64,000 nt of DNA from Sphingobium naphthae (GTDB taxonomy: Bacteria > Pseudomonadota > Alphaproteobacteria > Sphingomonadales > Sphingomonadaceae), in the NCBI RefSeq assembly GCF_020782235.1, contig NZ_JAJGNO010000005.1:62001-126000 (forward strand), read 5' to 3'. Position numbers and translations under genes: made by a program. Numbering within the stretch: position 1 is the stretch's first letter; the number at the start of each line of letters is the position of its first letter. The notes under the pieces were generated by a model that saw only the letters and a list, made by a program, of their open reading frames with translations, was not told the origin of the DNA and searched no databases. Shown in pieces: positions 1 through 64,000 of this stretch.

Positions 1-48
1 ACCCGCCGCCTGGGCGGCACTAGCGGCCAGCCAGCAGAGACGAAGCAT
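1..48 (-). CDS. Start of next transfer-operon gene (partial, signal peptide only)
   Basis: An ATG at 48-46 is preceded on the minus strand by a strong Shine-Dalgarno AGGAGG five to six bases upstream. It opens a frame reading MLRLCWLAASAAQAAG to the window edge, which looks like the beginning of a Sec signal peptide. It starts inside the last codons of trbC, as is usual in this overlapping operon. In F-type systems the gene after trbC or traN is often traF, traH or another periplasmic assembly factor, but too little is visible to choose. Confidence 0.55.
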   Translation of the reverse strand, partial: MLRLCWLAASAAQAAG

Positions 49-886
49 GAGCCACCTCCTTTCCGCCACCCAGGCGTGCATATTCTTCAAACAGGCCCGA
101 GAGCGCAGCATCGCCAAAGACCAGATGCGTCGCCGCAATCCCTTCTTCCTCGTCCCGCTCGCAATAGGGCTGTGTCGGGTCGCCCGCGATCATGCCAAGG
201 GCTGGCACCTGGCTCACGCCATGCTGCCGGAACAGGATCGGGTCGACGACCACCTGGACGTCCCGCATGGTGCAGGCAGGTCCATCGCAACCAGGATCAA
301 TGCGCAGCATTTGCGCCGTCAATCGCGCCATCGGTTCCATCTTTCCAAGGCCACCCGGCACACCGCGAAAGGCCAGTACGCCGCGGACTTTCACCATCTG
401 TGCGGCATAGTTGCGCAGGGTCGATATCGGCATGGAGGACGAAACGAACAGAACCGGAACCCATCCTGACCGGCCCTTGACCCCGCTATTGGCGCCATCG
501 GGCAGGGGAGCTGCAACAATGCCCAGAGCCTCGTCGAGCCGCGCGGCCATCGCGGCCTGCTGCGCGTCGCGGGCATCCCTTGCCGCCTGATAGGCACGCT
601 GCGCGCGCGCATCCATTTCCAGAGTCGGGGCGCGTTTGGTGATCAGCGCCCTTATGCGGCTGTCCTCCTCTTCATCCATTTCCGGGAGGTCGTTAATTCG
701 TGGAATTCGCGGCTCCGACATCGTCGGCCGTGTGGACAGCGCCTTCCGCAATCTTTCAAGCGCGGCGTTGCCCTCTTTCGCGGCGGCGGACTGCGCATGG
801 AGTTTCAGGGGTGCAGCAGCCACCAGAAGAGAAACTAGCAGGCACCACGCCCGATGTTCAGGGCTTGACGGTCTCGAGATAGGCAT
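20..886 (-). CDS. trbC: F-type pilus assembly protein TrbC
   Basis: Periplasmic factor of F-type conjugation systems, thought to help pilus assembly together with TraW. The 288-residue frame has an N-terminal signal segment (residues about 12-32, ending LHAQS). A TrbC core follows from about residue 140: PVLFVSSSMPISTLRNYA, then VRGVLAFRGVPGG, a cysteine pair near 200 and a VDPILFRQHGVSQVPALGM segment with the thioredoxin-like cis-proline region typical of TrbC. The start overlaps the end of the upstream TraN gene by about 28 bases, so translation is probably coupled. The exact start is not certain because no strong ribosome site precedes residue 1. Confidence 0.85.
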   Translation of the reverse strand: MPISRPSSPEHRAWCLLVSLLVAAAPLKLHAQSAAAKEGNAALERLRKALSTRPTMSEPRIPRINDLPEMDEEEDSRIRALITKRAPTLEMDARAQRAYQAARDARDAQQAAMAARLDEALGIVAAPLPDGANSGVKGRSGWVPVLFVSSSMPISTLRNYAAQMVKVRGVLAFRGVPGGLGKMEPMARLTAQMLRIDPGCDGPACTMRDVQVVVDPILFRQHGVSQVPALGMIAGDPTQPYCERDEEEGIAATHLVFGDAALSGLFEEYARLGGGKEVAHASSLLAGR

Positions 887-1943
887 CGACTCGATCCTTC
901 ATATCGATTTCGATTTCGGTCTGCGCCCGTGCCTCGATCTCCGAATAATATTCGGACAGATCCATGCGGCTGAAATCGAGCGCTTGGAATTCTTCGGCGG
1001 TAAACCCTCGGCAATAGGGTTCGTGCGCCGTGCCCCAGCCAATCTGGCTGAAAGAGCTGAGTTGCGGGCGACCCTGCTCTTGGAGGATGCGACCAAGCTT
1101 GGTGTTGAAGCAGCAATGGCCACGCGCCTTCTGGATGCAGATGCCGAGCACGCTTGACGCACAATAGCTGCCCGTCTCGTGGCACATGCCCGATCCCTTG
1201 AGCATGCCGGTCTCCATGTCCTGCGCGTCGCAGCCGGCAAGAAGCACTTCCATCATATAGTTGATGGCGAGGCTGATCGCGATCGAGGTCGGATCGATAC
1301 CGATTATGATCGCATTTGCCCCGGCACTGGCCGCCTGTCCGGCGGTCGCACCTGCCCGAAAGGCGGTATAGGCTGCCTTCATGCCGGTGAAGACTCCCTT
1401 GGCGACGGCAATCTTCGTACCGATCGAGCCGATCGAGCCACCCATGCCATCCTTGATGATCCGGTCGCGATCGCGGCAGCAATTCTGGAAGGTGACGCTC
1501 GCGCCGGGGGGGCGGCAGCGCATCGCTCTGCCTGCAAAAATCTCGACCGACCCCATGCAGGTGCCTGCGTCATCGACCGTTCCGTCAGCCAGCGGTCCCG
1601 GGTCATCCACCGGTTCGACCGTTTCGACAGGATTGGTCCCGGTATTGACACAGGCATGGGGCGAACAGCTTGGAACAGAGCCAGGGCTAGAGATCACGCA
1701 GGAATATTGGCCGCCGAGCGGGCAGCTATATGCGCCGCCTCCATCCTGCGCACAGGGCGTCGCGTCGATAGGACAAAGTGCCGATCCATCACCAGCGACG
1801 GTGCAGGAGGCAAGCTCTCCCTCATCGGCCGCATCACCATTGCCATTGCGATCGACGGCGCAGATTGTCGCGGCCCTGGCAGATGGTGCCAGCGCCGGAA
1901 GTACCAGCACGAGAGCGACGCACATCAGAAAGGCGCCTTTCAT
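858..1943 (-). CDS. traN: TraN-like mating-pair stabilisation protein, C-terminal half as a separate gene
   Basis: A 361-residue cysteine-rich exported protein with its own signal peptide (MKGAFLMCVALVLVLPALAPSARA, split here only by eye). It carries the conserved C-terminal TraN signature: a GRAMRC...QNCC cysteine block around residues 130-155, CCFNTKLGRILQEQGRPQL near 275-295, then WG, CRGFTAEEFQALDFS and DLSEY. TraN is an outer-membrane protein that stabilises mating pairs. In F this signature sits at the end of one protein of about 600 residues; here it forms its own gene, starting with a TGATG overlap on the larger upstream TraN-like gene. The two appear to be a fission of one ancestral traN. 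Confidence 0.75.
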   Translation of the reverse strand: MKGAFLMCVALVLVLPALAPSARAATICAVDRNGNGDAADEGELASCTVAGDGSALCPIDATPCAQDGGGAYSCPLGGQYSCVISSPGSVPSCSPHACVNTGTNPVETVEPVDDPGPLADGTVDDAGTCMGSVEIFAGRAMRCRPPGASVTFQNCCRDRDRIIKDGMGGSIGSIGTKIAVAKGVFTGMKAAYTAFRAGATAGQAASAGANAIIIGIDPTSIAISLAINYMMEVLLAGCDAQDMETGMLKGSGMCHETGSYCASSVLGICIQKARGHCCFNTKLGRILQEQGRPQLSSFSQIGWGTAHEPYCRGFTAEEFQALDFSRMDLSEYYSEIEARAQTEIEIDMKDRVDAYLETVKP

Positions 1944-3967
1944 CAGCGCGCCTCCATATTGCAGGAAAGGTCTGCGCCAGCCAGACGCAGCGACTGCATC
2001 ATCGTGACCGCTTCGGGAAAATCATCGAGGCAGCCACATGCCGTGACCAGTTCCTCGCCGGGCCCCATCGGGCATTGGCCGGTAGCGTCACAGCTATGAT
2101 AGAAGCTGTCATATCCCGAAGGATTGGTCTGGAGGCTGGCGACCGGTGCTGTCTGCCCGATCGCGTCATTCGCCTTGGGCGCGCGCGTCTTGCAGACCGG
2201 TTCGCAAACCGGGACAGCGACACGCGGCGGGAGCGAGAACGAGCGACGGGTTTCAAGCGGTGTCCCGTCCTTGCCGACCACGCGATCGGCCAGCATCGTT
2301 TCGGTCGACCGATCGATTATATAGGCGCCGCGTGACAGATCGGGCTGGGGTAGAGTGCCATCCCCGATGGTGCAGCTGTAACGGCGCTGCTTTGAGAAAA
2401 AGTCGCGCGCATATTGATAACTGCATCGTCCGGTGCCGAACTGCCTGGTCTGCGCAAGCGGCGTAAAGCCTGTCGCTATCCCGTTTCGTATCGTCACCAC
2501 ATCATCGACATTTTCATCGACCAGCCTGCATGCATCGGCCTGGGCCAGGGAAGCGCACATGTCGACAAGCCGTTCGGACGGATGGCACTCAAGGTCGAGA
2601 TCCGCCTCGATTTCCGCATAGGCCTCGCCTTCGTCGGCGACTGCTACGCGCAGCCAGACTTCATGAAGGCCCGCCGGCATCAAGGGTTTGAGATCAATCA
2701 TCGGTGCGGCGCGGTACGTCTCCTTGCGCTCGCAATTGCCGGGAGGAAGGCCATCGCCGGTCCAGCTTGAAGGGCCTGAGGCGATCGTCACGCCATCGAT
2801 ACGTAGCTGTACCCAGTCGTCAGCAAAAAAGCTGTTCAGCCGAAGCGAACGCAGGCGTCCGACGTCGCGGATGTCGAGCGTCATGCGAAAGTCGTGGATC
2901 GTGCACCGACCACCCTTAAGGCTGTCGTCGACCGGCGATCCCATCAGAAAGCGCAACTGTGTGGCAGTGGGCTGGGTCGTTGCATAGCCGCCGCCCGCAC
3001 GCGCTATTATCGTCTCGGGCTCTGGCTCCTCTATCTCGATTTCCCGGACGATCGAGCAGCTGCGGCTTTCCAGCGTGCGGCCGCTCGCTGCAGGTGATCC
3101 CGCCAGCGCCTGAAATATGCTGTTTGAACGCGCGACATTGAAGGCATCATCACTCATCTGCGCCGGCTCGGATCGGTAGCTGACCTGCGCGACGTCAGCC
3201 TGTGTCGTGCAACTTGTGGTCTGCGCGCCGACATAGCGGATGACCGGGCCGTCAGTGTGCGCCTGCGCAATGCCGATGCGCGGATCGGCCGTGGTGATTG
3301 CGCCTGCGACGCCGCCCCCCAGATCTTTGAGGACCGTTTCGAGATTGGCATTTACGAGGTTGCTGCCGCAACTGTTATTGATGCAGTAGCAGCCCGAAAG
3401 TTCGGGCAGCGTTACCTCGACCAGCCGCAGTCCCGCGCTTCCCTTTGCGTCCCACGCAAGCGATCGGCAACCATTCCAGCTTCCAGCTTGGCAGGAAATC
3501 ACGCCATTGGCGCAGATGCCGGAGATGGGCTGCGTCATCAGCACATTGTCGTCAAAGCTCCCGTCCAGATCCTTGTCGCGCGAAATGCTTAGCCTGCCGA
3601 TGTCGCCACTGGGCGCTGGCTGAACCATGATCTCGAGCATGGTGGCGCTGCTTGCGCAGGAAAGGCGCGGGGAGAAGCTGCTTTTGCCATCGACGCTCGC
3701 GATGGCGCCGCCCGAAAGCCCCGGACTGAGATAATTTCCGGTGATCGCATCACTGTCGGAGGATTTTGAGCGTGAGGCGGCGGCCGCTGCGCGTGCGCGA
3801 TCCTCGACCGTCTGTGCCTGCGCGAGCATCGAGCTTCCAGTACCTGCACCCAGCATCATCAGCGTGGTCAACCAGAGTGTGCGCTTATGGTCTGGCCTCG
3901 GGAGGCAGAGACTGAGAAGCGGACCCAGTAGTCGGCGCGGCTTCAAAAAGATTGTCAGCGCGGCCAC
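1943..3967 (-). CDS. traN: TraN-like mating-pair stabilisation protein, N-terminal half
   Basis: Large cysteine-rich exported protein of roughly 640-670 residues. The middle is rich in beta-type sequence and cysteines. The C-terminal region has TraN-like features: GTGRCSYQYARDFFSKQRRYSC, several paired cysteines, and CGCLDDFPEAVTMMQSLRLAGADLSC near the end. It stops where the C-terminal TraN gene starts. The start is uncertain: the frame stays open back to 4219, but a strong hairpin lies at 4074-4105, and the first plausible signal peptide (HKRTLWLTTLMMLGAGTGSSMLAQA) begins near 3890, so the GTG at 3967 or the TTG at 3871 is likelier. Inferred role: outer-membrane contact with the recipient cell. 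Confidence 0.7.
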   Translation of the reverse strand: MAALTIFLKPRRLLGPLLSLCLPRPDHKRTLWLTTLMMLGAGTGSSMLAQAQTVEDRARAAAAASRSKSSDSDAITGNYLSPGLSGGAIASVDGKSSFSPRLSCASSATMLEIMVQPAPSGDIGRLSISRDKDLDGSFDDNVLMTQPISGICANGVISCQAGSWNGCRSLAWDAKGSAGLRLVEVTLPELSGCYCINNSCGSNLVNANLETVLKDLGGGVAGAITTADPRIGIAQAHTDGPVIRYVGAQTTSCTTQADVAQVSYRSEPAQMSDDAFNVARSNSIFQALAGSPAASGRTLESRSCSIVREIEIEEPEPETIIARAGGGYATTQPTATQLRFLMGSPVDDSLKGGRCTIHDFRMTLDIRDVGRLRSLRLNSFFADDWVQLRIDGVTIASGPSSWTGDGLPPGNCERKETYRAAPMIDLKPLMPAGLHEVWLRVAVADEGEAYAEIEADLDLECHPSERLVDMCASLAQADACRLVDENVDDVVTIRNGIATGFTPLAQTRQFGTGRCSYQYARDFFSKQRRYSCTIGDGTLPQPDLSRGAYIIDRSTETMLADRVVGKDGTPLETRRSFSLPPRVAVPVCEPVCKTRAPKANDAIGQTAPVASLQTNPSGYDSFYHSCDATGQCPMGPGEELVTACGCLDDFPEAVTMMQSLRLAGADLSCNMEAR

Positions 3968-4073
3968 GAGCCCGATGGGGACGCTGGGGGCTGCATCCCG
4001 TCCCGGACCCAGGAAACATGTGGCCGCGCTGACCTCCCTCGGCAACGCGACTTTGTGCCGACGAAGAAGGGGT

Positions 4074-4105
4074 GGAGCGACGCCGAGGGGGCGCGGCGTC
4101 GCTCC
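4074..4105. other. Strong hairpin between traU and traN
   Basis: A perfect 12-bp inverted repeat (GGAGCGACGCCG and its complement) with an 8-base loop lies in the roughly 230-330 base gap between traU and the larger traN gene. It is the only sizeable non-overlapping junction in the distal operon. No U-run follows on the minus strand, so it is not a classical terminator. An mRNA processing or stabilising element, or an attenuator setting TraN levels, are possible readings. Confidence 0.5.
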
Positions 4106-4196
4106 GGCCTCGTCCATGCCCCGCTGGTCTCTCGGACCTTGGCGGACAGACCGGACACCGTCATGCCGGGCCTGGACGAGACGAGGAAGTGGCCGG

Positions 4197-5210
4197 TCAG
4201 GGCGTCGAGATGCCGGCACAGCAGATTACCTTTTCAAAAAGCATGAACTGGGCATTGTCCTTGCCGGGCGCGTGCTTGCCTGAGGACCAGAGCGCACCGG
4301 GACGCCCGATATTGACGCATTTGCCGCCCTTGACCGGCTCCATGATCTGCAGCTTGTAGCGCGACTTGGTCCACACGGGTTGCGGGCGGAAGGAACAGCC
4401 GTCAGCAGAACTGATCGTAAGGGCGCCAAGACGGCCCATCATGAAGGTGCCGCGTGCAGCAAGTCCGGCCCAGGCCTCGACACTGTCGCCAAAATGGATG
4501 TCGCCAGCGATCGGATAGGTCGAACCCCAGCTTCCCATGCACCAGAAAAGCGGGTCGATGACCTTGCCGGCGGCCGCTGCGGCGCTGTCGGCCATGCAGG
4601 CAAGGCCCGCAGCGGGATTGCCGAAAAGAACAGCTTCGGGTTGAATGATGGAGCCCAGCGTCGCTGACTGCCATGTCGGCATCACCTCGGTCATCAGCGC
4701 GACGTCGAAGCCGTCATCCTCAATGCAGGGAAGATCGGTGAACATGTCGAGCATCTTCCAGACCGGCGCGACATAATAGTGCATCTGCGCAAAGAGCTTC
4801 TGGCTGTTCGTGCCGTCGGCGATCGAACTCTGGCTACCTTGCAACTTTCCACCGGTGGGAAGAAGATCGACGCCCAGGCCCATCATGCAGCCCGGTTCGG
4901 TTACGACATCGATCATCCGGTTGGGTGTCCAGAAGCTGACCTTCACGCCGAACCAGAAGGTCGCTCCCCTCCGGCAGGCACAAAGCGGCTTGGAGGCCGA
5001 TTGGGCATCGAGCTCCTTGTCGAGCTTGTCGAAACTCCCGACCCTTACGCCGCCGATCGTGATCGGAAAGATGCAGTTCCATCGGACCTTGGTTATGGGA
5101 TTGAAGACCGTGCCCGCCTCGCATTTCGAGGCGATCGCCGGCGCCGACGTGCCGAGCAGCGGAAGAAACAGGGCGGCCACAGAAAGCCGGCGGAGCGCGC
5201 TTCTTGTCAT
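4197..5210 (-). CDS. traU: Conjugal transfer protein TraU
   Basis: Periplasmic protein needed for F-type DNA transfer and pilus assembly. The 337-residue product has a cleavable signal peptide (hydrophobic residues about 10-27, ending AIAS) and is rich in cysteines. It shows the family's characteristic stretches: NPITKVRWNCIFPITIGGV, LCACRRGATFWFGVKVSFWTPNRMIDVVTEPGC, VLFGNPAAGLACMADS and FWCMGSWGSTYPIAGD. Its length matches F TraU (about 330). It overlaps traW by four bases (ATGA). In transcription order it follows traW and precedes the TraN pair, which is the F-type order apart from the displaced trbC. Confidence 0.92.
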   Translation of the reverse strand: MTRSALRRLSVAALFLPLLGTSAPAIASKCEAGTVFNPITKVRWNCIFPITIGGVRVGSFDKLDKELDAQSASKPLCACRRGATFWFGVKVSFWTPNRMIDVVTEPGCMMGLGVDLLPTGGKLQGSQSSIADGTNSQKLFAQMHYYVAPVWKMLDMFTDLPCIEDDGFDVALMTEVMPTWQSATLGSIIQPEAVLFGNPAAGLACMADSAAAAAGKVIDPLFWCMGSWGSTYPIAGDIHFGDSVEAWAGLAARGTFMMGRLGALTISSADGCSFRPQPVWTKSRYKLQIMEPVKGGKCVNIGRPGALWSSGKHAPGKDNAQFMLFEKVICCAGISTP

Positions 5211-5836
5211 TTCCCGCCTCCCTCAGTTACTGGGGTGGTAAGCCGGATTTCATGCAGCTCGAGCGCTTTGCCGACCTGTTTCACGATCACGGGTGCGACG
5301 GTGAGGCCAAGCCGCGCCTTGACGCGCTCTTCGAGGATATAGAGTGGGCGCCCCACCTTCTCCGAAAGGGCAAGCGCATCGCCGGCTGTCAGAAGAATGA
5401 AATCGCCCGGCCGCGCCGTACCGAGCGCCCATGCAAGGTCGCGCGGATGCACGATGACCAGCTGTTGTGGAAGCTGCACATATTCGAGCGGATTGAAGCG
5501 GAACCCCTTAGGATAGAGGATGCGGCCATCGGCAAGGCGGATATCCTCGTCGAGCATGTGGAAGGGAATGATCCTGCGCGTGGTCGTCATCTGCGCGCGG
5601 TCGAGCTGCGCTGCTTGCAAGGCCGACCATTTGTCCCGTTTCGGCATCCGGGAGGAGAGATCAGGCGCCTGCGCTGCGCGCGCTTCGATTTCCGCCATCG
5701 CATCAGGCTCGGCGATCGGCCAGGTCCGACCGATCGTGGATGTAGCGCCGCTCGCCGCGACGGCAGGAAGGGCCGCGATCAAGGCCCCTATGAGCGCATG
5801 CCGGGCCATGGCGGCGGGGTGACAATCCATGGTCAT
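5207..5836 (-). CDS. traW: Conjugal transfer protein TraW
   Basis: Periplasmic F-type pilus assembly factor, 209 residues from the chosen ATG at 5836. That start follows a GGAG eight bases upstream and overlaps the preceding stop (ATGA); the frame is open further back but without a better start. A signal peptide covers residues about 9-30. The core has IGRTWPIAEPDAMAEIEAR near the N terminus, then FNPLEYVQLPQQLVIVHPRDLAWA and GDFILLTAGDALALSEKVGRPLYIL, a pattern typical of TraW. Known partners in F are TrbC and TraU, both encoded nearby. Confidence 0.88.
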   Translation of the reverse strand: MTMDCHPAAMARHALIGALIAALPAVAASGATSTIGRTWPIAEPDAMAEIEARAAQAPDLSSRMPKRDKWSALQAAQLDRAQMTTTRRIIPFHMLDEDIRLADGRILYPKGFRFNPLEYVQLPQQLVIVHPRDLAWALGTARPGDFILLTAGDALALSEKVGRPLYILEERVKARLGLTVAPVIVKQVGKALELHEIRLTTPVTEGGGK

Positions 5837-6060
5837 GGCAGTGGCTCCATCCTGTCGGCGCTTGCTCCTTGCGGGCGCGCGCGATGCGCCGCGGCGAGAG
5901 AGGCGCAGGAGGCCAGAAGAAGCAGGAAGCCGGGGGCGCTCGGCTCCTGTCCAAGGCCGCCATGGGCGCGCAAGACGAGCAGCATGTCGATCAGGAGGAA
6001 CAACCAGCCCGCGACGAATAAGCGGATGCAATCCTGGGAGAGGGATGCGGGACAGGTCAT
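5833..6060 (-). CDS. Small membrane protein of the transfer operon, unknown
   Basis: A 75-residue frame from the ATG at 6060, which overlaps the stop of the upstream gene by four bases; its own stop overlaps the traW start in the same way. This double ATGA coupling is good evidence that it is translated. Two hydrophobic segments (about residues 14-29 and 40-55) suggest an inner-membrane hairpin, followed by a basic tail. I recognise no family. It may be a locally added accessory of the mating channel. Confidence 0.55.
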   Translation of the reverse strand: MTCPASLSQDCIRLFVAGWLFLLIDMLLVLRAHGGLGQEPSAPGFLLLLASCASLAAAHRARPQGASADRMEPLP

Positions 6061-6377
6061 CGCCGCCACCATTTTCCGAGTGCCGCCATGCAATGGGAGC
6101 CTAAGCCCGAAAGGCCGATGAGAAGCATGCCACTTGCAAGGCAGGCTGCAGCCATTCCGATTGCCGCACGGGCAATGACCAGAAAGGGCTTGTGCAGGAT
6201 CGAGCCGGCGAGCGCGACGAGGATTGCGATCATCAGGGTTTCGGTGACGATGAGGCGAAAGCGCCAGCGGAAAGCCTCCGCTGCAGCTCGCTCGGCAACC
6301 ATCCCTTCGATCTGGTCCGGCCGCTCGTCCATGTCGGGGCCGTCCTGGTGACGGGGCCTGGAGGCAAGCCGGATCAT
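6057..6377 (-). CDS. Two-helix inner-membrane protein at the TrbI position
   Basis: A 106-residue protein coupled by ATGA overlaps to traC upstream and to the 75-residue gene downstream. An acidic N-terminal part (DMDERPDQIEGMVAERAAAEA) is followed by two hydrophobic helices at about residues 43-60 and 67-93, with a basic end. It occupies the position of trbI, between traC and traW in F. TrbI, however, has a single N-terminal helix and a longer periplasmic part, so I do not call it TrbI. Function unknown. Confidence 0.55.
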   Translation of the reverse strand: MIRLASRPRHQDGPDMDERPDQIEGMVAERAAAEAFRWRFRLIVTETLMIAILVALAGSILHKPFLVIARAAIGMAAACLASGMLLIGLSGLGSHCMAALGKWWRR

Positions 6378-8890
6378 CGCGGCGTCTCCTTGCGTGTTAT
6401 TCTGCCGCCAAGCATCTCAACTTCGTGCCGGGCGACACCCGACAGATCGCATATCGCTTCGAGGGGGCTGAGGCCCTGCCGCAGCTTCGCCTCGAAAGCG
6501 CCAACCTCTTCAGGCGCGCTGGTGTAAATCCAGTATGAGAAGGGGTCGACAACCAGGCGCGCAATGCCGAGCCCGAGCGGCGAGTCTATGAAAACCTCGC
6601 TATAATGGGGTTTGTTATTGCGGACCGATTTAAGAAGATCGAGGACGAATCCCGAATAATCGAGAATCTTGTTCTCGACCGCACGGTCATAGGTCGAACC
6701 CTGCAGGAGAAAGCGCGTTGCGGCATTTTCAAGGATGACCTGGCCTGTGCCGCCGAACAGCAAGAGGTCATTGAGGGACTGGAGCACGACGCCGAAGCTG
6801 CCCCGATATTTACGCGCGCGCCTATAGCCCTGCCCGAAAATCTCGGCGAGCCGGGAAAGATCCTGGCCTTCCGTCTTCGTCATGAACTGGGCGGCCTCGT
6901 CGCATAGAACGAAGCGGGGCCTATCGCGCGCAGAGAGATAGAGTTCCTGGCTGACGGCGTTCACCACCACCATGACGATGACGTTGAACAGGTCCGGCAT
7001 GGCCTTGAGGCGCTCAAGTTCCAGCACGACAAATTCATCGGCCGAAATGTCGAATGTCGAGGGGCCGTTGAAGAAGTGGCCATAGGCTCCCTCGCTCCCG
7101 AAATCCCGCAGATTGAAGGCAAGCTCGCGAGCGACCGGAACAAGATGCTCGACCTTGTCGAGATGACTGGTCGCACCGGTCGGATAGGCTCCGAGCCACT
7201 CCCGGACCGCGTCGATGCCTGCTTCAGCGCGTCCGCTGTCGATCGTCCACTGGACCGCCGATTTTATGAGGTTCCACTCCGACGTGGTAACGCCCTTGCG
7301 CGTGGCGGCATTGGCCATCTCGGCGACGATCGCCACCGCCATGGAGATGGCGGACTGCCGATCGTCGCCATCGAGCGCGAAGCCCATGTCGAAGGGATTG
7401 AGGACAAGGGCCTCTTCGCCGATATCGATGTAACGCCCCGAGCATAAGGTGCAGAGCTTGCGATAGCTGCCGCCGATATCGATGATCCGGATGAGCGCGC
7501 CCTGCGCATAATATTGCTGGCACAGATTGTTGAGAAGGAAGCTTTTGCCTGCACCGCTTTCGGCCGACACGATGAAATTATAATTGTTGATCCGGGGATC
7601 GAAGAGGTCGAGCGTGACAAGCTGGCCCTTGCGACCCACATAGAGGAGGGCAGGGCGGCCGCCGCCGCGAAAATCGCTCTGGATCGGCGCCATGAGTGCT
7701 GCGGCGCGGGCCGGCATGGGAAGATCGCGCTCTAGCATGCGAACGGTGCGCCGGTCGGCATAGAAGCCGAAGGGAAGGCTTGCAGGCAGCAGGACAGGAT
7801 TGAGGTAGCTTTCCTCCTGCATCATCCATGGCAGGGGTTCGCTCTCCCATAGTCTTTTGGCTCGCGCGGCCATCTCCCTGGCCTGACTGCTATCCCTGCC
7901 AAATAGCCAGATTGCAGGAAGGATCGAGACGAAGCGGGAATTGCCTGCCTCGTCGAGCACCCATCCAATTTCCTCGATCTGTTTGCCGACCTCGACGGCA
8001 AAACTGCCCGCTGCCTTCTGAGCCGACAGGATCTGAGCCCTTTTGTGGATCTCGAACGTCGAATGATCGAAGAGGATATTAAGGGCATAGAGAAACGGCC
8101 CGCCAATCTGGTCGCTATCTTCCGATGCACCGCGCATGCCGCCCAGAAACCGGTTCGCGCGTTCGGCGGTGATGCGACGCGCCGGCGCCTTGGGGGTGAG
8201 GCAGCGCGCTACCTGGTTCCCGAGGAATAGCTCCGGCCCCTCGAAGAGAAGATCCGGGCCAGCGTCGATGATCTGTTTGCGGACCGGGCGGCTGCTCATG
8301 TCAAAGACGCCGGGCGCGTCGGCAAAGACGCCGTTGAATATCCGTCGGTAGAAGCGCACCATGGCCTGCGGCGACATGCGCGCAATCCCGAGCTTTGAGA
8401 GCTGTTCCTCGATCTGGCGGCGCAAATCCGCGCCCATGGGCCTGCGGGTCTTGATCGCCAGAATGACCCGGAAGTTGCGCACCGGAATACCGTGAAGCGC
8501 GTCGAGACCCGATGTTCCCTCACGCAGATAATGGGCAGCCCGCAACGCCGACATCTGGACCAGAGGGTCGGGCCTTGTCTTGAGGTCGAGATACTGGTCG
8601 AGCCCATGATCGACCAGCGGGTCGGCGAAGCTCAATATCTGGGCGACTGTGCCCGGTGTGAACTGGATGTTGAGCAGACCGATCAGCGCCTGCTGCACAT
8701 GGGCGAAGAGATAGGCAGATGGTATGAGCTCCCAGGCCTGGCCCCAATTGTCATCGATGCACAGAAATGCCTGTTCCTCCTCGACCCAGCTCACCATCGG
8801 CAGAAAGTCCGAATAGCTGTCGCGGGCGATCGCACGTTCAAGCCGGCGGTGGGTGAGGCCGCCCCCATGTCTGGTGCCCGGCGCCTTCAT
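6374..8890 (-). CDS. traC: Type IV secretion ATPase TraC (VirB4 family)
   Basis: Cytoplasmic/membrane-associated ATPase that powers F-pilus assembly. The 838-residue length fits F TraC (about 875). Walker A is SAESGAGKSF at residues 442-451 and Walker B is RFVLCDEAAQF around 659-669, followed by LARLAEIFGQGYRRARKYRGSF and FGVVLQSLNDLL, characteristic of VirB4/TraC. The N-terminal part has the usual TraC_F IV region (VSWVEEEQAFLCIDDNWGQ). ATGA overlaps with traV upstream and the small membrane gene downstream show translational coupling. Confidence 0.95.
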   Translation of the reverse strand: MKAPGTRHGGGLTHRRLERAIARDSYSDFLPMVSWVEEEQAFLCIDDNWGQAWELIPSAYLFAHVQQALIGLLNIQFTPGTVAQILSFADPLVDHGLDQYLDLKTRPDPLVQMSALRAAHYLREGTSGLDALHGIPVRNFRVILAIKTRRPMGADLRRQIEEQLSKLGIARMSPQAMVRFYRRIFNGVFADAPGVFDMSSRPVRKQIIDAGPDLLFEGPELFLGNQVARCLTPKAPARRITAERANRFLGGMRGASEDSDQIGGPFLYALNILFDHSTFEIHKRAQILSAQKAAGSFAVEVGKQIEEIGWVLDEAGNSRFVSILPAIWLFGRDSSQAREMAARAKRLWESEPLPWMMQEESYLNPVLLPASLPFGFYADRRTVRMLERDLPMPARAAALMAPIQSDFRGGGRPALLYVGRKGQLVTLDLFDPRINNYNFIVSAESGAGKSFLLNNLCQQYYAQGALIRIIDIGGSYRKLCTLCSGRYIDIGEEALVLNPFDMGFALDGDDRQSAISMAVAIVAEMANAATRKGVTTSEWNLIKSAVQWTIDSGRAEAGIDAVREWLGAYPTGATSHLDKVEHLVPVARELAFNLRDFGSEGAYGHFFNGPSTFDISADEFVVLELERLKAMPDLFNVIVMVVVNAVSQELYLSARDRPRFVLCDEAAQFMTKTEGQDLSRLAEIFGQGYRRARKYRGSFGVVLQSLNDLLLFGGTGQVILENAATRFLLQGSTYDRAVENKILDYSGFVLDLLKSVRNNKPHYSEVFIDSPLGLGIARLVVDPFSYWIYTSAPEEVGAFEAKLRQGLSPLEAICDLSGVARHEVEMLGGRITRKETPR

Positions 8891-9495
8891 TGTCCCGTCT
8901 CCCGGGGCGCGGGGGCAGGAATATCGGCATCACCCTCTGGCGATCGCCTGATCTCGCTTTGCTCTGCGATGGGTGCGCGCTGCGCCGGAATATCTGTGCG
9001 TATGAGATAGTCTCCGACCACCCATTGGGGCTTGTCCAGGATCGAATAGACATAGCGCGGCATGTAGAGCCGGTCGGGCCGCTCGCGGTCGGCATAGGGC
9101 AGGATCAGCGTCCTGATCGTCCGGCCAGGTCGCAGCATAGGCGTTGTGGGCGCCTCGATAAGACCCTTGAGTTCGTGATAGACGCTCTCGCGATAGCCCG
9201 GATAGGCGCTTTGGGTCGCCTTACCCTTGGGGCGACGTGCGTCTGCCCGGCTTTTCAGCAGTGCTCCGTCACTGGTGACCGCCGGATCCGAGCGCGAAGT
9301 TTTTCCCGCGACTGCGTCTTCATAGGCCTTATCAGGGTGAATGCACTGGCCATGGTCGCTATTCTTGCAGCTGAATTTTTCCGAATAGGGAGACATGAGC
9401 GAGCCGAGGCTCGCGCAGCCGGGAAGTGTCATGATCCCTGCAAGAATTGTTGCCTTTCGGGCAAAGCGATCAGGTGCCGATAGGATGCGTGCCAT
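8887..9495 (-). CDS. traV: Conjugal transfer lipoprotein TraV
   Basis: Outer-membrane lipoprotein of the F-type core complex (VirB7-like role with TraB and TraK). The 202-residue protein has a signal peptide ending in a lipobox, IMTLPGC, with Cys at residue 27. Then come MSPYSEKFSCKNSDHGQCI, the Cys-containing motif of TraV, and later PGRTIRTLILPYADRERPDRLYMPRYVYSILDKPQWVVGDYL. The start shares a base with the traB stop (TGATG). The order traB-traV-traC follows F closely. Confidence 0.88.
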   Translation of the reverse strand: MARILSAPDRFARKATILAGIMTLPGCASLGSLMSPYSEKFSCKNSDHGQCIHPDKAYEDAVAGKTSRSDPAVTSDGALLKSRADARRPKGKATQSAYPGYRESVYHELKGLIEAPTTPMLRPGRTIRTLILPYADRERPDRLYMPRYVYSILDKPQWVVGDYLIRTDIPAQRAPIAEQSEIRRSPEGDADIPAPAPRETGQ

Positions 9496-10754
9496 CAGAA
9501 TTTCACTCCTGCGGTTGGCTTGATTTCAAGGCTGACGCCTTCCTGGATCACGACCACCACCTCCTTGGCCGCGCCTACTTCGACGATGGGGCCGGCCTGG
9601 CGCGCGAGATCGAGATAGAAATCGGTCAGCTTTTCGGACGATTTGGAAAGGCCGCCGGCGATACCCGAGCTGGCAGCGTCACCGGCATCGAACGTCCGCA
9701 CGCTGCCCAGCGCGGAGGTGGAGGTATTGCCAAAGGTGGTCTCCACGCTCTGGCTGACGCCGCTGATCGTTCCGGCAAGAAAGCTGCGCGCAAGGGCCGC
9801 GCCCGCGCGCGTGACGACCTTGCCAGACAGTCCTTTCTTGCCGTCGGCGTCGACGAAGAAGCCCTTGACCGGCTGATCGACCACCGAGCGGTCGTCGAAA
9901 TCCACGCAGGACAGAGAGATGAGTTGAACCTCGACCCGCTCCTTGGCGAGGCTCCCGGTCGCATTGCCGATGACAAAACAGCCGGCAAGGTTGGCCTTCA
10001 CGTCATTGGGAAGCACAGCGGGTGCCTGAACCCGCGCGATGAGCGGTTCGGGATTGCTGGTCGCATCGCGGCTCGCCAGGGCGTCGATCCCCGTGAGAAG
10101 TCGGGCCTTCATGAAACCAGGAGGCAAATAGATGGTCCGCGACTTTTTTTTAGCGTCATCACCCTTGGGATCGACAGCGCTCGCGGTGGCGCTCCCGATC
10201 GCCCCGACCTGGCGCTCGACCGGCGGGGCAGGCGGCGCCGGCGGCGCAGAGGCGACGGGCGGAGGAGGAAGACTGCCATCGGCGTCTTCAAGTTCCTGCG
10301 GCAACGGGCTCGGAGGAAAGGCAGGAGGAGCGCCGCCGGGCATCGCCTGTGGCAGGTCATCCTGTGGTCCGCCATTGCCCGAAGCGGCGGCACCGGGGTG
10401 TCCCTCTTCTATGGCCGTGACCCGGTCGCCCAGAAGCTGCTGACCATCGAGGATTTTCTTGAGGTCGCCGCGAAGTTTGAGTTCGAGGCTGTCTCCCCTC
10501 AGGCCCGCGCCCATGTTGAGCTGTGAAGCCGCCTGTGTCGGAACTGGCGCATCTTTCGATCCGGACGATATGGCGTAGAGGGCATAACCGACAAGGCCCA
10601 TGGCGAGGCCCACGCCGGCCTGCTTTGCCCGCAGCTGGAGCTTGGCATCCAGCGCATTCCACTGCGCCTTTACGTCAAGCAACGCAGGGCCTACGGCTCT
10701 TGCGGGGCGGGCTTTGCGGGTCTTTGGGGCGTCGTCTGGTTCCTCGATGCTCAT
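9495..10754 (-). CDS. traB: Conjugal transfer protein TraB (VirB10-like)
   Basis: Core-complex scaffold spanning inner membrane, periplasm and outer membrane. The 419-residue product has a short cytoplasmic N terminus, a membrane helix near residues 48-65 (VGLAMGLVGYALYAIS), and a Pro/Ala-rich periplasmic linker around 140-190 (PPPPVASAPPAPPAPP). The conserved TraB/VirB10 C-terminal barrel domain follows, with YLPPGFMKARLLTGIDA, LPNDVKANLAGCFVIGNATG and SLSCVDFDDR. It overlaps traK by four bases. Length is slightly shorter than F TraB (475). Confidence 0.92.
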   Translation of the reverse strand: MSIEEPDDAPKTRKARPARAVGPALLDVKAQWNALDAKLQLRAKQAGVGLAMGLVGYALYAISSGSKDAPVPTQAASQLNMGAGLRGDSLELKLRGDLKKILDGQQLLGDRVTAIEEGHPGAAASGNGGPQDDLPQAMPGGAPPAFPPSPLPQELEDADGSLPPPPVASAPPAPPAPPVERQVGAIGSATASAVDPKGDDAKKKSRTIYLPPGFMKARLLTGIDALASRDATSNPEPLIARVQAPAVLPNDVKANLAGCFVIGNATGSLAKERVEVQLISLSCVDFDDRSVVDQPVKGFFVDADGKKGLSGKVVTRAGAALARSFLAGTISGVSQSVETTFGNTSTSALGSVRTFDAGDAASSGIAGGLSKSSEKLTDFYLDLARQAGPIVEVGAAKEVVVVIQEGVSLEIKPTAGVKF

Positions 10755-11515
10755 GACAGCACCTCATGGCGCAGGATGATGAGCCTTGCCGTTTCACCGC
10801 CTCTGAGCGTCGTCTGATTGATGGAGATCGCGAAAATGCGATCGCCCAGCGCGGCGTCGAGAAAGTCCCGTTCATCAAGGCTGCTCTGGCTACGGGCCTT
10901 CACAAGATATTCCGAGGCCGTCATGCCGGCACCCTCGATGAGAATGCGTCGGCGTTCAGTAAGGCTGAGCTCGGGATGGCCCGGTATCATGATCTCCCGC
11001 GGAGCAGTCGCGACTTCGGTGAAGCTCGCCGGGACGCGTTCCTGTAGCAGAGAGAGAATGATCGAGACCGCCCGCTCTTCTTCCACCATCGCGCCGAGCA
11101 GGGCCTGATTGTCTCTTGCCAGCTGACGTGGCCCCCGTGCCAGCCGAATGGTTTGCGCGGGAATATCATCTGGCTGCGCGTAGAGCGGGTAGATGGCGCC
11201 ATTACAGCCAATGAAGAATTCGGAAGGCGCGGTCACATGGGTCCGCGTGACCACCCCCTGATCATCGCTCTCCTTCACCAGGAACTTGATCCAGGCGTCG
11301 GAACCGCCTTTCTCGACCGAGATGGCTTTTTCGGCGGAAAAACGCACATCCTCGATATCGCCGCCTTCGCACACGACATGATTGATGTCCCTGTTCGACA
11401 ATCGGATGGAGCTGGTCTGATCGGGCAGGGCCAAGAGTGTTTGCGCGCTGGCGCATGGCGCTAGCAGGCTGGCCGCGAAAGCCGCCGCGAGCAGATTAGC
11501 GGGCTTCGGCATCAA
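10751..11515 (-). CDS. traK: Conjugal transfer secretin-like protein TraK (VirB9-like)
   Basis: Periplasmic/outer-membrane core-complex protein, 254 residues with a clear signal peptide (residues 1-24, ending ASAQ). Matching TraK family stretches are VVCEGGDIEDVRFSAEKAISVEKG (split motif, residues about 47-71) and FFIGCNGAIYPLYAQPDDIPAQTIRL. It partners with TraB and TraV in F. Its first codons overlap the end of traE by 20 bases and its stop overlaps traB (ATGA), so the TraE-K-B-V-C block is translated as one coupled unit. Confidence 0.9.
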   Translation of the reverse strand: MMPKPANLLAAAFAASLLAPCASAQTLLALPDQTSSIRLSNRDINHVVCEGGDIEDVRFSAEKAISVEKGGSDAWIKFLVKESDDQGVVTRTHVTAPSEFFIGCNGAIYPLYAQPDDIPAQTIRLARGPRQLARDNQALLGAMVEEERAVSIILSLLQERVPASFTEVATAPREIMIPGHPELSLTERRRILIEGAGMTASEYLVKARSQSSLDERDFLDAALGDRIFAISINQTTLRGGETARLIILRHEVLS

Positions 11516-12143
11516 AATCCTCCTCTGTCAGCTGGGTCAGCCAGAAGCGGCCATTGTCGATCGCGTACCGGATCCGCAGCGTGCCCCGGAACTTGCGGTT
11601 CACGCCGCCGATGACGCGGATTTTCTCGACCGGGACGATAATCTCGCGGTCGGTCCAGCGGACCGGCTGATCCGGGCGGATGTAGGTCGCGATCGAGAGG
11701 GTGGGGTTGCTGGAAAGCTCGTCCAGAACCAGGTTCAGACTGTCGCGAACGCCATTATAAGCGGAAGGGTGGACAATCGAGAGCAGTTCCTGAAACTGCC
11801 GGTCGGCCGAGTAGGCCGAATAGGTCCCGGACAGGGCGACGATGTTGCGAACCATCGTGCGCAGATAGGCCGGTGAAGGCTTGCCGCCGGTCACATAAAG
11901 ATCGCCTCCGGCGCCGAACGGCACCACAATCGTGCGCTCATTGCGCGCTGCCGAGTAGAGCGTGAGACCCAGCACGGCGGTGATGCCGAACAGTCCGATT
12001 ATCGCGAATTTCAGGAGCCGATTTTCCTCGAAGAGGTTCGAGGATCCCTGCAGATAGCGATGGATGGCAAAGCTTGCCGGCCTGCCCGCTGGCAGCTCAT
12101 CCTCACTTCGTGACGTAGGGCGAAGGGCCATGAATGATCTCAC
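11496..12143 (-). CDS. traE: Conjugal transfer protein TraE (VirB5/VirB8-like)
   Basis: Inner-membrane protein for F-pilus assembly, 215 residues (F TraE has 188). One transmembrane helix lies at about residues 46-64 (KFAIIGLFGITAVLGLTLYSA), preceded by QGSSNLFEENRLLKF, a typical TraE N-terminal motif. Downstream are RTMVRNIVALSGTYSAYSADRQFQELLSIVHPSAY and VIGGVNRKFRGTLRIRYAIDNGRFWLTQL. It is coupled by ATGA overlap to traL. The domain resembles VirB8 and probably sits in the inner-membrane part of the channel. Confidence 0.9.
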   Translation of the reverse strand: MRSFMALRPTSRSEDELPAGRPASFAIHRYLQGSSNLFEENRLLKFAIIGLFGITAVLGLTLYSAARNERTIVVPFGAGGDLYVTGGKPSPAYLRTMVRNIVALSGTYSAYSADRQFQELLSIVHPSAYNGVRDSLNLVLDELSSNPTLSIATYIRPDQPVRWTDREIIVPVEKIRVIGGVNRKFRGTLRIRYAIDNGRFWLTQLTEEDFDAEAR

Positions 12144-12406
12144 TCGTAGAAGCGGGTCTGGGTGGGCCCGGGATAATGGCGAAGCGACACTAGGCCCCAG
12201 CGCCAGGCGAGATGCGGGATGAACCCGCGCGGCTTTGTTCGCTTCCAGGGAATGAAGAGGAGAAGAGCGCCGATAAGCGCCCAGCCGATCATCTGGCCCA
12301 CGATCACGGCGACAAAGATCGTCGATGTGACGAGGATGAATTCCTGCGCGTCGAACCAGAGGATCTGGACAGGCTTGTGCAGGAATTGCGGAAGACGTTC
12401 GTCCAC
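12140..12406 (-). CDS. traL: Conjugal transfer protein TraL (VirB3-like)
   Basis: Small inner-membrane protein, 88 residues, near F TraL in size (91). It starts MDERLPQFLHKPVQILWFDAQE, a close match to the TraL N-terminal pattern, and has two adjacent hydrophobic helices around residues 24-60. The ending is RWGLVSLRHYPGPTQTRFYE. It is separated from traA by about 107 bases containing a small hairpin and is coupled downstream to traE by ATGA. Confidence 0.9.
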   Translation of the reverse strand: MDERLPQFLHKPVQILWFDAQEFILVTSTIFVAVIVGQMIGWALIGALLLFIPWKRTKPRGFIPHLAWRWGLVSLRHYPGPTQTRFYE

Positions 12407-12453
12407 GCTCTTCTCCCTTGCTTCACCAACACGGGAAGGGCGTGCTGGTTATG

Positions 12454-12475
12454 AAAGGCGGACTGTCCGCCCTTC
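12454..12475 (-). other. Possible attenuating hairpin after traA
   Basis: GGCGGAC and GTCCGCC flank a single base (12457-12471), so the practical stem is about six pairs with a 3-base loop. On the minus strand it is followed by TTTCAT. It lies between traA and traL, where a partial stop could keep pilin message more abundant than the rest of the operon. The short T-run makes this only a suggestion. Confidence 0.3.
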
Positions 12476-12513
12476 AGTGATACGGCGCGGGGGATACCCC
12501 GAGCCGAATGACT

Positions 12514-12843
12514 TCAGACCATCATGCCGAATGTCTGGAGGATGGTGTCGGCCCGGATCAGGCAGACGGCCGCCACGATCGTCGGGATCCCGACCATGAT
12601 GTTCGAAAAAAGTCGCGAGACTCCAAAGAGGAATGCTGCGACACCACCGACAAAGCCGAGCGGGCCCTTCACGCCCTGGTTCACGACTATGTCGTAGATA
12701 TCGTATCCAAGGTCCCCCGCTGCCGGTGCTTGGAAGGCATGGGCGGCGGTCGCGGCCAGCATCGTTGCTGCAAAGAGTATGAGGGCGTCGACGCCGCGCA
12801 GGCCGCGCGAAGCCAGCCCCCTGACGAAAGGGAGTTGAGACAT
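12514..12843 (-). CDS. traA: TraA-like pilin precursor
   Basis: Probable F-type pilin, 109 residues. A long leader with a hydrophobic stretch ends in ATAAHA (residues about 31-36), suggesting cleavage before FQAPAAGDLG. The mature part would be about 73 residues, close to F pilin (70), with two hydrophobic segments (GPLGFVGGVAAFLFGVS and NIMVGIPTIVAAVCLI) separated by a short polar loop, as in TraA. Its place directly upstream of traL-traE-traK supports the call. Pilin sequences diverge quickly, so this rests on architecture and position. Confidence 0.8.
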   Translation of the reverse strand: MSQLPFVRGLASRGLRGVDALILFAATMLAATAAHAFQAPAAGDLGYDIYDIVVNQGVKGPLGFVGGVAAFLFGVSRLFSNIMVGIPTIVAAVCLIRADTILQTFGMMV

Positions 12844-12961
12844 ATTCTGATATCCTTCAGCTCTGGAGCAGCCCTGGCTTGCCTGCCGCTAGGCACGAGC
12901 CGCGCGGGCAACGACGTCGCAGGACCGCTCCGGACGTTGCGTCATCGTCGGCATCAGGAGG

Positions 12962-13756
12962 TTATCCGTCGGGCCGCGTCACCATGGCCTTGGTCGATGT
13001 ACCCATGTCCTGCAGACCGGCCTCGATTTCTGCCTGCTGGAAGCCTGAAATGATCTTCCCGCCCAGGATCAGGGTTGGCGTGCCCGAAAGACCCACAGCT
13101 TGTACTGCCTTGCCATGTGCCTCCAGGCGTTTCGCCCCGTCGGCGCAACTTGTCAGCTGCTGGGGTTGCTCGCCGGAGTAGATCGCTTTGAACGCGGCCT
13201 CCGGATCCTTCGCGCATAATATATGCTCGGCCTTGGCGGCGGCGCCGGGATGGATGCCGGTCACGAAGAAAATTACCCGCCGTACCGCTTTTCCAGATGC
13301 CGTCCGGCTATTCCAGTAGCGATCAAGCGCCCGGCAATAGGGACAATCGGGATCTGTAAATTCGATCACCTCAGCGGCTCCAGCCGGGCCGATCGTCAAA
13401 GCGCTGGCTCGGTCGAGCGATCCAAGCTTCTTACGGGCACTCTGGTCCTGGCTGAGCGCGGTAATATTGACGCCGCTACTGTCATAGACCGCGCCGAAGA
13501 TAAGATGTTCGCTTTCCGGCGCATAATAGATGATGCGTCCTCCTGCGCTTGCCTGATATAAGGGGCCCTTCAAGGGCGCCGGTCCGAAGTCCTCGAACGA
13601 AAGGTTCGTGAAGGTCTGGCGTAGCTGGCGCTGCGCTTGCTGGGCGGCTTTCGTGAGTCCTTCGGGGGGCTGCTGGGAGGCTGCCGTGCTGGCGAGCGCT
13701 GCGCTCGCCGCGAGCAGCACTGGCCCCATCATCCACTTAATGGTTTGCATACCCAC
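12962..13756 (-). CDS. DsbC-like periplasmic disulfide isomerase of the transfer operon
   Basis: A 264-residue exported thioredoxin-fold protein. It has a signal peptide (about residues 10-27, ending ASTAASQ), an N-terminal dimerisation-like part, then EFTDPDCPYCRALD with the CPYC active site near residue 140 and a cis-proline loop SGTPTLIL near 225. CPYC is found in DsbC-type isomerases. The transfer proteins downstream (TraU, TraN pair, TrbC) are unusually cysteine-rich, so it most likely folds them, as F TrbB or TraF homologues do. It overlaps the upstream gene by 20 bases. Confidence 0.85.
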   Translation of the reverse strand: MGMQTIKWMMGPVLLAASAALASTAASQQPPEGLTKAAQQAQRQLRQTFTNLSFEDFGPAPLKGPLYQASAGGRIIYYAPESEHLIFGAVYDSSGVNITALSQDQSARKKLGSLDRASALTIGPAGAAEVIEFTDPDCPYCRALDRYWNSRTASGKAVRRVIFFVTGIHPGAAAKAEHILCAKDPEAAFKAIYSGEQPQQLTSCADGAKRLEAHGKAVQAVGLSGTPTLILGGKIISGFQQAEIEAGLQDMGTSTKAMVTRPDG

Positions 13757-14030
13757 CTCGCGAGCGGTCCTGGAAGTCAGAGGGGATCAGGCTGGCGTCG
13801 ATGCGGATGCTCTCGCCAAGCTGCAAATTTGGGTTCGCTGCGCCCAACGCACGAGGCACCAGCTTTGACAGGATGACGAACTCGCCTTCGATTTGCTGCA
13901 CCTCGAGCTGACCATAGGTGGAGGTCCGCAAGGAGGCCTGCAAATCGGTGAGGTGAGATGCCCGCGTTTCGGAGTCTGTAGGAGCAGACACGGCTGCGAA
14001 GGCTATGCAAATGGAGAAACAGCTAATCAT
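13737..14030 (-). CDS. Small exported protein heading the transfer operon, unknown
   Basis: A 97-residue frame with a hydrophobic N terminus (MISCFSICIAFAAVSA) that looks like a short signal peptide, then a soluble part containing STYGQLEVQQIEGEFVILSKLVPRALG. It overlaps the DsbC-like gene by 20 bases and is the first gene of the leftward operon. I do not recognise the family. Position suggests a periplasmic accessory of the transfer apparatus. Confidence 0.5.
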   Translation of the reverse strand: MISCFSICIAFAAVSAPTDSETRASHLTDLQASLRTSTYGQLEVQQIEGEFVILSKLVPRALGAANPNLQLGESIRIDASLIPSDFQDRSRGGYANH

Positions 14031-14311
14031 GGACGATCCTCCTGCTGGCCCAACAGTCGGCGCTCTAGTGAGCCGATGTTGCAGGGCCTCTCAATGTCTG
14101 AAGGCGACGATGCCGCTGAGCGTCGGATCGCTCAATGGAGGGGGCACTGAAGTGCCGATCCGGCGCAGGAAGCAATTCGTGGCGCGAATTTTGCTCCAAA
14201 GGAACATTTTGTGCCCTTTTAGGCATGAAATTGCGCCGATTGGCGATCTGGGGTCATTTGCTAAGATAACCAGCGAGCCGGAACGTTACGGCGCCTGGAG
14301 GAGAGAAAGCG
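14031..14311. promoter_or_regulatory. Divergent intergenic region for the transfer operon and the 133-residue gene
   Basis: About 280 bases separate the leftward transfer operon from a rightward gene, so promoters for both must lie here. The stretch near 14190-14240 is relatively AT-rich (TTTTGTGCCCTTTTAGG). An imperfect inverted repeat (GGCGCGAATTT near 14176 against GAAATTGCGCC near 14230) could be an operator. I see no gene and no confident -35/-10 pair. Confidence 0.4.
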
Positions 14312-14713
14312 ATGGCTAGGTCTTCGCGAACGTACAGGCTGACATTGTCACCGAAGGGTATGGACGTCTTGATAGACGCTCATTGTCATTTCATTCGTTC
14401 TACGAGGGCATTGGCTGCATGGGGCACGACGTTGAACGTGGCTGTCCATCACCTTGCGACGCTTCCAGCAGATAACATGCTGGCGGCCTTGTCCGCCGTT
14501 CACTCATCCGGTCTCGTTGGAGATCAGCATCATTTTCTCGGCGCTCCAGCTTCAATGAACAACCGAGCAGCTGAAATCTTGGAGATGGTAAGGCGTAGTA
14601 CGGGTAAGGGGGCCTGCCCCGAACTCCGGCACGTCTACATCGGTGCATTAGGGGAGTTGCTGTCGGCTGAAGCATCCTCGATCACTAAGGTCTATCGACA
14701 AATGATCCTTTAA
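14312..14713 (+). CDS. Hypothetical protein, 133 residues
   Basis: A frame with a strong ribosome site (GGAGGAGAG about seven bases before ATG), which argues it is real. The product starts basic (MARSSRTYRLTLSPKG), has no signal peptide or membrane helix, and contains a His-rich segment AHCHFIRST and VHHL. I recognise no family. It is divergent from the transfer operon, a common place for a regulator, but no helix-turn-helix is evident, so I do not assign that role. Confidence 0.5.
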   Translation: MARSSRTYRLTLSPKGMDVLIDAHCHFIRSTRALAAWGTTLNVAVHHLATLPADNMLAALSAVHSSGLVGDQHHFLGAPASMNNRAAEILEMVRRSTGKGACPELRHVYIGALGELLSAEASSITKVYRQMIL

Positions 14714-14749
14714 CGATCGCCCGTTCATCGGCGACTATCATCGGCACGT

Positions 14750-14815
14750 CGACCCATTGGCCTTGTCCATTTATATCCGACTGGTCAGATATAAATGGAC
14801 AAGGCCAATGGGTCG
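14750..14815. repeat. Near-perfect 66-bp palindrome
   Basis: Two perfectly complementary 28-base arms (14750-14777 and 14788-14815) flank a 10-base centre, CGACTGGTCA, which is itself partly self-complementary (GAC/GTC). The right arm runs into the start codon (14808) of the TetR-like pseudogene. It is too long for a typical TetR operator. An inverted duplication left by rearrangement, or an extruding cruciform, are alternatives. No U-run follows either arm. Confidence 0.85.
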
Positions 14816-15140
14816 CAAGAAGAGTATCGATCAAAACCACATTTTCGACGCAGCCGAGGCTGTCGTCGCGCGGGGTTGGCGCGACCCGCCTGACGTTGGA
14901 AGGCGTTGCCCAGGAAGCCGGTATCACAAGGGCAGCGTGGTGTACGACTATGGGACTAAGCAGGCCCTGATCGAGGCCATGGTCGAACTTGCGGTCCTCC
15001 GCGACAATGCGTTCAACGAAGCGGCCGCTGCTCCCTTCACAGGAAGCGACAATGCGACGCTGAAGGGCCGGATAGTTTCCTAATTTCTGGATGCCTTGGA
15101 CTGGCCGATTGCGGAATGGCTGGTTCGGAGCGCTGAGTAG
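14808..15140 (+). pseudogene. TetR/AcrR-type regulator remnant with scrambled DNA-binding domain
   Basis: The frame starts MGRKKSIDQNHIFDAAEAVVAR, a typical TetR N terminus, and later reads KGSVVYDYGTKQALIEAMVE, the usual third-helix/YxYFxSK-like region. Between about 14878 and 14930 the frame is shifted: the expected helix-turn-helix text TRLTLEGVAQEAGIT is readable only in another frame, so two compensating frameshifts have replaced the recognition helix with unrelated residues. The frame then stops at 15083. Remnants (FLDALDWPIAEWLVRSAE) continue for about 60 bases before the sequence switches to an exonuclease III fragment. It cannot encode a working repressor. Confidence 0.75.
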
Positions 15141-15185
15141 CGACTTGTTGCCGCGAAGCCCTGTCGGAAAATATATCCTCATGCG

Positions 15186-15449
15186 CGGTTGCTTGAGCAA
15201 GGTTGGACCGATGCGCTGGCGCATCTTCACTCTAACGAGCGTATCTACAGCTTCTGGAAATATTGGCGTCACTCTTTCGAGCAGGACGCAGGCCTCAGGG
15301 TCGATCATATCCTTTTGAATGATAAGGCCGCGGCGCGGCTTGTGTCGGCAGAGGTCGATCAGCGTCCGCGCGGCTGGGAGAAGACCCGCGACCATGCGCC
15401 TGTCATCGTCAACCTTGCCGACAAGCCCAGGCGCAAACGGAAAGCCTAG
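15186..15449 (+). pseudogene. xthA: Exonuclease III (XthA) 3' fragment
   Basis: About 85 codons encode the C-terminal end of an exonuclease III-type AP endonuclease: LLEQGWTDALAHLH, ERIYSFWKYWRHSF, DAGLRVDHILLN, and GWEKTRDHAPVIVNL. The last contains the SDHAPV-like motif with the catalytic Asp-His pair. The other 170 or so residues of the family are missing; upstream sequence is the TetR remnant. No start or ribosome site fits, so it is a severed gene end. Its stop overlaps the convergent gene on the minus strand by four bases. Confidence 0.75.
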
Positions 15450-15781
15450 CGCTGCTCTTCGGGCAGACTTGCATACCACTGCGCATAAGGGCCGGTGCGC
15501 GCGAGATGCCGGTTGAGGTCGGGCGCGCCATCGTCCCACCAGACCGGGCCGCGTTCGCCCAAGGCCACCTTGGCGCGATCGACCGCTTCATGCGCGGCTG
15601 TCTCTGCTGCATGATTTCCTTCGCGCCTGGCTGCGCCGACAGCACGGCGCGCTTTCATCAGTTCCTTGACCAGACGTTCGCGCTCATCAGGCTCCAGCGC
15701 TGGATCGCTCGTGCGCCAGAGCCTCCCGCGCACCACGAAGTAGCGTCCGTCCGGTGTGGTTGGATAAGATCGGTCGCTCAA
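15446..15781 (-). CDS. Conserved hypothetical protein downstream of alkB
   Basis: A 111-residue soluble, highly charged protein starting SDRSYPTTPDGRYFVVRGRLWRTSDPALEPDERERLV, with a helical middle rich in Arg and Ala and a WWDDGAP segment. I believe similar proteins occur widely in sphingomonads but know no function. Its TTG start overlaps the alkB stop (TTGA), so it is the last gene of the SOS-type operon and probably co-expressed with it. Confidence 0.7.
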   Translation of the reverse strand: MSDRSYPTTPDGRYFVVRGRLWRTSDPALEPDERERLVKELMKARRAVGAARREGNHAAETAAHEAVDRAKVALGERGPVWWDDGAPDLNRHLARTGPYAQWYASLPEEQR

Positions 15782-16350
15782 GCCATGCGGCCCTTGTCCG
15801 ACAAGCTGCGAAAGGTGATCGACCAGCGCGGCACCTCCATGGGCGCGATGCTATGTTCCCAGGCGTGGCGTACTTCGCCCGAGAGATGATAGATGGAGCG
15901 CGGCGGCAGGATGACCTTGGCGCGCTCGAACCTGGCGGTATTCCGATGGCGCAGGCGCAGGACCGCCTCATTGCCGAGCGATATGCCCACGACATGCTCG
16001 AACACCGGCCTGTCCCTGTGCCAGCCGATGCCCGCACCCGGATCGTAGCGAATCAGCAGCGCCTGGACGAGATCGTCTGCTGCGATCCCTGCGAAGACGG
16101 CCGCACGGTCTCGCACGTCAAGGAGCCATTCCGGCATCGGCTCGGCGGGCGCGAAGCGGACATGCTCGAAGTCGTAGTTCCAGCCATAGGAATAGGTGAG
16201 CCGCTTCCCCGTCCATTGCTGGAAGCGGAAGGGAGAGAGGTCGCTGCCATCGATATGCGCGATGAGCGCAGCTTCCTGCGCTTTCGTCAGCACATCGTCG
16301 CGCAGCGCAAGGCCTGGAACAGCGGGTGTGTCGAAAAGGTCGAACATCAT
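15778..16350 (-). CDS. alkB: AlkB-type 2-oxoglutarate/Fe(II) DNA-repair dioxygenase
   Basis: Oxidative demethylase of alkylated nucleic acid bases. Counting from the ATG at 16350 (190 residues; 16365 is an alternative), the iron ligands are visible as WHRD (H111, D113) and WEHSI (H166). The 2-oxoglutarate arginine motif RWSITFR follows at 175-181. The substrate-side text TYSYGWNYDF and the PGAGIGWHRDRPVF block are typical of the family. It lies within the imuA-imuB-dnaE2 operon, so alkylation repair and SOS mutagenesis are probably induced together. No strong ribosome site precedes either start. Confidence 0.9.
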   Translation of the reverse strand: MMFDLFDTPAVPGLALRDDVLTKAQEAALIAHIDGSDLSPFRFQQWTGKRLTYSYGWNYDFEHVRFAPAEPMPEWLLDVRDRAAVFAGIAADDLVQALLIRYDPGAGIGWHRDRPVFEHVVGISLGNEAVLRLRHRNTARFERAKVILPPRSIYHLSGEVRHAWEHSIAPMEVPRWSITFRSLSDKGRMA

Positions 16351-16408
16351 GTTCGTCAAGACCATCGCGTGGCGGCGCAAGAGGCGGTCGGGTTCATGTC
16401 GCTCTTGG

Positions 16409-16720
16409 TCATATAGGATCAGCTGGGGCTTTTTGCAGGGGCGAAGCTGTTTGCGGCAGGCTGCCCCGGGTGCGCATCTGGCGGACGATCCCGTTATACG
16501 CAGCGTGCATGCCCTGGCTCCGGCCGATCTCATGATCAGAGCCTGCCGCGTCCCAGAAGGCGACCAGCCATTCATCGGGGCAGTGACCACGTAGGACCCA
16601 GAGCGCCAGGGCAACACCGCGCGTGCGCGCCTGGTGCTTGACCGCTGCTGCTTCGCGCAGGACATCGAGCGCGCGCGTGATCGTTCCTCCAAGGCTTGTC
16701 GTCATGTCAGTGGAAGTCAT
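16409..16720 (-). CDS. Hypothetical protein between dnaE2 and alkB
   Basis: A roughly 103-residue frame starting [27 protein letters not shown], overlapping the dnaE2 stop by 14 bases if the first ATG is used (16705 is the alternative). It contains [31 protein letters not shown] and is mostly helical and soluble. I do not recognise a family. Continuous coupling with dnaE2 and alkB suggests a role in, or co-induction with, damage tolerance. Confidence 0.6.
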
Positions 16721-19700
16721 GGCTGCGGATGGGCATGATTTCATCCTGTGGCGCATGCGTCGTGAACGGCGGCGAGGACAGGGTGCGGCCGCTCGGGAAA
16801 GCAGGGTCGCGCGGATCGGGGCCGCCGCCGTGCGAGGCGCCATCGCCACGTCCGGGCGCGACCGAGAAATCCATGCGCCCGATCGAGCGAAGCATCGCAT
16901 CATGATCGATGATGCGATCGCAGATGATGTGGATGACCTCGCCCTCCTTTTGCAAACGCCCGCGCATCGCGATCATCGAAGCCGACATGACCTGTCGCCG
17001 GTAGGTCTCGAACCGGTTGGGCCAGAGGATGCCCTGCGCAACCCCGGTCTCGTCCTCGATCGTGACGAACAGCACGCCCTTGGCCGAACCGGGCCGCTGG
17101 CGCACGAGGATGACGCCTGCCACCTCGATGTTGCGCCCATCGCGGATCGAGGGCAGATCCGCGCAGCGCACAATCCGCATGGCATCGAGTTCGGCGCGCA
17201 GGAACTGCAGTGGATGACCCCGCAGCGACAGCTGGGTCGAGCGATAATCCTCGACCACCTCGCGTCCCGCCGTCATGGGGGTGAGTGCCACAGCGGGTTC
17301 ATGCCCCTCAGGCGAGAATGCGCGCGCCCGCGCGTCAGCTGCCGCAAAGAGGGGCAGGGGGGATTCGCCAAGACCCTTCACCTTCCACAGACCCTGCCGC
17401 CGATCCTGTGCGAGGCAATGGAAGGCGTCTGCTTCGGCCAGCCGCTCGATCGCGGCGCGCGACACCCGGGCTCGGCGCCAGACATCCTCGACGCTCTCAT
17501 AGGGCGCAGGGCCACGGGCTGCGGCGATGTTGGCGCCATGAGCGTTGGCGAGGCCCCGCACGCAGCGGAAGCCAAGGCGCACGGCCATATAGCGACCGCG
17601 CATCTTCTCGAGCGTGCAATCCCAATGGCTGTGGTTGATCGAGACCGGCAGGACGACGACGCCATGCGCGCGTGCGTCGCGCACGATCTGAGCAGGTGCA
17701 TAGAAGCCCATCGGCTGGGCGTTGAGCAGGGCAGCGCAGAAGACGTCGGGATGATGATATTTCATCCAGGAGGACGCATAGGCGATCTTGGCGAAGGAGG
17801 CAGCATGGCTTTCGGGAAAGCCATAGGAGCCGAACCCCTCTATCTGCTTGAAGGTGCGCTCGGCAAAATCCTTAGTGTAGCCATTGGCGATCATGCCGCC
17901 GACGAGCTTGTCGTAGAAATGGCTGACCCCGCCCGTCAGCTTGAACGTCGCCATCGCGCGGCGGAGCTGGTCGGCCTCGACCGGCGTGAAGCCAGCGCCG
18001 ACGATCGCGACCTTCATCGCCTGCTCCTGGAAGAGCGGGACACCCAGCGTCTTCTCGAGCACGGCCCTGAGCTCGGGCTTGGGATATTCGGGCTTCTCCT
18101 TGCCTTCCCGGCGACGAAGATAGGGATGGACCATGTTGCCCTGGATGGGCCCTGGACGCACGATCGCGACCTGGATGACAAGATCGTAGAAGGCGCGCGG
18201 CTTCATGCGCGGCAGCATCGACATCTGCGCCCGGCTCTCGATCTGGAAGGTGCCCAGCGTATCGGCCTTTTGGATCATGCCGAAGACGTGCGGATCGTCA
18301 TCCTGGAGATCCGACATGGTCTTCCTGATGCCCTTGTCCTGTTCCAGAAGGGTGAAGGCGCGGTTCATGCAGCCGAGCATCCCCAAACCCAGCACATCGA
18401 CCTTCATGAACTTCAAGGTATCAATGTCGTCCTTGTCCCACTCGATGATCTGGCGGTCCTCCATCCGGGCGGGCTCGATCGGCACAAGGTCGTCGAGCCG
18501 GTCCTGGGTCAGGACGAAGCCGCCGGGATGCTGGGAAAGGTGACGGGGCGTGCCGATCAGCTGGCGGGCAAGATCGAGGGTGAGTTTGAGGCGATGATCC
18601 TGCGCATTCAGATTGAGGCTCTCTATCTGCTCCTGCGGGATACCATCCATCGACCAGCCCCAGACAAGGCCGGTCAGCATCTTGGTGAGATCGCGCGGCA
18701 GGCCAAGTGCCTTGCCCACTTCGGCGACCGCGCCGCGGGTGCGGTAGCGGGTGACGACAGCTGTCAGCGCCGAGCGGTCGCGGCCGTAGCTGTCATAGAT
18801 CCACTGGATGATCTCCTCGCGCCGCTCATGCTCGAAGTCGACGTCGATGTCGGGCGGTTCGCGCCGTTCGCCCGAGACGAAGCGTTCGAACAGCAGTTCA
18901 TGGCTAATCGGATCGATCGAGGTGACGCCAAGCAGATAGCAGACGCAGCTATTGGCCGCCGAACCACGGCCCTGGCACAGGATGCCGCGCCTGCGGCTCT
19001 CGGCGACGATGGAATGCACCGTCAGGAAATAGGGGGCATAGTCGAGTTCGGCGATGAGCCTGAGCTCATGGTCGATCTGCTGGCGGTATCGTGTGGGCAC
19101 GCCATCGGGGAATTTGGCAATCGCCGCCCGCTCTGTGAGTGCGGCAAGTGCCTCCTGGGCGGTGCAGCCCTCCATCACCTGCTCATAAGGATATTGATAC
19201 TGGATCTCGCCGAGATCGAACATGCAATGCGCGGCAATATCGGCACTTGCCTGGATGGCGTCCGGGAAGGCGGCGAAGCGGCGCTCCATCTCGGCAGGGG
19301 ATTTTAGATCCCGGTCCATGAAGCGTTCGCGCCGAAAACCAAGCTCATCAATGGTGCAACGCTCGCGGATGGCGCTCACGACGTCCTGCAGCGGTCGTCG
19401 CTCGCTACTATGGTAGAGGATGTCGCCCGTCGCGACCGTGCGCACGCCATGCGCATGCGCCAGTGCGTCCAGGCGATGCAGGCGATCGGCATCGTCGGGG
19501 CGGCGGCGCAGCGACAGCGCGCAGAAGCCGCGCGACCCGAAAGCCGCATATAGCTCGCGCAACTGCGCTGCTGTTTCGTCGTCCGGCAGGTCAGGCACCA
19601 GGATCGCGACCATATCCTCCGCGTTGGAAGCGACGTCGGTCCAGTCGAGGATGCAGCGACCCTTGCCGCCGCGTGCCTTCCCGGTCGAGAGGAGCCGCGT

Positions 19701-19988
19701 CAGCCGCGACCAGGCAGGCCGAGATCGCGGATAGAGCAGCAGTGCGCGTCCATCGGTGAGATCGACCCGGCTGCCCGGGATCATCCGAACGCCCGTCGCC
19801 TTCTGGCCCGCCCAGCCGCGGACGACGCCGGCGACAGAACCCCGGTCGGCCAGACCCATGGCTTTGTGCCCCAGCAGTGCTGCCGCCGAAAACAGCTCCT
19901 CGGGCGAGGATGCGCCGCGCAGGAAGGAGAAGTGGCTGGTGACCTGCAGTTCGACATAGGTGGTCGGTGGCATGATGTCGGCGCTCAT
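16707..19988 (-). CDS. dnaE2: Error-prone DNA polymerase DnaE2 (ImuC)
   Basis: C-family polymerase that carries out damage-induced mutagenesis with ImuA and ImuB. The chosen ATG at 19988 ([25 protein letters not shown]) overlaps the imuB stop as ATGA and gives about 1,093 residues, the usual DnaE2 length. An N-terminal PHP domain begins at once ([15 protein letters not shown]). The polymerase core has [19 protein letters not shown] with the catalytic acidic pair, [17 protein letters not shown] and [13 protein letters not shown]. An OB-fold lies near the end ([21 protein letters not shown]). The C-terminal tau-binding tail of replicative DnaE1 is absent, as expected. Confidence 0.96.
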
Positions 19989-21805
19989 CCGAACAACCCG
20001 TGCATATGCCAGCTCAAATCCCCCGTCCCGGCATCGACACCGTCGCCGCGCCGGAACAGCCAGAAGCGTTCTCCGCCTTGCGCCTCGACCCGGAAATAGT
20101 CCCGTACCGCCCATTTCTCACGATCGGTGCGCCACCATTCGCCATGGATGCGTTCGGGGCCGTCGCCCGCGACGATGCGATAATCCTGTCGCCGCCAAGT
20201 GAAGCGGCGGGGCGGATGATCAGGCATCAGCGCAACGACATTGGACAGGAGCTCGGGTCTACGCAGCAACCGGACCGGACGTTTCCATGAAGGCCAGCCT
20301 GCCGGCTCGTCCAGTGGAGCGATACGGCGCATCGCGCGCTCAGGCACATCGCTTTCATGGGAGCTGAGACGGAACAGCGCGGATGGTCCAGCGCGCGCGC
20401 TCAGCTGATCGAGCAGCGGGGCCAGGTCGCGCGCCTGGCCTGATCCGTCGAGCAACGCGCCTGCGGCCTCCGCGCCCAGTAGCTCATGATGCGGGACGGC
20501 AAGCTCCATCGTCTCGATACCAAGACCCGGCTCCAGTTGCGCGAGCTTGAGCCCGAACATGCGCTCGAGGTGCTTGGCGTCCCGCGTCGCGCGCGACGCA
20601 CCGATGCCAAGCCGCTGGGTCTCGCCATCCACCCGGATCGCTGTGAGTAAGACCGTACGTGCGCCAAGTCCACGCTCACGGAGCAGGATCACAAGATCGT
20701 CCACGAGATCGCAGATCACTTGCATGATGCTTTCCGGGGTGCCGATCGGCTCGAGCATCTGGCGTGTCACAAGAGGCGCTTGTGTCGGCACGACCGCGAT
20801 GATGGGTTCGGCCATGAGCCCACGCGCCTGATCCAGCCTTTCCACCGTCCTGAGCCCCAGCCGGCGGGCGAGGGGCGCGCGCGGCATGGGATAGAGATCG
20901 TCGATCCTCTCCAGCCCGAAACGTGTTGCTGCATTGAGCGCGTCCGGCTCAAGGCGCAGGGCTGCAAGCGGCAGGTCGGCAAGGGCTTGCGCTTCCTGGC
21001 CGACAGGAAGCAGGATCATGTCGTCGCTGCCGAACCGCGCCAATGCATGTGCGGCGCCCGGCGTTGCGGCAATGGCGATCCGGGCGGTCAGGCCCAGGCG
21101 TCTGAGGAATGCCAACAATCGACGACAAAAGCGCTCCTCCCCGCCGAACAGGTGGGTGGTGCCGGTGAGGTCGAGCCACAGCCCATCCTCGCCCGACACA
21201 CTTGCCGTAGGGGTCCAGTGCCGGGCTGCATGGAGCGCCAGCCGATCAAGGAGAGCCCGGTCCGCGTCAGGGTTAGCCTCCTGGACATCGAGATCGGCAA
21301 CCAGCGCACGGGCATGTGCCGCGACCATGCCGGGACGAAGCCCAAGATCGAGCGCCACCGCGCAGGCAGCGGTGATGACATCACGCTGTCCAGTCCGTAG
21401 GACGAGCACGGTGGGGCGCCCCCAGAGCGTCGCACAGTTGAGCGTATGTGTGGCTAGCACGCCACCCACGTCGTCGGACGGCATCGCCTTGAACGGATGC
21501 TCTGCATGCTCGCTTCGCCGTCCCATCTCGCGCATCGTGGGCCGCTGATGGGCAGGAAGTGCGTCGAGATCCGCTTGGCTGGGGCGCGCGATCGCCCCGT
21601 CACGCGCCCATCGCGCGCCCGGCCGCCATCCGCCGCCGCGCGGCACCGAGCAGGCGCCCGGATCATCGTCGACGGGTTGCGCAAAGCGCGGCCCTTGCGC
21701 CGCGTCAGGCGGCGCGGCTGATCGCGCCATCCCGCGCATCCGCTCGATGCGGCGCAGCCGTTCGATCGCGAGATGGGGCAGGAAGAGCGAGGCGACCCTT
21801 GGCAT
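19985..21805 (-). CDS. imuB: ImuB, Y-family polymerase-like mutasome protein
   Basis: Catalytically inactive Y-family homologue that links DnaE2 to the sliding clamp. From the ATG at 21805 ([22 protein letters not shown], the family's usual start) it has about 606 residues. The Y-family-like body reads [48 protein letters not shown], then [46 protein letters not shown] in pieces. The little-finger and C-terminal adaptor regions follow, ending WHMHGLFG. It overlaps imuA by about 100 bases and dnaE2 by four, so the three are tightly coupled. Confidence 0.94.
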
Positions 21806-22499
21806 CGCACGCCTCCAGTTCGAGAGAGAAGGGCGCGCCATTGCGCTGACGCACCAGGTCGACCTGCCAGCGCGAACGACCAACGCCCGGCCATGGTAGG
21901 CGCTGCGATGAGACGCAGCCTATGCGCCAGCGGGTCATGGCGGAGGAGGGGGAGGCGAGGGGGCAGCGTTCGCGGGACCGGTGGCGGCGGTAGAGGAGCA
22001 TGGGGGTCTGTCCGTCCGAGGCAGCAAGCTGCAGCCGGCGGGTCGCGGTCATGTCCGCGGACCTCACCTCCGCGATCACACAGGCGAGCGATCCGTCGCG
22101 CAGCGCATCCTCGGCGATGGCGAGGACATCAACATCCTTTCGGCCTTGCGCATAGAGGAGTTTAGCTGGTCCCAGGCCGACCTGCTCGAGGCCCGGGGCG
22201 TATAGATCGAAGGCGGTCATGGCCCAACACACGGTCTGACCAGCCTCCGCCGCGAAGCGCGCGGCTATGCCAGCGAGGAAGAGTGTGGCGGCGGCATCGT
22301 CATTGAGGCTCGATGATCCCGCGGCAAACTCATGCAGGCTACCGCCATCAAGGCCGCCGGTCGCCAACCGTTCGTCCATGGGGGCGATCCCGAAAGGCAA
22401 TCTCGATGCCGATACGGCGCATGCCTGCTCCACCGCTGCACGCAGGGTAGCCATAGGATCAGCCGCCATAGTGGCGGGTAGGGGGTATGAGGTGGGCAT
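21705..22499 (-). CDS. imuA: ImuA, RecA-like mutasome protein
   Basis: First gene of the mutasome operon; ImuA is a RecA/SulA-like partner of ImuB in Caulobacter and other proteobacteria. About 264 residues from ATG 22499. It contains LPFGIAPMDERLATGGLDGGSLHEFAAG, the usual ImuA start of the RecA-like fold, then ETVCWAM-like text GQTVCWAMTAFDLYAPGLEQVGL and AEDALRDGSLACVIAEVRSADMTATRRLQLAA. The C-terminal 33 codons overlap imuB in another frame. A LexA box lies just upstream of the start. Confidence 0.9.
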   Translation of the reverse strand: MPTSYPLPATMAADPMATLRAAVEQACAVSASRLPFGIAPMDERLATGGLDGGSLHEFAAGSSSLNDDAAATLFLAGIAARFAAEAGQTVCWAMTAFDLYAPGLEQVGLGPAKLLYAQGRKDVDVLAIAEDALRDGSLACVIAEVRSADMTATRRLQLAASDGQTPMLLYRRHRSRERCPLASPSSAMTRWRIGCVSSQRLPWPGVGRSRWQVDLVRQRNGAPFSLELEACDAKGRLALPAPSRDRTAAPHRADARDGAISRAA

Positions 22500-22516
22500 G
22501 GGACAACGACTCAAAT

Positions 22517-22531
22517 GTTCTCTTTATGTTC
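22517..22531. promoter_or_regulatory. LexA (SOS) box upstream of imuA
   Basis: The sequence GTTC-TCTTTAT-GTTC matches the alphaproteobacterial SOS operator GTTC-N7-GTTC exactly. It sits 18 bases upstream of the imuA start, where LexA would block transcription of the operon. It could also affect the rightward gene at 22704, about 170 bases away. Confidence 0.88.
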
Positions 22532-22703
22532 CGTTTGTCCGGTCGGTTCGTCAAGGCGGGAAATTTCCTCGCAGGCGAATTCAGGATGTGGTTTTGCGAA
22601 AACTCGAGCGGATGTGCTGAGTCGCACGCATATGGACCAGACGATGAAGGCGGAACCTCAAGCGATGTCACGCGCTCCTTTGGTCTCAACAAGGGAGCAG
22701 GAT

Positions 22704-22907
22704 ATGATCACGGAAATCATCGGTGCGGTCATAGGGTCCAAGCTGGACCAGCATGACGGCGACAGCGGCGCGAAGGGGGCCATCATTGGCTATTTTACGC
22801 CTCGCATTGTCGGCGCAGTGGTGAAGGTCGGTCTGCTGGCTGCCGTCGGCTACGGCGTCGTGAAGGCCGTTCAGGGCCTCACTTCAGAAACTGACGCAAA
22901 CTACTGA
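22704..22907 (+). CDS. Small glycine-zipper-like membrane protein, 67 residues
   Basis: Starts at an ATG preceded by GGAG seven bases upstream. The product reads MITEIIGAVIGSKLDQHDGDSG, then a hydrophobic, glycine-rich helix IVGAVVKVGLLAAVGYGVVKAV, ending in a polar tail. The pattern suggests one membrane-inserted helix. No family recognised. It is divergent from imuA. Confidence 0.55.
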   Translation: MITEIIGAVIGSKLDQHDGDSGAKGAIIGYFTPRIVGAVVKVGLLAAVGYGVVKAVQGLTSETDANY

Positions 22908-22991
22908 CCACCCGGCGACAGTGCCGTTCGCGCCAAACCTTGTGGTTGCAGGTCTTCGAGGCACGGAATGTAAGATCTTCGAGTGGTGATC

Positions 22992-23249
22992 ATGGAAGAG
23001 GACTATGCGCGTGGCCGCCGGGATGGCTTACGGCTGGCATTGTCAATCCTGGCAGCGGAAGAAGCGAAATGGGCGGCGCTGCTGGGCGAGAGCCGATCGT
23101 GGCGAACCAATGCCACGCGCGAGGTCCGGCATAAAACATTGCAGGTTGCGCAACAGCGGCTGCGCACCGCGCTCAATCGCCTGACGCCCAAAACTGACCA
23201 GGCCATGGATCCCGAGGTGGCCTCTGCACTCGACGATATCGGCCTTTGA
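22992..23249 (+). CDS. Hypothetical protein, about 85 residues
   Basis: A charged helical frame ([32 protein letters not shown], then [18 protein letters not shown]). GTG codons at 22983 and 22986 are possible alternative starts. It is followed eight bases later by the DUF2256 gene, so the two are probably one transcript. Function unknown; no motif beyond helical, possibly coiled-coil, sequence. Confidence 0.55.
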
Positions 23250-23256
23250 TCCTGCC

Positions 23257-23442
23257 ATGACCCACCACAAGCTGAAACTTCCTTCGAAGATCTGCCTTGG
23301 GTGCGGGCGCTCATTTTTCTGGCGCAAGAAATGGGAGCGGGATTGGGAGCAGGTCAGATATTGTTCGGAACGCTGCCGCAGGCAAGGCGGCTCGGCCAAG
23401 CCTGGGGGCGGACGCCTCAATCCGGCGACCGTCCGGAGCTGA
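23257..23442 (+). CDS. DUF2256 zinc-ribbon-like protein
   Basis: A 61-residue protein with the DUF2256 signature: [20 protein letters not shown] near residues 7-26 and [16 protein letters not shown] near 28-43. The CxxC and CxxxC-type cysteine pairs suggest zinc binding. The family is widespread, often beside photolyase/cryptochrome or DUF3253 genes, with no settled function. Here a DUF3253-like gene follows. The call is confident; the role is unknown. Confidence 0.85.
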
Positions 23443-23481
23443 TCCCATGACACCTGACATTGCCGTTGGGCCGAGAGAGGA

Positions 23482-23739
23482 ATGCGCAGCACCGTCTTGC
23501 AGTTGCTGGAGCGCCGTACCGACCAGGCTACAATCTGTCCAAGTGAGGTAGCAAGGATGGTTGCCGGTAAAGCGGGCGCTGATCCGAAAAGGCCGTCGTG
23601 GCGCGCGGCGATGCCGGTCCTCCACGCAGCGATCGACCCGCTGGTGGCCGACGGGTTGGTCGAGCTGAGTTGGAAGGGAAAGGTCATGGCGTCACGCCAT
23701 GGTCCTTATCGGATCCGCCGCGTGCAACCCGCGAGGTGA
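23482..23739 (+). CDS. DUF3253-like small winged-helix-type protein
   Basis: An 85-residue basic protein: VLQLLERRTDQATICPSEVARMVAG, then WRAAMPVLHAAIDPLVADGLVELSWKGKVM and GPYRIRR. This fits DUF3253 proteins, with an ICPSEVAR helix, a WR..M turn and a final GPxRI strand. The ATG at 23482 sits beside GAGAGAGGA, a short-spaced ribosome site. Function unknown; the shape suggests nucleic-acid binding. Confidence 0.75.
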   Translation: MRSTVLQLLERRTDQATICPSEVARMVAGKAGADPKRPSWRAAMPVLHAAIDPLVADGLVELSWKGKVMASRHGPYRIRRVQPAR

Positions 23740-24547
23740 GACACGCTCACCGCATGAGGCCCGCAGCGCGCAGCGCATCGTGGATGACTTATTCGACCCC
23801 TGCTTTGCCTGAAGCGGCCGAGCGGGTTTGGGCGGCCATGCTTCCAGCCGGCTGATCCTTGATATCGGCAGGGTCGGCGTCTCCTTCTCGGCATTTCCGA
23901 CCGATCGCGCGCATTTTCGCGCCGTCCCAGTATCCAGCACGCCCCAGGGATGATGCGATCCGGCGCGTGGATGAGATACCGGCTTCGAGCATGTGCGGCA
24001 TCGCCATACCGCAAGCATCCTGCCCGGTCGTGGCCAGTGGCGCGCCGTGGCCCATATTGGCAATGCTTCCTGCCATCGCCTCCGCACAGGAAACCGCACC
24101 TGACGGCACCGATGCCTTTGGCGTCGAGCCTTATGTCGGCGTGCTTGGCGGCTACCATACTTTCGATCGTCGCTCCGAATTCGGCGCCTTTCCCGGTGAA
24201 ACCATCATGAACGGCGCTTTGATCAGCGGCATTGCTGGCGTCAACGTGCCGCCCGGTCCGGTGTTTGTCGGCGTGGAAGGCAACGCCACTAAGGGCTTTA
24301 CCGACATCGACTTTGAATATGGCCTCAAGGGTCGCTTTGGTGCCCGTGCGGGTGAAAGCGGCCTGATCTATGCTTCGGCCGGCTATCAGTGGGTTAATGA
24401 CAAGGGCGGCTGGCCCGACCGGAAGGACTGGATGTATGAAGTCGGCGTGGAAGTCGGTCCCAAGGAGATCGGCCTCGGTGGGATCACCGGCAATAGTGGC
24501 GTTCGGCTGCGCGTGCAGGTCGATACCTATGATTGGGACAGCTTCCG

Positions 24548-25869
24548 GGGACTGTCAGGAATTTCGTGTGCGGCGAGGCGGTTGACCATCAGGCCGTCAT
24601 GGCCCTGATGAAACGCTCGCCGAAGAGCACGGCAAATTGCGCCTTCGCCATATTCCATTCGCGCGGCGGCATTTTCCACTCTTTTTCCGATCGGTTCAAG
24701 ATCAGATAGAGCAGCTTGGTGGCGGCCTCATCATTGGGGAAATGGCCCCGGGCACGAACAGCGCGGCGAAGCTTGGAGTTCAAGGCTTCTATCGAATTTG
24801 TGGTGTAGACGATCCGCCTGACCTCATCAGGAAAGGCGAAAAATGGGATGACCTCGGGCCATGCCCGGCGCCAACTCTGGCCGATAGCGGGATAGCGCTG
24901 GCCCCAGAAGCTGGCCTCGAAGGCCGTCAGCGCCTCCTCGGCGGCCGCGGCATCGACGGCACGGTAGATAGCTTTCAGGGCCGTTCCGAGCGCCTTGCGG
25001 TCTTTCCACGCCACGAAATCCATCGAGTTGCGCAGCAGATGGACAATGCACGTCTGAACCATCGCTTCGGGGAAGACCGCAGTGATGGCGTCGGGAAAGC
25101 CCTTGAGGCCATCGACGACGGCCAGCATGATGTCCTCGACGCCGCGGTTGCGCAGTTCATTCATGACGCGCAGCCAGAATTTGGCGCCTTCATTCTGTTC
25201 CAGCCATAGCCCCAAGACCACCTTGGTGCCGTCGGCCATGACGCCCAGGGCGATGTGGATAGCTTTATTGCGGACCATGCCCTCATCGCGGATCTTGACC
25301 CGGATCGCATCGAAGAAGACCAGCGGATAGGCCGGGTCCAGCGGGCGTTGCTGCCAGGCCGCGACTTCCTCCAGCACAGCGTCGGTGATCGTGCTGATCA
25401 GATCGGGCGAAGCATCAATGCCATATAGTTCGCGCAGATGGCCCGTGATCTCCCGGGTGCTCATGCCGCGCGCATACATCGAGATGATCTTGTCGTCGAA
25501 GCCGGGGAAGCGCCGCTGGTATTTGGCGATCAGCTGCGGATCGAAACTGCCGGCCCGATCGCGCGGCACCTCGATCTCGATCCGCCCGTTATCGGTCGCC
25601 ACTGTCTTGCGACCATAGCCATTGCGGTTGTTGCCGACCTGGTCATCGCGCCCGAGATGATGATCCATCTCCGCGTTGAGGGCCCGTTCGGCAAAAGCCT
25701 TCTTCAGGGAATCGAGTAAGCCGCCCTGGCTGAGCGCCGCCGCCGCGTCAGTGCCGGCCAGCAACTGATCGAGAATGTCGTTCGGTATCGAGGGTTCTTT
25801 CCGTCGGGACATATTGGGTCTCCTTGTTGCCCATTATGCCTCGCCGCACACGAAATTCCTGACAGTCCC
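24548..25869 (-). mobile_element. IS256-family insertion sequence, complete, 1,322 bp
   Basis: Bounded by perfect 32-bp terminal inverted repeats (24548-24579 and 25838-25869, starting GGGACTGTCAGGAATTTCG). It is flanked by an 8-bp direct repeat AGCTTCCG (24540-24547 and 25870-25877), the target-site size expected for this family. It carries one transposase gene on the minus strand. Perfect ends and intact duplication indicate a recent insertion. Confidence 0.95.
24589..25812 (-). CDS. IS256-family (Mutator-like) transposase
   Basis: A full-length 407-residue DDE transposase. The conserved acidic residues appear to be D168 (LVFFDAIRVK), D234 (AVVDGLKGFP) and E342 (TTNSIEALN). Between them lies the family's helical insertion with the C-H motif CIVHLLRNS near 255-262. 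The N-terminal part has the usual MDHHLG and NNRNGYGRKT text. The gene fills the element and appears functional. Confidence 0.96.
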   Translation of the reverse strand: MSRRKEPSIPNDILDQLLAGTDAAAALSQGGLLDSLKKAFAERALNAEMDHHLGRDDQVGNNRNGYGRKTVATDNGRIEIEVPRDRAGSFDPQLIAKYQRRFPGFDDKIISMYARGMSTREITGHLRELYGIDASPDLISTITDAVLEEVAAWQQRPLDPAYPLVFFDAIRVKIRDEGMVRNKAIHIALGVMADGTKVVLGLWLEQNEGAKFWLRVMNELRNRGVEDIMLAVVDGLKGFPDAITAVFPEAMVQTCIVHLLRNSMDFVAWKDRKALGTALKAIYRAVDAAAAEEALTAFEASFWGQRYPAIGQSWRRAWPEVIPFFAFPDEVRRIVYTTNSIEALNSKLRRAVRARGHFPNDEAATKLLYLILNRSEKEWKMPPREWNMAKAQFAVLFGERFIRAMTA

Positions 25870-25928
25870 AGCTTCCGTCCTATGGCAAGCGTAATCTTCC
25901 ATTTCTAAGTTCACGACAAACAAATAAC

Positions 25929-25954
25929 CCTGTCAGCGGCAAGTCGCTGACAGG
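25929..25954. terminator. Perfect hairpin after the interrupted outer-membrane gene
   Basis: CCTGTCAGCG, a 6-base loop GCAAGT, then CGCTGACAGG form a 10-bp stem 20 bases after the TAA of the outer-membrane gene. On the plus strand no clear U-run follows; on the minus strand TTATTTGTTTG does. It is probably the gene's original terminator, possibly working in both directions. Confidence 0.5.
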
Positions 25955-26649
25955 ATTGATGATAATCACCGTAAGCCGCCTCCAGCTTTTCTGCGACCCT
26001 CCGTTGAGCTTTTTAAGCTCGTCGGCCTGCTGTTCGGCATCGCCATCGATCTCCTCGTCCGGCACCATCGGTTCCAGGCATATCGTCCATCGATGTGCCT
26101 TTCATGTCGGCCTGATCATCCTCGCCCGGCATTTGTTCTGGGTACATGGCGCTCTTCTCCAGCCGTGAACTCCGCTGACCGACCGCAAGCGCGCATGATC
26201 CCGTCCTCACTTGACGGTAGCTGTCGACGCTCGACCCTTGGCGGCCGTTCAGCCGCCGATTTTGGGTCCCCAGGTGCAGTCCGTCTCCTTTCCCAATCTG
26301 AATGCCCAAGACTGGCCGGTAGGCGACCGTCCGGTTGGGAGCCGGGTTTCGAGGGTAGCTGCCGTTCACGCGGTGTCGGCTTCCGACCGACACGCCGTTC
26401 AGATACGGGCGCTGAAATATCTGCTCACCTTAAACCCGCCTTTTGCATGTCATATGGCGGTCGGTCGTCTATAACCGAAGATCATGCCCAAGGGTTTCGC
26501 TGCCGCTATTGCCTGTCGTCGTGATCCTGCCGGCGGTAGTTGCCATCATAAAAGATTCCGAATTGCGGCATCTTCTAACAACATTCAGCCGAATTATGCC
26601 GATCGCAATCCGCTGGACTGATCCATGCCTCCGCAAGCACCGTCCACAG
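25955..26649. other. About 700 bases without a convincing gene
   Basis: On the minus strand an ATG at 26147 with GGAG nearby opens an acidic text (MYPEQMPGEDDQADMKG, then DDMPGT). In the next frame the text continues with MVPDEEIDGDAEQQADELKK. This looks like a small acidic protein gene broken by a frameshift, or a sequencing error. The rest (26150-26649) shows only fragmentary frames on both strands. I see no RNA gene. Confidence 0.3.
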
Positions 26650-26685
26650 AAAAGAGCGCCGTCCTTAAAGACGGCGCTCTCTTTT
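26650..26685 (-). terminator. Rho-independent terminator of the CsbD-like gene
   Basis: An 11-bp perfect stem (AGAGCGCCGTC and complement, 26653-26680) with a 6-base loop is followed on the minus strand by TTTTC. It lies about 20 bases after the stop of the CsbD-like gene. On the plus strand it also ends CTTTTG, so it may act in both directions. Confidence 0.8.
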
Positions 26686-26703
26686 GCTCATGGTCAGCGG
26701 TGC

Positions 26704-26883
26704 TTATTCCGCGCCGTTTCCGACCGGTGTAGTCTTGGGAGCCTTGCCGTCCTCGACACGGCCCTCATTTCGCAGATCGCGACCTTCCTGCGCCTTCTTC
26801 TGCGCTTCGGGCGACTTGCCGTGCTCGTTGATCTCTTCTTTCACGTAGCCGGCGGCTTCCTTGGCCTTGCCTTCGATGCTCAT
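26704..26883 (-). CDS. CsbD-like small stress protein
   Basis: A 59-residue hydrophilic protein starting MSIEGKAKEAAGYVKEEINEHG, then KSPEAQKKAQEGRDLRNEGRVEDGK. The KAKEAAGYVKEE start matches CsbD-like proteins, small helical proteins of unclear mechanism induced by general stress. The start is fixed by AAGGAG six bases upstream. A possible EcfG-type promoter (26915-26940) and a strong terminator make it a self-contained unit. Confidence 0.75.
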   Translation of the reverse strand: MSIEGKAKEAAGYVKEEINEHGKSPEAQKKAQEGRDLRNEGRVEDGKAPKTTPVGNGAE

Positions 26884-26914
26884 GATACTCTCCTTGAATG
26901 AGGTCTGCTGAAAA

Positions 26915-26940
26915 AACCCAACGAGCATCATGACGGTTCC
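26915..26940 (-). promoter_or_regulatory. Possible EcfG-type general stress promoter
   Basis: On the minus strand GGAAC (26940-26936) is followed after 17 bases by GGTT (26918-26915). The alphaproteobacterial EcfG consensus is GGAAC-N16/17-CGTT, so one base of the -10 differs. It lies 31 bases upstream of a CsbD-like gene, a typical stress-regulon member. Confidence 0.4.
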
Positions 26941-26970
26941 GTCCAATCGGCAGTTGGACGCCGGAACGCC

Positions 26971-29823
26971 CTAGCCGGTCTCTTCCTCGATCGCGCGACG
27001 CACTGCCATTGCCAGTTCCTCGACCGTGAACGGCTTGCCGACCAGGTGTACACCCGGATCGAGCACGCCGTTATGGACAACAGCGTTGCGGGTATAGCCC
27101 GTCGTGAACAGCACCTTGAGGTCAGGGCGACGCTTGCGCGCCTCATCCATAAGCTTGCGACCGTTGACCTCGGGCATCACCACATCGGTGAACATGAGCG
27201 TGATTTCAGGATGAGCTTCGATCAGTTTGAGTGCTGCGGCCGCCCCATCAGCCTCTAGCACGCGATAGCCAAGTTCGCTGAGGGCATCGACCGAGAATTG
27301 CCTGACGCCCGGCTCGTCCTCCACTACGAGAATGACCTCCTGGCTTTCGCCGAGCGGAAGATCAGGCTCATTGCGAACGCCTTCTTGCTCATCCACCACC
27401 CCAGTTAAACGAGGAAGGTAGACCTTCACCGTCGTCCCTTCACCAATCTCGGAATAGATTTTAACATGTCCGCCCGACTGTTTGACGAAACCGTAGACCT
27501 GGCTGAGCCCCAGCCCAGTGCCGCGCCCCACCTCCTTGGTGGTGAAGAACGGATCAAACGCTTTCGCGATGACCTCATCAGGCATGCCGCTGCCAGTGTC
27601 GCTCACGGCGATCATCACATATTGGCCTGCCGGAACGCCGAGATGGCCGGCGGCGTAGTGCGCGTCGAGGTGACAGTTGGCGGTTTCGATCGTCAGCTTA
27701 CCGCCTTCGGGCATGGCATCGCGCGCGTTGACCGCCAGGTTCAGGATGACATTTTCAAGCTGATTGGGATCTGCGAACGTGCGCCATAAGCCGCCTGCCA
27801 GAACCGTCTCCGGCTGGAAATCGGGCAGCGTATGGCGCAGGAGGTCGGACATGCCGGCAACCAGCTTGTTCGCGTCGATCGGTTCGGGCTTGAGCGGCTG
27901 CTGTCGCGAAAAGGCAAGCAGGCGCTGGGTGAGTTGGGCGGCACGGCGTGCGCCGTCCATCGCCGCATCGACATAGCGCCGCGCCCTGGGATCAGAGTCG
28001 CCCATCCGCCGGGTCAGGAGGTCCAGCGAGCCGACAACGACGGCAAGCATATTGTTGAAGTCATGCGCTATGCCGCCGGTCAGCTGACCGACCGCCTCCA
28101 TCTTCTGGCTTTGGCGTAACGCATCCTCCGCCTTCGTCCGCTCTGCGACTTCCTCGGCCACGCGCAGTTCGAGCCGCTCGTTGAGTTCGCGCAGTTGCGC
28201 TTCATCAGCCTTGCGCGCGGTGACGTCGATCGCGACGCCGACCACCCGGACGCAGCGATCTTTCTCGAAAACGCCGCGCCCCTTCGCTGCGACCCAGCGG
28301 ACGACTCCGTCCTCCCTGCCGACGGTGCGATACTCGACATCGTAAAGCGCGCGCTGATCGGGATCAGCGGCGTCCGCGAATGCTGCACTGGTAGCCTCGA
28401 GATCGTCGGGATGCAGTCCCGCATAGAAGTCGCGCATCGACACCGGGACATCAGGCGAGATACCGAACATGCCCTTGGTGCGCGCCGGCCAGATCAGCAC
28501 GTCTTCGACGATGTCGACATCCCAAAAGCCAATATCGGACGCATCGGTCGCGAGGCGGAGCCGCTCTTCACTTTCGGCGAGCGCGGCCTGTGCCGACTTG
28601 CGCTCGGTCTGGTCGAGCATCGCGCCGATCATTCGTACCGGAGCGCCATACTCACTGCGCAGCACGGCGCCGCGATCGAGCACGAAAGCGTAACTGCCGT
28701 CAGCACGCTGGAAGCGATATTCGTCGGTCCAGCTGGAGCCGCCATGATCGATCACGGCATGAATGCCGGCCTCAATCCGTTCGCGATCGTCGGGGTGAAT
28801 GTGGTCCAGCCACCATTGCGCGTTTGTGGTCTTTTGCGCATGTCCAAAGCGAGCAGCCAGCGCCTCGTTCCAGATGACATGGCCATCGGCGAGACGCCAA
28901 TCCCAGATGACGTCGGTGGTCGCGCCGATGGCCAGCCGGTAGCGCTCCTCGATTTCGCGGTGACTGGCTTCGATCGCCTTGCGCTCGGTTATATCGAGCG
29001 ACGTTCCGACAAGTCCAACCACCGTGCCATCGGCATCCCGCAAGGGTGATTTGGTCGACAGCCAGATCGCGCGCCGACCATCAGGAAAATTCACATCCTC
29101 TTCGACCTGTTCGGACCGACCGCTGGCCATGATCCGCTGGTCGGTCGCCATGACCATGGCGGCCTGCTGCCTGTCCTCCAGCACTTCCAGATCGGTGCGG
29201 CCGATAAAATCCCTTGGTGCTTTGCCGATGAGTTCGCTCGTACCATGGTTGCCGATCATCAGCCGGCCATCGCGATCCTTGGCGTAGACGACGCCGGGCA
29301 TCGCCTCGACGAAATTGGTCAGCAGCGCCCGCGCGCTGTCGCGTTCGGCCTCGACCCGGCGACGTTCGCCAATATCGATAATAACGCCTGGAAAGCTGAT
29401 CGGCTTGCTCTCACCGTCATGGACGACATGCCCGTTGGCCTCGATCCAATGGTACTGGCCATCTGTGCGGCATACACGATATTGGTGGGCATAGCGGCCG
29501 CCCCTCGCGAGCGCCTCTTGTATGGCGGCCATAAGGCCAGCGCGATCCTCTGGATGAACCGTCTCAACGATCTTCTCGAGACTGAGACCGTCCCGCCCTG
29601 ACGCCGGATCGAGGCCGAAAGCCTTGGCAAAAGCTTCATCGACCGTGAAGCGGTCAGCAGGGACGTCCCAGAACCAGGTGCCCACGATCGCGCCCGCCGC
29701 AAGGGCGAGCTTAAGGCGATCTGAGTCCAGACGCGAGCGAGCGACTATCGCTTGCAAATCCTGAATGGTTGCGGCGTCATCTCCGGTTGAGACCAATGGC
29801 TTATACTCCCGATGCCCGCGCAC
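26971..29823 (-). CDS. Hybrid sensor histidine kinase with four PAS domains and a receiver
   Basis: A 950-residue cytoplasmic kinase with no membrane helix. Four PAS/PAC units span about residues 38-155, 165-280, 290-408 and 418-540. A coiled stretch leads to the phosphoacceptor domain LTGGIAHDFNNM (H587). The ATPase domain has NLAVNARDAMP, DTGSGMP and GTGLGLSQVYGFVKQSGG (about 695-790). The C-terminal receiver carries D880 (MFTDVVMP) and K930 (GKPF). The final receiver suggests phosphorelay or autoregulation. PAS domains imply sensing of redox, light or a small ligand; no flavin-binding NCRFLQ motif is visible, so I do not call it a LOV kinase. Confidence 0.93.
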   Translation of the reverse strand: MRGHREYKPLVSTGDDAATIQDLQAIVARSRLDSDRLKLALAAGAIVGTWFWDVPADRFTVDEAFAKAFGLDPASGRDGLSLEKIVETVHPEDRAGLMAAIQEALARGGRYAHQYRVCRTDGQYHWIEANGHVVHDGESKPISFPGVIIDIGERRRVEAERDSARALLTNFVEAMPGVVYAKDRDGRLMIGNHGTSELIGKAPRDFIGRTDLEVLEDRQQAAMVMATDQRIMASGRSEQVEEDVNFPDGRRAIWLSTKSPLRDADGTVVGLVGTSLDITERKAIEASHREIEERYRLAIGATTDVIWDWRLADGHVIWNEALAARFGHAQKTTNAQWWLDHIHPDDRERIEAGIHAVIDHGGSSWTDEYRFQRADGSYAFVLDRGAVLRSEYGAPVRMIGAMLDQTERKSAQAALAESEERLRLATDASDIGFWDVDIVEDVLIWPARTKGMFGISPDVPVSMRDFYAGLHPDDLEATSAAFADAADPDQRALYDVEYRTVGREDGVVRWVAAKGRGVFEKDRCVRVVGVAIDVTARKADEAQLRELNERLELRVAEEVAERTKAEDALRQSQKMEAVGQLTGGIAHDFNNMLAVVVGSLDLLTRRMGDSDPRARRYVDAAMDGARRAAQLTQRLLAFSRQQPLKPEPIDANKLVAGMSDLLRHTLPDFQPETVLAGGLWRTFADPNQLENVILNLAVNARDAMPEGGKLTIETANCHLDAHYAAGHLGVPAGQYVMIAVSDTGSGMPDEVIAKAFDPFFTTKEVGRGTGLGLSQVYGFVKQSGGHVKIYSEIGEGTTVKVYLPRLTGVVDEQEGVRNEPDLPLGESQEVILVVEDEPGVRQFSVDALSELGYRVLEADGAAAALKLIEAHPEITLMFTDVVMPEVNGRKLMDEARKRRPDLKVLFTTGYTRNAVVHNGVLDPGVHLVGKPFTVEELAMAVRRAIEEETG

Positions 29824-30080
29824 CTATATCTGGGAGAAAGGATGCGATCTAGTTGAAGCTGAAAGGCGTGATGAATTGATGACTTCAGCCTGAGTTGGAT
29901 GCTTGAGCTGGGTCATTTCGGGCTTGGACTGCAGATCAGAAGCAGGTCTTAACCGTCGCTGTTCGAAGAAACAGCCGTTAACTCGAGAATGCTACAGCGG
30001 CTGGCGTGAGCACCAATTCAAGTCCGCTGCAACCCCGAGATAATAACAAATCGTTAACGCTATTATAGCATTATGAGAGC

Positions 30081-31292
30081 ATGGAGAGACGTGCATCCAC
30101 GATCGACCGGCGGTCGGTGCCAGCTATCTTTAGCCGGCGAGCCGACCTACTGTTGCCGGATGCGGTCTATCGCGATCTGGTTGCAACGCTCTTTTCGATG
30201 AGCGCACCGGTTTTGGGGTTCGGCATCCTCTACGCTTTGGTCGGAACTCTGGTCTTCCTAAGCTCGCGCGATGGAATCATATTGGCGCTGATATGCGGCG
30301 CAGCCTCGATAACGATTTCCCGCCTCATGAACATCCGCAGCTATCACCGTGCTGGGGGGATAACGCAGGACGTAAGTGCACTCAGAATATGGGAGAGGCG
30401 CTACGCTTGGCTGACCTATGGCTGCGCAGCGTTGATCGCAGCCCTCAATGTGGGGGTGCTTTCCGCACATCAACCCCTCATCCATCTTGCAACCGTAAGC
30501 CTCATTTTCACCTTTGGAGCTGGTATAGTCTCTCGAAACGCGGGCAGGCCCCGGTTATGCCTGATAAGCCAGACGATCTGCGTAGTACCGGTTTCGCTGG
30601 CCATGCTCACACACGCGATGCTTGCAGGGCCTAGCGTTCTGCATGCGCAATTTTTCGTCCTGGAAGCGATCTTACTCTTCGTTGTTGCCGTGATGAGTAT
30701 CGAGTCCGTCCGCCATCTCTATCGATCGGCCGTTGAGCATCTCACCACCAAACATGACTTGGGAACGCTGGCACGCTATGATCCACTCACGGGCCTCGCG
30801 AACAGGCTGCTGGTACGCGAGTCATTTCTGGCCCGAGCGACATCTCGTCGCGACAATCAGCAAATTGCCCTCCATTATCTCGATCTGGACGGGTTCAAGG
30901 CCATCAATGATCAATTCGGGCACCCAGTCGGCGATGCGATGCTGGTTCAGGTCGCACAGCGCCTTGTTGCTACGGTGCGCGGCGACGATGTGGTAGGCAG
31001 GATCGGCGGAGACGAATTCGTCGTGCTTCAGCCCGGCGTCCAACATCAAGACCAGGCGGAGCTCCTCGCGCGACGCATCATTCGCCAGGTTTCCGACATT
31101 TACGAGATCAATGGCACGGAGATGCGCATCTCCGTCAGTATCGGGATCGCACTTGCGCCTGTGCATGGTCTGGATCTGGACGGTTTGATGGAATGTGCTG
31201 ACGGCGCACTGTATCGATCTAAGGCTAAGGGAAAGGCGCAAGTGCATTTCTGCGATATCATCGATGCCGACGGGACGCGCGCCGTGGCCTGA
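30081..31292 (+). CDS. Membrane diguanylate cyclase (GGDEF)
   Basis: Makes cyclic di-GMP. The 403-residue protein has an N-terminal region with about six hydrophobic helices (residues 35-210), possibly a MASE-type sensor, then a GGDEF domain from about 230. The active-site GGDEF is at 309-313 (RIGGDEFVV), with DPLTGLANR and DLDGFKAIND upstream. An RxxD inhibitory site (RGDD, 300-303) sits five residues before it, so product inhibition is likely. It is divergent from the hybrid kinase across about 257 bases. Confidence 0.93.
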   Translation: MERRASTIDRRSVPAIFSRRADLLLPDAVYRDLVATLFSMSAPVLGFGILYALVGTLVFLSSRDGIILALICGAASITISRLMNIRSYHRAGGITQDVSALRIWERRYAWLTYGCAALIAALNVGVLSAHQPLIHLATVSLIFTFGAGIVSRNAGRPRLCLISQTICVVPVSLAMLTHAMLAGPSVLHAQFFVLEAILLFVVAVMSIESVRHLYRSAVEHLTTKHDLGTLARYDPLTGLANRLLVRESFLARATSRRDNQQIALHYLDLDGFKAINDQFGHPVGDAMLVQVAQRLVATVRGDDVVGRIGGDEFVVLQPGVQHQDQAELLARRIIRQVSDIYEINGTEMRISVSIGIALAPVHGLDLDGLMECADGALYRSKAKGKAQVHFCDIIDADGTRAVA

Positions 31293-31513
31293 CAGTGGTT
31301 AGGTCGGGACCCCTTGATGTGATCGGTATGCCAGCATGGTATCCGTACCGTCCACGGTCAAGCTTTTCGGACGTGATGCCAATTCACAACGATGTCTGAG
31401 GAGCGGTTGAGCAGCTTTTACGGGCGGTCCGACGATCAGGCATAATGCAACGGGATAACCCTTCCATCTGTCGCGTTCGCCCTGAACACCCACCACGTGG
31501 AAGGAGAGATGTC

Positions 31514-31885
31514 ATGGCACAGACCGACATCGTCACGGACGAAACCAATCGCCTCATCGCCTCGAACAAGGTCGAGGGCACCACCGTCTACAACGCGCAG
31601 CGCGAAAAGCTCGGCTCGATTTACAATTTCATGGTCGAAAAGCGCTCGGGCAAGGTGGAATATGCCGTGCTTCAGTTCGGCGGCCTGTTCGGGCTGGGGA
31701 GCGATTATTACCCGCTACCCTGGGACGTACTGACCTACGACACCGATCAGGGCGGCTATGTCGTCAATCTCGACAAGAGCGTTCTGGAAAAGGCGCCCCG
31801 CTACGCAAGCGACAGCGAGCCAGCCTACGATCGCGCCTATGGGCGAGAGGTGTATAGCTATTACGGGATCAACTACCCCTACTGA
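31514..31885 (+). CDS. PRC-barrel domain protein
   Basis: A 123-residue soluble protein from ATG 31514, which follows AAGGAG closely; the frame extends upstream without a better start. The PRC-barrel text is SNKVEGTTVYNAQREKLGSIYNFMVEKRSGKVEYAVLQFGG in pieces around residues 20-60, followed by YYPLPWDVLTYD. The Tyr-rich tail is unusual (YSYYGINYPY). Such proteins are common in alphaproteobacterial stress regulons; mechanism unknown. A strong terminator follows. Confidence 0.85.
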   Translation: MAQTDIVTDETNRLIASNKVEGTTVYNAQREKLGSIYNFMVEKRSGKVEYAVLQFGGLFGLGSDYYPLPWDVLTYDTDQGGYVVNLDKSVLEKAPRYASDSEPAYDRAYGREVYSYYGINYPY

Positions 31886-31898
31886 TCAGAGAGAAGTG

Positions 31899-31926
31899 GC
31901 CGGCCCAAAGGGGCCGGCTATTTCTT
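31899..31926 (+). terminator. Rho-independent terminator after the PRC-barrel gene
   Basis: GCCGGCCC, loop AAAG, GGGCCGGC form an 8-bp GC-only stem (31899-31918) followed by TATTTCTT. It lies 14 bases after the stop, between convergent genes. Confidence 0.8.
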
Positions 31927-31931
31927 CGCAC

Positions 31932-32198
31932 TTATGACGACTTGTCGGTGAGCGGCTCGCCGCCTTTCTCCTCTTCCAGCAGAACGGCTGCTGAACCGGC
32001 TGCAGACAGACGCACCTGGTTGCCTTCGACAGCGGCCACCAGCCCTCCGGAAAAATAATGATGGTGGTCGGCGTGCGACCCGCTGTCCGCCTTCGTCATC
32101 TTGATCCGATCACCCTCGACCTTGTCGACAGTGCCGATATGGACACCATCTGCGCCGATGATTTCCATATGCTCCTTGATTTGGCTCAAGTCCGTCAT
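31932..32198 (-). CDS. DUF2171 protein
   Basis: An 88-residue protein starting MTDLSQIKEHMEIIGADGVHIG, then VDKVEGDRIKMTKADSG, a His-rich HADHHHYF turn and VAAVEGNQVRLSA. This is the DUF2171 pattern, a small beta-barrel related to PRC domains. The start at 32198 has AAGGA six bases before it. Function unknown; the association with PRC, SDR and CsbD-like genes suggests a stress role. Confidence 0.82.
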   Translation of the reverse strand: MTDLSQIKEHMEIIGADGVHIGTVDKVEGDRIKMTKADSGSHADHHHYFSGGLVAAVEGNQVRLSAAGSAAVLLEEEKGGEPLTDKSS

Positions 32199-32308
32199 CT
32201 CAGTTCCTTCCATCGGGTAAAATTTCTGTACTCATTTGCCGGGCCGAGCTCGATTTGGAGGCTCGGGGCATCGGGTCGCGATATCCCGCGCGCCCTTGAC
32301 GAAGCGAT

Positions 32309-33160
32309 CTAGCCGTTCACAATGATCCCGCCATTTGGATGGAGCACCTGCCCGGACATGTAGCTGGAATCCTCGCAGGCGAGGAACAGGAAGGCTGGCG
32401 CAACTTCATTGGGCTGGCCTGGCCGCCCCATGGGCGTGCTCTCGCCAAAATGCTCCAGCTTCTCAGGTTTCGCGCCACCGCATGGATTGAGCGGGGTCCA
32501 GATCGGTCCTGGTGCGACCGCATTCACACGAATGCCATCGCCGACCAGATTTTCCGACAATGACCGGGTAAAGGCCGTGATCGCACCCTTGGTCGAGCTA
32601 TAGTCCAGCAGATCCTTGCTGCCTTGGTACATGGTCACGCTCGTGCAATTGACGATCGCCGCGCCCGGCTTGAGGTGTGGGCGCACGGCCTGCGTCAGAA
32701 AGAACATGCCAAAGATATTCGTCTGGAAGGTTCGACGCAGCTGCTCCTCGGTTATGTCGGTGATGTCCTCATCGGGATGCTGCTCGCCGGCATTGTTGAC
32801 GAGAATGTCGATCCTGCCGAATGCATCGAGCGTCTTGCGCACGATCTCATCGCTGAAATCTTTCTCCCCGATATCGCCGCGGATGGTGATCGCCTTGCAG
32901 CCTTCGGCCTCGACGATCCGCTTCGTTTCGACGGCATCGTCATCCTCCAGCAGATAGACGATGGCGATGTCAGCGCCTTCACGGGCATAGAGCGCTGCTA
33001 CAGCGCGTCCAATGCCACTGTCGGCGCCGGTAATGATCGCAACCTTGCCCTTTAGACGCTCCGAACCATTGTAGCGGGGCTGCCAGTCGGGCTTTGGCTC
33101 AAGTTTGCTCTCATGCCCGGGAAGCGCATCTTCTTGGATCATATGGGCGGTCTCGGTCAT
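32309..33160 (-). CDS. SDR-family NAD(P)-dependent oxidoreductase (YhdG/YghA type)
   Basis: A 283-residue short-chain dehydrogenase from ATG 33160, which has AAGGAG eight bases upstream. It has the long N-terminal extension of the YghA/general-stress SDR group (PKPDWQPRYNGSERLKGKVAIITG). Cofactor motif TGADSGIGRA, then NNAG (VNNAGEQHP), the catalytic Ser in NCTSVTMY, Tyr-Lys in YSSTKGA, and a C-terminal SGQVLHPNGG. Substrate unknown; relatives reduce aldehydes or sugars under stress. Confidence 0.9.
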   Translation of the reverse strand: MTETAHMIQEDALPGHESKLEPKPDWQPRYNGSERLKGKVAIITGADSGIGRAVAALYAREGADIAIVYLLEDDDAVETKRIVEAEGCKAITIRGDIGEKDFSDEIVRKTLDAFGRIDILVNNAGEQHPDEDITDITEEQLRRTFQTNIFGMFFLTQAVRPHLKPGAAIVNCTSVTMYQGSKDLLDYSSTKGAITAFTRSLSENLVGDGIRVNAVAPGPIWTPLNPCGGAKPEKLEHFGESTPMGRPGQPNEVAPAFLFLACEDSSYMSGQVLHPNGGIIVNG

Positions 33161-33183
33161 GGCGGCATCTCCTTTGAAGACAG

Positions 33184-33208
33184 AACCCTTTTCCCGCCGA
33201 TGAGTTCT
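33184..33208 (-). promoter_or_regulatory. Possible EcfG-type promoter upstream of the SDR gene
   Basis: On the minus strand AGAAC (33208-33204), 16 bases, then GGTT (33187-33184), one mismatch in each box from GGAAC-N16/17-CGTT. It lies 24 bases upstream of the SDR start. Weak alone; it gains weight from a similar site before the CsbD-like gene. Confidence 0.3.
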
Positions 33209-33266
33209 CTTGTCTGAGAACGGGTGATCGCACGCCTGCGGCAGCCGACACCAAAGGAGATGATCG

Positions 33267-33875
33267 ATGCCGCTCAAGGCCCTGGCTCTCAACTGCACGC
33301 TCAAGAGCGACGCGAACGAGGCAAGCTCAACCGACGCGATGATCGCGGTGCTGAAACACGCATTTTCCGACCATCAGGTCACGATTACCGAAACAGTTCG
33401 GGTGGCAGCGCTCGATATCAAAGCCGGAGTGACATCCGACGAAGGGGACCGCGATGCCTGGCCTGCGCTGCGCGAGAAAATACTCGCGCACGACATCCTG
33501 ATCTTCGGCGGCCCGATCTGGATGGGGCAGATATCCAGCGTCGCCAAGCGCGTGCTCGAACGGATGGACGCGTTTCTCTCGGAGACAGACGATCAGGGCC
33601 GCATGCCCAGCTATGAGAAAGTCGCGGTGGCGGCGATCGTTGGCAATGAGGACGGCGCGCATTTTTCATCCGCCCAGCTTTTCCAGGCCCTGAACGACGT
33701 AGGCTGGACCATTCCAGCGGTCGCTGCATGCTATTGGGTCGGCGAGGCGATGGGCTCTACGGATTTCAAGGATTTGGAGACGACGCCGGACAAGGTAACG
33801 GAAACCGCAAAGATGGTGGCTGGCAACGCCGCGCATCTGGCCGGTTTGCTGCAGAAAAATCCCTATCCCGGCTGA
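33267..33875 (+). CDS. Flavodoxin-fold NAD(P)H-dependent FMN reductase-like protein
   Basis: A 202-residue protein starting MPLKALALNCTLKSDANEASSTDAM, a phosphate-loop region of flavodoxin-like reductases. IFGGPIWMGQISSVAKRVLERMD (residues about 75-97) is the flavin-contact loop, and VAAIVGNEDGAHF is the second. AAGGAG precedes the ATG by about six bases. It is divergent from the SDR gene across a short gap. Likely a quinone or FMN reductase; substrate not evident. Confidence 0.82.
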   Translation: MPLKALALNCTLKSDANEASSTDAMIAVLKHAFSDHQVTITETVRVAALDIKAGVTSDEGDRDAWPALREKILAHDILIFGGPIWMGQISSVAKRVLERMDAFLSETDDQGRMPSYEKVAVAAIVGNEDGAHFSSAQLFQALNDVGWTIPAVAACYWVGEAMGSTDFKDLETTPDKVTETAKMVAGNAAHLAGLLQKNPYPG

Positions 33876-33917
33876 GCCGACATCCTCGCTCCAATCAGTA
33901 TTCAGGGAGAAAGCTTC

Positions 33918-34526
33918 GTGAAAGACACAGGATGGATTGCCGCAACGGAGTTCGTTCGGCACCCGTCCATGGTCGGCTCAGCCTTTCCCGCAAGCGCCCG
34001 AATGGTGCGCCGCATGCTGGCCCCGCTGGACTGGTCTAACATCAAGACCCTCGTCGAATATGGACCGGGCAGCGGCAGGTTCACCTTCGAGATGCTCAGG
34101 CGCATGCGTCCTGATGCGCAGCTGATCGCGATTGAAACAAGTCAAGCCTTCGTTGCCAAGCTGCGTGAGCAGTGCGACGATCCGCGCTTGGTGGTGGTCG
34201 AGGGATCAGCGCGAGATGTCCGCCGACATATCGCCGCAGAAACCTGCGGCAGAGCCGACTGCATTCTTACCGGCCTGCCGTTCTCGACATTGGGCGATGC
34301 AGAGGCGGATATTATCATGCACGAGACCGCCCTGGCGCTAAAGCCGACTGCTGTCCTCGCGGCATATCAGATGCGTACTGCCATCGGCCCTCTCATCGAC
34401 CGCAATTTTGCCCAAGTTCGGCGAGACTTCGAATGGTGCAACATACCGCCTTGTCATCTTTATTGGGCGACCGGTCCATTCAAGGCCCCGAAAACTGCCA
34501 GGCTTCACCTCATATCCAGCCGATAG
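33918..34526 (+). CDS. SAM-dependent methyltransferase (phospholipid N-methyltransferase/KsgA-like)
   Basis: A 202-residue class I methyltransferase with a GTG start after GGGAGA. The text FVRHPSMVGSAFPASARMVRRML is the N-terminal signature of PmtA-like enzymes. VEYGPGSGRFTFEML is the SAM-binding motif I, AIETSQAF is motif II, and ILTGLPFSTL replaces the NPPY-like motif. Relatives methylate phosphatidylethanolamine or related lipids; this copy could act on another substrate. The IS5 element sits 70 bases after its stop. Confidence 0.8.
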   Translation: MKDTGWIAATEFVRHPSMVGSAFPASARMVRRMLAPLDWSNIKTLVEYGPGSGRFTFEMLRRMRPDAQLIAIETSQAFVAKLREQCDDPRLVVVEGSARDVRRHIAAETCGRADCILTGLPFSTLGDAEADIIMHETALALKPTAVLAAYQMRTAIGPLIDRNFAQVRRDFEWCNIPPCHLYWATGPFKAPKTARLHLISSR

Positions 34527-34595
34527 ATGCGTTATTTCGTCGTGCGGCCAAGGGGCGCTTGGATCTGTACAGAACGGGGCAAGGCGCGGTTTCTA

Positions 34596-35446
34596 GGTCT
34601 CGTTGACAAAGTGGATTCCCAATCTGCCTGATTTCTGATTCACAGCTTCTCTTTGCGAGGAGCGATGATGAGCCGCGGCGATCTGACGGACGAGGAATGG
34701 GATGTGATCGCGGGGCTTCTGCCGTCGGAGCGCGGCCGCAAGTCCCGTCCTGCCCATGACAACCGGCGTTTCCTCAACGGCATGCTGCATGTTCTGCGGG
34801 TCGGCTGTCCGTGGCGGGATATGCACGAACGCTATGGCCTGTGGAACTCGGTCTATGTGCGGTTCCGGCGCTGGGCCGAACAAGGCGTGTGGGATGCAAT
34901 CCTGGCGACATTGGTGGAATTGGGACTGACCGACGACTGGCAGCACATGATCGACAGCACCATAGTTCGCGGCCACGTATCGGCAGTGGGCGGAAAAGGG
35001 GGGCTTGTGCGCAAGCTCTTGGTCGATCACGCGGCGGCTTTACGTGCAAGGTCCACGCCCGCTGTGACAATCAGGGACGCCCTATCGGCTTCATCCTGAC
35101 CGGCGGTGAAGCGTCCGACTATGGCGCTGTCGATGCCCTGATGGCGATCCCCGTCGCCAAGCCCAAGGCGCTGCTGGCCGACAAAGGCTACGATGGTGAC
35201 GCCGTTCGCGAAAACCTGCTGATACGCGGCATCCTGCCGATCATCCCGCCCAAGGCCAATCGCCGAGAGCCCATTCCCTGCGACTTCCGCCGCTATCGTG
35301 ACCGCAACCGCATCGAGCGCATGTTCGGGCAACTCAAGCAGTTCCGCCGTGTCGCCACGCGTTACGACAAAACAGCTTTGTCCTTCGCAAGCTTCCTGAA
35401 CCTCGCGGCCATCCGCAAATGGCTGCCTCACTTTGTCAACGCGACC
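34596..35446 (+). mobile_element. IS5-family (IS427-like) insertion sequence, about 851 bp
   Basis: Imperfect terminal inverted repeats of about 18 bp with one mismatch (GGTCTCGTTGACAAAGTG at 34596; complement of CACTTTGTCAACGCGACC at 35446). TA flanks both ends, consistent with the short target duplication of this subgroup. It holds two overlapping transposase frames joined by a -1 frameshift signal. Confidence 0.85.
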
Positions 35447-35449
35447 TAA
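34665..35449 (+). CDS. IS5-family transposase made by -1 ribosomal frameshift
   Basis: Frame one starts at ATG 34665 with GAGGAG upstream (MMSRGDLTDEEWDVIAGLLP). It carries the first catalytic Asp in MIDSTIVRGH. At the run A4G6 (34994-35003) a -1 shift gives the second frame: CAQALGRSRGGFTCKVHARCD, then LLADKGYDGDAVRE with the second Asp, and RYRDRNRIERMFGQLKQFRR with the Glu. Without the shift the product is truncated near 35099. The TAA stop at 35447-35449 lies in flanking target DNA. The element looks competent. Confidence 0.88.
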
Positions 35450-35547
35450 CTAAAGATGCTGCGGCGAGCCGATCGACACCGATCGGGACGAATTGGCCGT
35501 TGCTGCGTTCAAAGGATTGGCGGGGGCAACCGACAAGGAGACGGATC

Positions 35548-35844
35548 ATGCCTCGCGGAGACAAGTCGAGCTACACCGACAAACAGAAGCGCAAGGCCGA
35601 GCATATCGAAGAAGGCTATGAGGACCGCGGTGTAGGCAAGGAGGAGGCAGAGAGGCGCGCCTGGGCGACGGTCAACAAGGAGTCCGGGGGCGGAAATAAA
35701 TCCGGCTCTGGCCGCGGCAAGAAGGAGAACCACGAGAGTTCGCGCAAAGGCGGTCGCAAGGGCGGATCGAACCAGAGCGCGGAAAAGCGCTCTGCGGCCG
35801 CGAAGAAGGGCTGGGAAACCCGCCGACGCAAGGACAATGCCTGA
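35548..35844 (+). CDS. KGG-type basic protein (plasmid stabilisation-like)
   Basis: A 98-residue very basic, low-complexity protein: MPRGDKSSYTDKQKRKAEHIEEGYEDRGV, then GGGNKSGSGRGKK and SRKGGRKGGSNQSAEKRSAAAKKGWETRR. The KGG repeats resemble stress-induced KGG proteins and those labelled plasmid stabilisation proteins in alphaproteobacteria. ATG 35548 follows AAGGAG by seven bases. Probably DNA-binding; function not shown. Confidence 0.75.
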   Translation: MPRGDKSSYTDKQKRKAEHIEEGYEDRGVGKEEAERRAWATVNKESGGGNKSGSGRGKKENHESSRKGGRKGGSNQSAEKRSAAAKKGWETRRRKDNA

Positions 35845-35951
35845 TGTCGATCCAAGATGATAGCGCCGCACGCGGATTTGCGTGGGATGCACGACGCTGG
35901 GGTGCCCTGGTGATGAACTGCAAATCTTCACGATTTTCGGGATAGCGGCGT

Positions 35952-36560
35952 ATGACAGAATGGATCACCGCCATTGTCGAGCAGATGGGCTACTGCGCCA
36001 TCGCGCTGCTCATGCTGCTGGAAAATGTGTTTCCGCCCATACCTTCTGAAGTCATTATGCCCCTGGCGGGCTACACTGCGGCTGACGGCGGCCTCAACAT
36101 CATGCTTGTCATCATATCCGGCACGATAGGGACGGTCACTGGCGCGGCCTTCTGGTGGTGGCTGGCAAGCAAATGTGGCGAACGGCGATTGAAAAAGCTG
36201 GCTGACCGCCATGGGCGCTGGCTTACGCTGTCGGCCAGCGAAATCGATCGCATCGATGACTGGTTCGACCGGCACGGCTCATGGGCCATTCCCGTCGCTC
36301 ACATCATTCCTGGTCTGCGCACGTTGATCTCGATTCCGGCAGGCCTGTTCGGCACCCCTTTTCCACGGTTTATCTTCCTGACTACGTTGGGATCGGCTGT
36401 GTGGAACAGTGTTCTTGCAGGCGCTGGATATTTTCTCGGCCAGCAATTTTCGGCCGTAGATCGTTATCTGGAACCGGCTGGCCTTGCGATTATGGCGGCA
36501 GTGCTGCTGTATTACCTCTACCGCGTCATCACCTTCAAGCCGAGTGCCGAAAATGCTTGA
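35952..36560 (+). CDS. DedA-family membrane protein
   Basis: A 202-residue inner-membrane protein. ENVFPPIPSEVIMPLAGY (residues about 24-41) is the DedA signature, followed by GTIGTVTGAAFWWWLASKCGERRL and RHGSWAIPVAHIIPGLRTLISIPAGLFGTPFPRFIFLTTLGSAVWN with the conserved arginine. About five hydrophobic segments. DedA proteins move lipid carriers across the membrane and matter for envelope stress. Its last codons overlap the MgtC-like gene, so the two are co-translated. Confidence 0.92.
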   Translation: MTEWITAIVEQMGYCAIALLMLLENVFPPIPSEVIMPLAGYTAADGGLNIMLVIISGTIGTVTGAAFWWWLASKCGERRLKKLADRHGRWLTLSASEIDRIDDWFDRHGSWAIPVAHIIPGLRTLISIPAGLFGTPFPRFIFLTTLGSAVWNSVLAGAGYFLGQQFSAVDRYLEPAGLAIMAAVLLYYLYRVITFKPSAENA

Positions 36561-37080
36561 GGACGATCTCCCCGTCACCCTCATGAGGCTCGGGCTCGCA
36601 ACGCTTCTAGGCCTTGTCCTGGGGTTCGAACGCGAACGCCACGGCCATGATGCAGGGTTACGAACCCATGGCCTCGTCGCGCTCAGCTCAGGCATGCTTA
36701 CCTTGTCTGCCCTGGAACTTGTGGAACACCATGGAGAGGGCGACCCTGTCCGTGTCATACAAGGGTTGGCCCAGGCTATCGGCTTCATCGCCGGAGGCCT
36801 AATCTTCGTGCGAGGCGGCGATGTGCGCAACATGACAACGGCGGCCAGTCTCTGGATGGCAGCGGCCGTGGGCATAACCGCCGGAGCCGGGCAGTATATT
36901 CTGGTGCTGGTGGGCACTGCCCTTGCAGTCTTGCTGCTAGTTGCTGCCACCCTCGTCGAGCGAATTATGCCAAAAAATGGCGGTTCGCCAGATAGTCAGA
37001 AAACGGTGCAAATGCCGAACCGGCGCGGCTCTGCCGTTCCTTCTCCTCCACCCGCTCAGCTTGGCGAAGAGGAAAAGTAG
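36553..37080 (+). CDS. MgtC/SapB-family membrane protein
   Basis: A 175-residue inner-membrane protein from the ATG at 36553, overlapping the DedA stop by eight bases. It starts MLEDDLPVTLMRLGLATLLGLVLGFERERHG; the GFERER block with HDAGLRTHGLVALSSGML is the MgtC/SapB hallmark. GLAQAIGFIAGGLIFVRGGDVRNMTTAASLWMAAAVG follows. Four to five helices. Relatives are linked to magnesium limitation or acid survival; the short form here lacks the C-terminal soluble domain. Confidence 0.9.
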   Translation: MLEDDLPVTLMRLGLATLLGLVLGFERERHGHDAGLRTHGLVALSSGMLTLSALELVEHHGEGDPVRVIQGLAQAIGFIAGGLIFVRGGDVRNMTTAASLWMAAAVGITAGAGQYILVLVGTALAVLLLVAATLVERIMPKNGGSPDSQKTVQMPNRRGSAVPSPPPAQLGEEEK

Positions 37081-37328
37081 TGCGACTTCGAGGAGCATTG
37101 AAGCACGCGTCGGCTTCGAGCTTTGGCTGTGTTTCGACCACGGAATCCGACCCAACGGTTGCCCGTTCAGGGGACGATTACGGCGGAATTGCGAACGTCG
37201 GCTTCAACCGAAATCCGCCACTTCTCCTATGATTGTGCACCGCAGAAATGTCCCGCACCCAATCGCAATACGAATGTCCGGTTTTGGGCGCGGGCATATC
37301 GCTGTCGAACGGCCCAGATGGGCGCTGG

Positions 37329-37769
37329 TCAGTCTCCGCTGACGGGCTTTGAATACACTGGGCTAAATGCGCGATCAAAGGCCACGATAGCCTTTCGCAT
37401 TCCTCTCTGCTCCACCAGTGAAAGCGCATCCGATATTGAGACCCATCTGCGCTCACGCTGACGCATTTCGGGCCACACTGGCGCTTCTGTAGTGACTGCC
37501 AGAGGATGAACGGTCACGCTCTGCTCCTCCTCATGAGAAGCGTTCTGTTTCTTGCGAACATAGTTCGCGATCGGATCCACCTCAGTTCGACCGATCACGC
37601 CACCTTCTTCAAATGCTTCCTTCGCTGCTGATGAATGCGCCCCCATACCCGGTCGCACGTGCCCTTTCGGAAGTACCCAGCGTCTCTTCTTTCGTGACGT
37701 CACCAGCAGAATTTCCAGTTCTCCATCTGCATCGTAGCGATAGGGTATGGCCGCAGATTGAAGGGACAT
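37329..37769 (-). CDS. Nudix hydrolase (diphosphoinositol-polyphosphatase-like group)
   Basis: A 146-residue hydrolase from ATG 37769 (37796 is an alternative). The Nudix box is GHVRPGMGAHSSAAKEAFEEGGV near residues 40-62: the REUxEExGU core is present as KEAFEEGG, while the usual Glu after the first Gly stretch is Met, as in the MutT group that hydrolyses diadenosine or diphosphoinositol polyphosphates. RRWVLPKGH and QRERRWVSISDAL also fit. The 5' side is close to the IS3 element, but the gene seems complete. Confidence 0.82.
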   Translation of the reverse strand: MSLQSAAIPYRYDADGELEILLVTSRKKRRWVLPKGHVRPGMGAHSSAAKEAFEEGGVIGRTEVDPIANYVRKKQNASHEEEQSVTVHPLAVTTEAPVWPEMRQRERRWVSISDALSLVEQRGMRKAIVAFDRAFSPVYSKPVSGD

Positions 37770-37979
37770 GGTGTGATCTCGACAGGTTTGCGGCAATATA
37801 TATGCCGCCTACCTGCATCAGGCCAAATGGAATTACGGCATTCCCCCTGGTGATCCGATGTCCACTTTGGAGCAACGCGGTTTCAATTAGGGCCGACAGG
37901 AAGGGGCGCATTGCCGCCTGACGTGCTCCCCAGAAACTCCGCCAGTTTGAGCTAAGGTTCTTCATTGAGGAGGACGGAG

Positions 37980-38246
37980 ATGAAGCGCAGCAGGTTTAGC
38001 GAGGAGCAGATCATAGCGATCCTGCGGGAGCAGGAAGCTGGGTCATCGACAGCGGATGTGTGTCGCAAGCACGGCGTGAGCAGCGCGACGTTCTACAAAT
38101 GGAAGGCGAGCTATGGCGGCATGGATGTGTCGCAGGCGCGCAAGCTGAAGGTGCTGGAGGACGAGAACGCGCGGCTGAAGCGACTGCTGGCCGATGCGAT
38201 GCTCGACAATGCAGTGCTGAAGGAGGTTGCCTCAAAAAACTGGTGA
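37980..38246 (+). CDS. IS3-family OrfA (helix-turn-helix protein)
   Basis: An 88-residue protein starting [21 protein letters not shown], with the DNA-binding helix-turn-helix [20 protein letters not shown] and a leucine-zipper-like tail ([28 protein letters not shown]). GAGGACGGAG precedes the ATG. It ends just after the A6 run where a -1 shift produces the OrfAB transposase. Confidence 0.92.
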
Positions 38247-39106
38247 AGCCTGCCGCTCGCCGAAGGGCTGTCGAGGATGTTCGACAGACCTTCGGCATCA
38301 GCGAGCGTCGGGCGTGCGCCATTCTCAGCGTGGATCGATCGTCGATGCGCTATGCGCATCGGCGTAGTGATGATGGCGACCTGCGGTCGCGTCTTCGCGA
38401 GATCGCGCTCGAGCGTCGCCGGTTCGGTTACCGACGGCTGGGGATCATGCTGGCGCGCGAGGGGCTGGTCATGAACCACAAGAAGCTGCTGCGACTATAT
38501 CGCGAAGAGAACCTGCGGGTGCGTCGCCGACGTGGTCGCAAGCGCGCGATGGGCACGCGAGCACCGATGACCTTGCCGCAAGGGCCGAACCAGCGCTGGA
38601 GCCTGGACTTCGTCAGCGACACGCTGGTGTGTAGCAGGCGGATCCGCATCCTGGCCGTGGTAGATGACTTCACGCGCGAGAACCTCGCGCTGGTGGCCGA
38701 CACGTCGCTATCGGGCGCCCGTGTTGCCCGCGAACTCGATGCGATCATCGCGGCTCGCGGCAAGCCGCTGATGATCGTGAGCGACAACGGGACCGAGCTG
38801 ACCAGCCTGGCGATCCTGCGCTGGGCGCAGGACAGGCAGATCGAGTGGCATTACATCGCCCCCGGCAAGCCACAGCAGAACGGCTATTTCGAGAGCTTTA
38901 ATGGTCGCTTGCGCGACGAATGCCTGAACGAGACGCTGTTCGCGTCATTGAGCCATGCCCGCTCGGTGTTGAGCAACTGGCGCTACGATTACAACCATGT
39001 GCGGCCGCATAGCGGGATAAGCGGGCTGACGCCCGCCGATGCTGCCAGGCGGGTTGTGCAGCCCCGCCCACAAGGGCACGATGATAACCCCGGACTCCAG
39101 TTATGA
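38234..39106 (+). CDS. IS3-family OrfB transposase (integrase core)
   Basis: The catalytic half, read by -1 frameshift at A6 (38234-38239), continuing [28 protein letters not shown] in pieces. The DDE residues sit in [18 protein letters not shown] and [17 protein letters not shown]. The C terminus has [19 protein letters not shown], standard for this family. No premature stop, so the element seems functional. Confidence 0.92.
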
Positions 39107-39366
39107 CTGGAGGAGTTTTGGGGAGCACGTCACGCCGCGAGCGTGGCGCTAACGACGGTTGCGCAGTTAAGGTTGAGCTTCTGATTGCGGCAAATGATCG
39201 GAAACAGCGATTTATCGTGAGATTTAGTGCGGCTCCCACTCGCAATGAGGAGTGTAACGATGTTGTCATAATGACAATGAATGTATTTGACCTCTGTATG
39301 TTATGCACACATGTTCGCACCTGCAGAAGATGCCTTGGCGGGTTCTCTCACTAAGGAGGTGCGGAT

Positions 39367-39780
39367 ATGTCGCGTAATATCGCGGCTTCCGAAGCTGATG
39401 AGCCGTTGCTCTCCTACGTTAAGGAGCTCTCAGGTAAACGCATCGAGCTTGCACGGAAGCGGGAGGGGCTGACGCAACGCGAGCTTGCCCGGGCACTGGG
39501 CATGGGTGTTCGTTGGCTGCGAGAAATCGAGTCTGGCAACCCGAAGTCGAAGTTGGATGACCATCTTCGTTGCACATATCATTTGTGCCTTTCCACCGGC
39601 CATATCCTCATTCCGCTGCTCTACCTTGGACAGAATATGTCTTACCCATTCCAGCTGGCTGCGGGTGATTTGCAGGAGTTGGAGCGACTATGTGTTGAGG
39701 TCATTTCCGAGAGGAGCCTGTCAAAGCTGACGCGACAGTTAACGCCGAGATGGCGAACAGCTCCCGTAGGTGCCGGCTGA
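39367..39780 (+). CDS. XRE-type helix-turn-helix regulator of the lasso locus
   Basis: A 137-residue protein with an N-terminal XRE DNA-binding domain (KRIELARKREGLTQRELARALGMGVRWLREIESGNPKSK in pieces, residues about 24-62) and a short helical C-terminal part. AAGGAGG precedes the start. Its end overlaps the GntR gene by 31 bases, and both read toward the lasso precursor, so they probably regulate it. Target unknown. Confidence 0.8.
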   Translation: MSRNIAASEADEPLLSYVKELSGKRIELARKREGLTQRELARALGMGVRWLREIESGNPKSKLDDHLRCTYHLCLSTGHILIPLLYLGQNMSYPFQLAAGDLQELERLCVEVISERSLSKLTRQLTPRWRTAPVGAG

Positions 39781-40418
39781 CAGTGGCTCCCGAACCCGCC
39801 AATCACGAACGCATCTATCGCGCGATCAAGGCCGACTACCTTGATGGTCGCTTCGTAGTCGGCCAGCGAATTGACATGACTCTGATTGCAGACCGCCATC
39901 GCGTCAGTCTGACGCCGGTTCGTGATGCTATGCATCGACTTGCAGGCGAATCCTTGGTCGAGGCTCATATCGATGGCGGATTTCGTCTGCTGGTGCCAGA
40001 TCGGGAACGGCTATTTCACTTCTACGCATGGCATGCGCATCATATCCAGTCCGCTGTCAACGCTTCCACCGAAGATGCGCTTGTGCGTACCATGTCCGAC
40101 TTCAGTGGAAATCCCATTCCGTCAAATGACCTTTTGCGCGTGCATCATGTGGGGGCATTCTTCCAGACTTTGGTAGCCGCGACCGGCAACCTTGAATTTG
40201 CCGCCGTGGTCGAGCGCAGTAATGAGCGGCTCGCTTATGTCAGATTGGCCGAAATGGCGTACTTTCGTCGAGCGGACCGGGAGATTGCTCAACTGGTCAA
40301 TCCAGTTGCAAACAACGTCCATTTGAACCTGAGACGTCGCCTGTGGAGCTACCATCGACGTCGAATTGAACATGTGGCGGCAATTTCGGCGCGCTTGAGT
40401 GGACCATCAACGGATTGA
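39750..40418 (+). CDS. GntR-family regulator of the lasso locus
   Basis: A 222-residue regulator. The winged helix is HERIYRAIKADYLDGRFVVGQRIDMTLIADRHRVSLTPVRDAMHRLAGESLVE in pieces (residues about 19-70), with SLTPVRDAMHRLAGE as the recognition region. An all-helical effector-binding domain of FadR/FCD type follows. It starts inside the XRE gene, so the two are translationally coupled. The effector may be a sugar or acid, or the lasso product itself; nothing visible decides this. Confidence 0.8.
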   Translation: MANSSRRCRLTVAPEPANHERIYRAIKADYLDGRFVVGQRIDMTLIADRHRVSLTPVRDAMHRLAGESLVEAHIDGGFRLLVPDRERLFHFYAWHAHHIQSAVNASTEDALVRTMSDFSGNPIPSNDLLRVHHVGAFFQTLVAATGNLEFAAVVERSNERLAYVRLAEMAYFRRADREIAQLVNPVANNVHLNLRRRLWSYHRRRIEHVAAISARLSGPSTD

Positions 40419-40570
40419 AATCAGGCTGGCTATGCGCTTCACCGTCGATTTGCGAGATATGCCCATAAATATGTGTCGCCTGGGCCAGCTTATATATGAA
40501 CGAGTACGGGTTAGCATGCGGATACAATCCTCGATGTCGCAACATCGCGACGCAATATGAGGAATGTATC
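40419..40570 (+). promoter_or_regulatory. Leader region of the lasso precursor gene with inverted repeat
   Basis: About 150 bases between the GntR gene and the precursor. At 40532-40547 CGATGT-CGCA-ACATCG is a 6-bp inverted repeat, a possible operator, about 24 bases upstream of the precursor ATG. GAGGA about eight bases before 40571 is the ribosome site. The stretch near 40440-40500 is AT-richer and likely holds the promoter. Confidence 0.45.
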
Positions 40571-40702
40571 ATGCAGAATGAAATCGAACAGAATGTCGAT
40601 GTCATCGACCTCGGTGCCGCCTCTATCGTGACCCAGGGCGGAAATCCGGAACCCGGCAGCGACCTGCCCGCATTCCAGCGCCAGATCGGCATCGAAGACT
40701 GA
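40571..40702 (+). CDS. Lasso peptide precursor (A gene)
   Basis: A 43-residue peptide starting MQNEIEQNVDVIDLGAAS. The leader would end IVTQ, putting the conserved Thr (T21) at position -2, as required in lasso leaders. The core of 21 residues begins at G23: GGNPEPGSD, then tail LPAFQRQIGIED. Gly1 and Asp9 are ideally placed for a 9-residue macrolactam ring; the tail has Phe, Gln and Arg as possible plugs. B and C genes follow at once. Length and layout match isopeptidase-associated lasso precursors. I do not recognise the core as a known peptide. Confidence 0.88.
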   Translation: MQNEIEQNVDVIDLGAASIVTQGGNPEPGSDLPAFQRQIGIED

Positions 40703-40712
40703 ACCTCTGGCT

Positions 40713-40740
40713 CGGCGAGCTTTGCGCTCGCCGGGCTTTT
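40713..40740 (+). terminator. Hairpin between lasso A and B (attenuator or partial terminator)
   Basis: CGGCGAGC, loop TTTGC, GCTCGCCG form an 8-bp stem (40713-40733) followed by GGCTTTTCT. It lies 10 bases after the precursor stop and before the B gene. Partial termination here would give far more precursor than enzyme message. Confidence 0.7.
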
Positions 40741-40752
40741 CTGGGGGTGCTT

Positions 40753-41370
40753 ATGTATTATCAGCTCACCGAAACCTTGAGTTGTTGCTTGGTTGAAGAG
40801 TACTGGGTCTTCTTGGATTGCGTGGCGGACCGGTACTTCGCCATACAAGCAAAGGGCCTTCAATCTGGCGCTCCTGACCTTGCCAATCCCGCGTTCAGAT
40901 CATGCGCCTTGTCCAATTTCCGGGCTGATGCGCTGACGCCGGTCATAGTGAGTGGTCCCAGGGTCAAACTGGATACGGGGAAAGGGCCTCGAGATCTGAG
41001 ATCCTGTCTGGCAGCCTATATTTGCCTCGTTCGCGCTTTCCTGATGCGATCCGGCCATTTTGCAAAATTCGAAGCGATTTCGGGCAAGGCTCGGCACCGC
41101 ATTCAAGCCCTCGAACCGAAGGCATCGCTTGAACAATCTGTACGGTCGTTCGAGGCAGTCATGCGCTGGTTGCCTGTTGAAAACCAATGTCTGCCGCAGG
41201 CTCTGGCTTTGCAGGAATTTCTGGTGTCGGCCGGGCACGATGCGATGGTTGTGGTGGGCGTCGCTATCAACCCCTTCAAAGCGCACTGCTGGGTCCAGAA
41301 TGGCGACCACGTGTTGTTGCAGGCGCCTGAGTTCGTGCGTGGATATTACCCCATACGCGTGTTCCGATGA
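40753..41370 (+). CDS. Lasso peptide B protein (leader-binding plus leader peptidase, fused)
   Basis: A 205-residue protein from ATG 40753. The N-terminal 60 residues (YYQLTETLSCCLVEEYWVFLDCVADRYFAI) look like the RRE leader-recognition domain (B1). The C-terminal half is the transglutaminase-like cysteine protease (B2) with C146 (NQCLPQALALQEFL), H178 (FKAHCWVQ) and D185 (NGDHVLL). It removes the leader at the Thr-Gln/Gly junction. Split B1 and B2 genes are usual in Firmicutes and actinobacteria; the fused form is typical of proteobacteria. Its stop overlaps the C gene by four bases. Confidence 0.9.
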   Translation: MYYQLTETLSCCLVEEYWVFLDCVADRYFAIQAKGLQSGAPDLANPAFRSCALSNFRADALTPVIVSGPRVKLDTGKGPRDLRSCLAAYICLVRAFLMRSGHFAKFEAISGKARHRIQALEPKASLEQSVRSFEAVMRWLPVENQCLPQALALQEFLVSAGHDAMVVVGVAINPFKAHCWVQNGDHVLLQAPEFVRGYYPIRVFR

Positions 41371-43118
41371 GCAGGAGCTATCTTCTGCTCATCGGCTCGG
41401 CAATCGACAACCAAAGGGATATTGCGCTCACCTTGGGACTTCCCATTCCAGAGGGCCTTGACCTCGCCTTTGAGACGGCGGGCATCAGAGCTTATGCATC
41501 CCGTCTGGAAACGAATAGGCTTGCGGGCGACGTTGGAATTGTCCTGGGAGCATGTGAAATGAAACATGTCCCAGCAAGTGCCTTCGATGGATCTGCAGCG
41601 GCAGCTTCCCAAATGACTGACATATTAAGCGCCGGCACCGCCCCTCAGCAGCTGTGGGGCTCATTCATATGCTGCTACTCTCACCAGGGGCAAATCACCA
41701 CATATCGTTCACCCTTTTCCACTTTGCCGGCGTTCTGGAGGCGATGCGGAAGTTTCATTGCGGTTTCAGACGATGCCCGTCTGCTGAGAAAGATCGTGCC
41801 ATCTCTTTCATTGGATGAGAGGCATCTGATCGAATCGATGATCGCCGACTGGCAGCCGTCATCACAGACTTCAATTGCTGGTCTCAGGTCGCTCAAATCG
41901 GGTGAGGCCCTGATCGTCACGCCTGCTGAGATAATATGTCAACAGCTGTGGGATCCGATACAATATGCGCAGGCAAGTGCGATATCGAACCCGGAAGAGG
42001 CAGTCGAATTGCTGCGCCGGCATGTGAAGCGATCCATCTCCTTTGAGGTTCGACGCCCAGGGAGAATCCTGCTCGACTATTCGGGAGGTCTGGATTCATC
42101 GTTGATTGCAAGTATCCTTGCAGACCTCGCTCATCCATTTACGGCTATAAATTACCATTTTGGTCAAGGGATTGGCGATGAACGAAATTACGCTCTCGAA
42201 GCAATGGACTATCTTGGCGGCGAACTGATCGAACAGAAGCTCGATCCGGGGCAAGTGGAGCTCGACAGATCGGCCGCAGCAAGCCTCCCTCATCCCTATA
42301 GGCGCGCATTTGTGCAGGGTGTCGATCGAGCCGCCCTTGAAACTGGATACAAGTTGGGGGCTTCCAGGTCCCTGAATGGAGCCGGAGGCGATAATGTTTT
42401 CGCGCACCTGCAAAGTTCTGCTCCTTTGGCAGATGCGCTTCGGCATTTTGGGCCCGGCATCTTCTCTCTTCGCGTCGCAAGGGACATTGCGGACGCGGCG
42501 GATGCATCGGTCACCCATGTTGTGAAGCAGGGGATGCTCAAGGCCCTTGGATTCTCGCGCCGGACAGTCCGAAGGGATTTCCAGTTTTTGTCGGAGGAAG
42601 TCAGGCAGGTGGCAATCGCCCAGCCGCAGGGCAGGGGGAACAAGTCGGTATCGAGGCTTGGTCATGGGAAGCATGAGCACCTAATGATGATAAGGGATGC
42701 CGAATTTCATCTTCTTGGCTTTGACCGTGGTGACGCACTGGAAATGTCCTTTCCCCTGCTGGCGCAACCCCTGATCGAAACCTGCCTCCGCATTCCAAGC
42801 TGGATGTGGGTCCGGAACGGAATTAACCGGTCACTCATTCGTGAAGCCTTTTCGAAAGAGCTCCCGCCTTCGATCCAGCGAAGAGGATCGAAAGGAGGGC
42901 ATACAGACTATCAATATGCAGTCTTTCGTCATCATCGAGTCAAAGCCAGGGAATTGCTTATGGACGGTCATCTGGCCGGGATGGCTATTCTCGATCGTGC
43001 GGCTATCGAGGTGGCATTCCGCGACATGATCCGAATGGAGGTGGGCACAGTCTCGCGCCTGATGCGTCTCATCGATTATGAGGCCTGGCTTTCGGCATGG
43101 CGAGGTGGAAATGTGTGA
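41367..43118 (+). CDS. Lasso peptide macrolactam synthetase (C protein, asparagine synthetase-like)
   Basis: A 583-residue enzyme that adenylates the ring Asp/Glu and forms the bond to Gly1. The PP-loop is SGGLDSS at 239-245 (LLDYSGGLDSSLIAS); GAGGDNVF at 338-345 is the second pyrophosphate contact. The N terminus keeps the asparagine-synthetase fold but lacks the glutaminase Cys2 (it starts MSRSYLL), as expected for lasso cyclases. The C terminus has RRGSKGGHTDYQY. ATGA coupling to B. It ends 17 bases from the convergent isopeptidase gene. Confidence 0.93.
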   Translation: MSRSYLLLIGSAIDNQRDIALTLGLPIPEGLDLAFETAGIRAYASRLETNRLAGDVGIVLGACEMKHVPASAFDGSAAAASQMTDILSAGTAPQQLWGSFICCYSHQGQITTYRSPFSTLPAFWRRCGSFIAVSDDARLLRKIVPSLSLDERHLIESMIADWQPSSQTSIAGLRSLKSGEALIVTPAEIICQQLWDPIQYAQASAISNPEEAVELLRRHVKRSISFEVRRPGRILLDYSGGLDSSLIASILADLAHPFTAINYHFGQGIGDERNYALEAMDYLGGELIEQKLDPGQVELDRSAAASLPHPYRRAFVQGVDRAALETGYKLGASRSLNGAGGDNVFAHLQSSAPLADALRHFGPGIFSLRVARDIADAADASVTHVVKQGMLKALGFSRRTVRRDFQFLSEEVRQVAIAQPQGRGNKSVSRLGHGKHEHLMMIRDAEFHLLGFDRGDALEMSFPLLAQPLIETCLRIPSWMWVRNGINRSLIREAFSKELPPSIQRRGSKGGHTDYQYAVFRHHRVKARELLMDGHLAGMAILDRAAIEVAFRDMIRMEVGTVSRLMRLIDYEAWLSAWRGGNV

Positions 43119-43135
43119 CATTCCCACCAGGACCA

Positions 43136-45193
43136 TTACCGGCTGGGCTGAGTTGGACAGGCAGGCAGAGCGCCGTCCCTCCAGCGCCTTAGCCAGTCAA
43201 TATTCCGGTCATAAATTGCGAGCCGATGGGCCGGCTGCGTCTTGATATGCTCTTCATTTGCAAAGACATAGAACTCAATTGGATAACGATATTGCCGCCA
43301 GGTCTCATAAGTTGAGAGCGCGAGGCGGAACTCGGAGTCGGCCGCTTGAATGAGCAACGGCACACAGCGTGGCGGCGTGGCAAGCGCCAGTGCGTTTCGT
43401 CGCCAGTAGGGGATGTTGGCGATTGCGGGCAGGGGGACCTGTTCCCGGTCCCGTTCGTCCCGATATTGTGAACCAAGCCCGGCTTCGGTGTAGAATGGAT
43501 CTTCGCAGCAGGTGCTCAGAATGCCGGTTGAAAACCGTGTCGATGTCGAGAGCGCGTAAGTTGCGGTCGAGGCGCCGTCGCTTAGCCCGGTAATAGCCGC
43601 CCGCTCGTCTGTGACGCCCATGGACGCCACCAGATCCATCCCACGAAACAGAGCTGACTGCACGCTCTCCCGGTCGCGCCAACCAGATACATAGTCCTTG
43701 GGAATTTCGCGGCCCTGCTCCCGCATATATTCAGCCAGATCCCGGGGGCGATTGAAACTCAGAACAGCAAAGCCTGCCGCGGCTATGGCTATGATGGGAT
43801 ATTCATCACCTGTAGCGCCCTTGAGGAAGCCTCGCGTGACATATTGGACGACCACTAGAGGAAGCTTCTGGCTACCGGCGTCCTGCCGAGGAAGAACGAG
43901 ATCGCCGAAGCAGTCCTGTCCTTCTGCATTCTTCCAGTGCAGCCGCTCGACTTTCACCAGATTGTCGAAGCCGCTATCTGGATTCGGATCGTAAAGGTCC
44001 GAGACCTTTCCGCTTTCGATCTCGATGGAGACGATATGACGGGGGCGAAGCGAGGCTTCGCGTGCGCAGGCGATCCGGTCACCCATGGGCGCGCAGCCCA
44101 GAAGCTGGTCGCTGCTGCGATGAATAGTTCTTGGGCGGTCGGTGCCTGGCGCCCAACCCAGGATTGCATATTCGCTGCGAGCAAAGCCAAGCATTGTCAC
44201 GAGAATGAATTGGCCCGTTCGCTCGTCAGCCCACGCCTTCAGGATTTGACCACATGTTTCCGTGGGGCAAACTGTTACCGATCCATCCGCCATCTTGAGC
44301 GACAGCGGTGAGCTTGCTCCGCCCGCCTGGGTCAGCTGGGCTGATCGCAGGCTGAGGGCCAGTGGAAAGCGCGGGCGATTGCGGGAAATGGCGGTGGCCG
44401 GAAGGCCATTTTCGATCAGTCGTGGTCCGTGCGGGGAATTAATCCGATGTTCCCATATCGAGATCGGTCGTGCAGTCGCTGGATACGGAGTGCTCGACGA
44501 AAGCGGCCAGAAGCGGCCGTCATATTTAAAGCCCGCTCTGAGCTCTTCGTCTCCGTGGTTATCGACCGGGGTCGAGACAAGATAGCGCAATTCCTTTGAG
44601 TCGCCTGACCAGGAAAATTCATCGATATCGCCTGTGCTGTTTTTGATGGTCCGGACGGCACTGCTGTCCGGATAGACAATCCGCAATCCGCTTTTGCCTT
44701 GTGATCCCCAAAGATAGGCGATGGCCTTCCCATCCGGAGACCAGACCGGTGCATTCTCGATGCCGCTTCCGCTAGGAAGATCATGTAGCTTCCCTCGGTC
44801 CAGTCGCGCCGTGATCAGATCGCCGCCCACGTCGACAAATCGGGACTTCCCGGAGGTCACATCGATGACTGCCAGCCCCTGGCAATAGCGATTGGTGCGA
44901 GTATTCGCACGTCGGATCAGGGCAGCGATCAGCTTACCGGACGGCGACACGCTGAATTGTGCCGCCGCTGGCGACAATCCTTCCGTTCCGATGAGTCGCA
45001 GTGAGACGAGACGCTCCGTAAGTGACGTACCCGTGGGATCGCCTTCATCGTTGGCCAGATATGCCCGGCAGTTGATCTGGCCACGATCATTTTCCACGGA
45101 TTGAGATTTCGCCCAAGCCGTTGAAGTGAGAAGGGACAGGCCGAACAAGACGGTCCATCCCGTCCAGCGGCAAATATAGCTTGGCATGGGCAT
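43136..45193 (-). CDS. Lasso peptide isopeptidase (Atxe2-like, S9 family)
   Basis: A 685-residue exported enzyme that opens the lasso ring. Signal peptide at residues about 12-28 (ending AWAKS). A beta-propeller (about 60-420) precedes the alpha/beta-hydrolase domain. Catalytic residues: S538 (GLSDGAST), D619 (QAADSEF), H649 (NEEHI). The propeller-plus-hydrolase layout and the link to a lasso cluster identify the Atxe2 type. It is translationally coupled (TGATG) to the TonB receptor upstream, so uptake and opening are paired. Confidence 0.9.
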   Translation of the reverse strand: MPMPSYICRWTGWTVLFGLSLLTSTAWAKSQSVENDRGQINCRAYLANDEGDPTGTSLTERLVSLRLIGTEGLSPAAAQFSVSPSGKLIAALIRRANTRTNRYCQGLAVIDVTSGKSRFVDVGGDLITARLDRGKLHDLPSGSGIENAPVWSPDGKAIAYLWGSQGKSGLRIVYPDSSAVRTIKNSTGDIDEFSWSGDSKELRYLVSTPVDNHGDEELRAGFKYDGRFWPLSSSTPYPATARPISIWEHRINSPHGPRLIENGLPATAISRNRPRFPLALSLRSAQLTQAGGASSPLSLKMADGSVTVCPTETCGQILKAWADERTGQFILVTMLGFARSEYAILGWAPGTDRPRTIHRSSDQLLGCAPMGDRIACAREASLRPRHIVSIEIESGKVSDLYDPNPDSGFDNLVKVERLHWKNAEGQDCFGDLVLPRQDAGSQKLPLVVVQYVTRGFLKGATGDEYPIIAIAAAGFAVLSFNRPRDLAEYMREQGREIPKDYVSGWRDRESVQSALFRGMDLVASMGVTDERAAITGLSDGASTATYALSTSTRFSTGILSTCCEDPFYTEAGLGSQYRDERDREQVPLPAIANIPYWRRNALALATPPRCVPLLIQAADSEFRLALSTYETWRQYRYPIEFYVFANEEHIKTQPAHRLAIYDRNIDWLRRWRDGALPACPTQPSR

Positions 45194-47751
45194 CAGAAAT
45201 CGACCGTGACCGCAGCCGAGACGGTGCGGCCTATCCCGGAATAATTGGTGGAGTCATAATTGGGCAGATAGATGATGCCTGAAACCTCGCTGATGGGAGG
45301 CGGCAATTGATTGAGAAGGTTCTGGGCCGACAAGCGAAAGGTGATATGTTTTGCCAGGCCAGCGGTCGGGCCGAAATATATCTCACTCGACACATCGACG
45401 GTGGTCATTGACCGACCCTTGATGATGGCATCCGTCCGTACATCATCCACGCCATCAATGTAATTCACATAACCGTTGACGCTTGCCTGTTCTGAGCTCC
45501 AGCCCAGAGAGGCACGCGCCTTGAAACTCGCAGGGTTGAAGGCTGTCCCTGCAATCTTCACGGACTGATCAGAGCCCGTTATCCGCCGCGAACTTTTGAG
45601 CCAGGTCGCCGAGACGGTCGTTGACAGGGTGCCCCCCTGCAACGGCTGGGCGTAACTCACACTGGCGTCCAGTCCGCTGATATCTTGACGGGCAGCGTTC
45701 AGGTAGGAATCGTCGATAAGGGCCACCACGCTGGATGGATCGAACGAAGTGCCGGTTCCCACCCCGTTGTAGAACTGATGATCTCCCGACAGGAAGGCTT
45801 CGATTTGGGCCGCCGTGGGATTGAGCGTGATGAACGGCTGATAGGCCGGGTTTGTCAGACCGGTTGCGCGGCTGGCGATGGGGGTGGTTACCCGGTCCTT
45901 GTAGCGGATATCGAAATAGCTGACATTGAGGTTCAGGCCCGGCAACGGGGTCCAGTCGGCGCCGACTTGCCAGTTCGTTGCGCGCTCTGGCCCCAGATCC
46001 GAATTGCCACCCGAACTCGTCAATATGGTCGATCCGGCAGGAAAGCCGGTGCCGCCATAGGAAAAGGGGGGCAGGAGATTGCGATAGGAGACGGCGTGGA
46101 GCTGGTACAGGGTCGGCGCCTTGAATGACTTGCCCCAGCTTGCCGACAGGCGCAGGGCATCGGTTGGCCTCACAGACACGCTCAGCTTGGGGGTAAAAAT
46201 CTCGTCAATGCCGCGATAGCGCTCATATCGGCCGGCCAGATTAAGGCTTAGAAGTTCGTCCATACCCTCGTTGCGATTGAGGAGCGGGACTTCCAACTCG
46301 CCGTAACCATAGACGACATTCTGCTCGCCGATGACGGGCGATGAGGAGCCATAGCGAAATTGATTGCCGCGCCAGCCTCCGCCAATGGCCGCTTTCAATG
46401 GCCCTGCGGGTAGGTCGACCAACTCCCCCGATATGCCAGCCTCTCCAACGATCACTCTGTTCAACGAAGCCGACCGACCATTGTAAGCGACCACGCCTCC
46501 AACGAAATCCCTTTGCTGTGAGTTCGTTCTTTCTTCTGAGAAGGTGGTCAGAAGGGTCGCTTCCCACCGATCGGTGAGGGGAACGTCAAGCTGGCCGGAT
46601 GCCGCATAGGTATCGGTATCGGCATCTGAGCGAGAGGTTCGCCCCGCATATGTGAATAGCGTCTGCTGCTCTCGGCGATTATAGACACCATCGACTTTGA
46701 GGGTGCCGAACCCAAGGTTCTGATGCCCCGAAAGAACGACAGAATGGCGCCTCTGGCCCGGCAGCAGAGTATAGGGCGCATTCAGGTAGGACAGAAATGG
46801 ACGGCTCGACGCATATACCGGATTATCCTTGCCATAGTCATAAGTGACCACGAACCCGCCGTCAGACCATCGGCTTCCTGTAACTATACCATATTGCTGC
46901 TGGAACCCGCCGCCCTCCGTGGTGGCGGATAGCCGCGATGAAAGGCTGACACCGGAATAATCGGGTTGGAGAATGATGTTGACGACGCCAGCCACGGCGT
47001 CCGATCCATAAATGGCAGACCCACCGTCAGTCATGACTTCGATCCGCGATACCGCAGCAAGCGGTATGGCGGAAATATCGACGGACTGAGCAAAGTTGCC
47101 GTAGCTCAAACGATGGCCATTCAGCAGCGTCAGGGTGGCATCCGGGCCGAGCCCGCGCAGATTGGCCGCTGAAGAGCCATTTATATTCTGATTGGCTCCG
47201 TTCCCCATGACATTTGCGCCAAACGCCACGGTCGGGTTCTGACCACCCCCGTAATTTTGTGGCAGTGAGCGGAGCGCTTCACCAAGATTGCTTTGCCCGG
47301 CCTTGAGCATTTCCTGCCGGCTGATCGTGACGCCGGGGGACGAGCGCACTCCCCTGATGCGCGACCCTGTCACCATGATCTCGCTGGACTGGAGGTCACC
47401 CGACTGGCCTATTTCCTGGCGGACCGATGTTTCTCGCCCCCGAATGAGAGCGCCTTCACTTGTGAACTCGACAATCAGATCGGTGCCTCGGAGGAGCTGA
47501 CGTATTGCGTCTTCGAACCGGAAATTTCCCTCGAGGCGAGGCGCAGTGCGCCCCGCCACGAGGTCGCTTGGGACCATAATCTCGCGACCCGACTGGGCTC
47601 CAAGCGAACGCAGGGCCGCGTCAAGGGACGGCTCCTGGATATCATAGTGCCGGGATTGACCGGACTGCGCCTGCGCGTCCAGGCAGAAGCCCGTAGCAAT
47701 GATGGTGGCGCCAAGAAGCATTTCCCGCCGAAGCGAGCTCCAAATCTTCAT
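45193..47751 (-). CDS. TonB-dependent receptor with N-terminal signalling (STN) domain
   Basis: An 852-residue outer-membrane receptor. A signal peptide ends LDAQAQ. An STN domain (about residues 35-105: YDIQEPSLDAALRSLGAQSGREIMV, LEGNFRFEDAIRQLL) contacts FecR. The plug has GSRIRGVRSSPGVTISRQEML and MTDGGSAIYGSDAVAGVVNIIL. The 22-strand barrel ends GIGRTVSAAVTVDF with terminal Phe. It lies between the isopeptidase and fecR, so its ligand is probably the lasso peptide itself. In similar clusters it is thought to import lasso peptide for degradation; a siderophore is an alternative. Confidence 0.9.
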   Translation of the reverse strand: MKIWSSLRREMLLGATIIATGFCLDAQAQSGQSRHYDIQEPSLDAALRSLGAQSGREIMVPSDLVAGRTAPRLEGNFRFEDAIRQLLRGTDLIVEFTSEGALIRGRETSVRQEIGQSGDLQSSEIMVTGSRIRGVRSSPGVTISRQEMLKAGQSNLGEALRSLPQNYGGGQNPTVAFGANVMGNGANQNINGSSAANLRGLGPDATLTLLNGHRLSYGNFAQSVDISAIPLAAVSRIEVMTDGGSAIYGSDAVAGVVNIILQPDYSGVSLSSRLSATTEGGGFQQQYGIVTGSRWSDGGFVVTYDYGKDNPVYASSRPFLSYLNAPYTLLPGQRRHSVVLSGHQNLGFGTLKVDGVYNRREQQTLFTYAGRTSRSDADTDTYAASGQLDVPLTDRWEATLLTTFSEERTNSQQRDFVGGVVAYNGRSASLNRVIVGEAGISGELVDLPAGPLKAAIGGGWRGNQFRYGSSSPVIGEQNVVYGYGELEVPLLNRNEGMDELLSLNLAGRYERYRGIDEIFTPKLSVSVRPTDALRLSASWGKSFKAPTLYQLHAVSYRNLLPPFSYGGTGFPAGSTILTSSGGNSDLGPERATNWQVGADWTPLPGLNLNVSYFDIRYKDRVTTPIASRATGLTNPAYQPFITLNPTAAQIEAFLSGDHQFYNGVGTGTSFDPSSVVALIDDSYLNAARQDISGLDASVSYAQPLQGGTLSTTVSATWLKSSRRITGSDQSVKIAGTAFNPASFKARASLGWSSEQASVNGYVNYIDGVDDVRTDAIIKGRSMTTVDVSSEIYFGPTAGLAKHITFRLSAQNLLNQLPPPISEVSGIIYLPNYDSTNYSGIGRTVSAAVTVDF

Positions 47752-47851
47752 GTCTGTTTCCCCTATGAGTGGGCGCAGACGATCTGTTCTTGGCGCCCCA
47801 TGGGAATAGAGACGCGAAATATTCGGGGATACGGGGTGCTATCGCGAATTT

Positions 47852-48862
47852 TTATTGTGGGTCGGCCTCGGGCGTCAGCAGGATGTTGCCTTGCAGCGTG
47901 TTCTGCTTCTGGAGGTCGAACAAAGTCGCAAGCTTGTCGGACAGAAGTTGGGGATCATCGATGCGGAAGACCCCTGATATCCGCCGTTCCTGAAGTGCCT
48001 TGCCTTCAAGCTCGATCTGCTGCTTTCCACCCTGATTGGCGAGAGAGACGAGGTCAGCCAGGCGAACGGCAACAAAAGTGCGCGCGGCAGGCGTGGCGAG
48101 CGGGGAGGGCGTTCCATTCTCAAGCGACATCCTCGTCGAGGCGATTGCAAAGGAAATGCTCTGGCCGGGCACGAGATGAGCTACTTGCGGCATGTTGCTG
48201 CCCTGCGCAGGTGCGGGCATACGCACCGCGACCGATCCCCGAGCAAGATGGACGTCGATCTTCGCATCCTTCACCGCCACCTCAAAGATTGTGCCGAGCG
48301 CCGTCACGCTGCCACCGCCCGCGTACACCGTGAATGTGCGTCCGTCATGGGCCACTTCAAACCGTCCATGGCCCTTCTCGAGACGAAGATTGCGGCGATT
48401 GCGATCCATCTTCACCATGAGCGATGAATGGGGCCATAGCTTGATTTCCGAGCCGTCGCTCAGCCTGAAAGCCTCGATCTTGCCAAGTGCCACGTAGCGC
48501 CTTGCTCCAGTGTCGTCCCCAGGCCGATCGACCAGAGCATGCGGCGTATCGCTACGGGGCAGATCAAGGATGATCATGCTGCTGCACCCTATGGCGATCC
48601 CGGCAATTACCAGGGCTGCTGCCAACATGCGGGCCCGGCTCCGCTTCCTGCGCTTCGCGGACTGCTCCTCGGCAAGATGCTTGCCCATGCTGAATATCTC
48701 GGCGACACGGTTATAGGCGCCAAGGTGGACCGCGCCGCGGTTCAGCCAGCGTTCGAACTCCTCGCGATGAAGCTCCGCGTCGGGGCCGCGCATCCGAGCA
48801 AACCAGGTCGAGGCTTCCTTGCGAAGCTGGCCGCCGGTCGAAATTTCGTCACCTTCAGTCAT
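47852..48862 (-). CDS. FecR-type anti-sigma regulator
   Basis: A 336-residue inner-membrane protein. The cytoplasmic N terminus has the FecR/DUF4880 text WFARMRGPDAELHREEFERWLNRGAVHLGAYNRV. A membrane helix lies at about residues 78-98. The periplasmic FecR domain includes GEIEAFRLSDGSEIKLWPHSSL-like text, then GHGRFEVAHDGRTFTVYAGGGSVTALGTIFEV in pieces. A secretin/STN-like end (ISGVFRIDDPQLLSDKL) could meet the receptor. It overlaps fecI by eight bases. It would relay receptor occupancy to the sigma factor. Confidence 0.9.
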   Translation of the reverse strand: MTEGDEISTGGQLRKEASTWFARMRGPDAELHREEFERWLNRGAVHLGAYNRVAEIFSMGKHLAEEQSAKRRKRSRARMLAAALVIAGIAIGCSSMIILDLPRSDTPHALVDRPGDDTGARRYVALGKIEAFRLSDGSEIKLWPHSSLMVKMDRNRRNLRLEKGHGRFEVAHDGRTFTVYAGGGSVTALGTIFEVAVKDAKIDVHLARGSVAVRMPAPAQGSNMPQVAHLVPGQSISFAIASTRMSLENGTPSPLATPAARTFVAVRLADLVSLANQGGKQQIELEGKALQERRISGVFRIDDPQLLSDKLATLFDLQKQNTLQGNILLTPEADPQ

Positions 48863-49400
48863 CGGGGTAGAGAGCCTTGTCTATTTGCTGCAGCGCCTTG
48901 GCAATGTGCCATTCAACGGTGCGGACGCTGATGCCCAGCCGTTCGGCAATATCCCGGTAGCTGAGCTCCTCGAGCCTGTGCAGCTTGAACACTTCCCTGG
49001 TTCGCGGAGGGAGGGCCGCAACCGCCTGCTTGAACAACATTATCATGTCGGCAGCTTCCAATGCGTAGCTCTGTTCTGCAGGGACGGGCAGCAGCTCAGC
49101 ATATTCGATAGGAAGATGGGGTCCCGCAGGCGCCCGGCGTCTCCGGTCAACAAGAAGATTCTCCACGATCCGCCGCAGATAGGCGCGCGGGTCAAGAACA
49201 CGCCCCAGTATGAACGTTCGTGTGAGGCGCTCGAATGCCTCCTGGACGAGATCATTGGCCTCGTCGCGGCTTCTTATGCGCCAGCGAACGTAGCGGGCAA
49301 GTCGGGGCGCTTCGTTCCGGTATATCTCTTCCACAAGCCGGGCGTTGCGCGGAAGCTCCTTGGCTTGCGAGCATAGAGATCCATCTTCCGGGGACCTCAT
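48855..49400 (-). CDS. FecI-type ECF sigma factor
   Basis: A sigma-70 extracytoplasmic-function factor of about 181 residues if ATG 49400 is used; a TTG at 49475 would add 25. Region 2 is YRNEAPRLARYVRWRIRSRDEANDLVQEAFERL in pieces; region 4 is LPPRTREVFKLHRLEELSYRDIAERLGISVRTVEWHIAKAL in pieces. No strong ribosome site decides the start. With FecR and the STN receptor it completes a cell-surface signalling set that likely controls the receptor and isopeptidase. Confidence 0.88.
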   Translation of the reverse strand: MRSPEDGSLCSQAKELPRNARLVEEIYRNEAPRLARYVRWRIRSRDEANDLVQEAFERLTRTFILGRVLDPRAYLRRIVENLLVDRRRRAPAGPHLPIEYAELLPVPAEQSYALEAADMIMLFKQAVAALPPRTREVFKLHRLEELSYRDIAERLGISVRTVEWHIAKALQQIDKALYPDD

Positions 49401-50026
49401 GTCGAAACGGCCCGAGCCATGCAGCTGGTCTGCAAAGGCGATAAGGTAGGACAGGGCAAGCCGAGACTCCTTCAAGCCGGCAGACGACCGCCCGTTTCAC
49501 ACGGAATGTACGTAAGGGGATGCGTACGACCTCAACTGCGGCAAGAGCCGGTCAATCTTCAGCCATATTCACTCGACCCGCATGGTCGAATGTATTTGAT
49601 GCCCGGAAGGATAATCCTGCAGAAGCCGAGCCGGTCTCTCCCCTGCGCCAAGCAGCCTGCATTTTCCGCATCGGTTGCGCAAGCCAGATTTGCTCTATCG
49701 CCATATAGTCTGTCGCAAGAGAGTTGCTGACCGATAAAGTCTGAGGGCATAGCTCCCATCGGCATGGTTGGGGCTCCGCCAGGATGCTCTCATTCCGGTC
49801 CACGGTAGTCTGTCAGTGCGATAGGTTGCCGGACCTTCCCCCCGCCGCTGGCAGAACGGATCGAGTTCAACAGACATTGTGCGGATTTGGCGCTCCCTTT
49901 CAGCAGGAGCGTTGCAAGCCAGCTTTCAATCGTTGCGCAGCATTTGTTCTGTTTGAGCGGTTAGGACAAGACGACAACGCGCAAACGCACTATGGCAACC
50001 TTCCCCTGAAGGAGGCCTCGTCTGCC
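49401..50026. other. About 600 bases without a gene, between fecI and the OLD-type gene
   Basis: This holds the fecI promoter (minus strand) and the leader of the defence operon (plus strand). The OLD frame is open upstream to 49784 on the plus strand but without ribosome site or family sequence. I see no tRNA-like or repeat structure; short frames on both strands look like chance. Confidence 0.4.
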
Positions 50027-52081
50027 GTGAATATCAAGACGCTGAAGCTTTGGAATTTCCGTGCCTTTTCGTCCTCTGATCCATTGATGGAGGTGTTTGA
50101 CGGACCCTATCCGGTCACCGTTGATCTTGCGGCAGACACCACCGTCTTCATTGGCCGGAATGGCACCGGCAAGAGCGCTTTCCTGCAGGCCCTCCTGAGG
50201 CTCTTTGGGGAAACGCGCGACGAGCGTTCGATCCAGCCTGCCGACTTCTTCGTCGAGCCTGGTGGACGGCTCGAAAGCAAGGCGAAGCGCGAACTCTTCA
50301 TCGAAGCGATCATCGCCTTTTCCGAGCTCGCCCAAGGAGGGGGGGCTGCCGAGAAGACAGTGCCCTCTGTTTTCAAGCATATGATTGTCACCGCGCCTGG
50401 CGAGACGCCCTATGCGCGGGTTCGCCTTGAGGCGAGCTGGGAACTGGGAGGAACGCTCGACGGGGTCATCGAAGAGCGGATGTACTGGATACTGACGACC
50501 GATGACGTGCCTCTCGGCGAACATGACCCCTCGATCAAGAAAAGGGTCACAGCCGGCGAACGCAGCAACATCGCGGTTCGCTATATTCCTGCATCACGGG
50601 ACGTCACAGCACTTACGCAGCTCGCCGTTCGCAGTCTCGGTCGAAGTCTGATGAATGCAGTGGTCTGGCAGAGCAAGGATGACATTACCCGGCTGATCCA
50701 GGATGCTGCCGACAAGCTGGACGCAGAGGCCGCACTGGACCGGGTCAACAAGGCGATCAACAATTGCTGGGGTGAACTCAATACCGCGGAAACCGGCACG
50801 AATGCCAAACTGACCGTCCTGCCGCCAGACCTCCAGCAGATCATCCGCGCTGCAAGCATCCAGCTGACACCTTCCTCTCTCGGGCGCACGATGGCGGTCG
50901 AGGAATTGAGCGACGGGCAGCGTTCGCTATTCCATTTTGCCCTTGTGAAGGCGCTGCTCGACCTGAAGCTCGAGCTTGAGGCAGAAATAGAGGGGACGAA
51001 TAAACCGCCCTTCGATGAAAAATTCGCGCGCGCGCCGGCGCTGACGTTATTCGCCTTCGAGGAACCGGAAAATCACCTGGCTCCCTATTTTCTTGCGCGG
51101 CTGTTGACCCAGCTTGAAAAGCTTACGGGTACGACCCGGGTCCAAGGCGTGATTACAAGTCATGCGCCCGCTATCGTAGGTCGCGTCGAACCCGGCGCAA
51201 TTCGCCATATCCGAAGATCCACCGCAACCGGAATGTCGAGCATATCGGCGCTCACCCTTCCGCCCACTGGGACCGAGGCGGCGAAGTTCGTCCGCGAGGC
51301 CGTGCGCGCGCATCCGGAAATCTATTTTGCCCGGCACGCGATATTCGGTGAAGGCGCATCCGAGGAGATCGTCCTCCCCTGGATCGCGGAAAAGCTCGGC
51401 GTGCCGATCGATCGCTCGTTCGTGGCGATCGTGCCGATCGGCGGGCGCCATATCCAGCATTTCTGGCGCCTTGTGGAGCAGCTCGGCATACCGCACACGA
51501 CTTTGCTCGATCTGGACCTTGGGCGAAGCAGCGGCGATCTTGTGACCTTCAAGACGGTCGCCGAGGCGCTGCTGGAAAGAGGAGGGGGCACTGAACGGCA
51601 AAGTGCCGGCCTCAAGAACGCCGCTTCATTCACACGCGGAAAATGGCTCGAAGATGGTTTCACGCTGGATGATATTCTGGCCTGGAAGAGCTGGTTCGAG
51701 GAGTTTGGCGTGTTCATGTCTGCCGAACTAGATCTTGATATGCTGATGCTCCAGGCCTTTCCTGCAGCATACAAAACCCCGCCTCAGGGCGCGCGCGGCC
51801 CCCGCAATCCGGACGATCCGGACGTCATCAGCAAGGCAGCCAAAGAAGTGGTTGGCGATGAAGGATATGGCGTCGCGCCCTATGAAGGGCGTGAAGTACA
51901 CGCGCTTTTTGCATGGTATAAATATCTGTTCCTGGGAAGCCGGGGCAAGCCGGCAGCCCATCTTCTGGCGCTGGGCATTCTCGAGGCCGATGAGAATGTG
52001 AATTATCAGATGCAGACGCCACAGGTACTGCGGGACCTGGTTGCCCATGTGAGCTTGAAGCTCGAGGAAGGCATCGCATGA
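50027..52081 (+). CDS. OLD-family ATPase with TOPRIM nuclease (GajA-like)
   Basis: A 684-residue protein from GTG 50027, with AAGGAGG 11 bases before and an N terminus MNIKTLKLWNFRAF typical of OLD/RecF ATPases. Walker A FIGRNGTGKS (41-50), ABC signature LSDGQRS (294-300), Walker B LFAFEEPENH (341-350) and the switch SHAP (378-381). The TOPRIM domain follows with E442 (GEGASEE) and DLD (495-497). OLD TOPRIM proteins are DNA nucleases. The UvrD-like gene overlaps its stop, so this is the nuclease half of a class 2 OLD or Gabija-type pair. It is longer than the best-known GajA (about 580). Confidence 0.88.
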   Translation: MNIKTLKLWNFRAFSSSDPLMEVFDGPYPVTVDLAADTTVFIGRNGTGKSAFLQALLRLFGETRDERSIQPADFFVEPGGRLESKAKRELFIEAIIAFSELAQGGGAAEKTVPSVFKHMIVTAPGETPYARVRLEASWELGGTLDGVIEERMYWILTTDDVPLGEHDPSIKKRVTAGERSNIAVRYIPASRDVTALTQLAVRSLGRSLMNAVVWQSKDDITRLIQDAADKLDAEAALDRVNKAINNCWGELNTAETGTNAKLTVLPPDLQQIIRAASIQLTPSSLGRTMAVEELSDGQRSLFHFALVKALLDLKLELEAEIEGTNKPPFDEKFARAPALTLFAFEEPENHLAPYFLARLLTQLEKLTGTTRVQGVITSHAPAIVGRVEPGAIRHIRRSTATGMSSISALTLPPTGTEAAKFVREAVRAHPEIYFARHAIFGEGASEEIVLPWIAEKLGVPIDRSFVAIVPIGGRHIQHFWRLVEQLGIPHTTLLDLDLGRSSGDLVTFKTVAEALLERGGGTERQSAGLKNAASFTRGKWLEDGFTLDDILAWKSWFEEFGVFMSAELDLDMLMLQAFPAAYKTPPQGARGPRNPDDPDVISKAAKEVVGDEGYGVAPYEGREVHALFAWYKYLFLGSRGKPAAHLLALGILEADENVNYQMQTPQVLRDLVAHVSLKLEEGIA

Positions 52082-54009
52082 TCTCTCCACACCAATGGAA
52101 ACCGGTCGGCGTCGATTCCCTTGAACAGGCCGCGCTGGATGCTGTCCGGTCCGAAGGCAGTTCTCTCGTCGCTGCCGGCCCTGGTACTGGCAAGACCGAA
52201 TTGCTCGGTCAGCGGGCAGCCTATCTCCTTCAGACCGGTCTGTGCCGCTATCCGCGCCGTATTCTTGCCATCAGCTTCAAGCGGGACGCTGCGACGAACC
52301 TGCGGGACCGCGTGGCGGCCCGCAGTGGACCCGAAGCGGTGCGCCAGCTTGATTCGATGACTTTCGATGCCTTTGCAAAGCAGTTGCTCGATCGATTCTG
52401 GCGTGCCTTGCCGCCTCCCTGGACACTGGCTGGCGGTTACAGGATAGGCGCGACCTATCCAGTCCGGCAGGGCTTCAGCAGCTTCCAGCATGAAGTTGCC
52501 GATAATCTGACGGATCAGCTGACACCAGCAGGATGGTCCGCGGCGCAGCTATCCTTCTTACCGAAACCTCAAAGCATCCATGGCATGAATTTTGAGGAAT
52601 ATGGCTTTGGTATCCAGCGCCTGGTGCTGCATCCCCTGTCCGTGCCCGACGCGAAAGCCTTCATGCAGCTTGTCGCGCTGCGCCGGGGGCTTATCTCCAA
52701 CCCGCCAGCCTTGACCTTTCCGCAGATCGGCTGCCTTGCGACCGCCATAATCGCTGCCAATCCTGCTATTCGCGAGGGGCTTCGTGCGACCTATAGTCAT
52801 GTCTTTCTCGATGAATTTCAGGACACCACCTCGGTTCAATATGGCCTGGTGAAGGCGATCTTCGAGGATGCAGACAGCGTGCTCACCGCTGTGGGCGATG
52901 CAAAGCAGCGGATCATGGTATGGGCCGGCGCGCAGAAAAATGTCTTCGATGCGTTCGAGAAGGACTTCCTGAGGACGCCCCAAGCGCTCGGGCAGCTCAC
53001 GCTGACGCGAAACTATCGCAGCAATGAGAGGATCGTGCGTATCCTCAACAGCCTCAAGCGACGGATTGCGCCGACCGAGCCCGACTTCGTCGCCGTCAGG
53101 AAGGCGCCCGATCTGCCGGACAGTGACATATTCTCGCTGCTCGTCGCCGCAAACCAGCAGGCCGAGGCCAATGCGGTGGCCGCTCTTGTCGCCAAGGCCA
53201 TTGCGGAAAAGACGGATCCCAGGAGCATTGGCCTTCTGGTTCGCCAGCAGGCGCAGAACTGGCAGGATAGACTTCAGCAGGCATTTGACACGGCGCGCGT
53301 CCCTTTCCGAAACGAAGACCGCAATCTTGGCGGCGGGACGATCCAGGACCTCATGACCGAGATTTACTCGCGGGTCATCGTGGCCATCATTGCCTTTGCC
53401 ACGCGAAAATATGCTGGTCCGCTCTGGACGATCGCCTTGGGGCATTTTGCCGTGGCCCAGGGGATCGACATTGAAGATGACGAAAGCGCTGAGCGCGCAC
53501 TGGCGCTGAGGGTCGATGCATTTCATCAGGCCAATCGCCTCGACGAGAATGCCAAGCCCGACGAACTTCAGGTTCGGCACATGATCGCGAGCATCGAGAA
53601 GGAACTTGGTCTGGACCGGATGCGCGCCATGGCACCCCAATATGCCGTCGGTGACTTTTTCGAGAATATTAGAAAGGCAACGGCCGAATTTCTGGTAGAA
53701 TGTACCAACTCGACATCCTCCTGGAAGGAAGCGATCGACCGCTATCGCGGCGTCGGACAGGTGCCATTACTCACCATCACCAAGAGCAAGGGACTGGAAT
53801 ATGATCTGGTCGTCCTGCTGGGGCTTAATGACGAACAATGGTGGAGTTTCGATCGTGACGTGGAGGAAGGGCATTCGCTCTTCTTCGTAGCGGCCTCGCG
53901 TGCTCGCGAGCGCCTGGTTCTCACGCGCTGCGGCAGCGATCGAAAAAGCAAGATCGACGAAATCTTCTCCTTGCTGAATGAAGCCGGGATCATCGAGCAG
54001 CATGTCTGA
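52078..54009 (+). CDS. UvrD/Rep-type SF1 helicase (GajB-like)
   Basis: A 643-residue helicase starting in an ATGA overlap with the nuclease gene. Motifs in order: Walker A AAGPGTGKT (32-40), Ia ISFKRDAATNLRDRV, Walker B VFLDEFQDT (242-250), III AVGDAKQRIMVWAGA, IV LTRNYRSNERIV, V TITKSKGLEYDLVVLLG, VI FFVAASRARERLVLT. All key residues are present, so it is probably active. GajB in described Gabija is about 490 residues. In Gabija it is proposed to act with GajA in antiphage cutting; that role here is inferred. Confidence 0.88.
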   Translation: MISPHQWKPVGVDSLEQAALDAVRSEGSSLVAAGPGTGKTELLGQRAAYLLQTGLCRYPRRILAISFKRDAATNLRDRVAARSGPEAVRQLDSMTFDAFAKQLLDRFWRALPPPWTLAGGYRIGATYPVRQGFSSFQHEVADNLTDQLTPAGWSAAQLSFLPKPQSIHGMNFEEYGFGIQRLVLHPLSVPDAKAFMQLVALRRGLISNPPALTFPQIGCLATAIIAANPAIREGLRATYSHVFLDEFQDTTSVQYGLVKAIFEDADSVLTAVGDAKQRIMVWAGAQKNVFDAFEKDFLRTPQALGQLTLTRNYRSNERIVRILNSLKRRIAPTEPDFVAVRKAPDLPDSDIFSLLVAANQQAEANAVAALVAKAIAEKTDPRSIGLLVRQQAQNWQDRLQQAFDTARVPFRNEDRNLGGGTIQDLMTEIYSRVIVAIIAFATRKYAGPLWTIALGHFAVAQGIDIEDDESAERALALRVDAFHQANRLDENAKPDELQVRHMIASIEKELGLDRMRAMAPQYAVGDFFENIRKATAEFLVECTNSTSSWKEAIDRYRGVGQVPLLTITKSKGLEYDLVVLLGLNDEQWWSFDRDVEEGHSLFFVAASRARERLVLTRCGSDRKSKIDEIFSLLNEAGIIEQHV

Positions 54010-54195
54010 ACCAGCGCGACGCAAGATGGCATTGCCAGGTTCAAGAGGTCTTCGAGTGACCCATGCCGCTCAGTTAATCCACCTTTCCGCGTGTCCAAGT
54101 GGGCGCTGACAAAGACATCTATGGATTAGGGTCTCATCATCGAGCTGCCTTTAGCAACGTCGATCAGCGACGCATAAAAGCCTGCCTCTCCTCCA

Positions 54196-55644
54196 TCAGA
54201 AACGGAACGTCAGGTATCCAGCGCCGTAGAAGAGATCCCGGCCCGGCTTGAACTTCTCCGACACGTCGCCATAGATGGTGTAGAAGCCCAGCGTCATGAA
54301 CGGGTTGAGGGCATATTGGCCGGCCGCCGTCGCGCGCTTGCCAAAGAAGCGGCTGTCGCTTTCGTCGCCGCGCCGAAGCACCTGGCCCCCGAGTGAGTAG
54401 ACGCCATCCTTGGTGGAGGTGCGCCACAGGCCCGCCGCCGAGAAATCGAGCTTCAGCTTCGCGGTCGGCTGGATTGACAGCTGCGGCTGGATGATCGTCA
54501 GATTATGCGGGCCAAGGTCGCCATTATAGGTGAGCGGCTTGGGGAAGAGCGGCGCATAGGTGCCGATCTTGCCGTCATTGGGGTTCTTGTCGCCCGAGCC
54601 GACATCGACGCGCAAGGAAAGCTTGGGCTTCCATCCGCCCTGCCAGCCATAGGCGGCCGTGCCGGTGACATAATAGGCGCTGATGTCGAGATCGCCGAAC
54701 GAGCCCCATTGGCGGATGCCCTCGACATCGATGCTCCAGGCGTCGCGCTTGCCAGCATAGCGCAGCGACAGAGTGCGGCGCTGGTCGCGGGCGGCGGCTT
54801 CGCTGTCGAAGGCGAGGCTGGCGCGGTCGGACGAGACGAACAGCGCCTCGGCGCGACCGGTGCGGGCGCCGGCGCCGAAGCTGCGGCCGGCATGAAAGCC
54901 GGTCAGGTCATAATCATGGTTGGTTTCGTCATCGAAGGTGCCGAGCTTTTCCAGCACGGCATGACCGGTGAGGAAGCCGCCATCCCATGGTCCCTGCGTC
55001 GCCATGATGCGCAGCAGGTCGAGCGAGCGGCGGGTATTGGCGCCTTCGCGCATGTCGAACACGGTCTGGTTGCCGATGCCGATTTCCTGCCGGCCAAGGC
55101 GCGCGGTGATGCGGCCCTTTCCAACCGGGACATGCGCCTCGACAAAGGCCTGGTTGAAATCGAGCCGGCCTTCCTCGATCGGCGCGACGACGGAATCGAG
55201 GCCGGTACTGGTCGCATGTTCGAGATCGACGAAGGCGCGGAACAGCCCTTCGACCTGAAGATCGCCCCAGATGCGGGTGCGCTGCTGGAAATTGCCGTCA
55301 TCATCCTGCGGGCCACGGCCCCAGCGTTCGCCCAGCCGCAGTTCGGGGCGCAGGCGCAGTTCGCCGCCGAGCGTCGCGTAGGTATTGCCGACGATCGGCA
55401 GATATTTAAGGCGGGTCCACAGATTGGCGTCGCGCACGTCGCGGAAGCCCGAATAATCCTCGTCATGGTTGATCGGGCGGAAGGCCGGCTTGGGTGCCTT
55501 GGGCCGCTCGCTGGTCTGCGAGGCGGGCAGTTGTGCTTCGGCCGGCGCCGCCTCCTTCTGCGCGACTTCGACAGGAGCGGGCGGTGTGGGCGGGGCGGCT
55601 TGTGCCGCGGAGGCGGCCAGGACGGGTGCTAGAAGATCGAACAT
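54196..55644 (-). CDS. Outer-membrane porin, alginate-export-like
   Basis: A 482-residue barrel protein from ATG 55644 (GGAGAG upstream). Signal peptide of about 16 residues ending SAAQA, then a Pro/Ala-rich linker. The barrel has YATLGGELRLRPELRLGERWG, NFQQRTRIWGDLQVEGLFRAFVDLEHA and RITARLGRQEIGIGNQTVFDMREG, the alginate_exp fold. It ends YGAGYLTFRF with terminal Phe. It is 22 bases after benE in the same leftward operon, so it likely admits benzoate or related aromatics through the outer membrane. Confidence 0.85.
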   Translation of the reverse strand: MFDLLAPVLAASAAQAAPPTPPAPVEVAQKEAAPAEAQLPASQTSERPKAPKPAFRPINHDEDYSGFRDVRDANLWTRLKYLPIVGNTYATLGGELRLRPELRLGERWGRGPQDDDGNFQQRTRIWGDLQVEGLFRAFVDLEHATSTGLDSVVAPIEEGRLDFNQAFVEAHVPVGKGRITARLGRQEIGIGNQTVFDMREGANTRRSLDLLRIMATQGPWDGGFLTGHAVLEKLGTFDDETNHDYDLTGFHAGRSFGAGARTGRAEALFVSSDRASLAFDSEAAARDQRRTLSLRYAGKRDAWSIDVEGIRQWGSFGDLDISAYYVTGTAAYGWQGGWKPKLSLRVDVGSGDKNPNDGKIGTYAPLFPKPLTYNGDLGPHNLTIIQPQLSIQPTAKLKLDFSAAGLWRTSTKDGVYSLGGQVLRRGDESDSRFFGKRATAAGQYALNPFMTLGFYTIYGDVSEKFKPGRDLFYGAGYLTFRF

Positions 55645-55666
55645 GGATACTCTCCGGGATGTGCTT

Positions 55667-56851
55667 TTATGCGGTGGCCCGGTCGGGCCGTTTGGCGAGG
55701 AGGCTCTGGAGCAGGTGGACCGCGAGGCCAAAGATCAGGCCCCAGAAGGCTGAGCCGAGCCCGGCCAGCGTCATGCCCGATGCGCTGACAGCGAAAGTGA
55801 CAAGGGCGGCGTCGCGTCCCTGCTCGGCGCGCAGCGCGGTGCTGAGTGAATTGGCGACGACCGGGAACAGGGCAAGGCCCGCCAGCGCGGCGATCAGCGT
55901 CTTGGGCAGGGTGGCGAACAGGGCGAGCACGGTTGCGGCAAAGGCGCCGAAGACGAGATAGGTGACGCCGCCCGCGATGCCGGCCATGTAGCGGCGGGCG
56001 GGGTCGGGATGGGCGTCGGGACCAAGGCAGATGGCAGCGGTGAAGGCGGCGAGGTTGAGGCCATGGCAGCCGAAGGGCGCGAGCGCGATCGAGGCGATGG
56101 CGCTGGTCGAGACGATCGGCCGGGCGGCGGGCTGGTCGTAACCGGCGGCGCGCAGCACGGCGATGCCGGGCAGGAACTGACCGGTCAGCGCGACCACGGC
56201 CAGCGGCACCGCGATGCTGGCGGTGGCGGCCCAGTCGAAGCGCGGCGTCGTCCAGACCGGCATGGTGAGGTGCGGCGTGCCGATCGATCCGGACAGGCCG
56301 CCGCTGAGCGCGGTGATGGCGACGCCGGTCACCAGCACCGCGACCACGGCATAGCGCGGCGCCAGCACCCGGCCGGCAAAGAAGGCGGCGATCATCGCGA
56401 TCAGCATCACCGGCGCGGACGGCACGGCGTCAATCATATCGATAACGAAACGAAATAATATGCCGGCCAGCATCGCGGCGGTGATTGCAGCGGGCAGGCG
56501 CTGCATCAGCCGGTCGAAGGCGCCCGACAGGCCGACCAGCAGCACCGCGAGATTGGCGACGATATAGGCGCCGATCGCGGTCGCGAAATCAGTCTGCGGC
56601 AGCATCGTCACCAGCAACGCCGATCCCGGCGCCGACCAGGCGATGACGATCGGCACGCGCCAGCGCCAACTGAGCGCGATGCCGAGCAGGCCACTGCCGA
56701 TCGAGATCGCCCAGATCCAGGAGGCGACAAGGGCGGGTTCCAGGCCCTGCGCCGCCTGGAAGATTATCACCAGCGGACCGGCATAGGATATGGTGGTGGC
56801 GATGATCCCGGCGATGATCGCCGGGATCCAGCCCGTCTGGCTTGCAGTCAT
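55667..56851 (-). CDS. benE: Benzoate/proton symporter BenE
   Basis: A 394-residue inner-membrane carrier from ATG 56851 (MTASQTGWIPAIIAGIIATTISYAGPLVIIFQAAQ). About 12 hydrophobic segments. Family landmarks are SWIWAISIGSGL, VPIVIAWSAPGSALL and PFGCHGLNLAAFTAAICLGPDAHPD; the last is the BenE signature. It brings benzoate into the cell. It lies 10 bases after the MFS gene, in the transport operon opposite to catB. Confidence 0.93.
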   Translation of the reverse strand: MTASQTGWIPAIIAGIIATTISYAGPLVIIFQAAQGLEPALVASWIWAISIGSGLLGIALSWRWRVPIVIAWSAPGSALLVTMLPQTDFATAIGAYIVANLAVLLVGLSGAFDRLMQRLPAAITAAMLAGILFRFVIDMIDAVPSAPVMLIAMIAAFFAGRVLAPRYAVVAVLVTGVAITALSGGLSGSIGTPHLTMPVWTTPRFDWAATASIAVPLAVVALTGQFLPGIAVLRAAGYDQPAARPIVSTSAIASIALAPFGCHGLNLAAFTAAICLGPDAHPDPARRYMAGIAGGVTYLVFGAFAATVLALFATLPKTLIAALAGLALFPVVANSLSTALRAEQGRDAALVTFAVSASGMTLAGLGSAFWGLIFGLAVHLLQSLLAKRPDRATA

Positions 56852-56861
56852 GATGGTCCGA

Positions 56862-58190
56862 TCACGCCGCCAGGGCGTCGTTTTCTCGGGCAACCTGCTG
56901 GTGACGGCTCAGCATGAAGACCAGGGTGGCCAACACCGAAACGAGGCCCGGAATGGCGAAGGCGACGAAATTGAGCGTCATCGGCAGCTGCGCCGCGAGC
57001 AGTACGCCGCCCAGCATCGGTCCGACGATCGCGCCGACCCGGCCCATGCCCGATGCCCAGCCAAGCCCGGTCGAGCGGACCGACAGGTCGTAGAAGTCGG
57101 CAACGCTGGCATAGAGCAATATCTGCGTGCCGGTGGTGCCGGCGCCGGCGACGAAGATCAGCAGATAGAGGATCGGCATCGGCCCGTTGAGGCCGAGCAG
57201 GCTGATGCAGATCGCGCCGAGCAGGAAATAGGCGATGACCACCTGGGGCAGGCCGAACCGGTCGGCCAGACGTCCGCCGGCGATCGCGCCGAACATGCCA
57301 CCGAAATTGAGTGCCAGCAGGAAGGACAGGCTGGACCCCAGACTGTATCCGGCGCTGCGCATCAACTGCGGCAGCCAGGAGCCGAGCGCATAGACCATCA
57401 GCAGGCAGCAGAAGAAGCAGAGCCACATCGACAGCGTGCCGAGCGTGCGATTGTGCTGGAAAAGGGCGGCGATGCTGGTCTGGGCGGCAACGCCCTGCGG
57501 CTGGAGCAGCGGGCCGTCGAGGCGCTGGCCAGGCGACAGCCGCTGAAGGATGGCGCGGGCCTGTTCCTCGCGCCCCTGACGGACGAGGAAGCCGGCCGAT
57601 TCCGGCAGGCCGCGCAGAACGAGCGGCAGGAGGACGAGTGGCACGGCAGCGGCAAAGAACATCGCCTGCCAGCCGAACAGCGGCAGCAGCCAGATGCCCA
57701 GGCCCGCCGCCGCCATGCCACCCACGGCATAGCCGCTGAACATCAGCGCGACGAGCGTGCTGCGCATCCGCTTGGGCGCATATTCATTGGTCAGTGCGAC
57801 TGCATTGGGCATCAGCCCGCCACAGCCGAGGCCAGCGAGAAAGCGCAGAGCGCCGAACATGATCGGCGTGGTGGCGAAGCCGTTGACGAAGGTGGCGGCG
57901 CTGAACAGTGCGAAGCAGATGGTGATGCAGGTCTTGCGGCCGATCCGGTCACCCAGAGGACCGAAGAAGAGGGCGCCGGACATCATGCCGAACAAGGCCC
58001 AACTGGCAAGCGACCCGGCCTGCGGGGCGGTAAGTCCCCATTGGTCCATCAACTGTGGAAGGACGACGCCGTAAATGAAGACGTCATAGCCATCGACTAT
58101 AAGCAGGATGGCACAAGCAATGATGATCTTGAGATGTAGGTTTCCGAACCTGGCTTCGTCGATGTGACGATTTATATCGATACCCTGCAT
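56862..58190 (-). CDS. Aromatic acid:proton symporter, MFS (BenK/PcaK-like)
   Basis: A 442-residue 12-helix major-facilitator protein. DGYDVFIYGVVLPQLM near residue 35 contains the Asp of the aromatic acid/H+ symporter family, followed by FGMMSGALFFGPLGDRIGRK (the RxGRK loop) and RFLAGLGCGGLMPNAVALTNEYAP. Relatives carry benzoate or hydroxybenzoate. It heads the leftward operon; an ATAC-N7-GTAT site sits about 92 bases upstream, so induction with the catabolic genes is likely. Confidence 0.9.
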   Translation of the reverse strand: MQGIDINRHIDEARFGNLHLKIIIACAILLIVDGYDVFIYGVVLPQLMDQWGLTAPQAGSLASWALFGMMSGALFFGPLGDRIGRKTCITICFALFSAATFVNGFATTPIMFGALRFLAGLGCGGLMPNAVALTNEYAPKRMRSTLVALMFSGYAVGGMAAAGLGIWLLPLFGWQAMFFAAAVPLVLLPLVLRGLPESAGFLVRQGREEQARAILQRLSPGQRLDGPLLQPQGVAAQTSIAALFQHNRTLGTLSMWLCFFCCLLMVYALGSWLPQLMRSAGYSLGSSLSFLLALNFGGMFGAIAGGRLADRFGLPQVVIAYFLLGAICISLLGLNGPMPILYLLIFVAGAGTTGTQILLYASVADFYDLSVRSTGLGWASGMGRVGAIVGPMLGGVLLAAQLPMTLNFVAFAIPGLVSVLATLVFMLSRHQQVARENDALAA

Positions 58191-58281
58191 ATCGATTCCT
58201 CTCCCTTATTGATGGGTATGATTTCCCGGGAAAGTGAAGGACATGCAGGGCGGCGCCAAATACCAATTAAGTCCTGTTGAA

Positions 58282-58296
58282 ATACGCTACGGGTAT
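58282..58296. promoter_or_regulatory. ATAC-N7-GTAT site upstream of the transport operon
   Basis: ATAC-GCTACGG-GTAT matches the binding motif of CatM/BenM-type LysR regulators. It lies between the LysR gene stop (58328) and the MFS start (58190), about 92 bases upstream of the latter, where an activator site would be expected. A second copy is at 59260. Confidence 0.7.
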
Positions 58297-58327
58297 GGTG
58301 GTGGTTAAACGGTGCCAGGCGGGCGCC

Positions 58328-59254
58328 TCAAAGCTCCTCCAGGAGCGCGGCAGGCACCTCGTACCCCCATTCGGAATAGCGGCGAGCGATCACGGATGCC
58401 ATCAGCGCCAGTTCGGGCGACCGGTCGCCGGGGCGGTGGCTCATGATGATCGGCGAAGTCGCTGGTTCGACCAGCTCACGGAAGGCGACATCATGGCTGC
58501 GGGCGCGATGAACCGATTCGGGCACGATCGCGATGCCCTCCTGCGCTGCTACCAGACCGATCGCGATCTGCAGTTCACGGGCCTCATGCACCACGCGGGG
58601 TTCGATGGCGTGATCGCGAAACAGGGACAATACCTGGTCGGCGTAGCTGGGGCGCGGCGCGCGCGGATAGATGATTTGCGGTTCGTCGGCGAGCTCGCGG
58701 ATCGAGATCGGCCCTTCGCCATGGGCTAATGGATGGTCGATCGGAAAAGCGGCGATCATCTTCTCATTGCGCAGGATGATGCGGCGTACGGACGGATCCT
58801 CGAATCGAATACGGCCAAATCCCACATCAATGCGCCCGTCTTTCAGAGCGGCGATCTGCTCCAGTGTCGTGTTTTCCACCATCACCAGCTCGACATTCTC
58901 GGCGACCTTGCGGAACTCGCGGATCAGTTCGGGCAGGCGGGCATAGATGGTCGAGGCGACGAAGCCGATCACCAGCCGACGCTGTTGGCTTGTGGCGGCG
59001 GTTTTTACCATGGTTTCTACATCTTCCATGCGAGCCAGCAGCTGCAACGCCTGCTCGTAGAGGAGGCGTCCGACATCGGTCAGCCGCAACGGGCGACTGG
59101 ATCGGTCGAGAAGGGGCGCACCAACGTTCGCCTCCAATTGCTGGATGGCGCGGGACAAGGGCGGCTGGGCGATGTGTAGCCTGTCAGCGGCGCGGTTGAA
59201 ATTGCCTTCCTCCGCCACCGCCGCGAAATAGCGCAAAAGGCGCAGGTCTATCAC
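58328..59254 (-). CDS. catR: LysR-type regulator of benzoate/catechol genes (CatR/BenM-like)
   Basis: A 308-residue LysR protein. The HTH is FNRAADRLHIAQPPLSRAIQQLEANVG (split here; residues about 18-45), matching CatR/CatM text. The effector domain shows RLVIGFVASTIYARLPELIREFR and NEKMIAAFPIDHPLAH. It is divergent from catB. Relatives bind cis,cis-muconate or benzoate. ATAC-N7-GTAT sites sit before its own start and before the transport operon. CatR versus BenM cannot be settled by eye. Confidence 0.88.
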   Translation of the reverse strand: MIDLRLLRYFAAVAEEGNFNRAADRLHIAQPPLSRAIQQLEANVGAPLLDRSSRPLRLTDVGRLLYEQALQLLARMEDVETMVKTAATSQQRRLVIGFVASTIYARLPELIREFRKVAENVELVMVENTTLEQIAALKDGRIDVGFGRIRFEDPSVRRIILRNEKMIAAFPIDHPLAHGEGPISIRELADEPQIIYPRAPRPSYADQVLSLFRDHAIEPRVVHEARELQIAIGLVAAQEGIAIVPESVHRARSHDVAFRELVEPATSPIIMSHRPGDRSPELALMASVIARRYSEWGYEVPAALLEEL

Positions 59255-59259
59255 TAATT

Positions 59260-59274
59260 ATACCTCCAGAGTAT
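59260..59274. promoter_or_regulatory. ATAC-N7-GTAT site between the LysR gene and catB
   Basis: ATAC-CTCCAGA-GTAT lies six bases upstream of the regulator's start and 88 bases upstream of catB. This is the classical position for activation of catB and autorepression of the regulator. Confidence 0.75.
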
Positions 59275-59361
59275 CATCAATGAACCGCATTGATCTTTGA
59301 ATCAATCTTGGCTGCGGAGTAGCCATCCGGTGAAACGTAAGCAATTGGGAGAGTCGCCGCA

Positions 59362-60534
59362 ATGGCCGGATTGAGCCACGCCGATACCTTCATCGTGGAT
59401 GTGCCGACGATCCGCCCGCATGTGCTGGCGATGGCGACGATGCACGCCCAATCCATGGTGATTGTTCGCTTAATGGATGGTGATGGCGTTGAAGGCATAG
59501 GGGAGGGCACCACGATCGGTGGCCTCAGCTATGGCGAAGAAAGCCCCGAAAGCATCAAGTCGGCGATCGACACCTATATCGTCCCGGTCCTGGAAACCTG
59601 CGACCTGGCGCAGGTCGGCGCGACGATGGCCAAGATCGCCCGCTGCGTGCGCGGCAATCATTTCGCCAAATGCGCGGTCGAAACGGCGCTGCTCGACATG
59701 GCAGGCAAGCGACTGGGCATCCCCGTGTCCGAACTGATCGGTGGCGGCCGGGTGCGCGACAGCCTGCCCGTCGCCTGGACGTTGGCCAGCGGCGACACCG
59801 CGCGCGACATTGCCGAGGGCGAAGAGATGCTTGATCGTCGGCGCCACCGGATTTTCAAGCTCAAGATCGGAAAGCGCGACGTGCGCGACGACGTTGCCCA
59901 TGTCGGCGCCATCTGCAAGGCGCTGGGCGACCGGGCCAGTGTGCGCGTCGACGTCAACCAGAACTGGTCGGAGGCGCAGGCCAAGATCGGCATGGCCATG
60001 CTGCATGATGTCGGCTGCGACCTGGTCGAGCAGCCGATCGCCGGCGACGCGATAGACGCCATGGCGCGCCTGTCGAAGAACCAGCCAGTGCCGCTGATGG
60101 CGGACGAGGCATTGAATGGCCCGCGCAGCGCGCTGCGGATCGCCTCGGCTCATGCTGCTGGCGTCTTTGCGCTCAAGATTGCGCAGTCTGGCGGCCTGTT
60201 CGCCACCGCACAGGTGGCCGCCATTGGCGCTGCTGCCGGCATCGGTCTTTATGGCGGCACAATGCTGGAAGGTGGGGTCGGCACAGTCGCGTCGGCCCAT
60301 GTCTTCGCCACGCTGCCGGACCTTGCCTGGGGCACCGAATTGTTCGGTCCGTTGCTCCAGACCGAGGATATCTTGCGCGATCCGCTCGGCTATGCCGACT
60401 TCTCGCTCGCCATTCCGACCGGACCGGGCCTGGGCATCGCCTTCGACGAGGACAAGCTCGCCTTCTTCCAGCGCGATCGCCCGAAATCGGTTGTCGGTGC
60501 GCCGATCCTTAACGCCGCTACCGCAGGAGCCTGA
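59362..60534 (+). CDS. catB: Muconate cycloisomerase CatB
   Basis: Converts cis,cis-muconate to muconolactone. A 390-residue enolase-superfamily enzyme. The KxK pair is K166 and K168 (FKLKIG); metal ligands D197 (VDVNQNW), E223 (LVEQPI) and D248 (MADEAL); K272 (LKIAQSGG) acts as base; E303 lies in GGTMLEGGVG. The N-terminal capping domain has PTIRPHVLAMATMHAQSMVIVRL. Divergent from the LysR gene, first of the catBCA-ben operon; the next gene starts five bases after its stop. Confidence 0.94.
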   Translation: MAGLSHADTFIVDVPTIRPHVLAMATMHAQSMVIVRLMDGDGVEGIGEGTTIGGLSYGEESPESIKSAIDTYIVPVLETCDLAQVGATMAKIARCVRGNHFAKCAVETALLDMAGKRLGIPVSELIGGGRVRDSLPVAWTLASGDTARDIAEGEEMLDRRRHRIFKLKIGKRDVRDDVAHVGAICKALGDRASVRVDVNQNWSEAQAKIGMAMLHDVGCDLVEQPIAGDAIDAMARLSKNQPVPLMADEALNGPRSALRIASAHAAGVFALKIAQSGGLFATAQVAAIGAAAGIGLYGGTMLEGGVGTVASAHVFATLPDLAWGTELFGPLLQTEDILRDPLGYADFSLAIPTGPGLGIAFDEDKLAFFQRDRPKSVVGAPILNAATAGA

Positions 60535-60539
60535 ATTCC

Positions 60540-60830
60540 ATGCTGTTCATGGTCGAAATGGACGTCAACATCCCGCTGGATTTCGATGCAGCGGAAGCCG
60601 CCCGGATCAAGGCCGCGGAAAAGGCCTATTTCCAGACGCTGCAGGCCGCCGGCACCTGGCGCCATATCTGGCGCAAGGTCGGCCTCTATTCCAACGTCTC
60701 GATCTTCGATGTCGAGAGTAACGCCGCCCTGCATGACACGCTGATGGCGCTGCCGCTTTACCCCTTCATGACCATGAAGGTGACACCGCTCTGCCGCCAT
60801 CCCTCCTCGGTCCACGAGGATGACCGCTGA
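60540..60830 (+). CDS. catC: Muconolactone delta-isomerase CatC
   Basis: Isomerises muconolactone to beta-ketoadipate enol-lactone. A 96-residue protein, the usual size, starting MLFMVEMDVNIPLDFD, with GTWRHIWRKVGLYSNVSIFDVESNAALHD in pieces and LPLYPFMTMKVTPLCRHPSS, all CatC hallmarks. It is decameric in relatives. Immediately follows catB. Confidence 0.96.
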   Translation: MLFMVEMDVNIPLDFDAAEAARIKAAEKAYFQTLQAAGTWRHIWRKVGLYSNVSIFDVESNAALHDTLMALPLYPFMTMKVTPLCRHPSSVHEDDR

Positions 60831-60861
60831 TCACCAGCCCGCAAGCATAGGAGAGAAAAAT

Positions 60862-61788
60862 ATGGGTACCAGCTTCGTAGAAACACCGGAAATCCAGAAC
60901 CTGCTTGACCGCGTCGCGGGTCTGGATTGCCAGGGTGGTGATGCTCGCATGAAATCCATCATGCGTGATCTCATTCAATCCCTCATGACCATCATTGCCC
61001 GCTACGACATCAGCGAGGATGAGGTGTGGAACGCCGTCAACTTCCTGCAGGGCGCTGCCGGTGCTGGTGAACTGGGCCTGCTCATGCCAGGCGTCGGCCT
61101 TGAACATTTCATCGATCTGTATCTCGATGCGAAGGATGCCGAGGCAGGCAAGTCGGGCGGCACCCCGCGCACGATCGAAGGGCCGCTCTATGTCGAGGGC
61201 GCCCCGATCGTCGAGAGCGGCGCCTATTTGACCGATGATGCCGACGATACCGACACGCTCTACATGACCGGCCGCATCATCGGCCCGGATGGCGAGGCGG
61301 TGACCGACGGGCTGGTCCATGTCTGGCATGCGGACTCGAAGGGCTTCTATTCGCATTTCGACCCGACCCACGAACAGACGCCGTTCAACAATCGACGTCG
61401 CCTCAAGATCGCGGCGGACGGCACCTATGCCTTCTCGTCGAAAATGCCCAACGGCTATTCGGTGCCGCCGGGCGGCGCGTCCGACACGCTGATGAAGGCG
61501 CTCGGCCGGCACGGCAATCGCCCCGCCCATGTGCATTTCTTCATCGAGGCACCGGGCTATCGCCGCCTGACCACGCAGATCAACTTCGGCGATGATCCGT
61601 TCGCTGCCGACGATTTCGCCTTCGGCACCCGCGAAGGGCTGCTGCCGGTGCCCAATCGTCAGGGCGACAGCGCCTATATCGCCTTCGATTTCCACCTGCA
61701 ACGCGCGGACGATGAGGAGGACCAAGCCTTCTCGACCCGCAAGCGCCTGGTGGTGGATGCCGACGAACCGGTCACAGAACCGGCCTGA
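60862..61788 (+). CDS. catA: Catechol 1,2-dioxygenase CatA
   Basis: Intradiol ring cleavage of catechol to cis,cis-muconate. 308 residues from ATG 60862, fixed by AGGAGAG upstream; the open frame extends 14 codons further without a ribosome site. Fe(III) ligands: Y163 (KGFYSHFD), Y199 (PNGYSVP), H223 and H225 (RPAHVHFF). The N-terminal helical dimer domain and EGPLYVEGAP are present. The position after catC rather than before benA differs from Pseudomonas. Confidence 0.95.
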   Translation: MGTSFVETPEIQNLLDRVAGLDCQGGDARMKSIMRDLIQSLMTIIARYDISEDEVWNAVNFLQGAAGAGELGLLMPGVGLEHFIDLYLDAKDAEAGKSGGTPRTIEGPLYVEGAPIVESGAYLTDDADDTDTLYMTGRIIGPDGEAVTDGLVHVWHADSKGFYSHFDPTHEQTPFNNRRRLKIAADGTYAFSSKMPNGYSVPPGGASDTLMKALGRHGNRPAHVHFFIEAPGYRRLTTQINFGDDPFAADDFAFGTREGLLPVPNRQGDSAYIAFDFHLQRADDEEDQAFSTRKRLVVDADEPVTEPA

Positions 61789-61802
61789 GAGGAGAGAAGA
61801 TC

Positions 61803-63164
61803 ATGACCAGCCCCATGGCTTTCCTGCGCGACCGCGTCGAAACCGCAGTCGTGGACGATCCGGAAACCGGCATCTTCCGCTGCCGCCGCGACGTCTTCAC
61901 CGACCCGGAACTGTTCGATCTGGAGATGAAATATATCTTCGAGAGCAACTGGGTCTATCTGGCCCATGAAAGCCAGGTCGAGAAGAAGAACGACTATTTC
62001 ACCACCTGGATCGGCCATACGCCGGTGATCCTGACGCGGGCCAAGGATGGCGGCCTCAATTGCGTGGTCAATGCGTGCGCCCATCGCGGCGCCAAGCTGT
62101 GCCGCCGCAAGCGCGGCAACCAGCCGCTGTTCGTTTGCCCCTTCCACGGATGGAGCTTCAAGACCGACGGCAAGCTGCTGCGCGCCAAGGATGCCAGCAC
62201 CGGCGCCTATCCCGACAGTTTCGACCATGAAGGGTCGCACGACCTGACCAAGGTGCGGGTCGAAAGCTATCGCGGCTTCATCTTCGGTTCCCTGAACCAC
62301 GATGTCCTGCCGCTGGAGGATCATCTGGGCGAGGCCAAGGTCATCATCGACCAGATGGTCGATCAGGCGCCCGAGGGGCTGGAAGTGCTGACCGGCAATT
62401 CCACCTACACCTTCCACGGCAACTGGAAGATGCAGATGGAAAATGGCTGCGACGGCTATCATGTCAGTTCGGTTCATGAAAATTACCAGTCGACCATGGG
62501 CCGCCGCGCTGAAGGCGGGACCAAGGCGGTTGACGCCAATGGCTGGTCGAAAGCACCGGCAAGCGGCGTCTATGGCTTCGAGCATGGCCATATCCTGCTC
62601 TGGACCCAGGTGCTGAACCCCGAGGTCCGGCCGGTCTGGAACTATAAGGACCAGCTGGTCGAGCGGCTGGGCGAGGACAAGGCGAAGTTCATCCTCGAAC
62701 AGACGCGCAATCTGGCGCTCTATCCCAACGTCTTCCTGATGGATCAGTTTTCGACCCAGATCCGCGTGGTGCGGCCGATCGACGTCCACACGACCGAAGT
62801 CACCATCTATTGCTACGCTCCCAAGGGCGAGAGCGCTGAGGATCGCGCCCATCGCATCCGCCAATATGAGGATTTCTTCAACGTCACTGGCATGGGCACG
62901 CCCGACGATCTGGAGGAATTCCGCAGCTGTCAGTCGGCCTATGAGGGCGCGGGTGAATTGTGGAATGACTTGAGCCGTGGCGCGACCCGCTGGATCGCCG
63001 GGCCGGACAGCAATGCCACCGCGATGGGCATGAACCCGTTGCTGTCGAGCGAGCGGAGCGAGGATGAAGGGCTGTTCGTGCGCCAGCATGAATTCTGGGC
63101 GCAGATCATGCTCGACGGCATGGCCCGCGAAGCCGGTGCGCCGATGATGGAGGCCGCAGAATGA
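61803..63164 (+). CDS. benA: Benzoate 1,2-dioxygenase large subunit BenA
   Basis: Terminal oxygenase alpha subunit, 453 residues as in BenA. The Rieske [2Fe-2S] ligands are C92, H94 (CAHRGAKLC), C112 and H115 (CPFHGW). The mononuclear iron site has NGCDGYHVSSVHENY with H220 and H225. The rest of the text (YEDFFNVTGMGTPDDLEEFRSCQ in pieces) fits BenA/XylX. GAGAGGAG precedes the start. It adds O2 to benzoate to give the cis-1,2-dihydrodiol carboxylate. Toluate or anthranilate dioxygenase are close alternatives; catA-type context favours benzoate. Confidence 0.92.
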   Translation: MTSPMAFLRDRVETAVVDDPETGIFRCRRDVFTDPELFDLEMKYIFESNWVYLAHESQVEKKNDYFTTWIGHTPVILTRAKDGGLNCVVNACAHRGAKLCRRKRGNQPLFVCPFHGWSFKTDGKLLRAKDASTGAYPDSFDHEGSHDLTKVRVESYRGFIFGSLNHDVLPLEDHLGEAKVIIDQMVDQAPEGLEVLTGNSTYTFHGNWKMQMENGCDGYHVSSVHENYQSTMGRRAEGGTKAVDANGWSKAPASGVYGFEHGHILLWTQVLNPEVRPVWNYKDQLVERLGEDKAKFILEQTRNLALYPNVFLMDQFSTQIRVVRPIDVHTTEVTIYCYAPKGESAEDRAHRIRQYEDFFNVTGMGTPDDLEEFRSCQSAYEGAGELWNDLSRGATRWIAGPDSNATAMGMNPLLSSERSEDEGLFVRQHEFWAQIMLDGMAREAGAPMMEAAE

Positions 63165-63676
63165 CACTGGTTTTCGACACGGAGCGCGCAGCTCTATCTT
63201 ACCAGGACATCTGTTCTTTTCTCTATCGTGAAGCGCAGCTTCTTGATGATCGCGAATTTGACGAATGGCTCGAATGCTATTCGGAACAGTGCGAATATTG
63301 GATGCCGGCCTGGACCGATGATGATGCGCTCTCCACCGATCCGCACACCCAGATATCTCTTATCTATTACGGGAACCGTCGTGGACTGGAGGATAGGGTA
63401 TATAGGTTGAAGACCGAGCGTTCATCGGCGAGCACGCCCGAAGCACGCACGTCGCACTTCATCGCCAATGTTCAGATTCTCGATGCTCAACCTGACATCG
63501 TCAATTTGCGCTACAACTGGCATACGATGAGCCATCGCTACCAGAAGACGCAGCAGTTTTTCGGGACCACATTCGTGACGCTGGACGTCAGTGGCGAGGC
63601 GCCGAAGATCCTGAAGAAGAAGATCGTCCTCAAGGACGACTATATTCATCAGGTCATCGACGTCTATCATATCTGA
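63161..63676 (+). CDS. benB: Benzoate 1,2-dioxygenase small subunit BenB
   Basis: Beta subunit, 171 residues, overlapping benA by four bases (ATGA). It contains FLYREAQLLDDREFDEWLECYSEQCEYWMPAW, the usual start of BenB, and NRRGLEDRVYRLKTERSSASTPEARTSHFIANVQIL in pieces. The end is KKKIVLKDDYIHQVIDVYHI. A structural partner of BenA. The benC reductase gene normally follows but does not here. Confidence 0.92.
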   Translation: MTLVFDTERAALSYQDICSFLYREAQLLDDREFDEWLECYSEQCEYWMPAWTDDDALSTDPHTQISLIYYGNRRGLEDRVYRLKTERSSASTPEARTSHFIANVQILDAQPDIVNLRYNWHTMSHRYQKTQQFFGTTFVTLDVSGEAPKILKKKIVLKDDYIHQVIDVYHI

Positions 63677-63686
63677 GGCGCGGGCG

Positions 63687-64000
63687 ATGATCTTCCAGGG
63701 ACGCTTCGCCGGCAAGGTGATGGTCGTGACCGGCGCGGCGCAGGGCATCGGTGCCGGTGTCGCCACCCGCGCCGCCGCAGAGGGTGCCAGCCTCGTGCTA
63801 ATCGACCGGGCGGACTTCGTGACCGATGTCGAACAGGCGATTGTGGCGGCCGGTGGCAAGGCGATTTCGGTCACCTGCAACCTTGAAACCTATGCGGGCG
63901 CGCGCCAAGCGATGGCGGCAGCGATCGCGGCGTTCGGGCGCATCGACATCCTCATCAACAATGTCGGCGGCGCGATCCGTATGCGCCCTTATGCGCAGTT
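63687..64000 (+). CDS. benD: Dihydroxycyclohexadiene carboxylate dehydrogenase BenD (5' part)
   Basis: An SDR starting MIFQGRFAGKVMVVTGAAQGIGAGVATRAAAEG (split by eye), with the NAD-binding TGAAQGIG, then DRADFV, and RIDILINNVGGAIRMRPYAQ at the window edge. NNVGG and the following text resemble BenD/XylL rather than general SDRs. It starts 10 bases after benB and oxidises the cis-diol to catechol with CO2 release. About 104 codons are visible. Confidence 0.88.
   Translation, partial: MIFQGRFAGKVMVVTGAAQGIGAGVATRAAAEGASLVLIDRADFVTDVEQAIVAAGGKAISVTCNLETYAGARQAMAAAIAAFGRIDILINNVGGAIRMRPYAQ

Follow-up and report, generated by a model that had tools for sequence, protein, structure and literature searches.

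Lasso peptides are best known as a class for their antimicrobial activity. The clusters that come closest to the one described here encode an isopeptidase, and work on the astexins, benenodins and sphingopyxins is summarised in a review (PMC9266682), the available part of which sets out the layout of isopeptidase clusters, including a GntR gene before the precursor gene, and names a Ser-His-Glu/Asp isopeptidase triad, without positions, as well as a Ser10-Gln14 loop for astexin. An XRE-type regulator goes unmentioned in that part, and the role of the peptides is called enigmatic. We take these systems as the model for the steps proposed below.

The window, by which we mean the whole 64,000-nucleotide stretch of Sphingobium naphthae DNA that was analysed, lies on a 354-kb contig, a putative plasmid, of a 4.28-Mb genome. 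It very probably holds a lasso peptide cluster of the isopeptidase type, the astexin, benenodin and subterisin kind, with maturation, sensing, uptake and ring opening as proposed here. A sequence-only reading of this DNA had already predicted a lasso cluster, with a ring joining Gly1 to Asp9, and this is still the best reading: family cut-offs are passed, the key residues of the enzymes are intact and the sole acid at core positions 7-9 is Asp9. The span it gave for the cluster (40571-43118) omits half of it, namely the genes at 43136-49475, which are convergent to A-B-C, and the regulators at 39367-40418.

Gene content and layout of the cluster

Of the features that mark membership in this group, the window shows the following: a precursor that matches family profiles, Thr at leader position -2 with Gly at core position 1 and an acid at 7-9, the Cys and His of B2, the ATP motif of the cyclase, an Atxe2-type isopeptidase, and the GntR, TonB receptor, sigma factor and FecR layout. 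A lasso cluster of the microcin J25 type, which would carry an ABC transporter gene (D), was considered and rejected, as Pfam searches revealed no ABC transporter domain in the nine genes of 39.4-49.5 kb or in the seven ORFs of 33.3-39.1 kb.

The precursor gene A (40571..40702, + strand) starts with an ATG at 40571, its stop codon ends at 40702, and the 43-residue product is MQNEIEQNVDVIDLGAASIVTQGGNPEPGSDLPAFQRQIGIED, composed of the 22-residue leader MQNEIEQNVDVIDLGAASIVTQ and the 21-residue core GGNPEPGSDLPAFQRQIGIED. Over residues 1-43 it matches both the NCBIfam benenodin model NF033522 (42.3 bits against a cut-off of 33, E 5e-11) and the Pfam Subterisin model PF24178 (41 bits against 27, E 1.9e-10). 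A terminator-like hairpin with a T run (40709..40742, + strand; the fold of 40703-40746 is at -26.5 kcal/mol) separates A from B and, judged by its form, may lower B-C relative to A.

The sequence-only reading was right to place the B and C enzymes directly after the precursor; it called them fused, and they are in fact two separate ORFs with a 4-base overlap. B (40747..41370, + strand, 207 residues) is a transglutaminase-like leader peptidase (NF033537, 72.1 against 33 bits; PF13471, 68 against 26 bits) in which Cys148 and His180 are invariant among 40 aligned B proteins, the window included. As for the other sense of fused, a joint B1-B2 protein, the B2 match covers residues 91-205 and the N-terminal part, residues 1-90, gives no NCBIfam or Pfam match. 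A RiPP recognition element (RRE) is presumed to lie in this N-terminal part, where Asp24, Arg29 and Tyr30 are kept in 97-100% of the 40 aligned proteins. C (41367..43118, + strand, 583 residues) is an asparagine-synthetase-like lasso cyclase (PF00733, 87.7 against 21 bits) whose SGGxDSS motif at residues 239-245 is kept in 40 aligned C proteins, again with the window among them (Ser245 in 97%, the other residues in all). The NCBIfam lasso-cyclase models match C far below their cut-offs (55.9 of 525 and 79.4 of 300 bits). A PDB search with C returned nothing at 0.001, and one with B returned a single match at E 0.81, which we take to be due to chance.

On the opposite strand lies E (43136..45193, - strand), a lasso peptide isopeptidase of the Atxe2 family (NF033523, 562.4 against 400 bits). 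Residues 59-674 of E align with the AtxE2 chains 5txc and 5txe over 616 residues, and the serine that differs between these two chains aligns with Ser538, while Glu621 and His649 presumably match the remaining residues of the AtxE2 triad. Among 40 aligned E proteins, window included, Ser538 and His649 are kept in all and Glu621 in 97%. Cysteines 309, 314, 367 and 376 are likewise kept in the alignment of 39 relatives and the window, a pattern that would fit a periplasmic E. Both E and the TonB-dependent receptor encoded next to it (45193..47751, - strand; plug and barrel, PF00593 and PF07715 over cut-off) begin, by eye, with signal-like segments, and the receptor gives a weak match to the STN domain PF07660 (25.2 bits, under the cut-off of 28.4). 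This half of the cluster also encodes a FecR-type anti-sigma regulator (47852..48862, - strand; over cut-off for PF04773 and PF16220) and a FecI-type ECF sigma factor (48855..49475, - strand; PF08281 and PF04542 over cut-off, TIGR02937 89.4 against 42.9 bits). At the other end, upstream of the precursor, stands a pair of regulators: an XRE-type HTH protein (39367..39780, + strand; HTH_31 and HTH_3 over cut-off) followed by a GntR-family protein (39750..40418, + strand; PF00392, 37.8 against 27 bits).

Clusters of this kind are common among relatives. Counting the genome of the window, 54 of the 94 genomes in the genus have a match to C at E<=1e-30. For the isopeptidase, with up to four candidates scored per genome, 53 of 247 genomes have a match at E<=1e-60, again with this one among them and with 40% as the best identity elsewhere among the matches listed. 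A single precursor and a single C match occur in the genome of the window itself. Forty loci with flanks, chosen by C homology out of 105 non-self C matches, were compared by tblastn with the window proteins. They encode B in 40 cases, E in 39, the receptor in 39, the sigma factor in 38, FecR in 35, GntR in 31 (distantly so in L080) and XRE in 25 (L095 and L099 have the highest identity, 75%). All eight genes were found in 21 of these loci, and in none of the 40 do the genes that were found depart from the common order and orientation. Since the order is constant in these loci and is also the one the review describes, the layout of the window is the usual one.

The nearest other C protein (P0004, named Sphingobium yanoikuyae) is 76% identical and the nearest other E protein (P0108) 72% identical; both retain full length. 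Together with a sister precursor, P0002, they are three separate matches, which does not imply one shared cluster. Scans of genome contigs for a sister cluster found none with C alone and, with a C pair, a single distant locus, L111 (33%); viral contigs gave none, and no plasmid DNA nearly identical to the window was found. The cluster of astexin-2 and -3 in Asticcacaulis excentricus, whose isopeptidase is AtxE2, is like that of the window in the key residues of the isopeptidase and in gene layout, and unlike it in the core. A close likeness in layout is offered by L109 on plasmid pCHQ1 of Sphingobium indicum UT26S, where HTH, GntR, precursor, B and C are likewise followed by TonB receptor, FecR and sigma factor. 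Its isopeptidase is missing from an incomplete gene table, yet the DNA encodes it (tblastn, 35% over 634 residues). The L109 core, GMGSGSTDQNGQPKNLIGGISDD, which we take to be sphingonodin II, differs from the window core and has its first acid at position 8. The clusters of L109 and the window both adjoin F-type conjugation genes. A TrwC relaxase gene is also present on the window contig; no RPA replication gene was found on that contig, and two were found elsewhere in the genome.

The core and its diversity among relatives

The core is numbered G1 G2 N3 P4 E5 P6 G7 S8 D9 L10 P11 A12 F13 Q14 R15 Q16 I17 G18 I19 E20 D21. Most of what the sequence-only reading said of it can be read off directly: the 43-residue precursor, Thr at leader position -2, a 21-residue core that starts GGNPEPGSD, the two ring prolines (Pro4 and Pro6) and the 12-residue tail. 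Phe, Gln and Arg, proposed as possible plugs, are present in the tail as well; their numbering as 14 to 16 was one too high, and the correct residues are Phe13, Gln14 and Arg15. From comparison of cores, Phe13 would be one plug candidate, because the cores of L083 and L088 likewise have an aromatic residue at 13, with a loop of three residues before it. In the astexins the ring is also of nine residues, but the aromatic residue seems to follow a longer loop, of five residues against three in the window core.

In the leader pattern, Thr at -2, Gly1 and the acidic C-terminal end, the precursor is like the benenodin and subterisin precursors captured by NF033522 and PF24178; unlike them it has its own core sequence and carries the ring acid at position 9, where 8 is usual in the genus sample. 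A pattern search of the 40 compared loci that demanded Thr at leader position -2 together with an acid among core positions 7-9 recovered precursors in 39 of them. The acid stands at 8 only in 27 of their cores, at 7 and 8 in five, at 8 and 9 in four, and at 9 only in three (L083, L088 and L100). L083 and L088 (GAIAGEPSDGVGYRLNGMADE) have in common with the window a 21-residue core and Asp9 besides the aromatic residue at 13.

That the core is new had been given as an impression, and this held: no identical core came up in searches of proteins, plasmids, PDB sequences and PMC text. The protein search with the precursor returned just its own sequence and one sister at 91% identity, two candidates in all from a search that is weak for so short a query. 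A tblastn search of plasmids for the core gave no match, and this search too is weak, as it failed to report benenodin precursors that the collection is known to contain. No solved chain in the PDB matches the core, its string is absent from the text of the PMC papers that were searched, and it occurs in none of the 39 precursors recovered from relatives. It therefore seems, by sequence comparison, that the core is new within a well-described family that is common among relatives. A new core is routine for the genus, given that there are 33 distinct cores among the 39 precursors. In the sister, P0002, the tail DLPAFQRQIGIED is unchanged and the ring reads GGSTEPGSD in place of GGNPEPGSD, with two ring changes.

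Proposed mechanism and rival explanations

While the genes and their intact key residues are seen directly, every step of the mechanism is modelled on characterised relatives. The precursor gene would have a regulated promoter of its own, and the terminator-like hairpin between A and B would probably let the precursor outnumber B and C. By family and motif, B would bind the leader and cut after Gln22, between VTQ and GG. C would then activate Asp9 and join it to the amine of Gly1 around the pre-threaded tail, which would yield a nine-residue ring. The tail, LPAFQRQIGIED, would be held in place by a bulky residue among Phe13 to Arg15, for a calculated monoisotopic mass of 2178.034. Export would take a route for which the cluster holds no ABC transporter gene. 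The signalling logic of FecA, FecR and FecI underlies the sensing step: an architecture of the FecA type suggests that the TonB receptor would re-import the peptide and that its STN-like domain would pass a signal to FecR and on to the ECF sigma factor. Finally, E, probably in the periplasm, would open the ring.

It is possible to read the peptide instead as an antimicrobial like microcin J25 or capistruin that is released to kill competitors. Such activity is the one best known for the class, and the receptor could serve self-uptake. We nevertheless regard this as unlikely, since the nine cluster genes and seven ORFs scanned lack an ABC transporter domain and the cluster has an isopeptidase and FecI/FecR half instead; moreover, the known peptides from isopeptidase clusters are described in the available part of the review as having no antimicrobial activity, except for astexin-1 with its narrow spectrum (PMC9266682). 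A second alternative is that the peptide helps its host to use aromatic compounds, as has been suggested for sphingocin from Sphingomonas BPH. There, a Tn5 insertion in B of a cluster that also has an isopeptidase and a TonB receptor abolished phenanthrene use (PMC11006600), and the window itself carries genes for a benzoate dioxygenase, a catechol dioxygenase-like protein and a muconate cycloisomerase at 59.4-63.7 kb. These aromatic genes lie about 10 kb from the cluster, however, separated from it by a Gabija pair and other genes; the sphingocin core, GPGFINNDGVGGKLPFAGLSDD, differs from that of the window; and the available part of the paper proposes no mechanism and contains no complementation (PMC11006600). 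We thus consider such a role quite improbable.

Transposase genes just upstream of the cluster (38060-39106 and 34811-35449), in a region that resembles a mobile replicon, might indicate that the cluster has decayed amid insertion sequences and makes no product. Yet every ORF of the cluster is open and the key residues are intact, the 76% C and 72% E relatives are full-length, and the 91% sister precursor keeps its tail, all of which makes decay very improbable. Far more probable is the isopeptidase-type cluster that matures, senses, re-imports and opens its own peptide.

A candidate RNA element before the precursor gene

Upstream of the precursor lies a 5'UTR hairpin, GTCGC-AACATC-GCGAC (40536..40551, + strand), which is kept and covaries in 34 aligned 5'UTRs. 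It is overlapped by an alternative 6-bp stem (CGATGT/ACATCG) and preceded by a putative -10 element of the precursor promoter, TACAAT (40523..40528, + strand), picked out by eye. For the comparison, the 45 bases directly upstream of the start codon of the precursor were taken from 34 non-redundant clusters, window included, and aligned without regard to structure. In the 5-bp hairpin, 94.1% of cells are paired against 87.0% in shuffles, two-sided changes affect 16 cells against 4.0, and the covariation score is 0.422 against 0.280; each of these values was reached by 0 of 500 shuffles. Two of five covariation measures are not clearly above the shuffles (63/500 and 232/500), and 76.8% of cells still pair when the partner is slid by +3. 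Of the 34 precursors, 30 have a stem that scores at least 14 and ends 13-24 bases short of the start; the same holds for 16 of 61 other annotated genes. The combined shuffle test gives p ~1e-14, a value that presumes an independence that related sequences lack. Taken singly, 18 of the 34 sequences fall at p<0.05, and the window stem (p 0.116) is not above its own shuffles.

A covariance model matched just before the precursor start in three of five loci outside the model (L111, E 0.027; L107, 0.14; L108, 0.48). It missed L109 and L110, the latter with its stem 29 bases from the start, and gave an off-site match in L108 (E 0.43). Across the 34 upstream regions a TAnnnT-like pattern, weak at about 0.7 bits in three positions, sits 8-13 bases upstream of the hairpin, from which it follows that the hairpin is possibly at the 5' end of the mRNA. 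An outer stem in the 5'UTR fold of the window that would pair with the Shine-Dalgarno sequence was discarded, its 5' strand lying upstream of the predicted mRNA start, which is itself a guess.

Perhaps, then, this is a cis-acting RNA that has not been described, a proposal that we put forward only tentatively and hold to be doubtful. The hairpin, with a stem of 5 to about 11 bp, would stand at the very 5' end of the mRNA of the precursor, in most cases 13-24 bases ahead of the start codon. Compensatory changes would preserve it within the genus, and it would extend to Novosphingobium, Caulobacter and Marinicaulis, where it can be made out as well. It would act as a 5' cap against decay or as a regulator site and so aid the excess of the 43-codon message. 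Rfam has no match within the window, and no report of a 5'UTR hairpin appears in the available parts of PMC11006600, PMC9266682, PMC13352647, PMC12670498 and PMC6092494, with subscription literature mostly outside the search. The hairpin may nonetheless already be known, since Table 2 of PMC7549694, as far as its text is available, mentions the "removal of the hairpin" for astexin-1 expression, citing Zimmermann 2013, without stating where that hairpin lies.

The biological role of the peptide is no more testable from the window cluster alone than from many sister clusters in the genus. What the locus adds to a large family is a core with a nine-residue, two-proline ring and a natural ring variant that bears the same tail. 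The shared 5'UTR hairpin, if real, would be a handle on the expression of such peptides.

Genes around the cluster and the replicon

F-type conjugation genes occupy one end of the window (20-13756); among three proteins tested, the TraC-like and TraB-like matches lay below the cut-offs and the TraN match was weak. A TrwC relaxase is encoded elsewhere on the same contig, and its presence together with the F-type genes suggests that the replicon is a conjugative plasmid. Farther along, a DNA polymerase III alpha-type ORF is followed by two ORFs resembling, by eye, ImuB and ImuA (16707-22514), perhaps an error-prone polymerase cassette. Transposase genes of three kinds lie between this segment and the lasso peptide cluster: Mutator-family (24589-25812), DDE_Tnp_1 (34811-35449; IS5-like by eye) and rve integrase core (38060-39106; IS3-like by eye).

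At the other side, a Gabija defence pair, gajA and gajB (49784-54009; PADLOC, 660 bits for GajA and 601 bits for GajB), adjoins the sigma-factor gene at the cluster's outer end. Since the GajA match starts only at residue 83, the ORF as listed probably begins too early, with the true gajA start lying farther downstream. Benzoate/catechol degradation genes follow (58328-63676), where muconate cycloisomerase and the benzoate dioxygenase small subunit scored over the cut-off, a catechol 1,2-dioxygenase-like protein and the benzoate dioxygenase large subunit below it, and a LysR regulator was recognized by eye.

Relatives with apparently incomplete clusters

One compared locus, L087, carries lasso A, B and C with GntR, and isopeptidase, receptor, FecR and sigma factor all lack a tblastn match in the 8.5 kb read downstream. 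Another, L074, carries B and C, and a pattern search returned no fitting precursor upstream of them.

The XRE regulator and upstream elements

Among the eight cluster genes, the XRE regulator (39367-39780) has the highest identity to relatives: in tblastn against the compared clusters it reaches 38-75% where found, whereas B reaches 25-47% over the matched part. Of the two upstream regulators, a review's section on this cluster type (PMC9266682) mentions GntR alone. The target of the XRE regulator may be a shared signal or a shared DNA site.

By eye, palindrome-like AT-rich elements (CTTATAAG, ATATAT) were seen 5' of the precursor promoter, in the window (40430-40530) and in many of the compared loci (L065-L104). 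In the compared upstream regions they also show up as an A/T-rich stretch, from -43 to -39 relative to the putative 5'UTR hairpin. It is possible that these elements are regulator sites.
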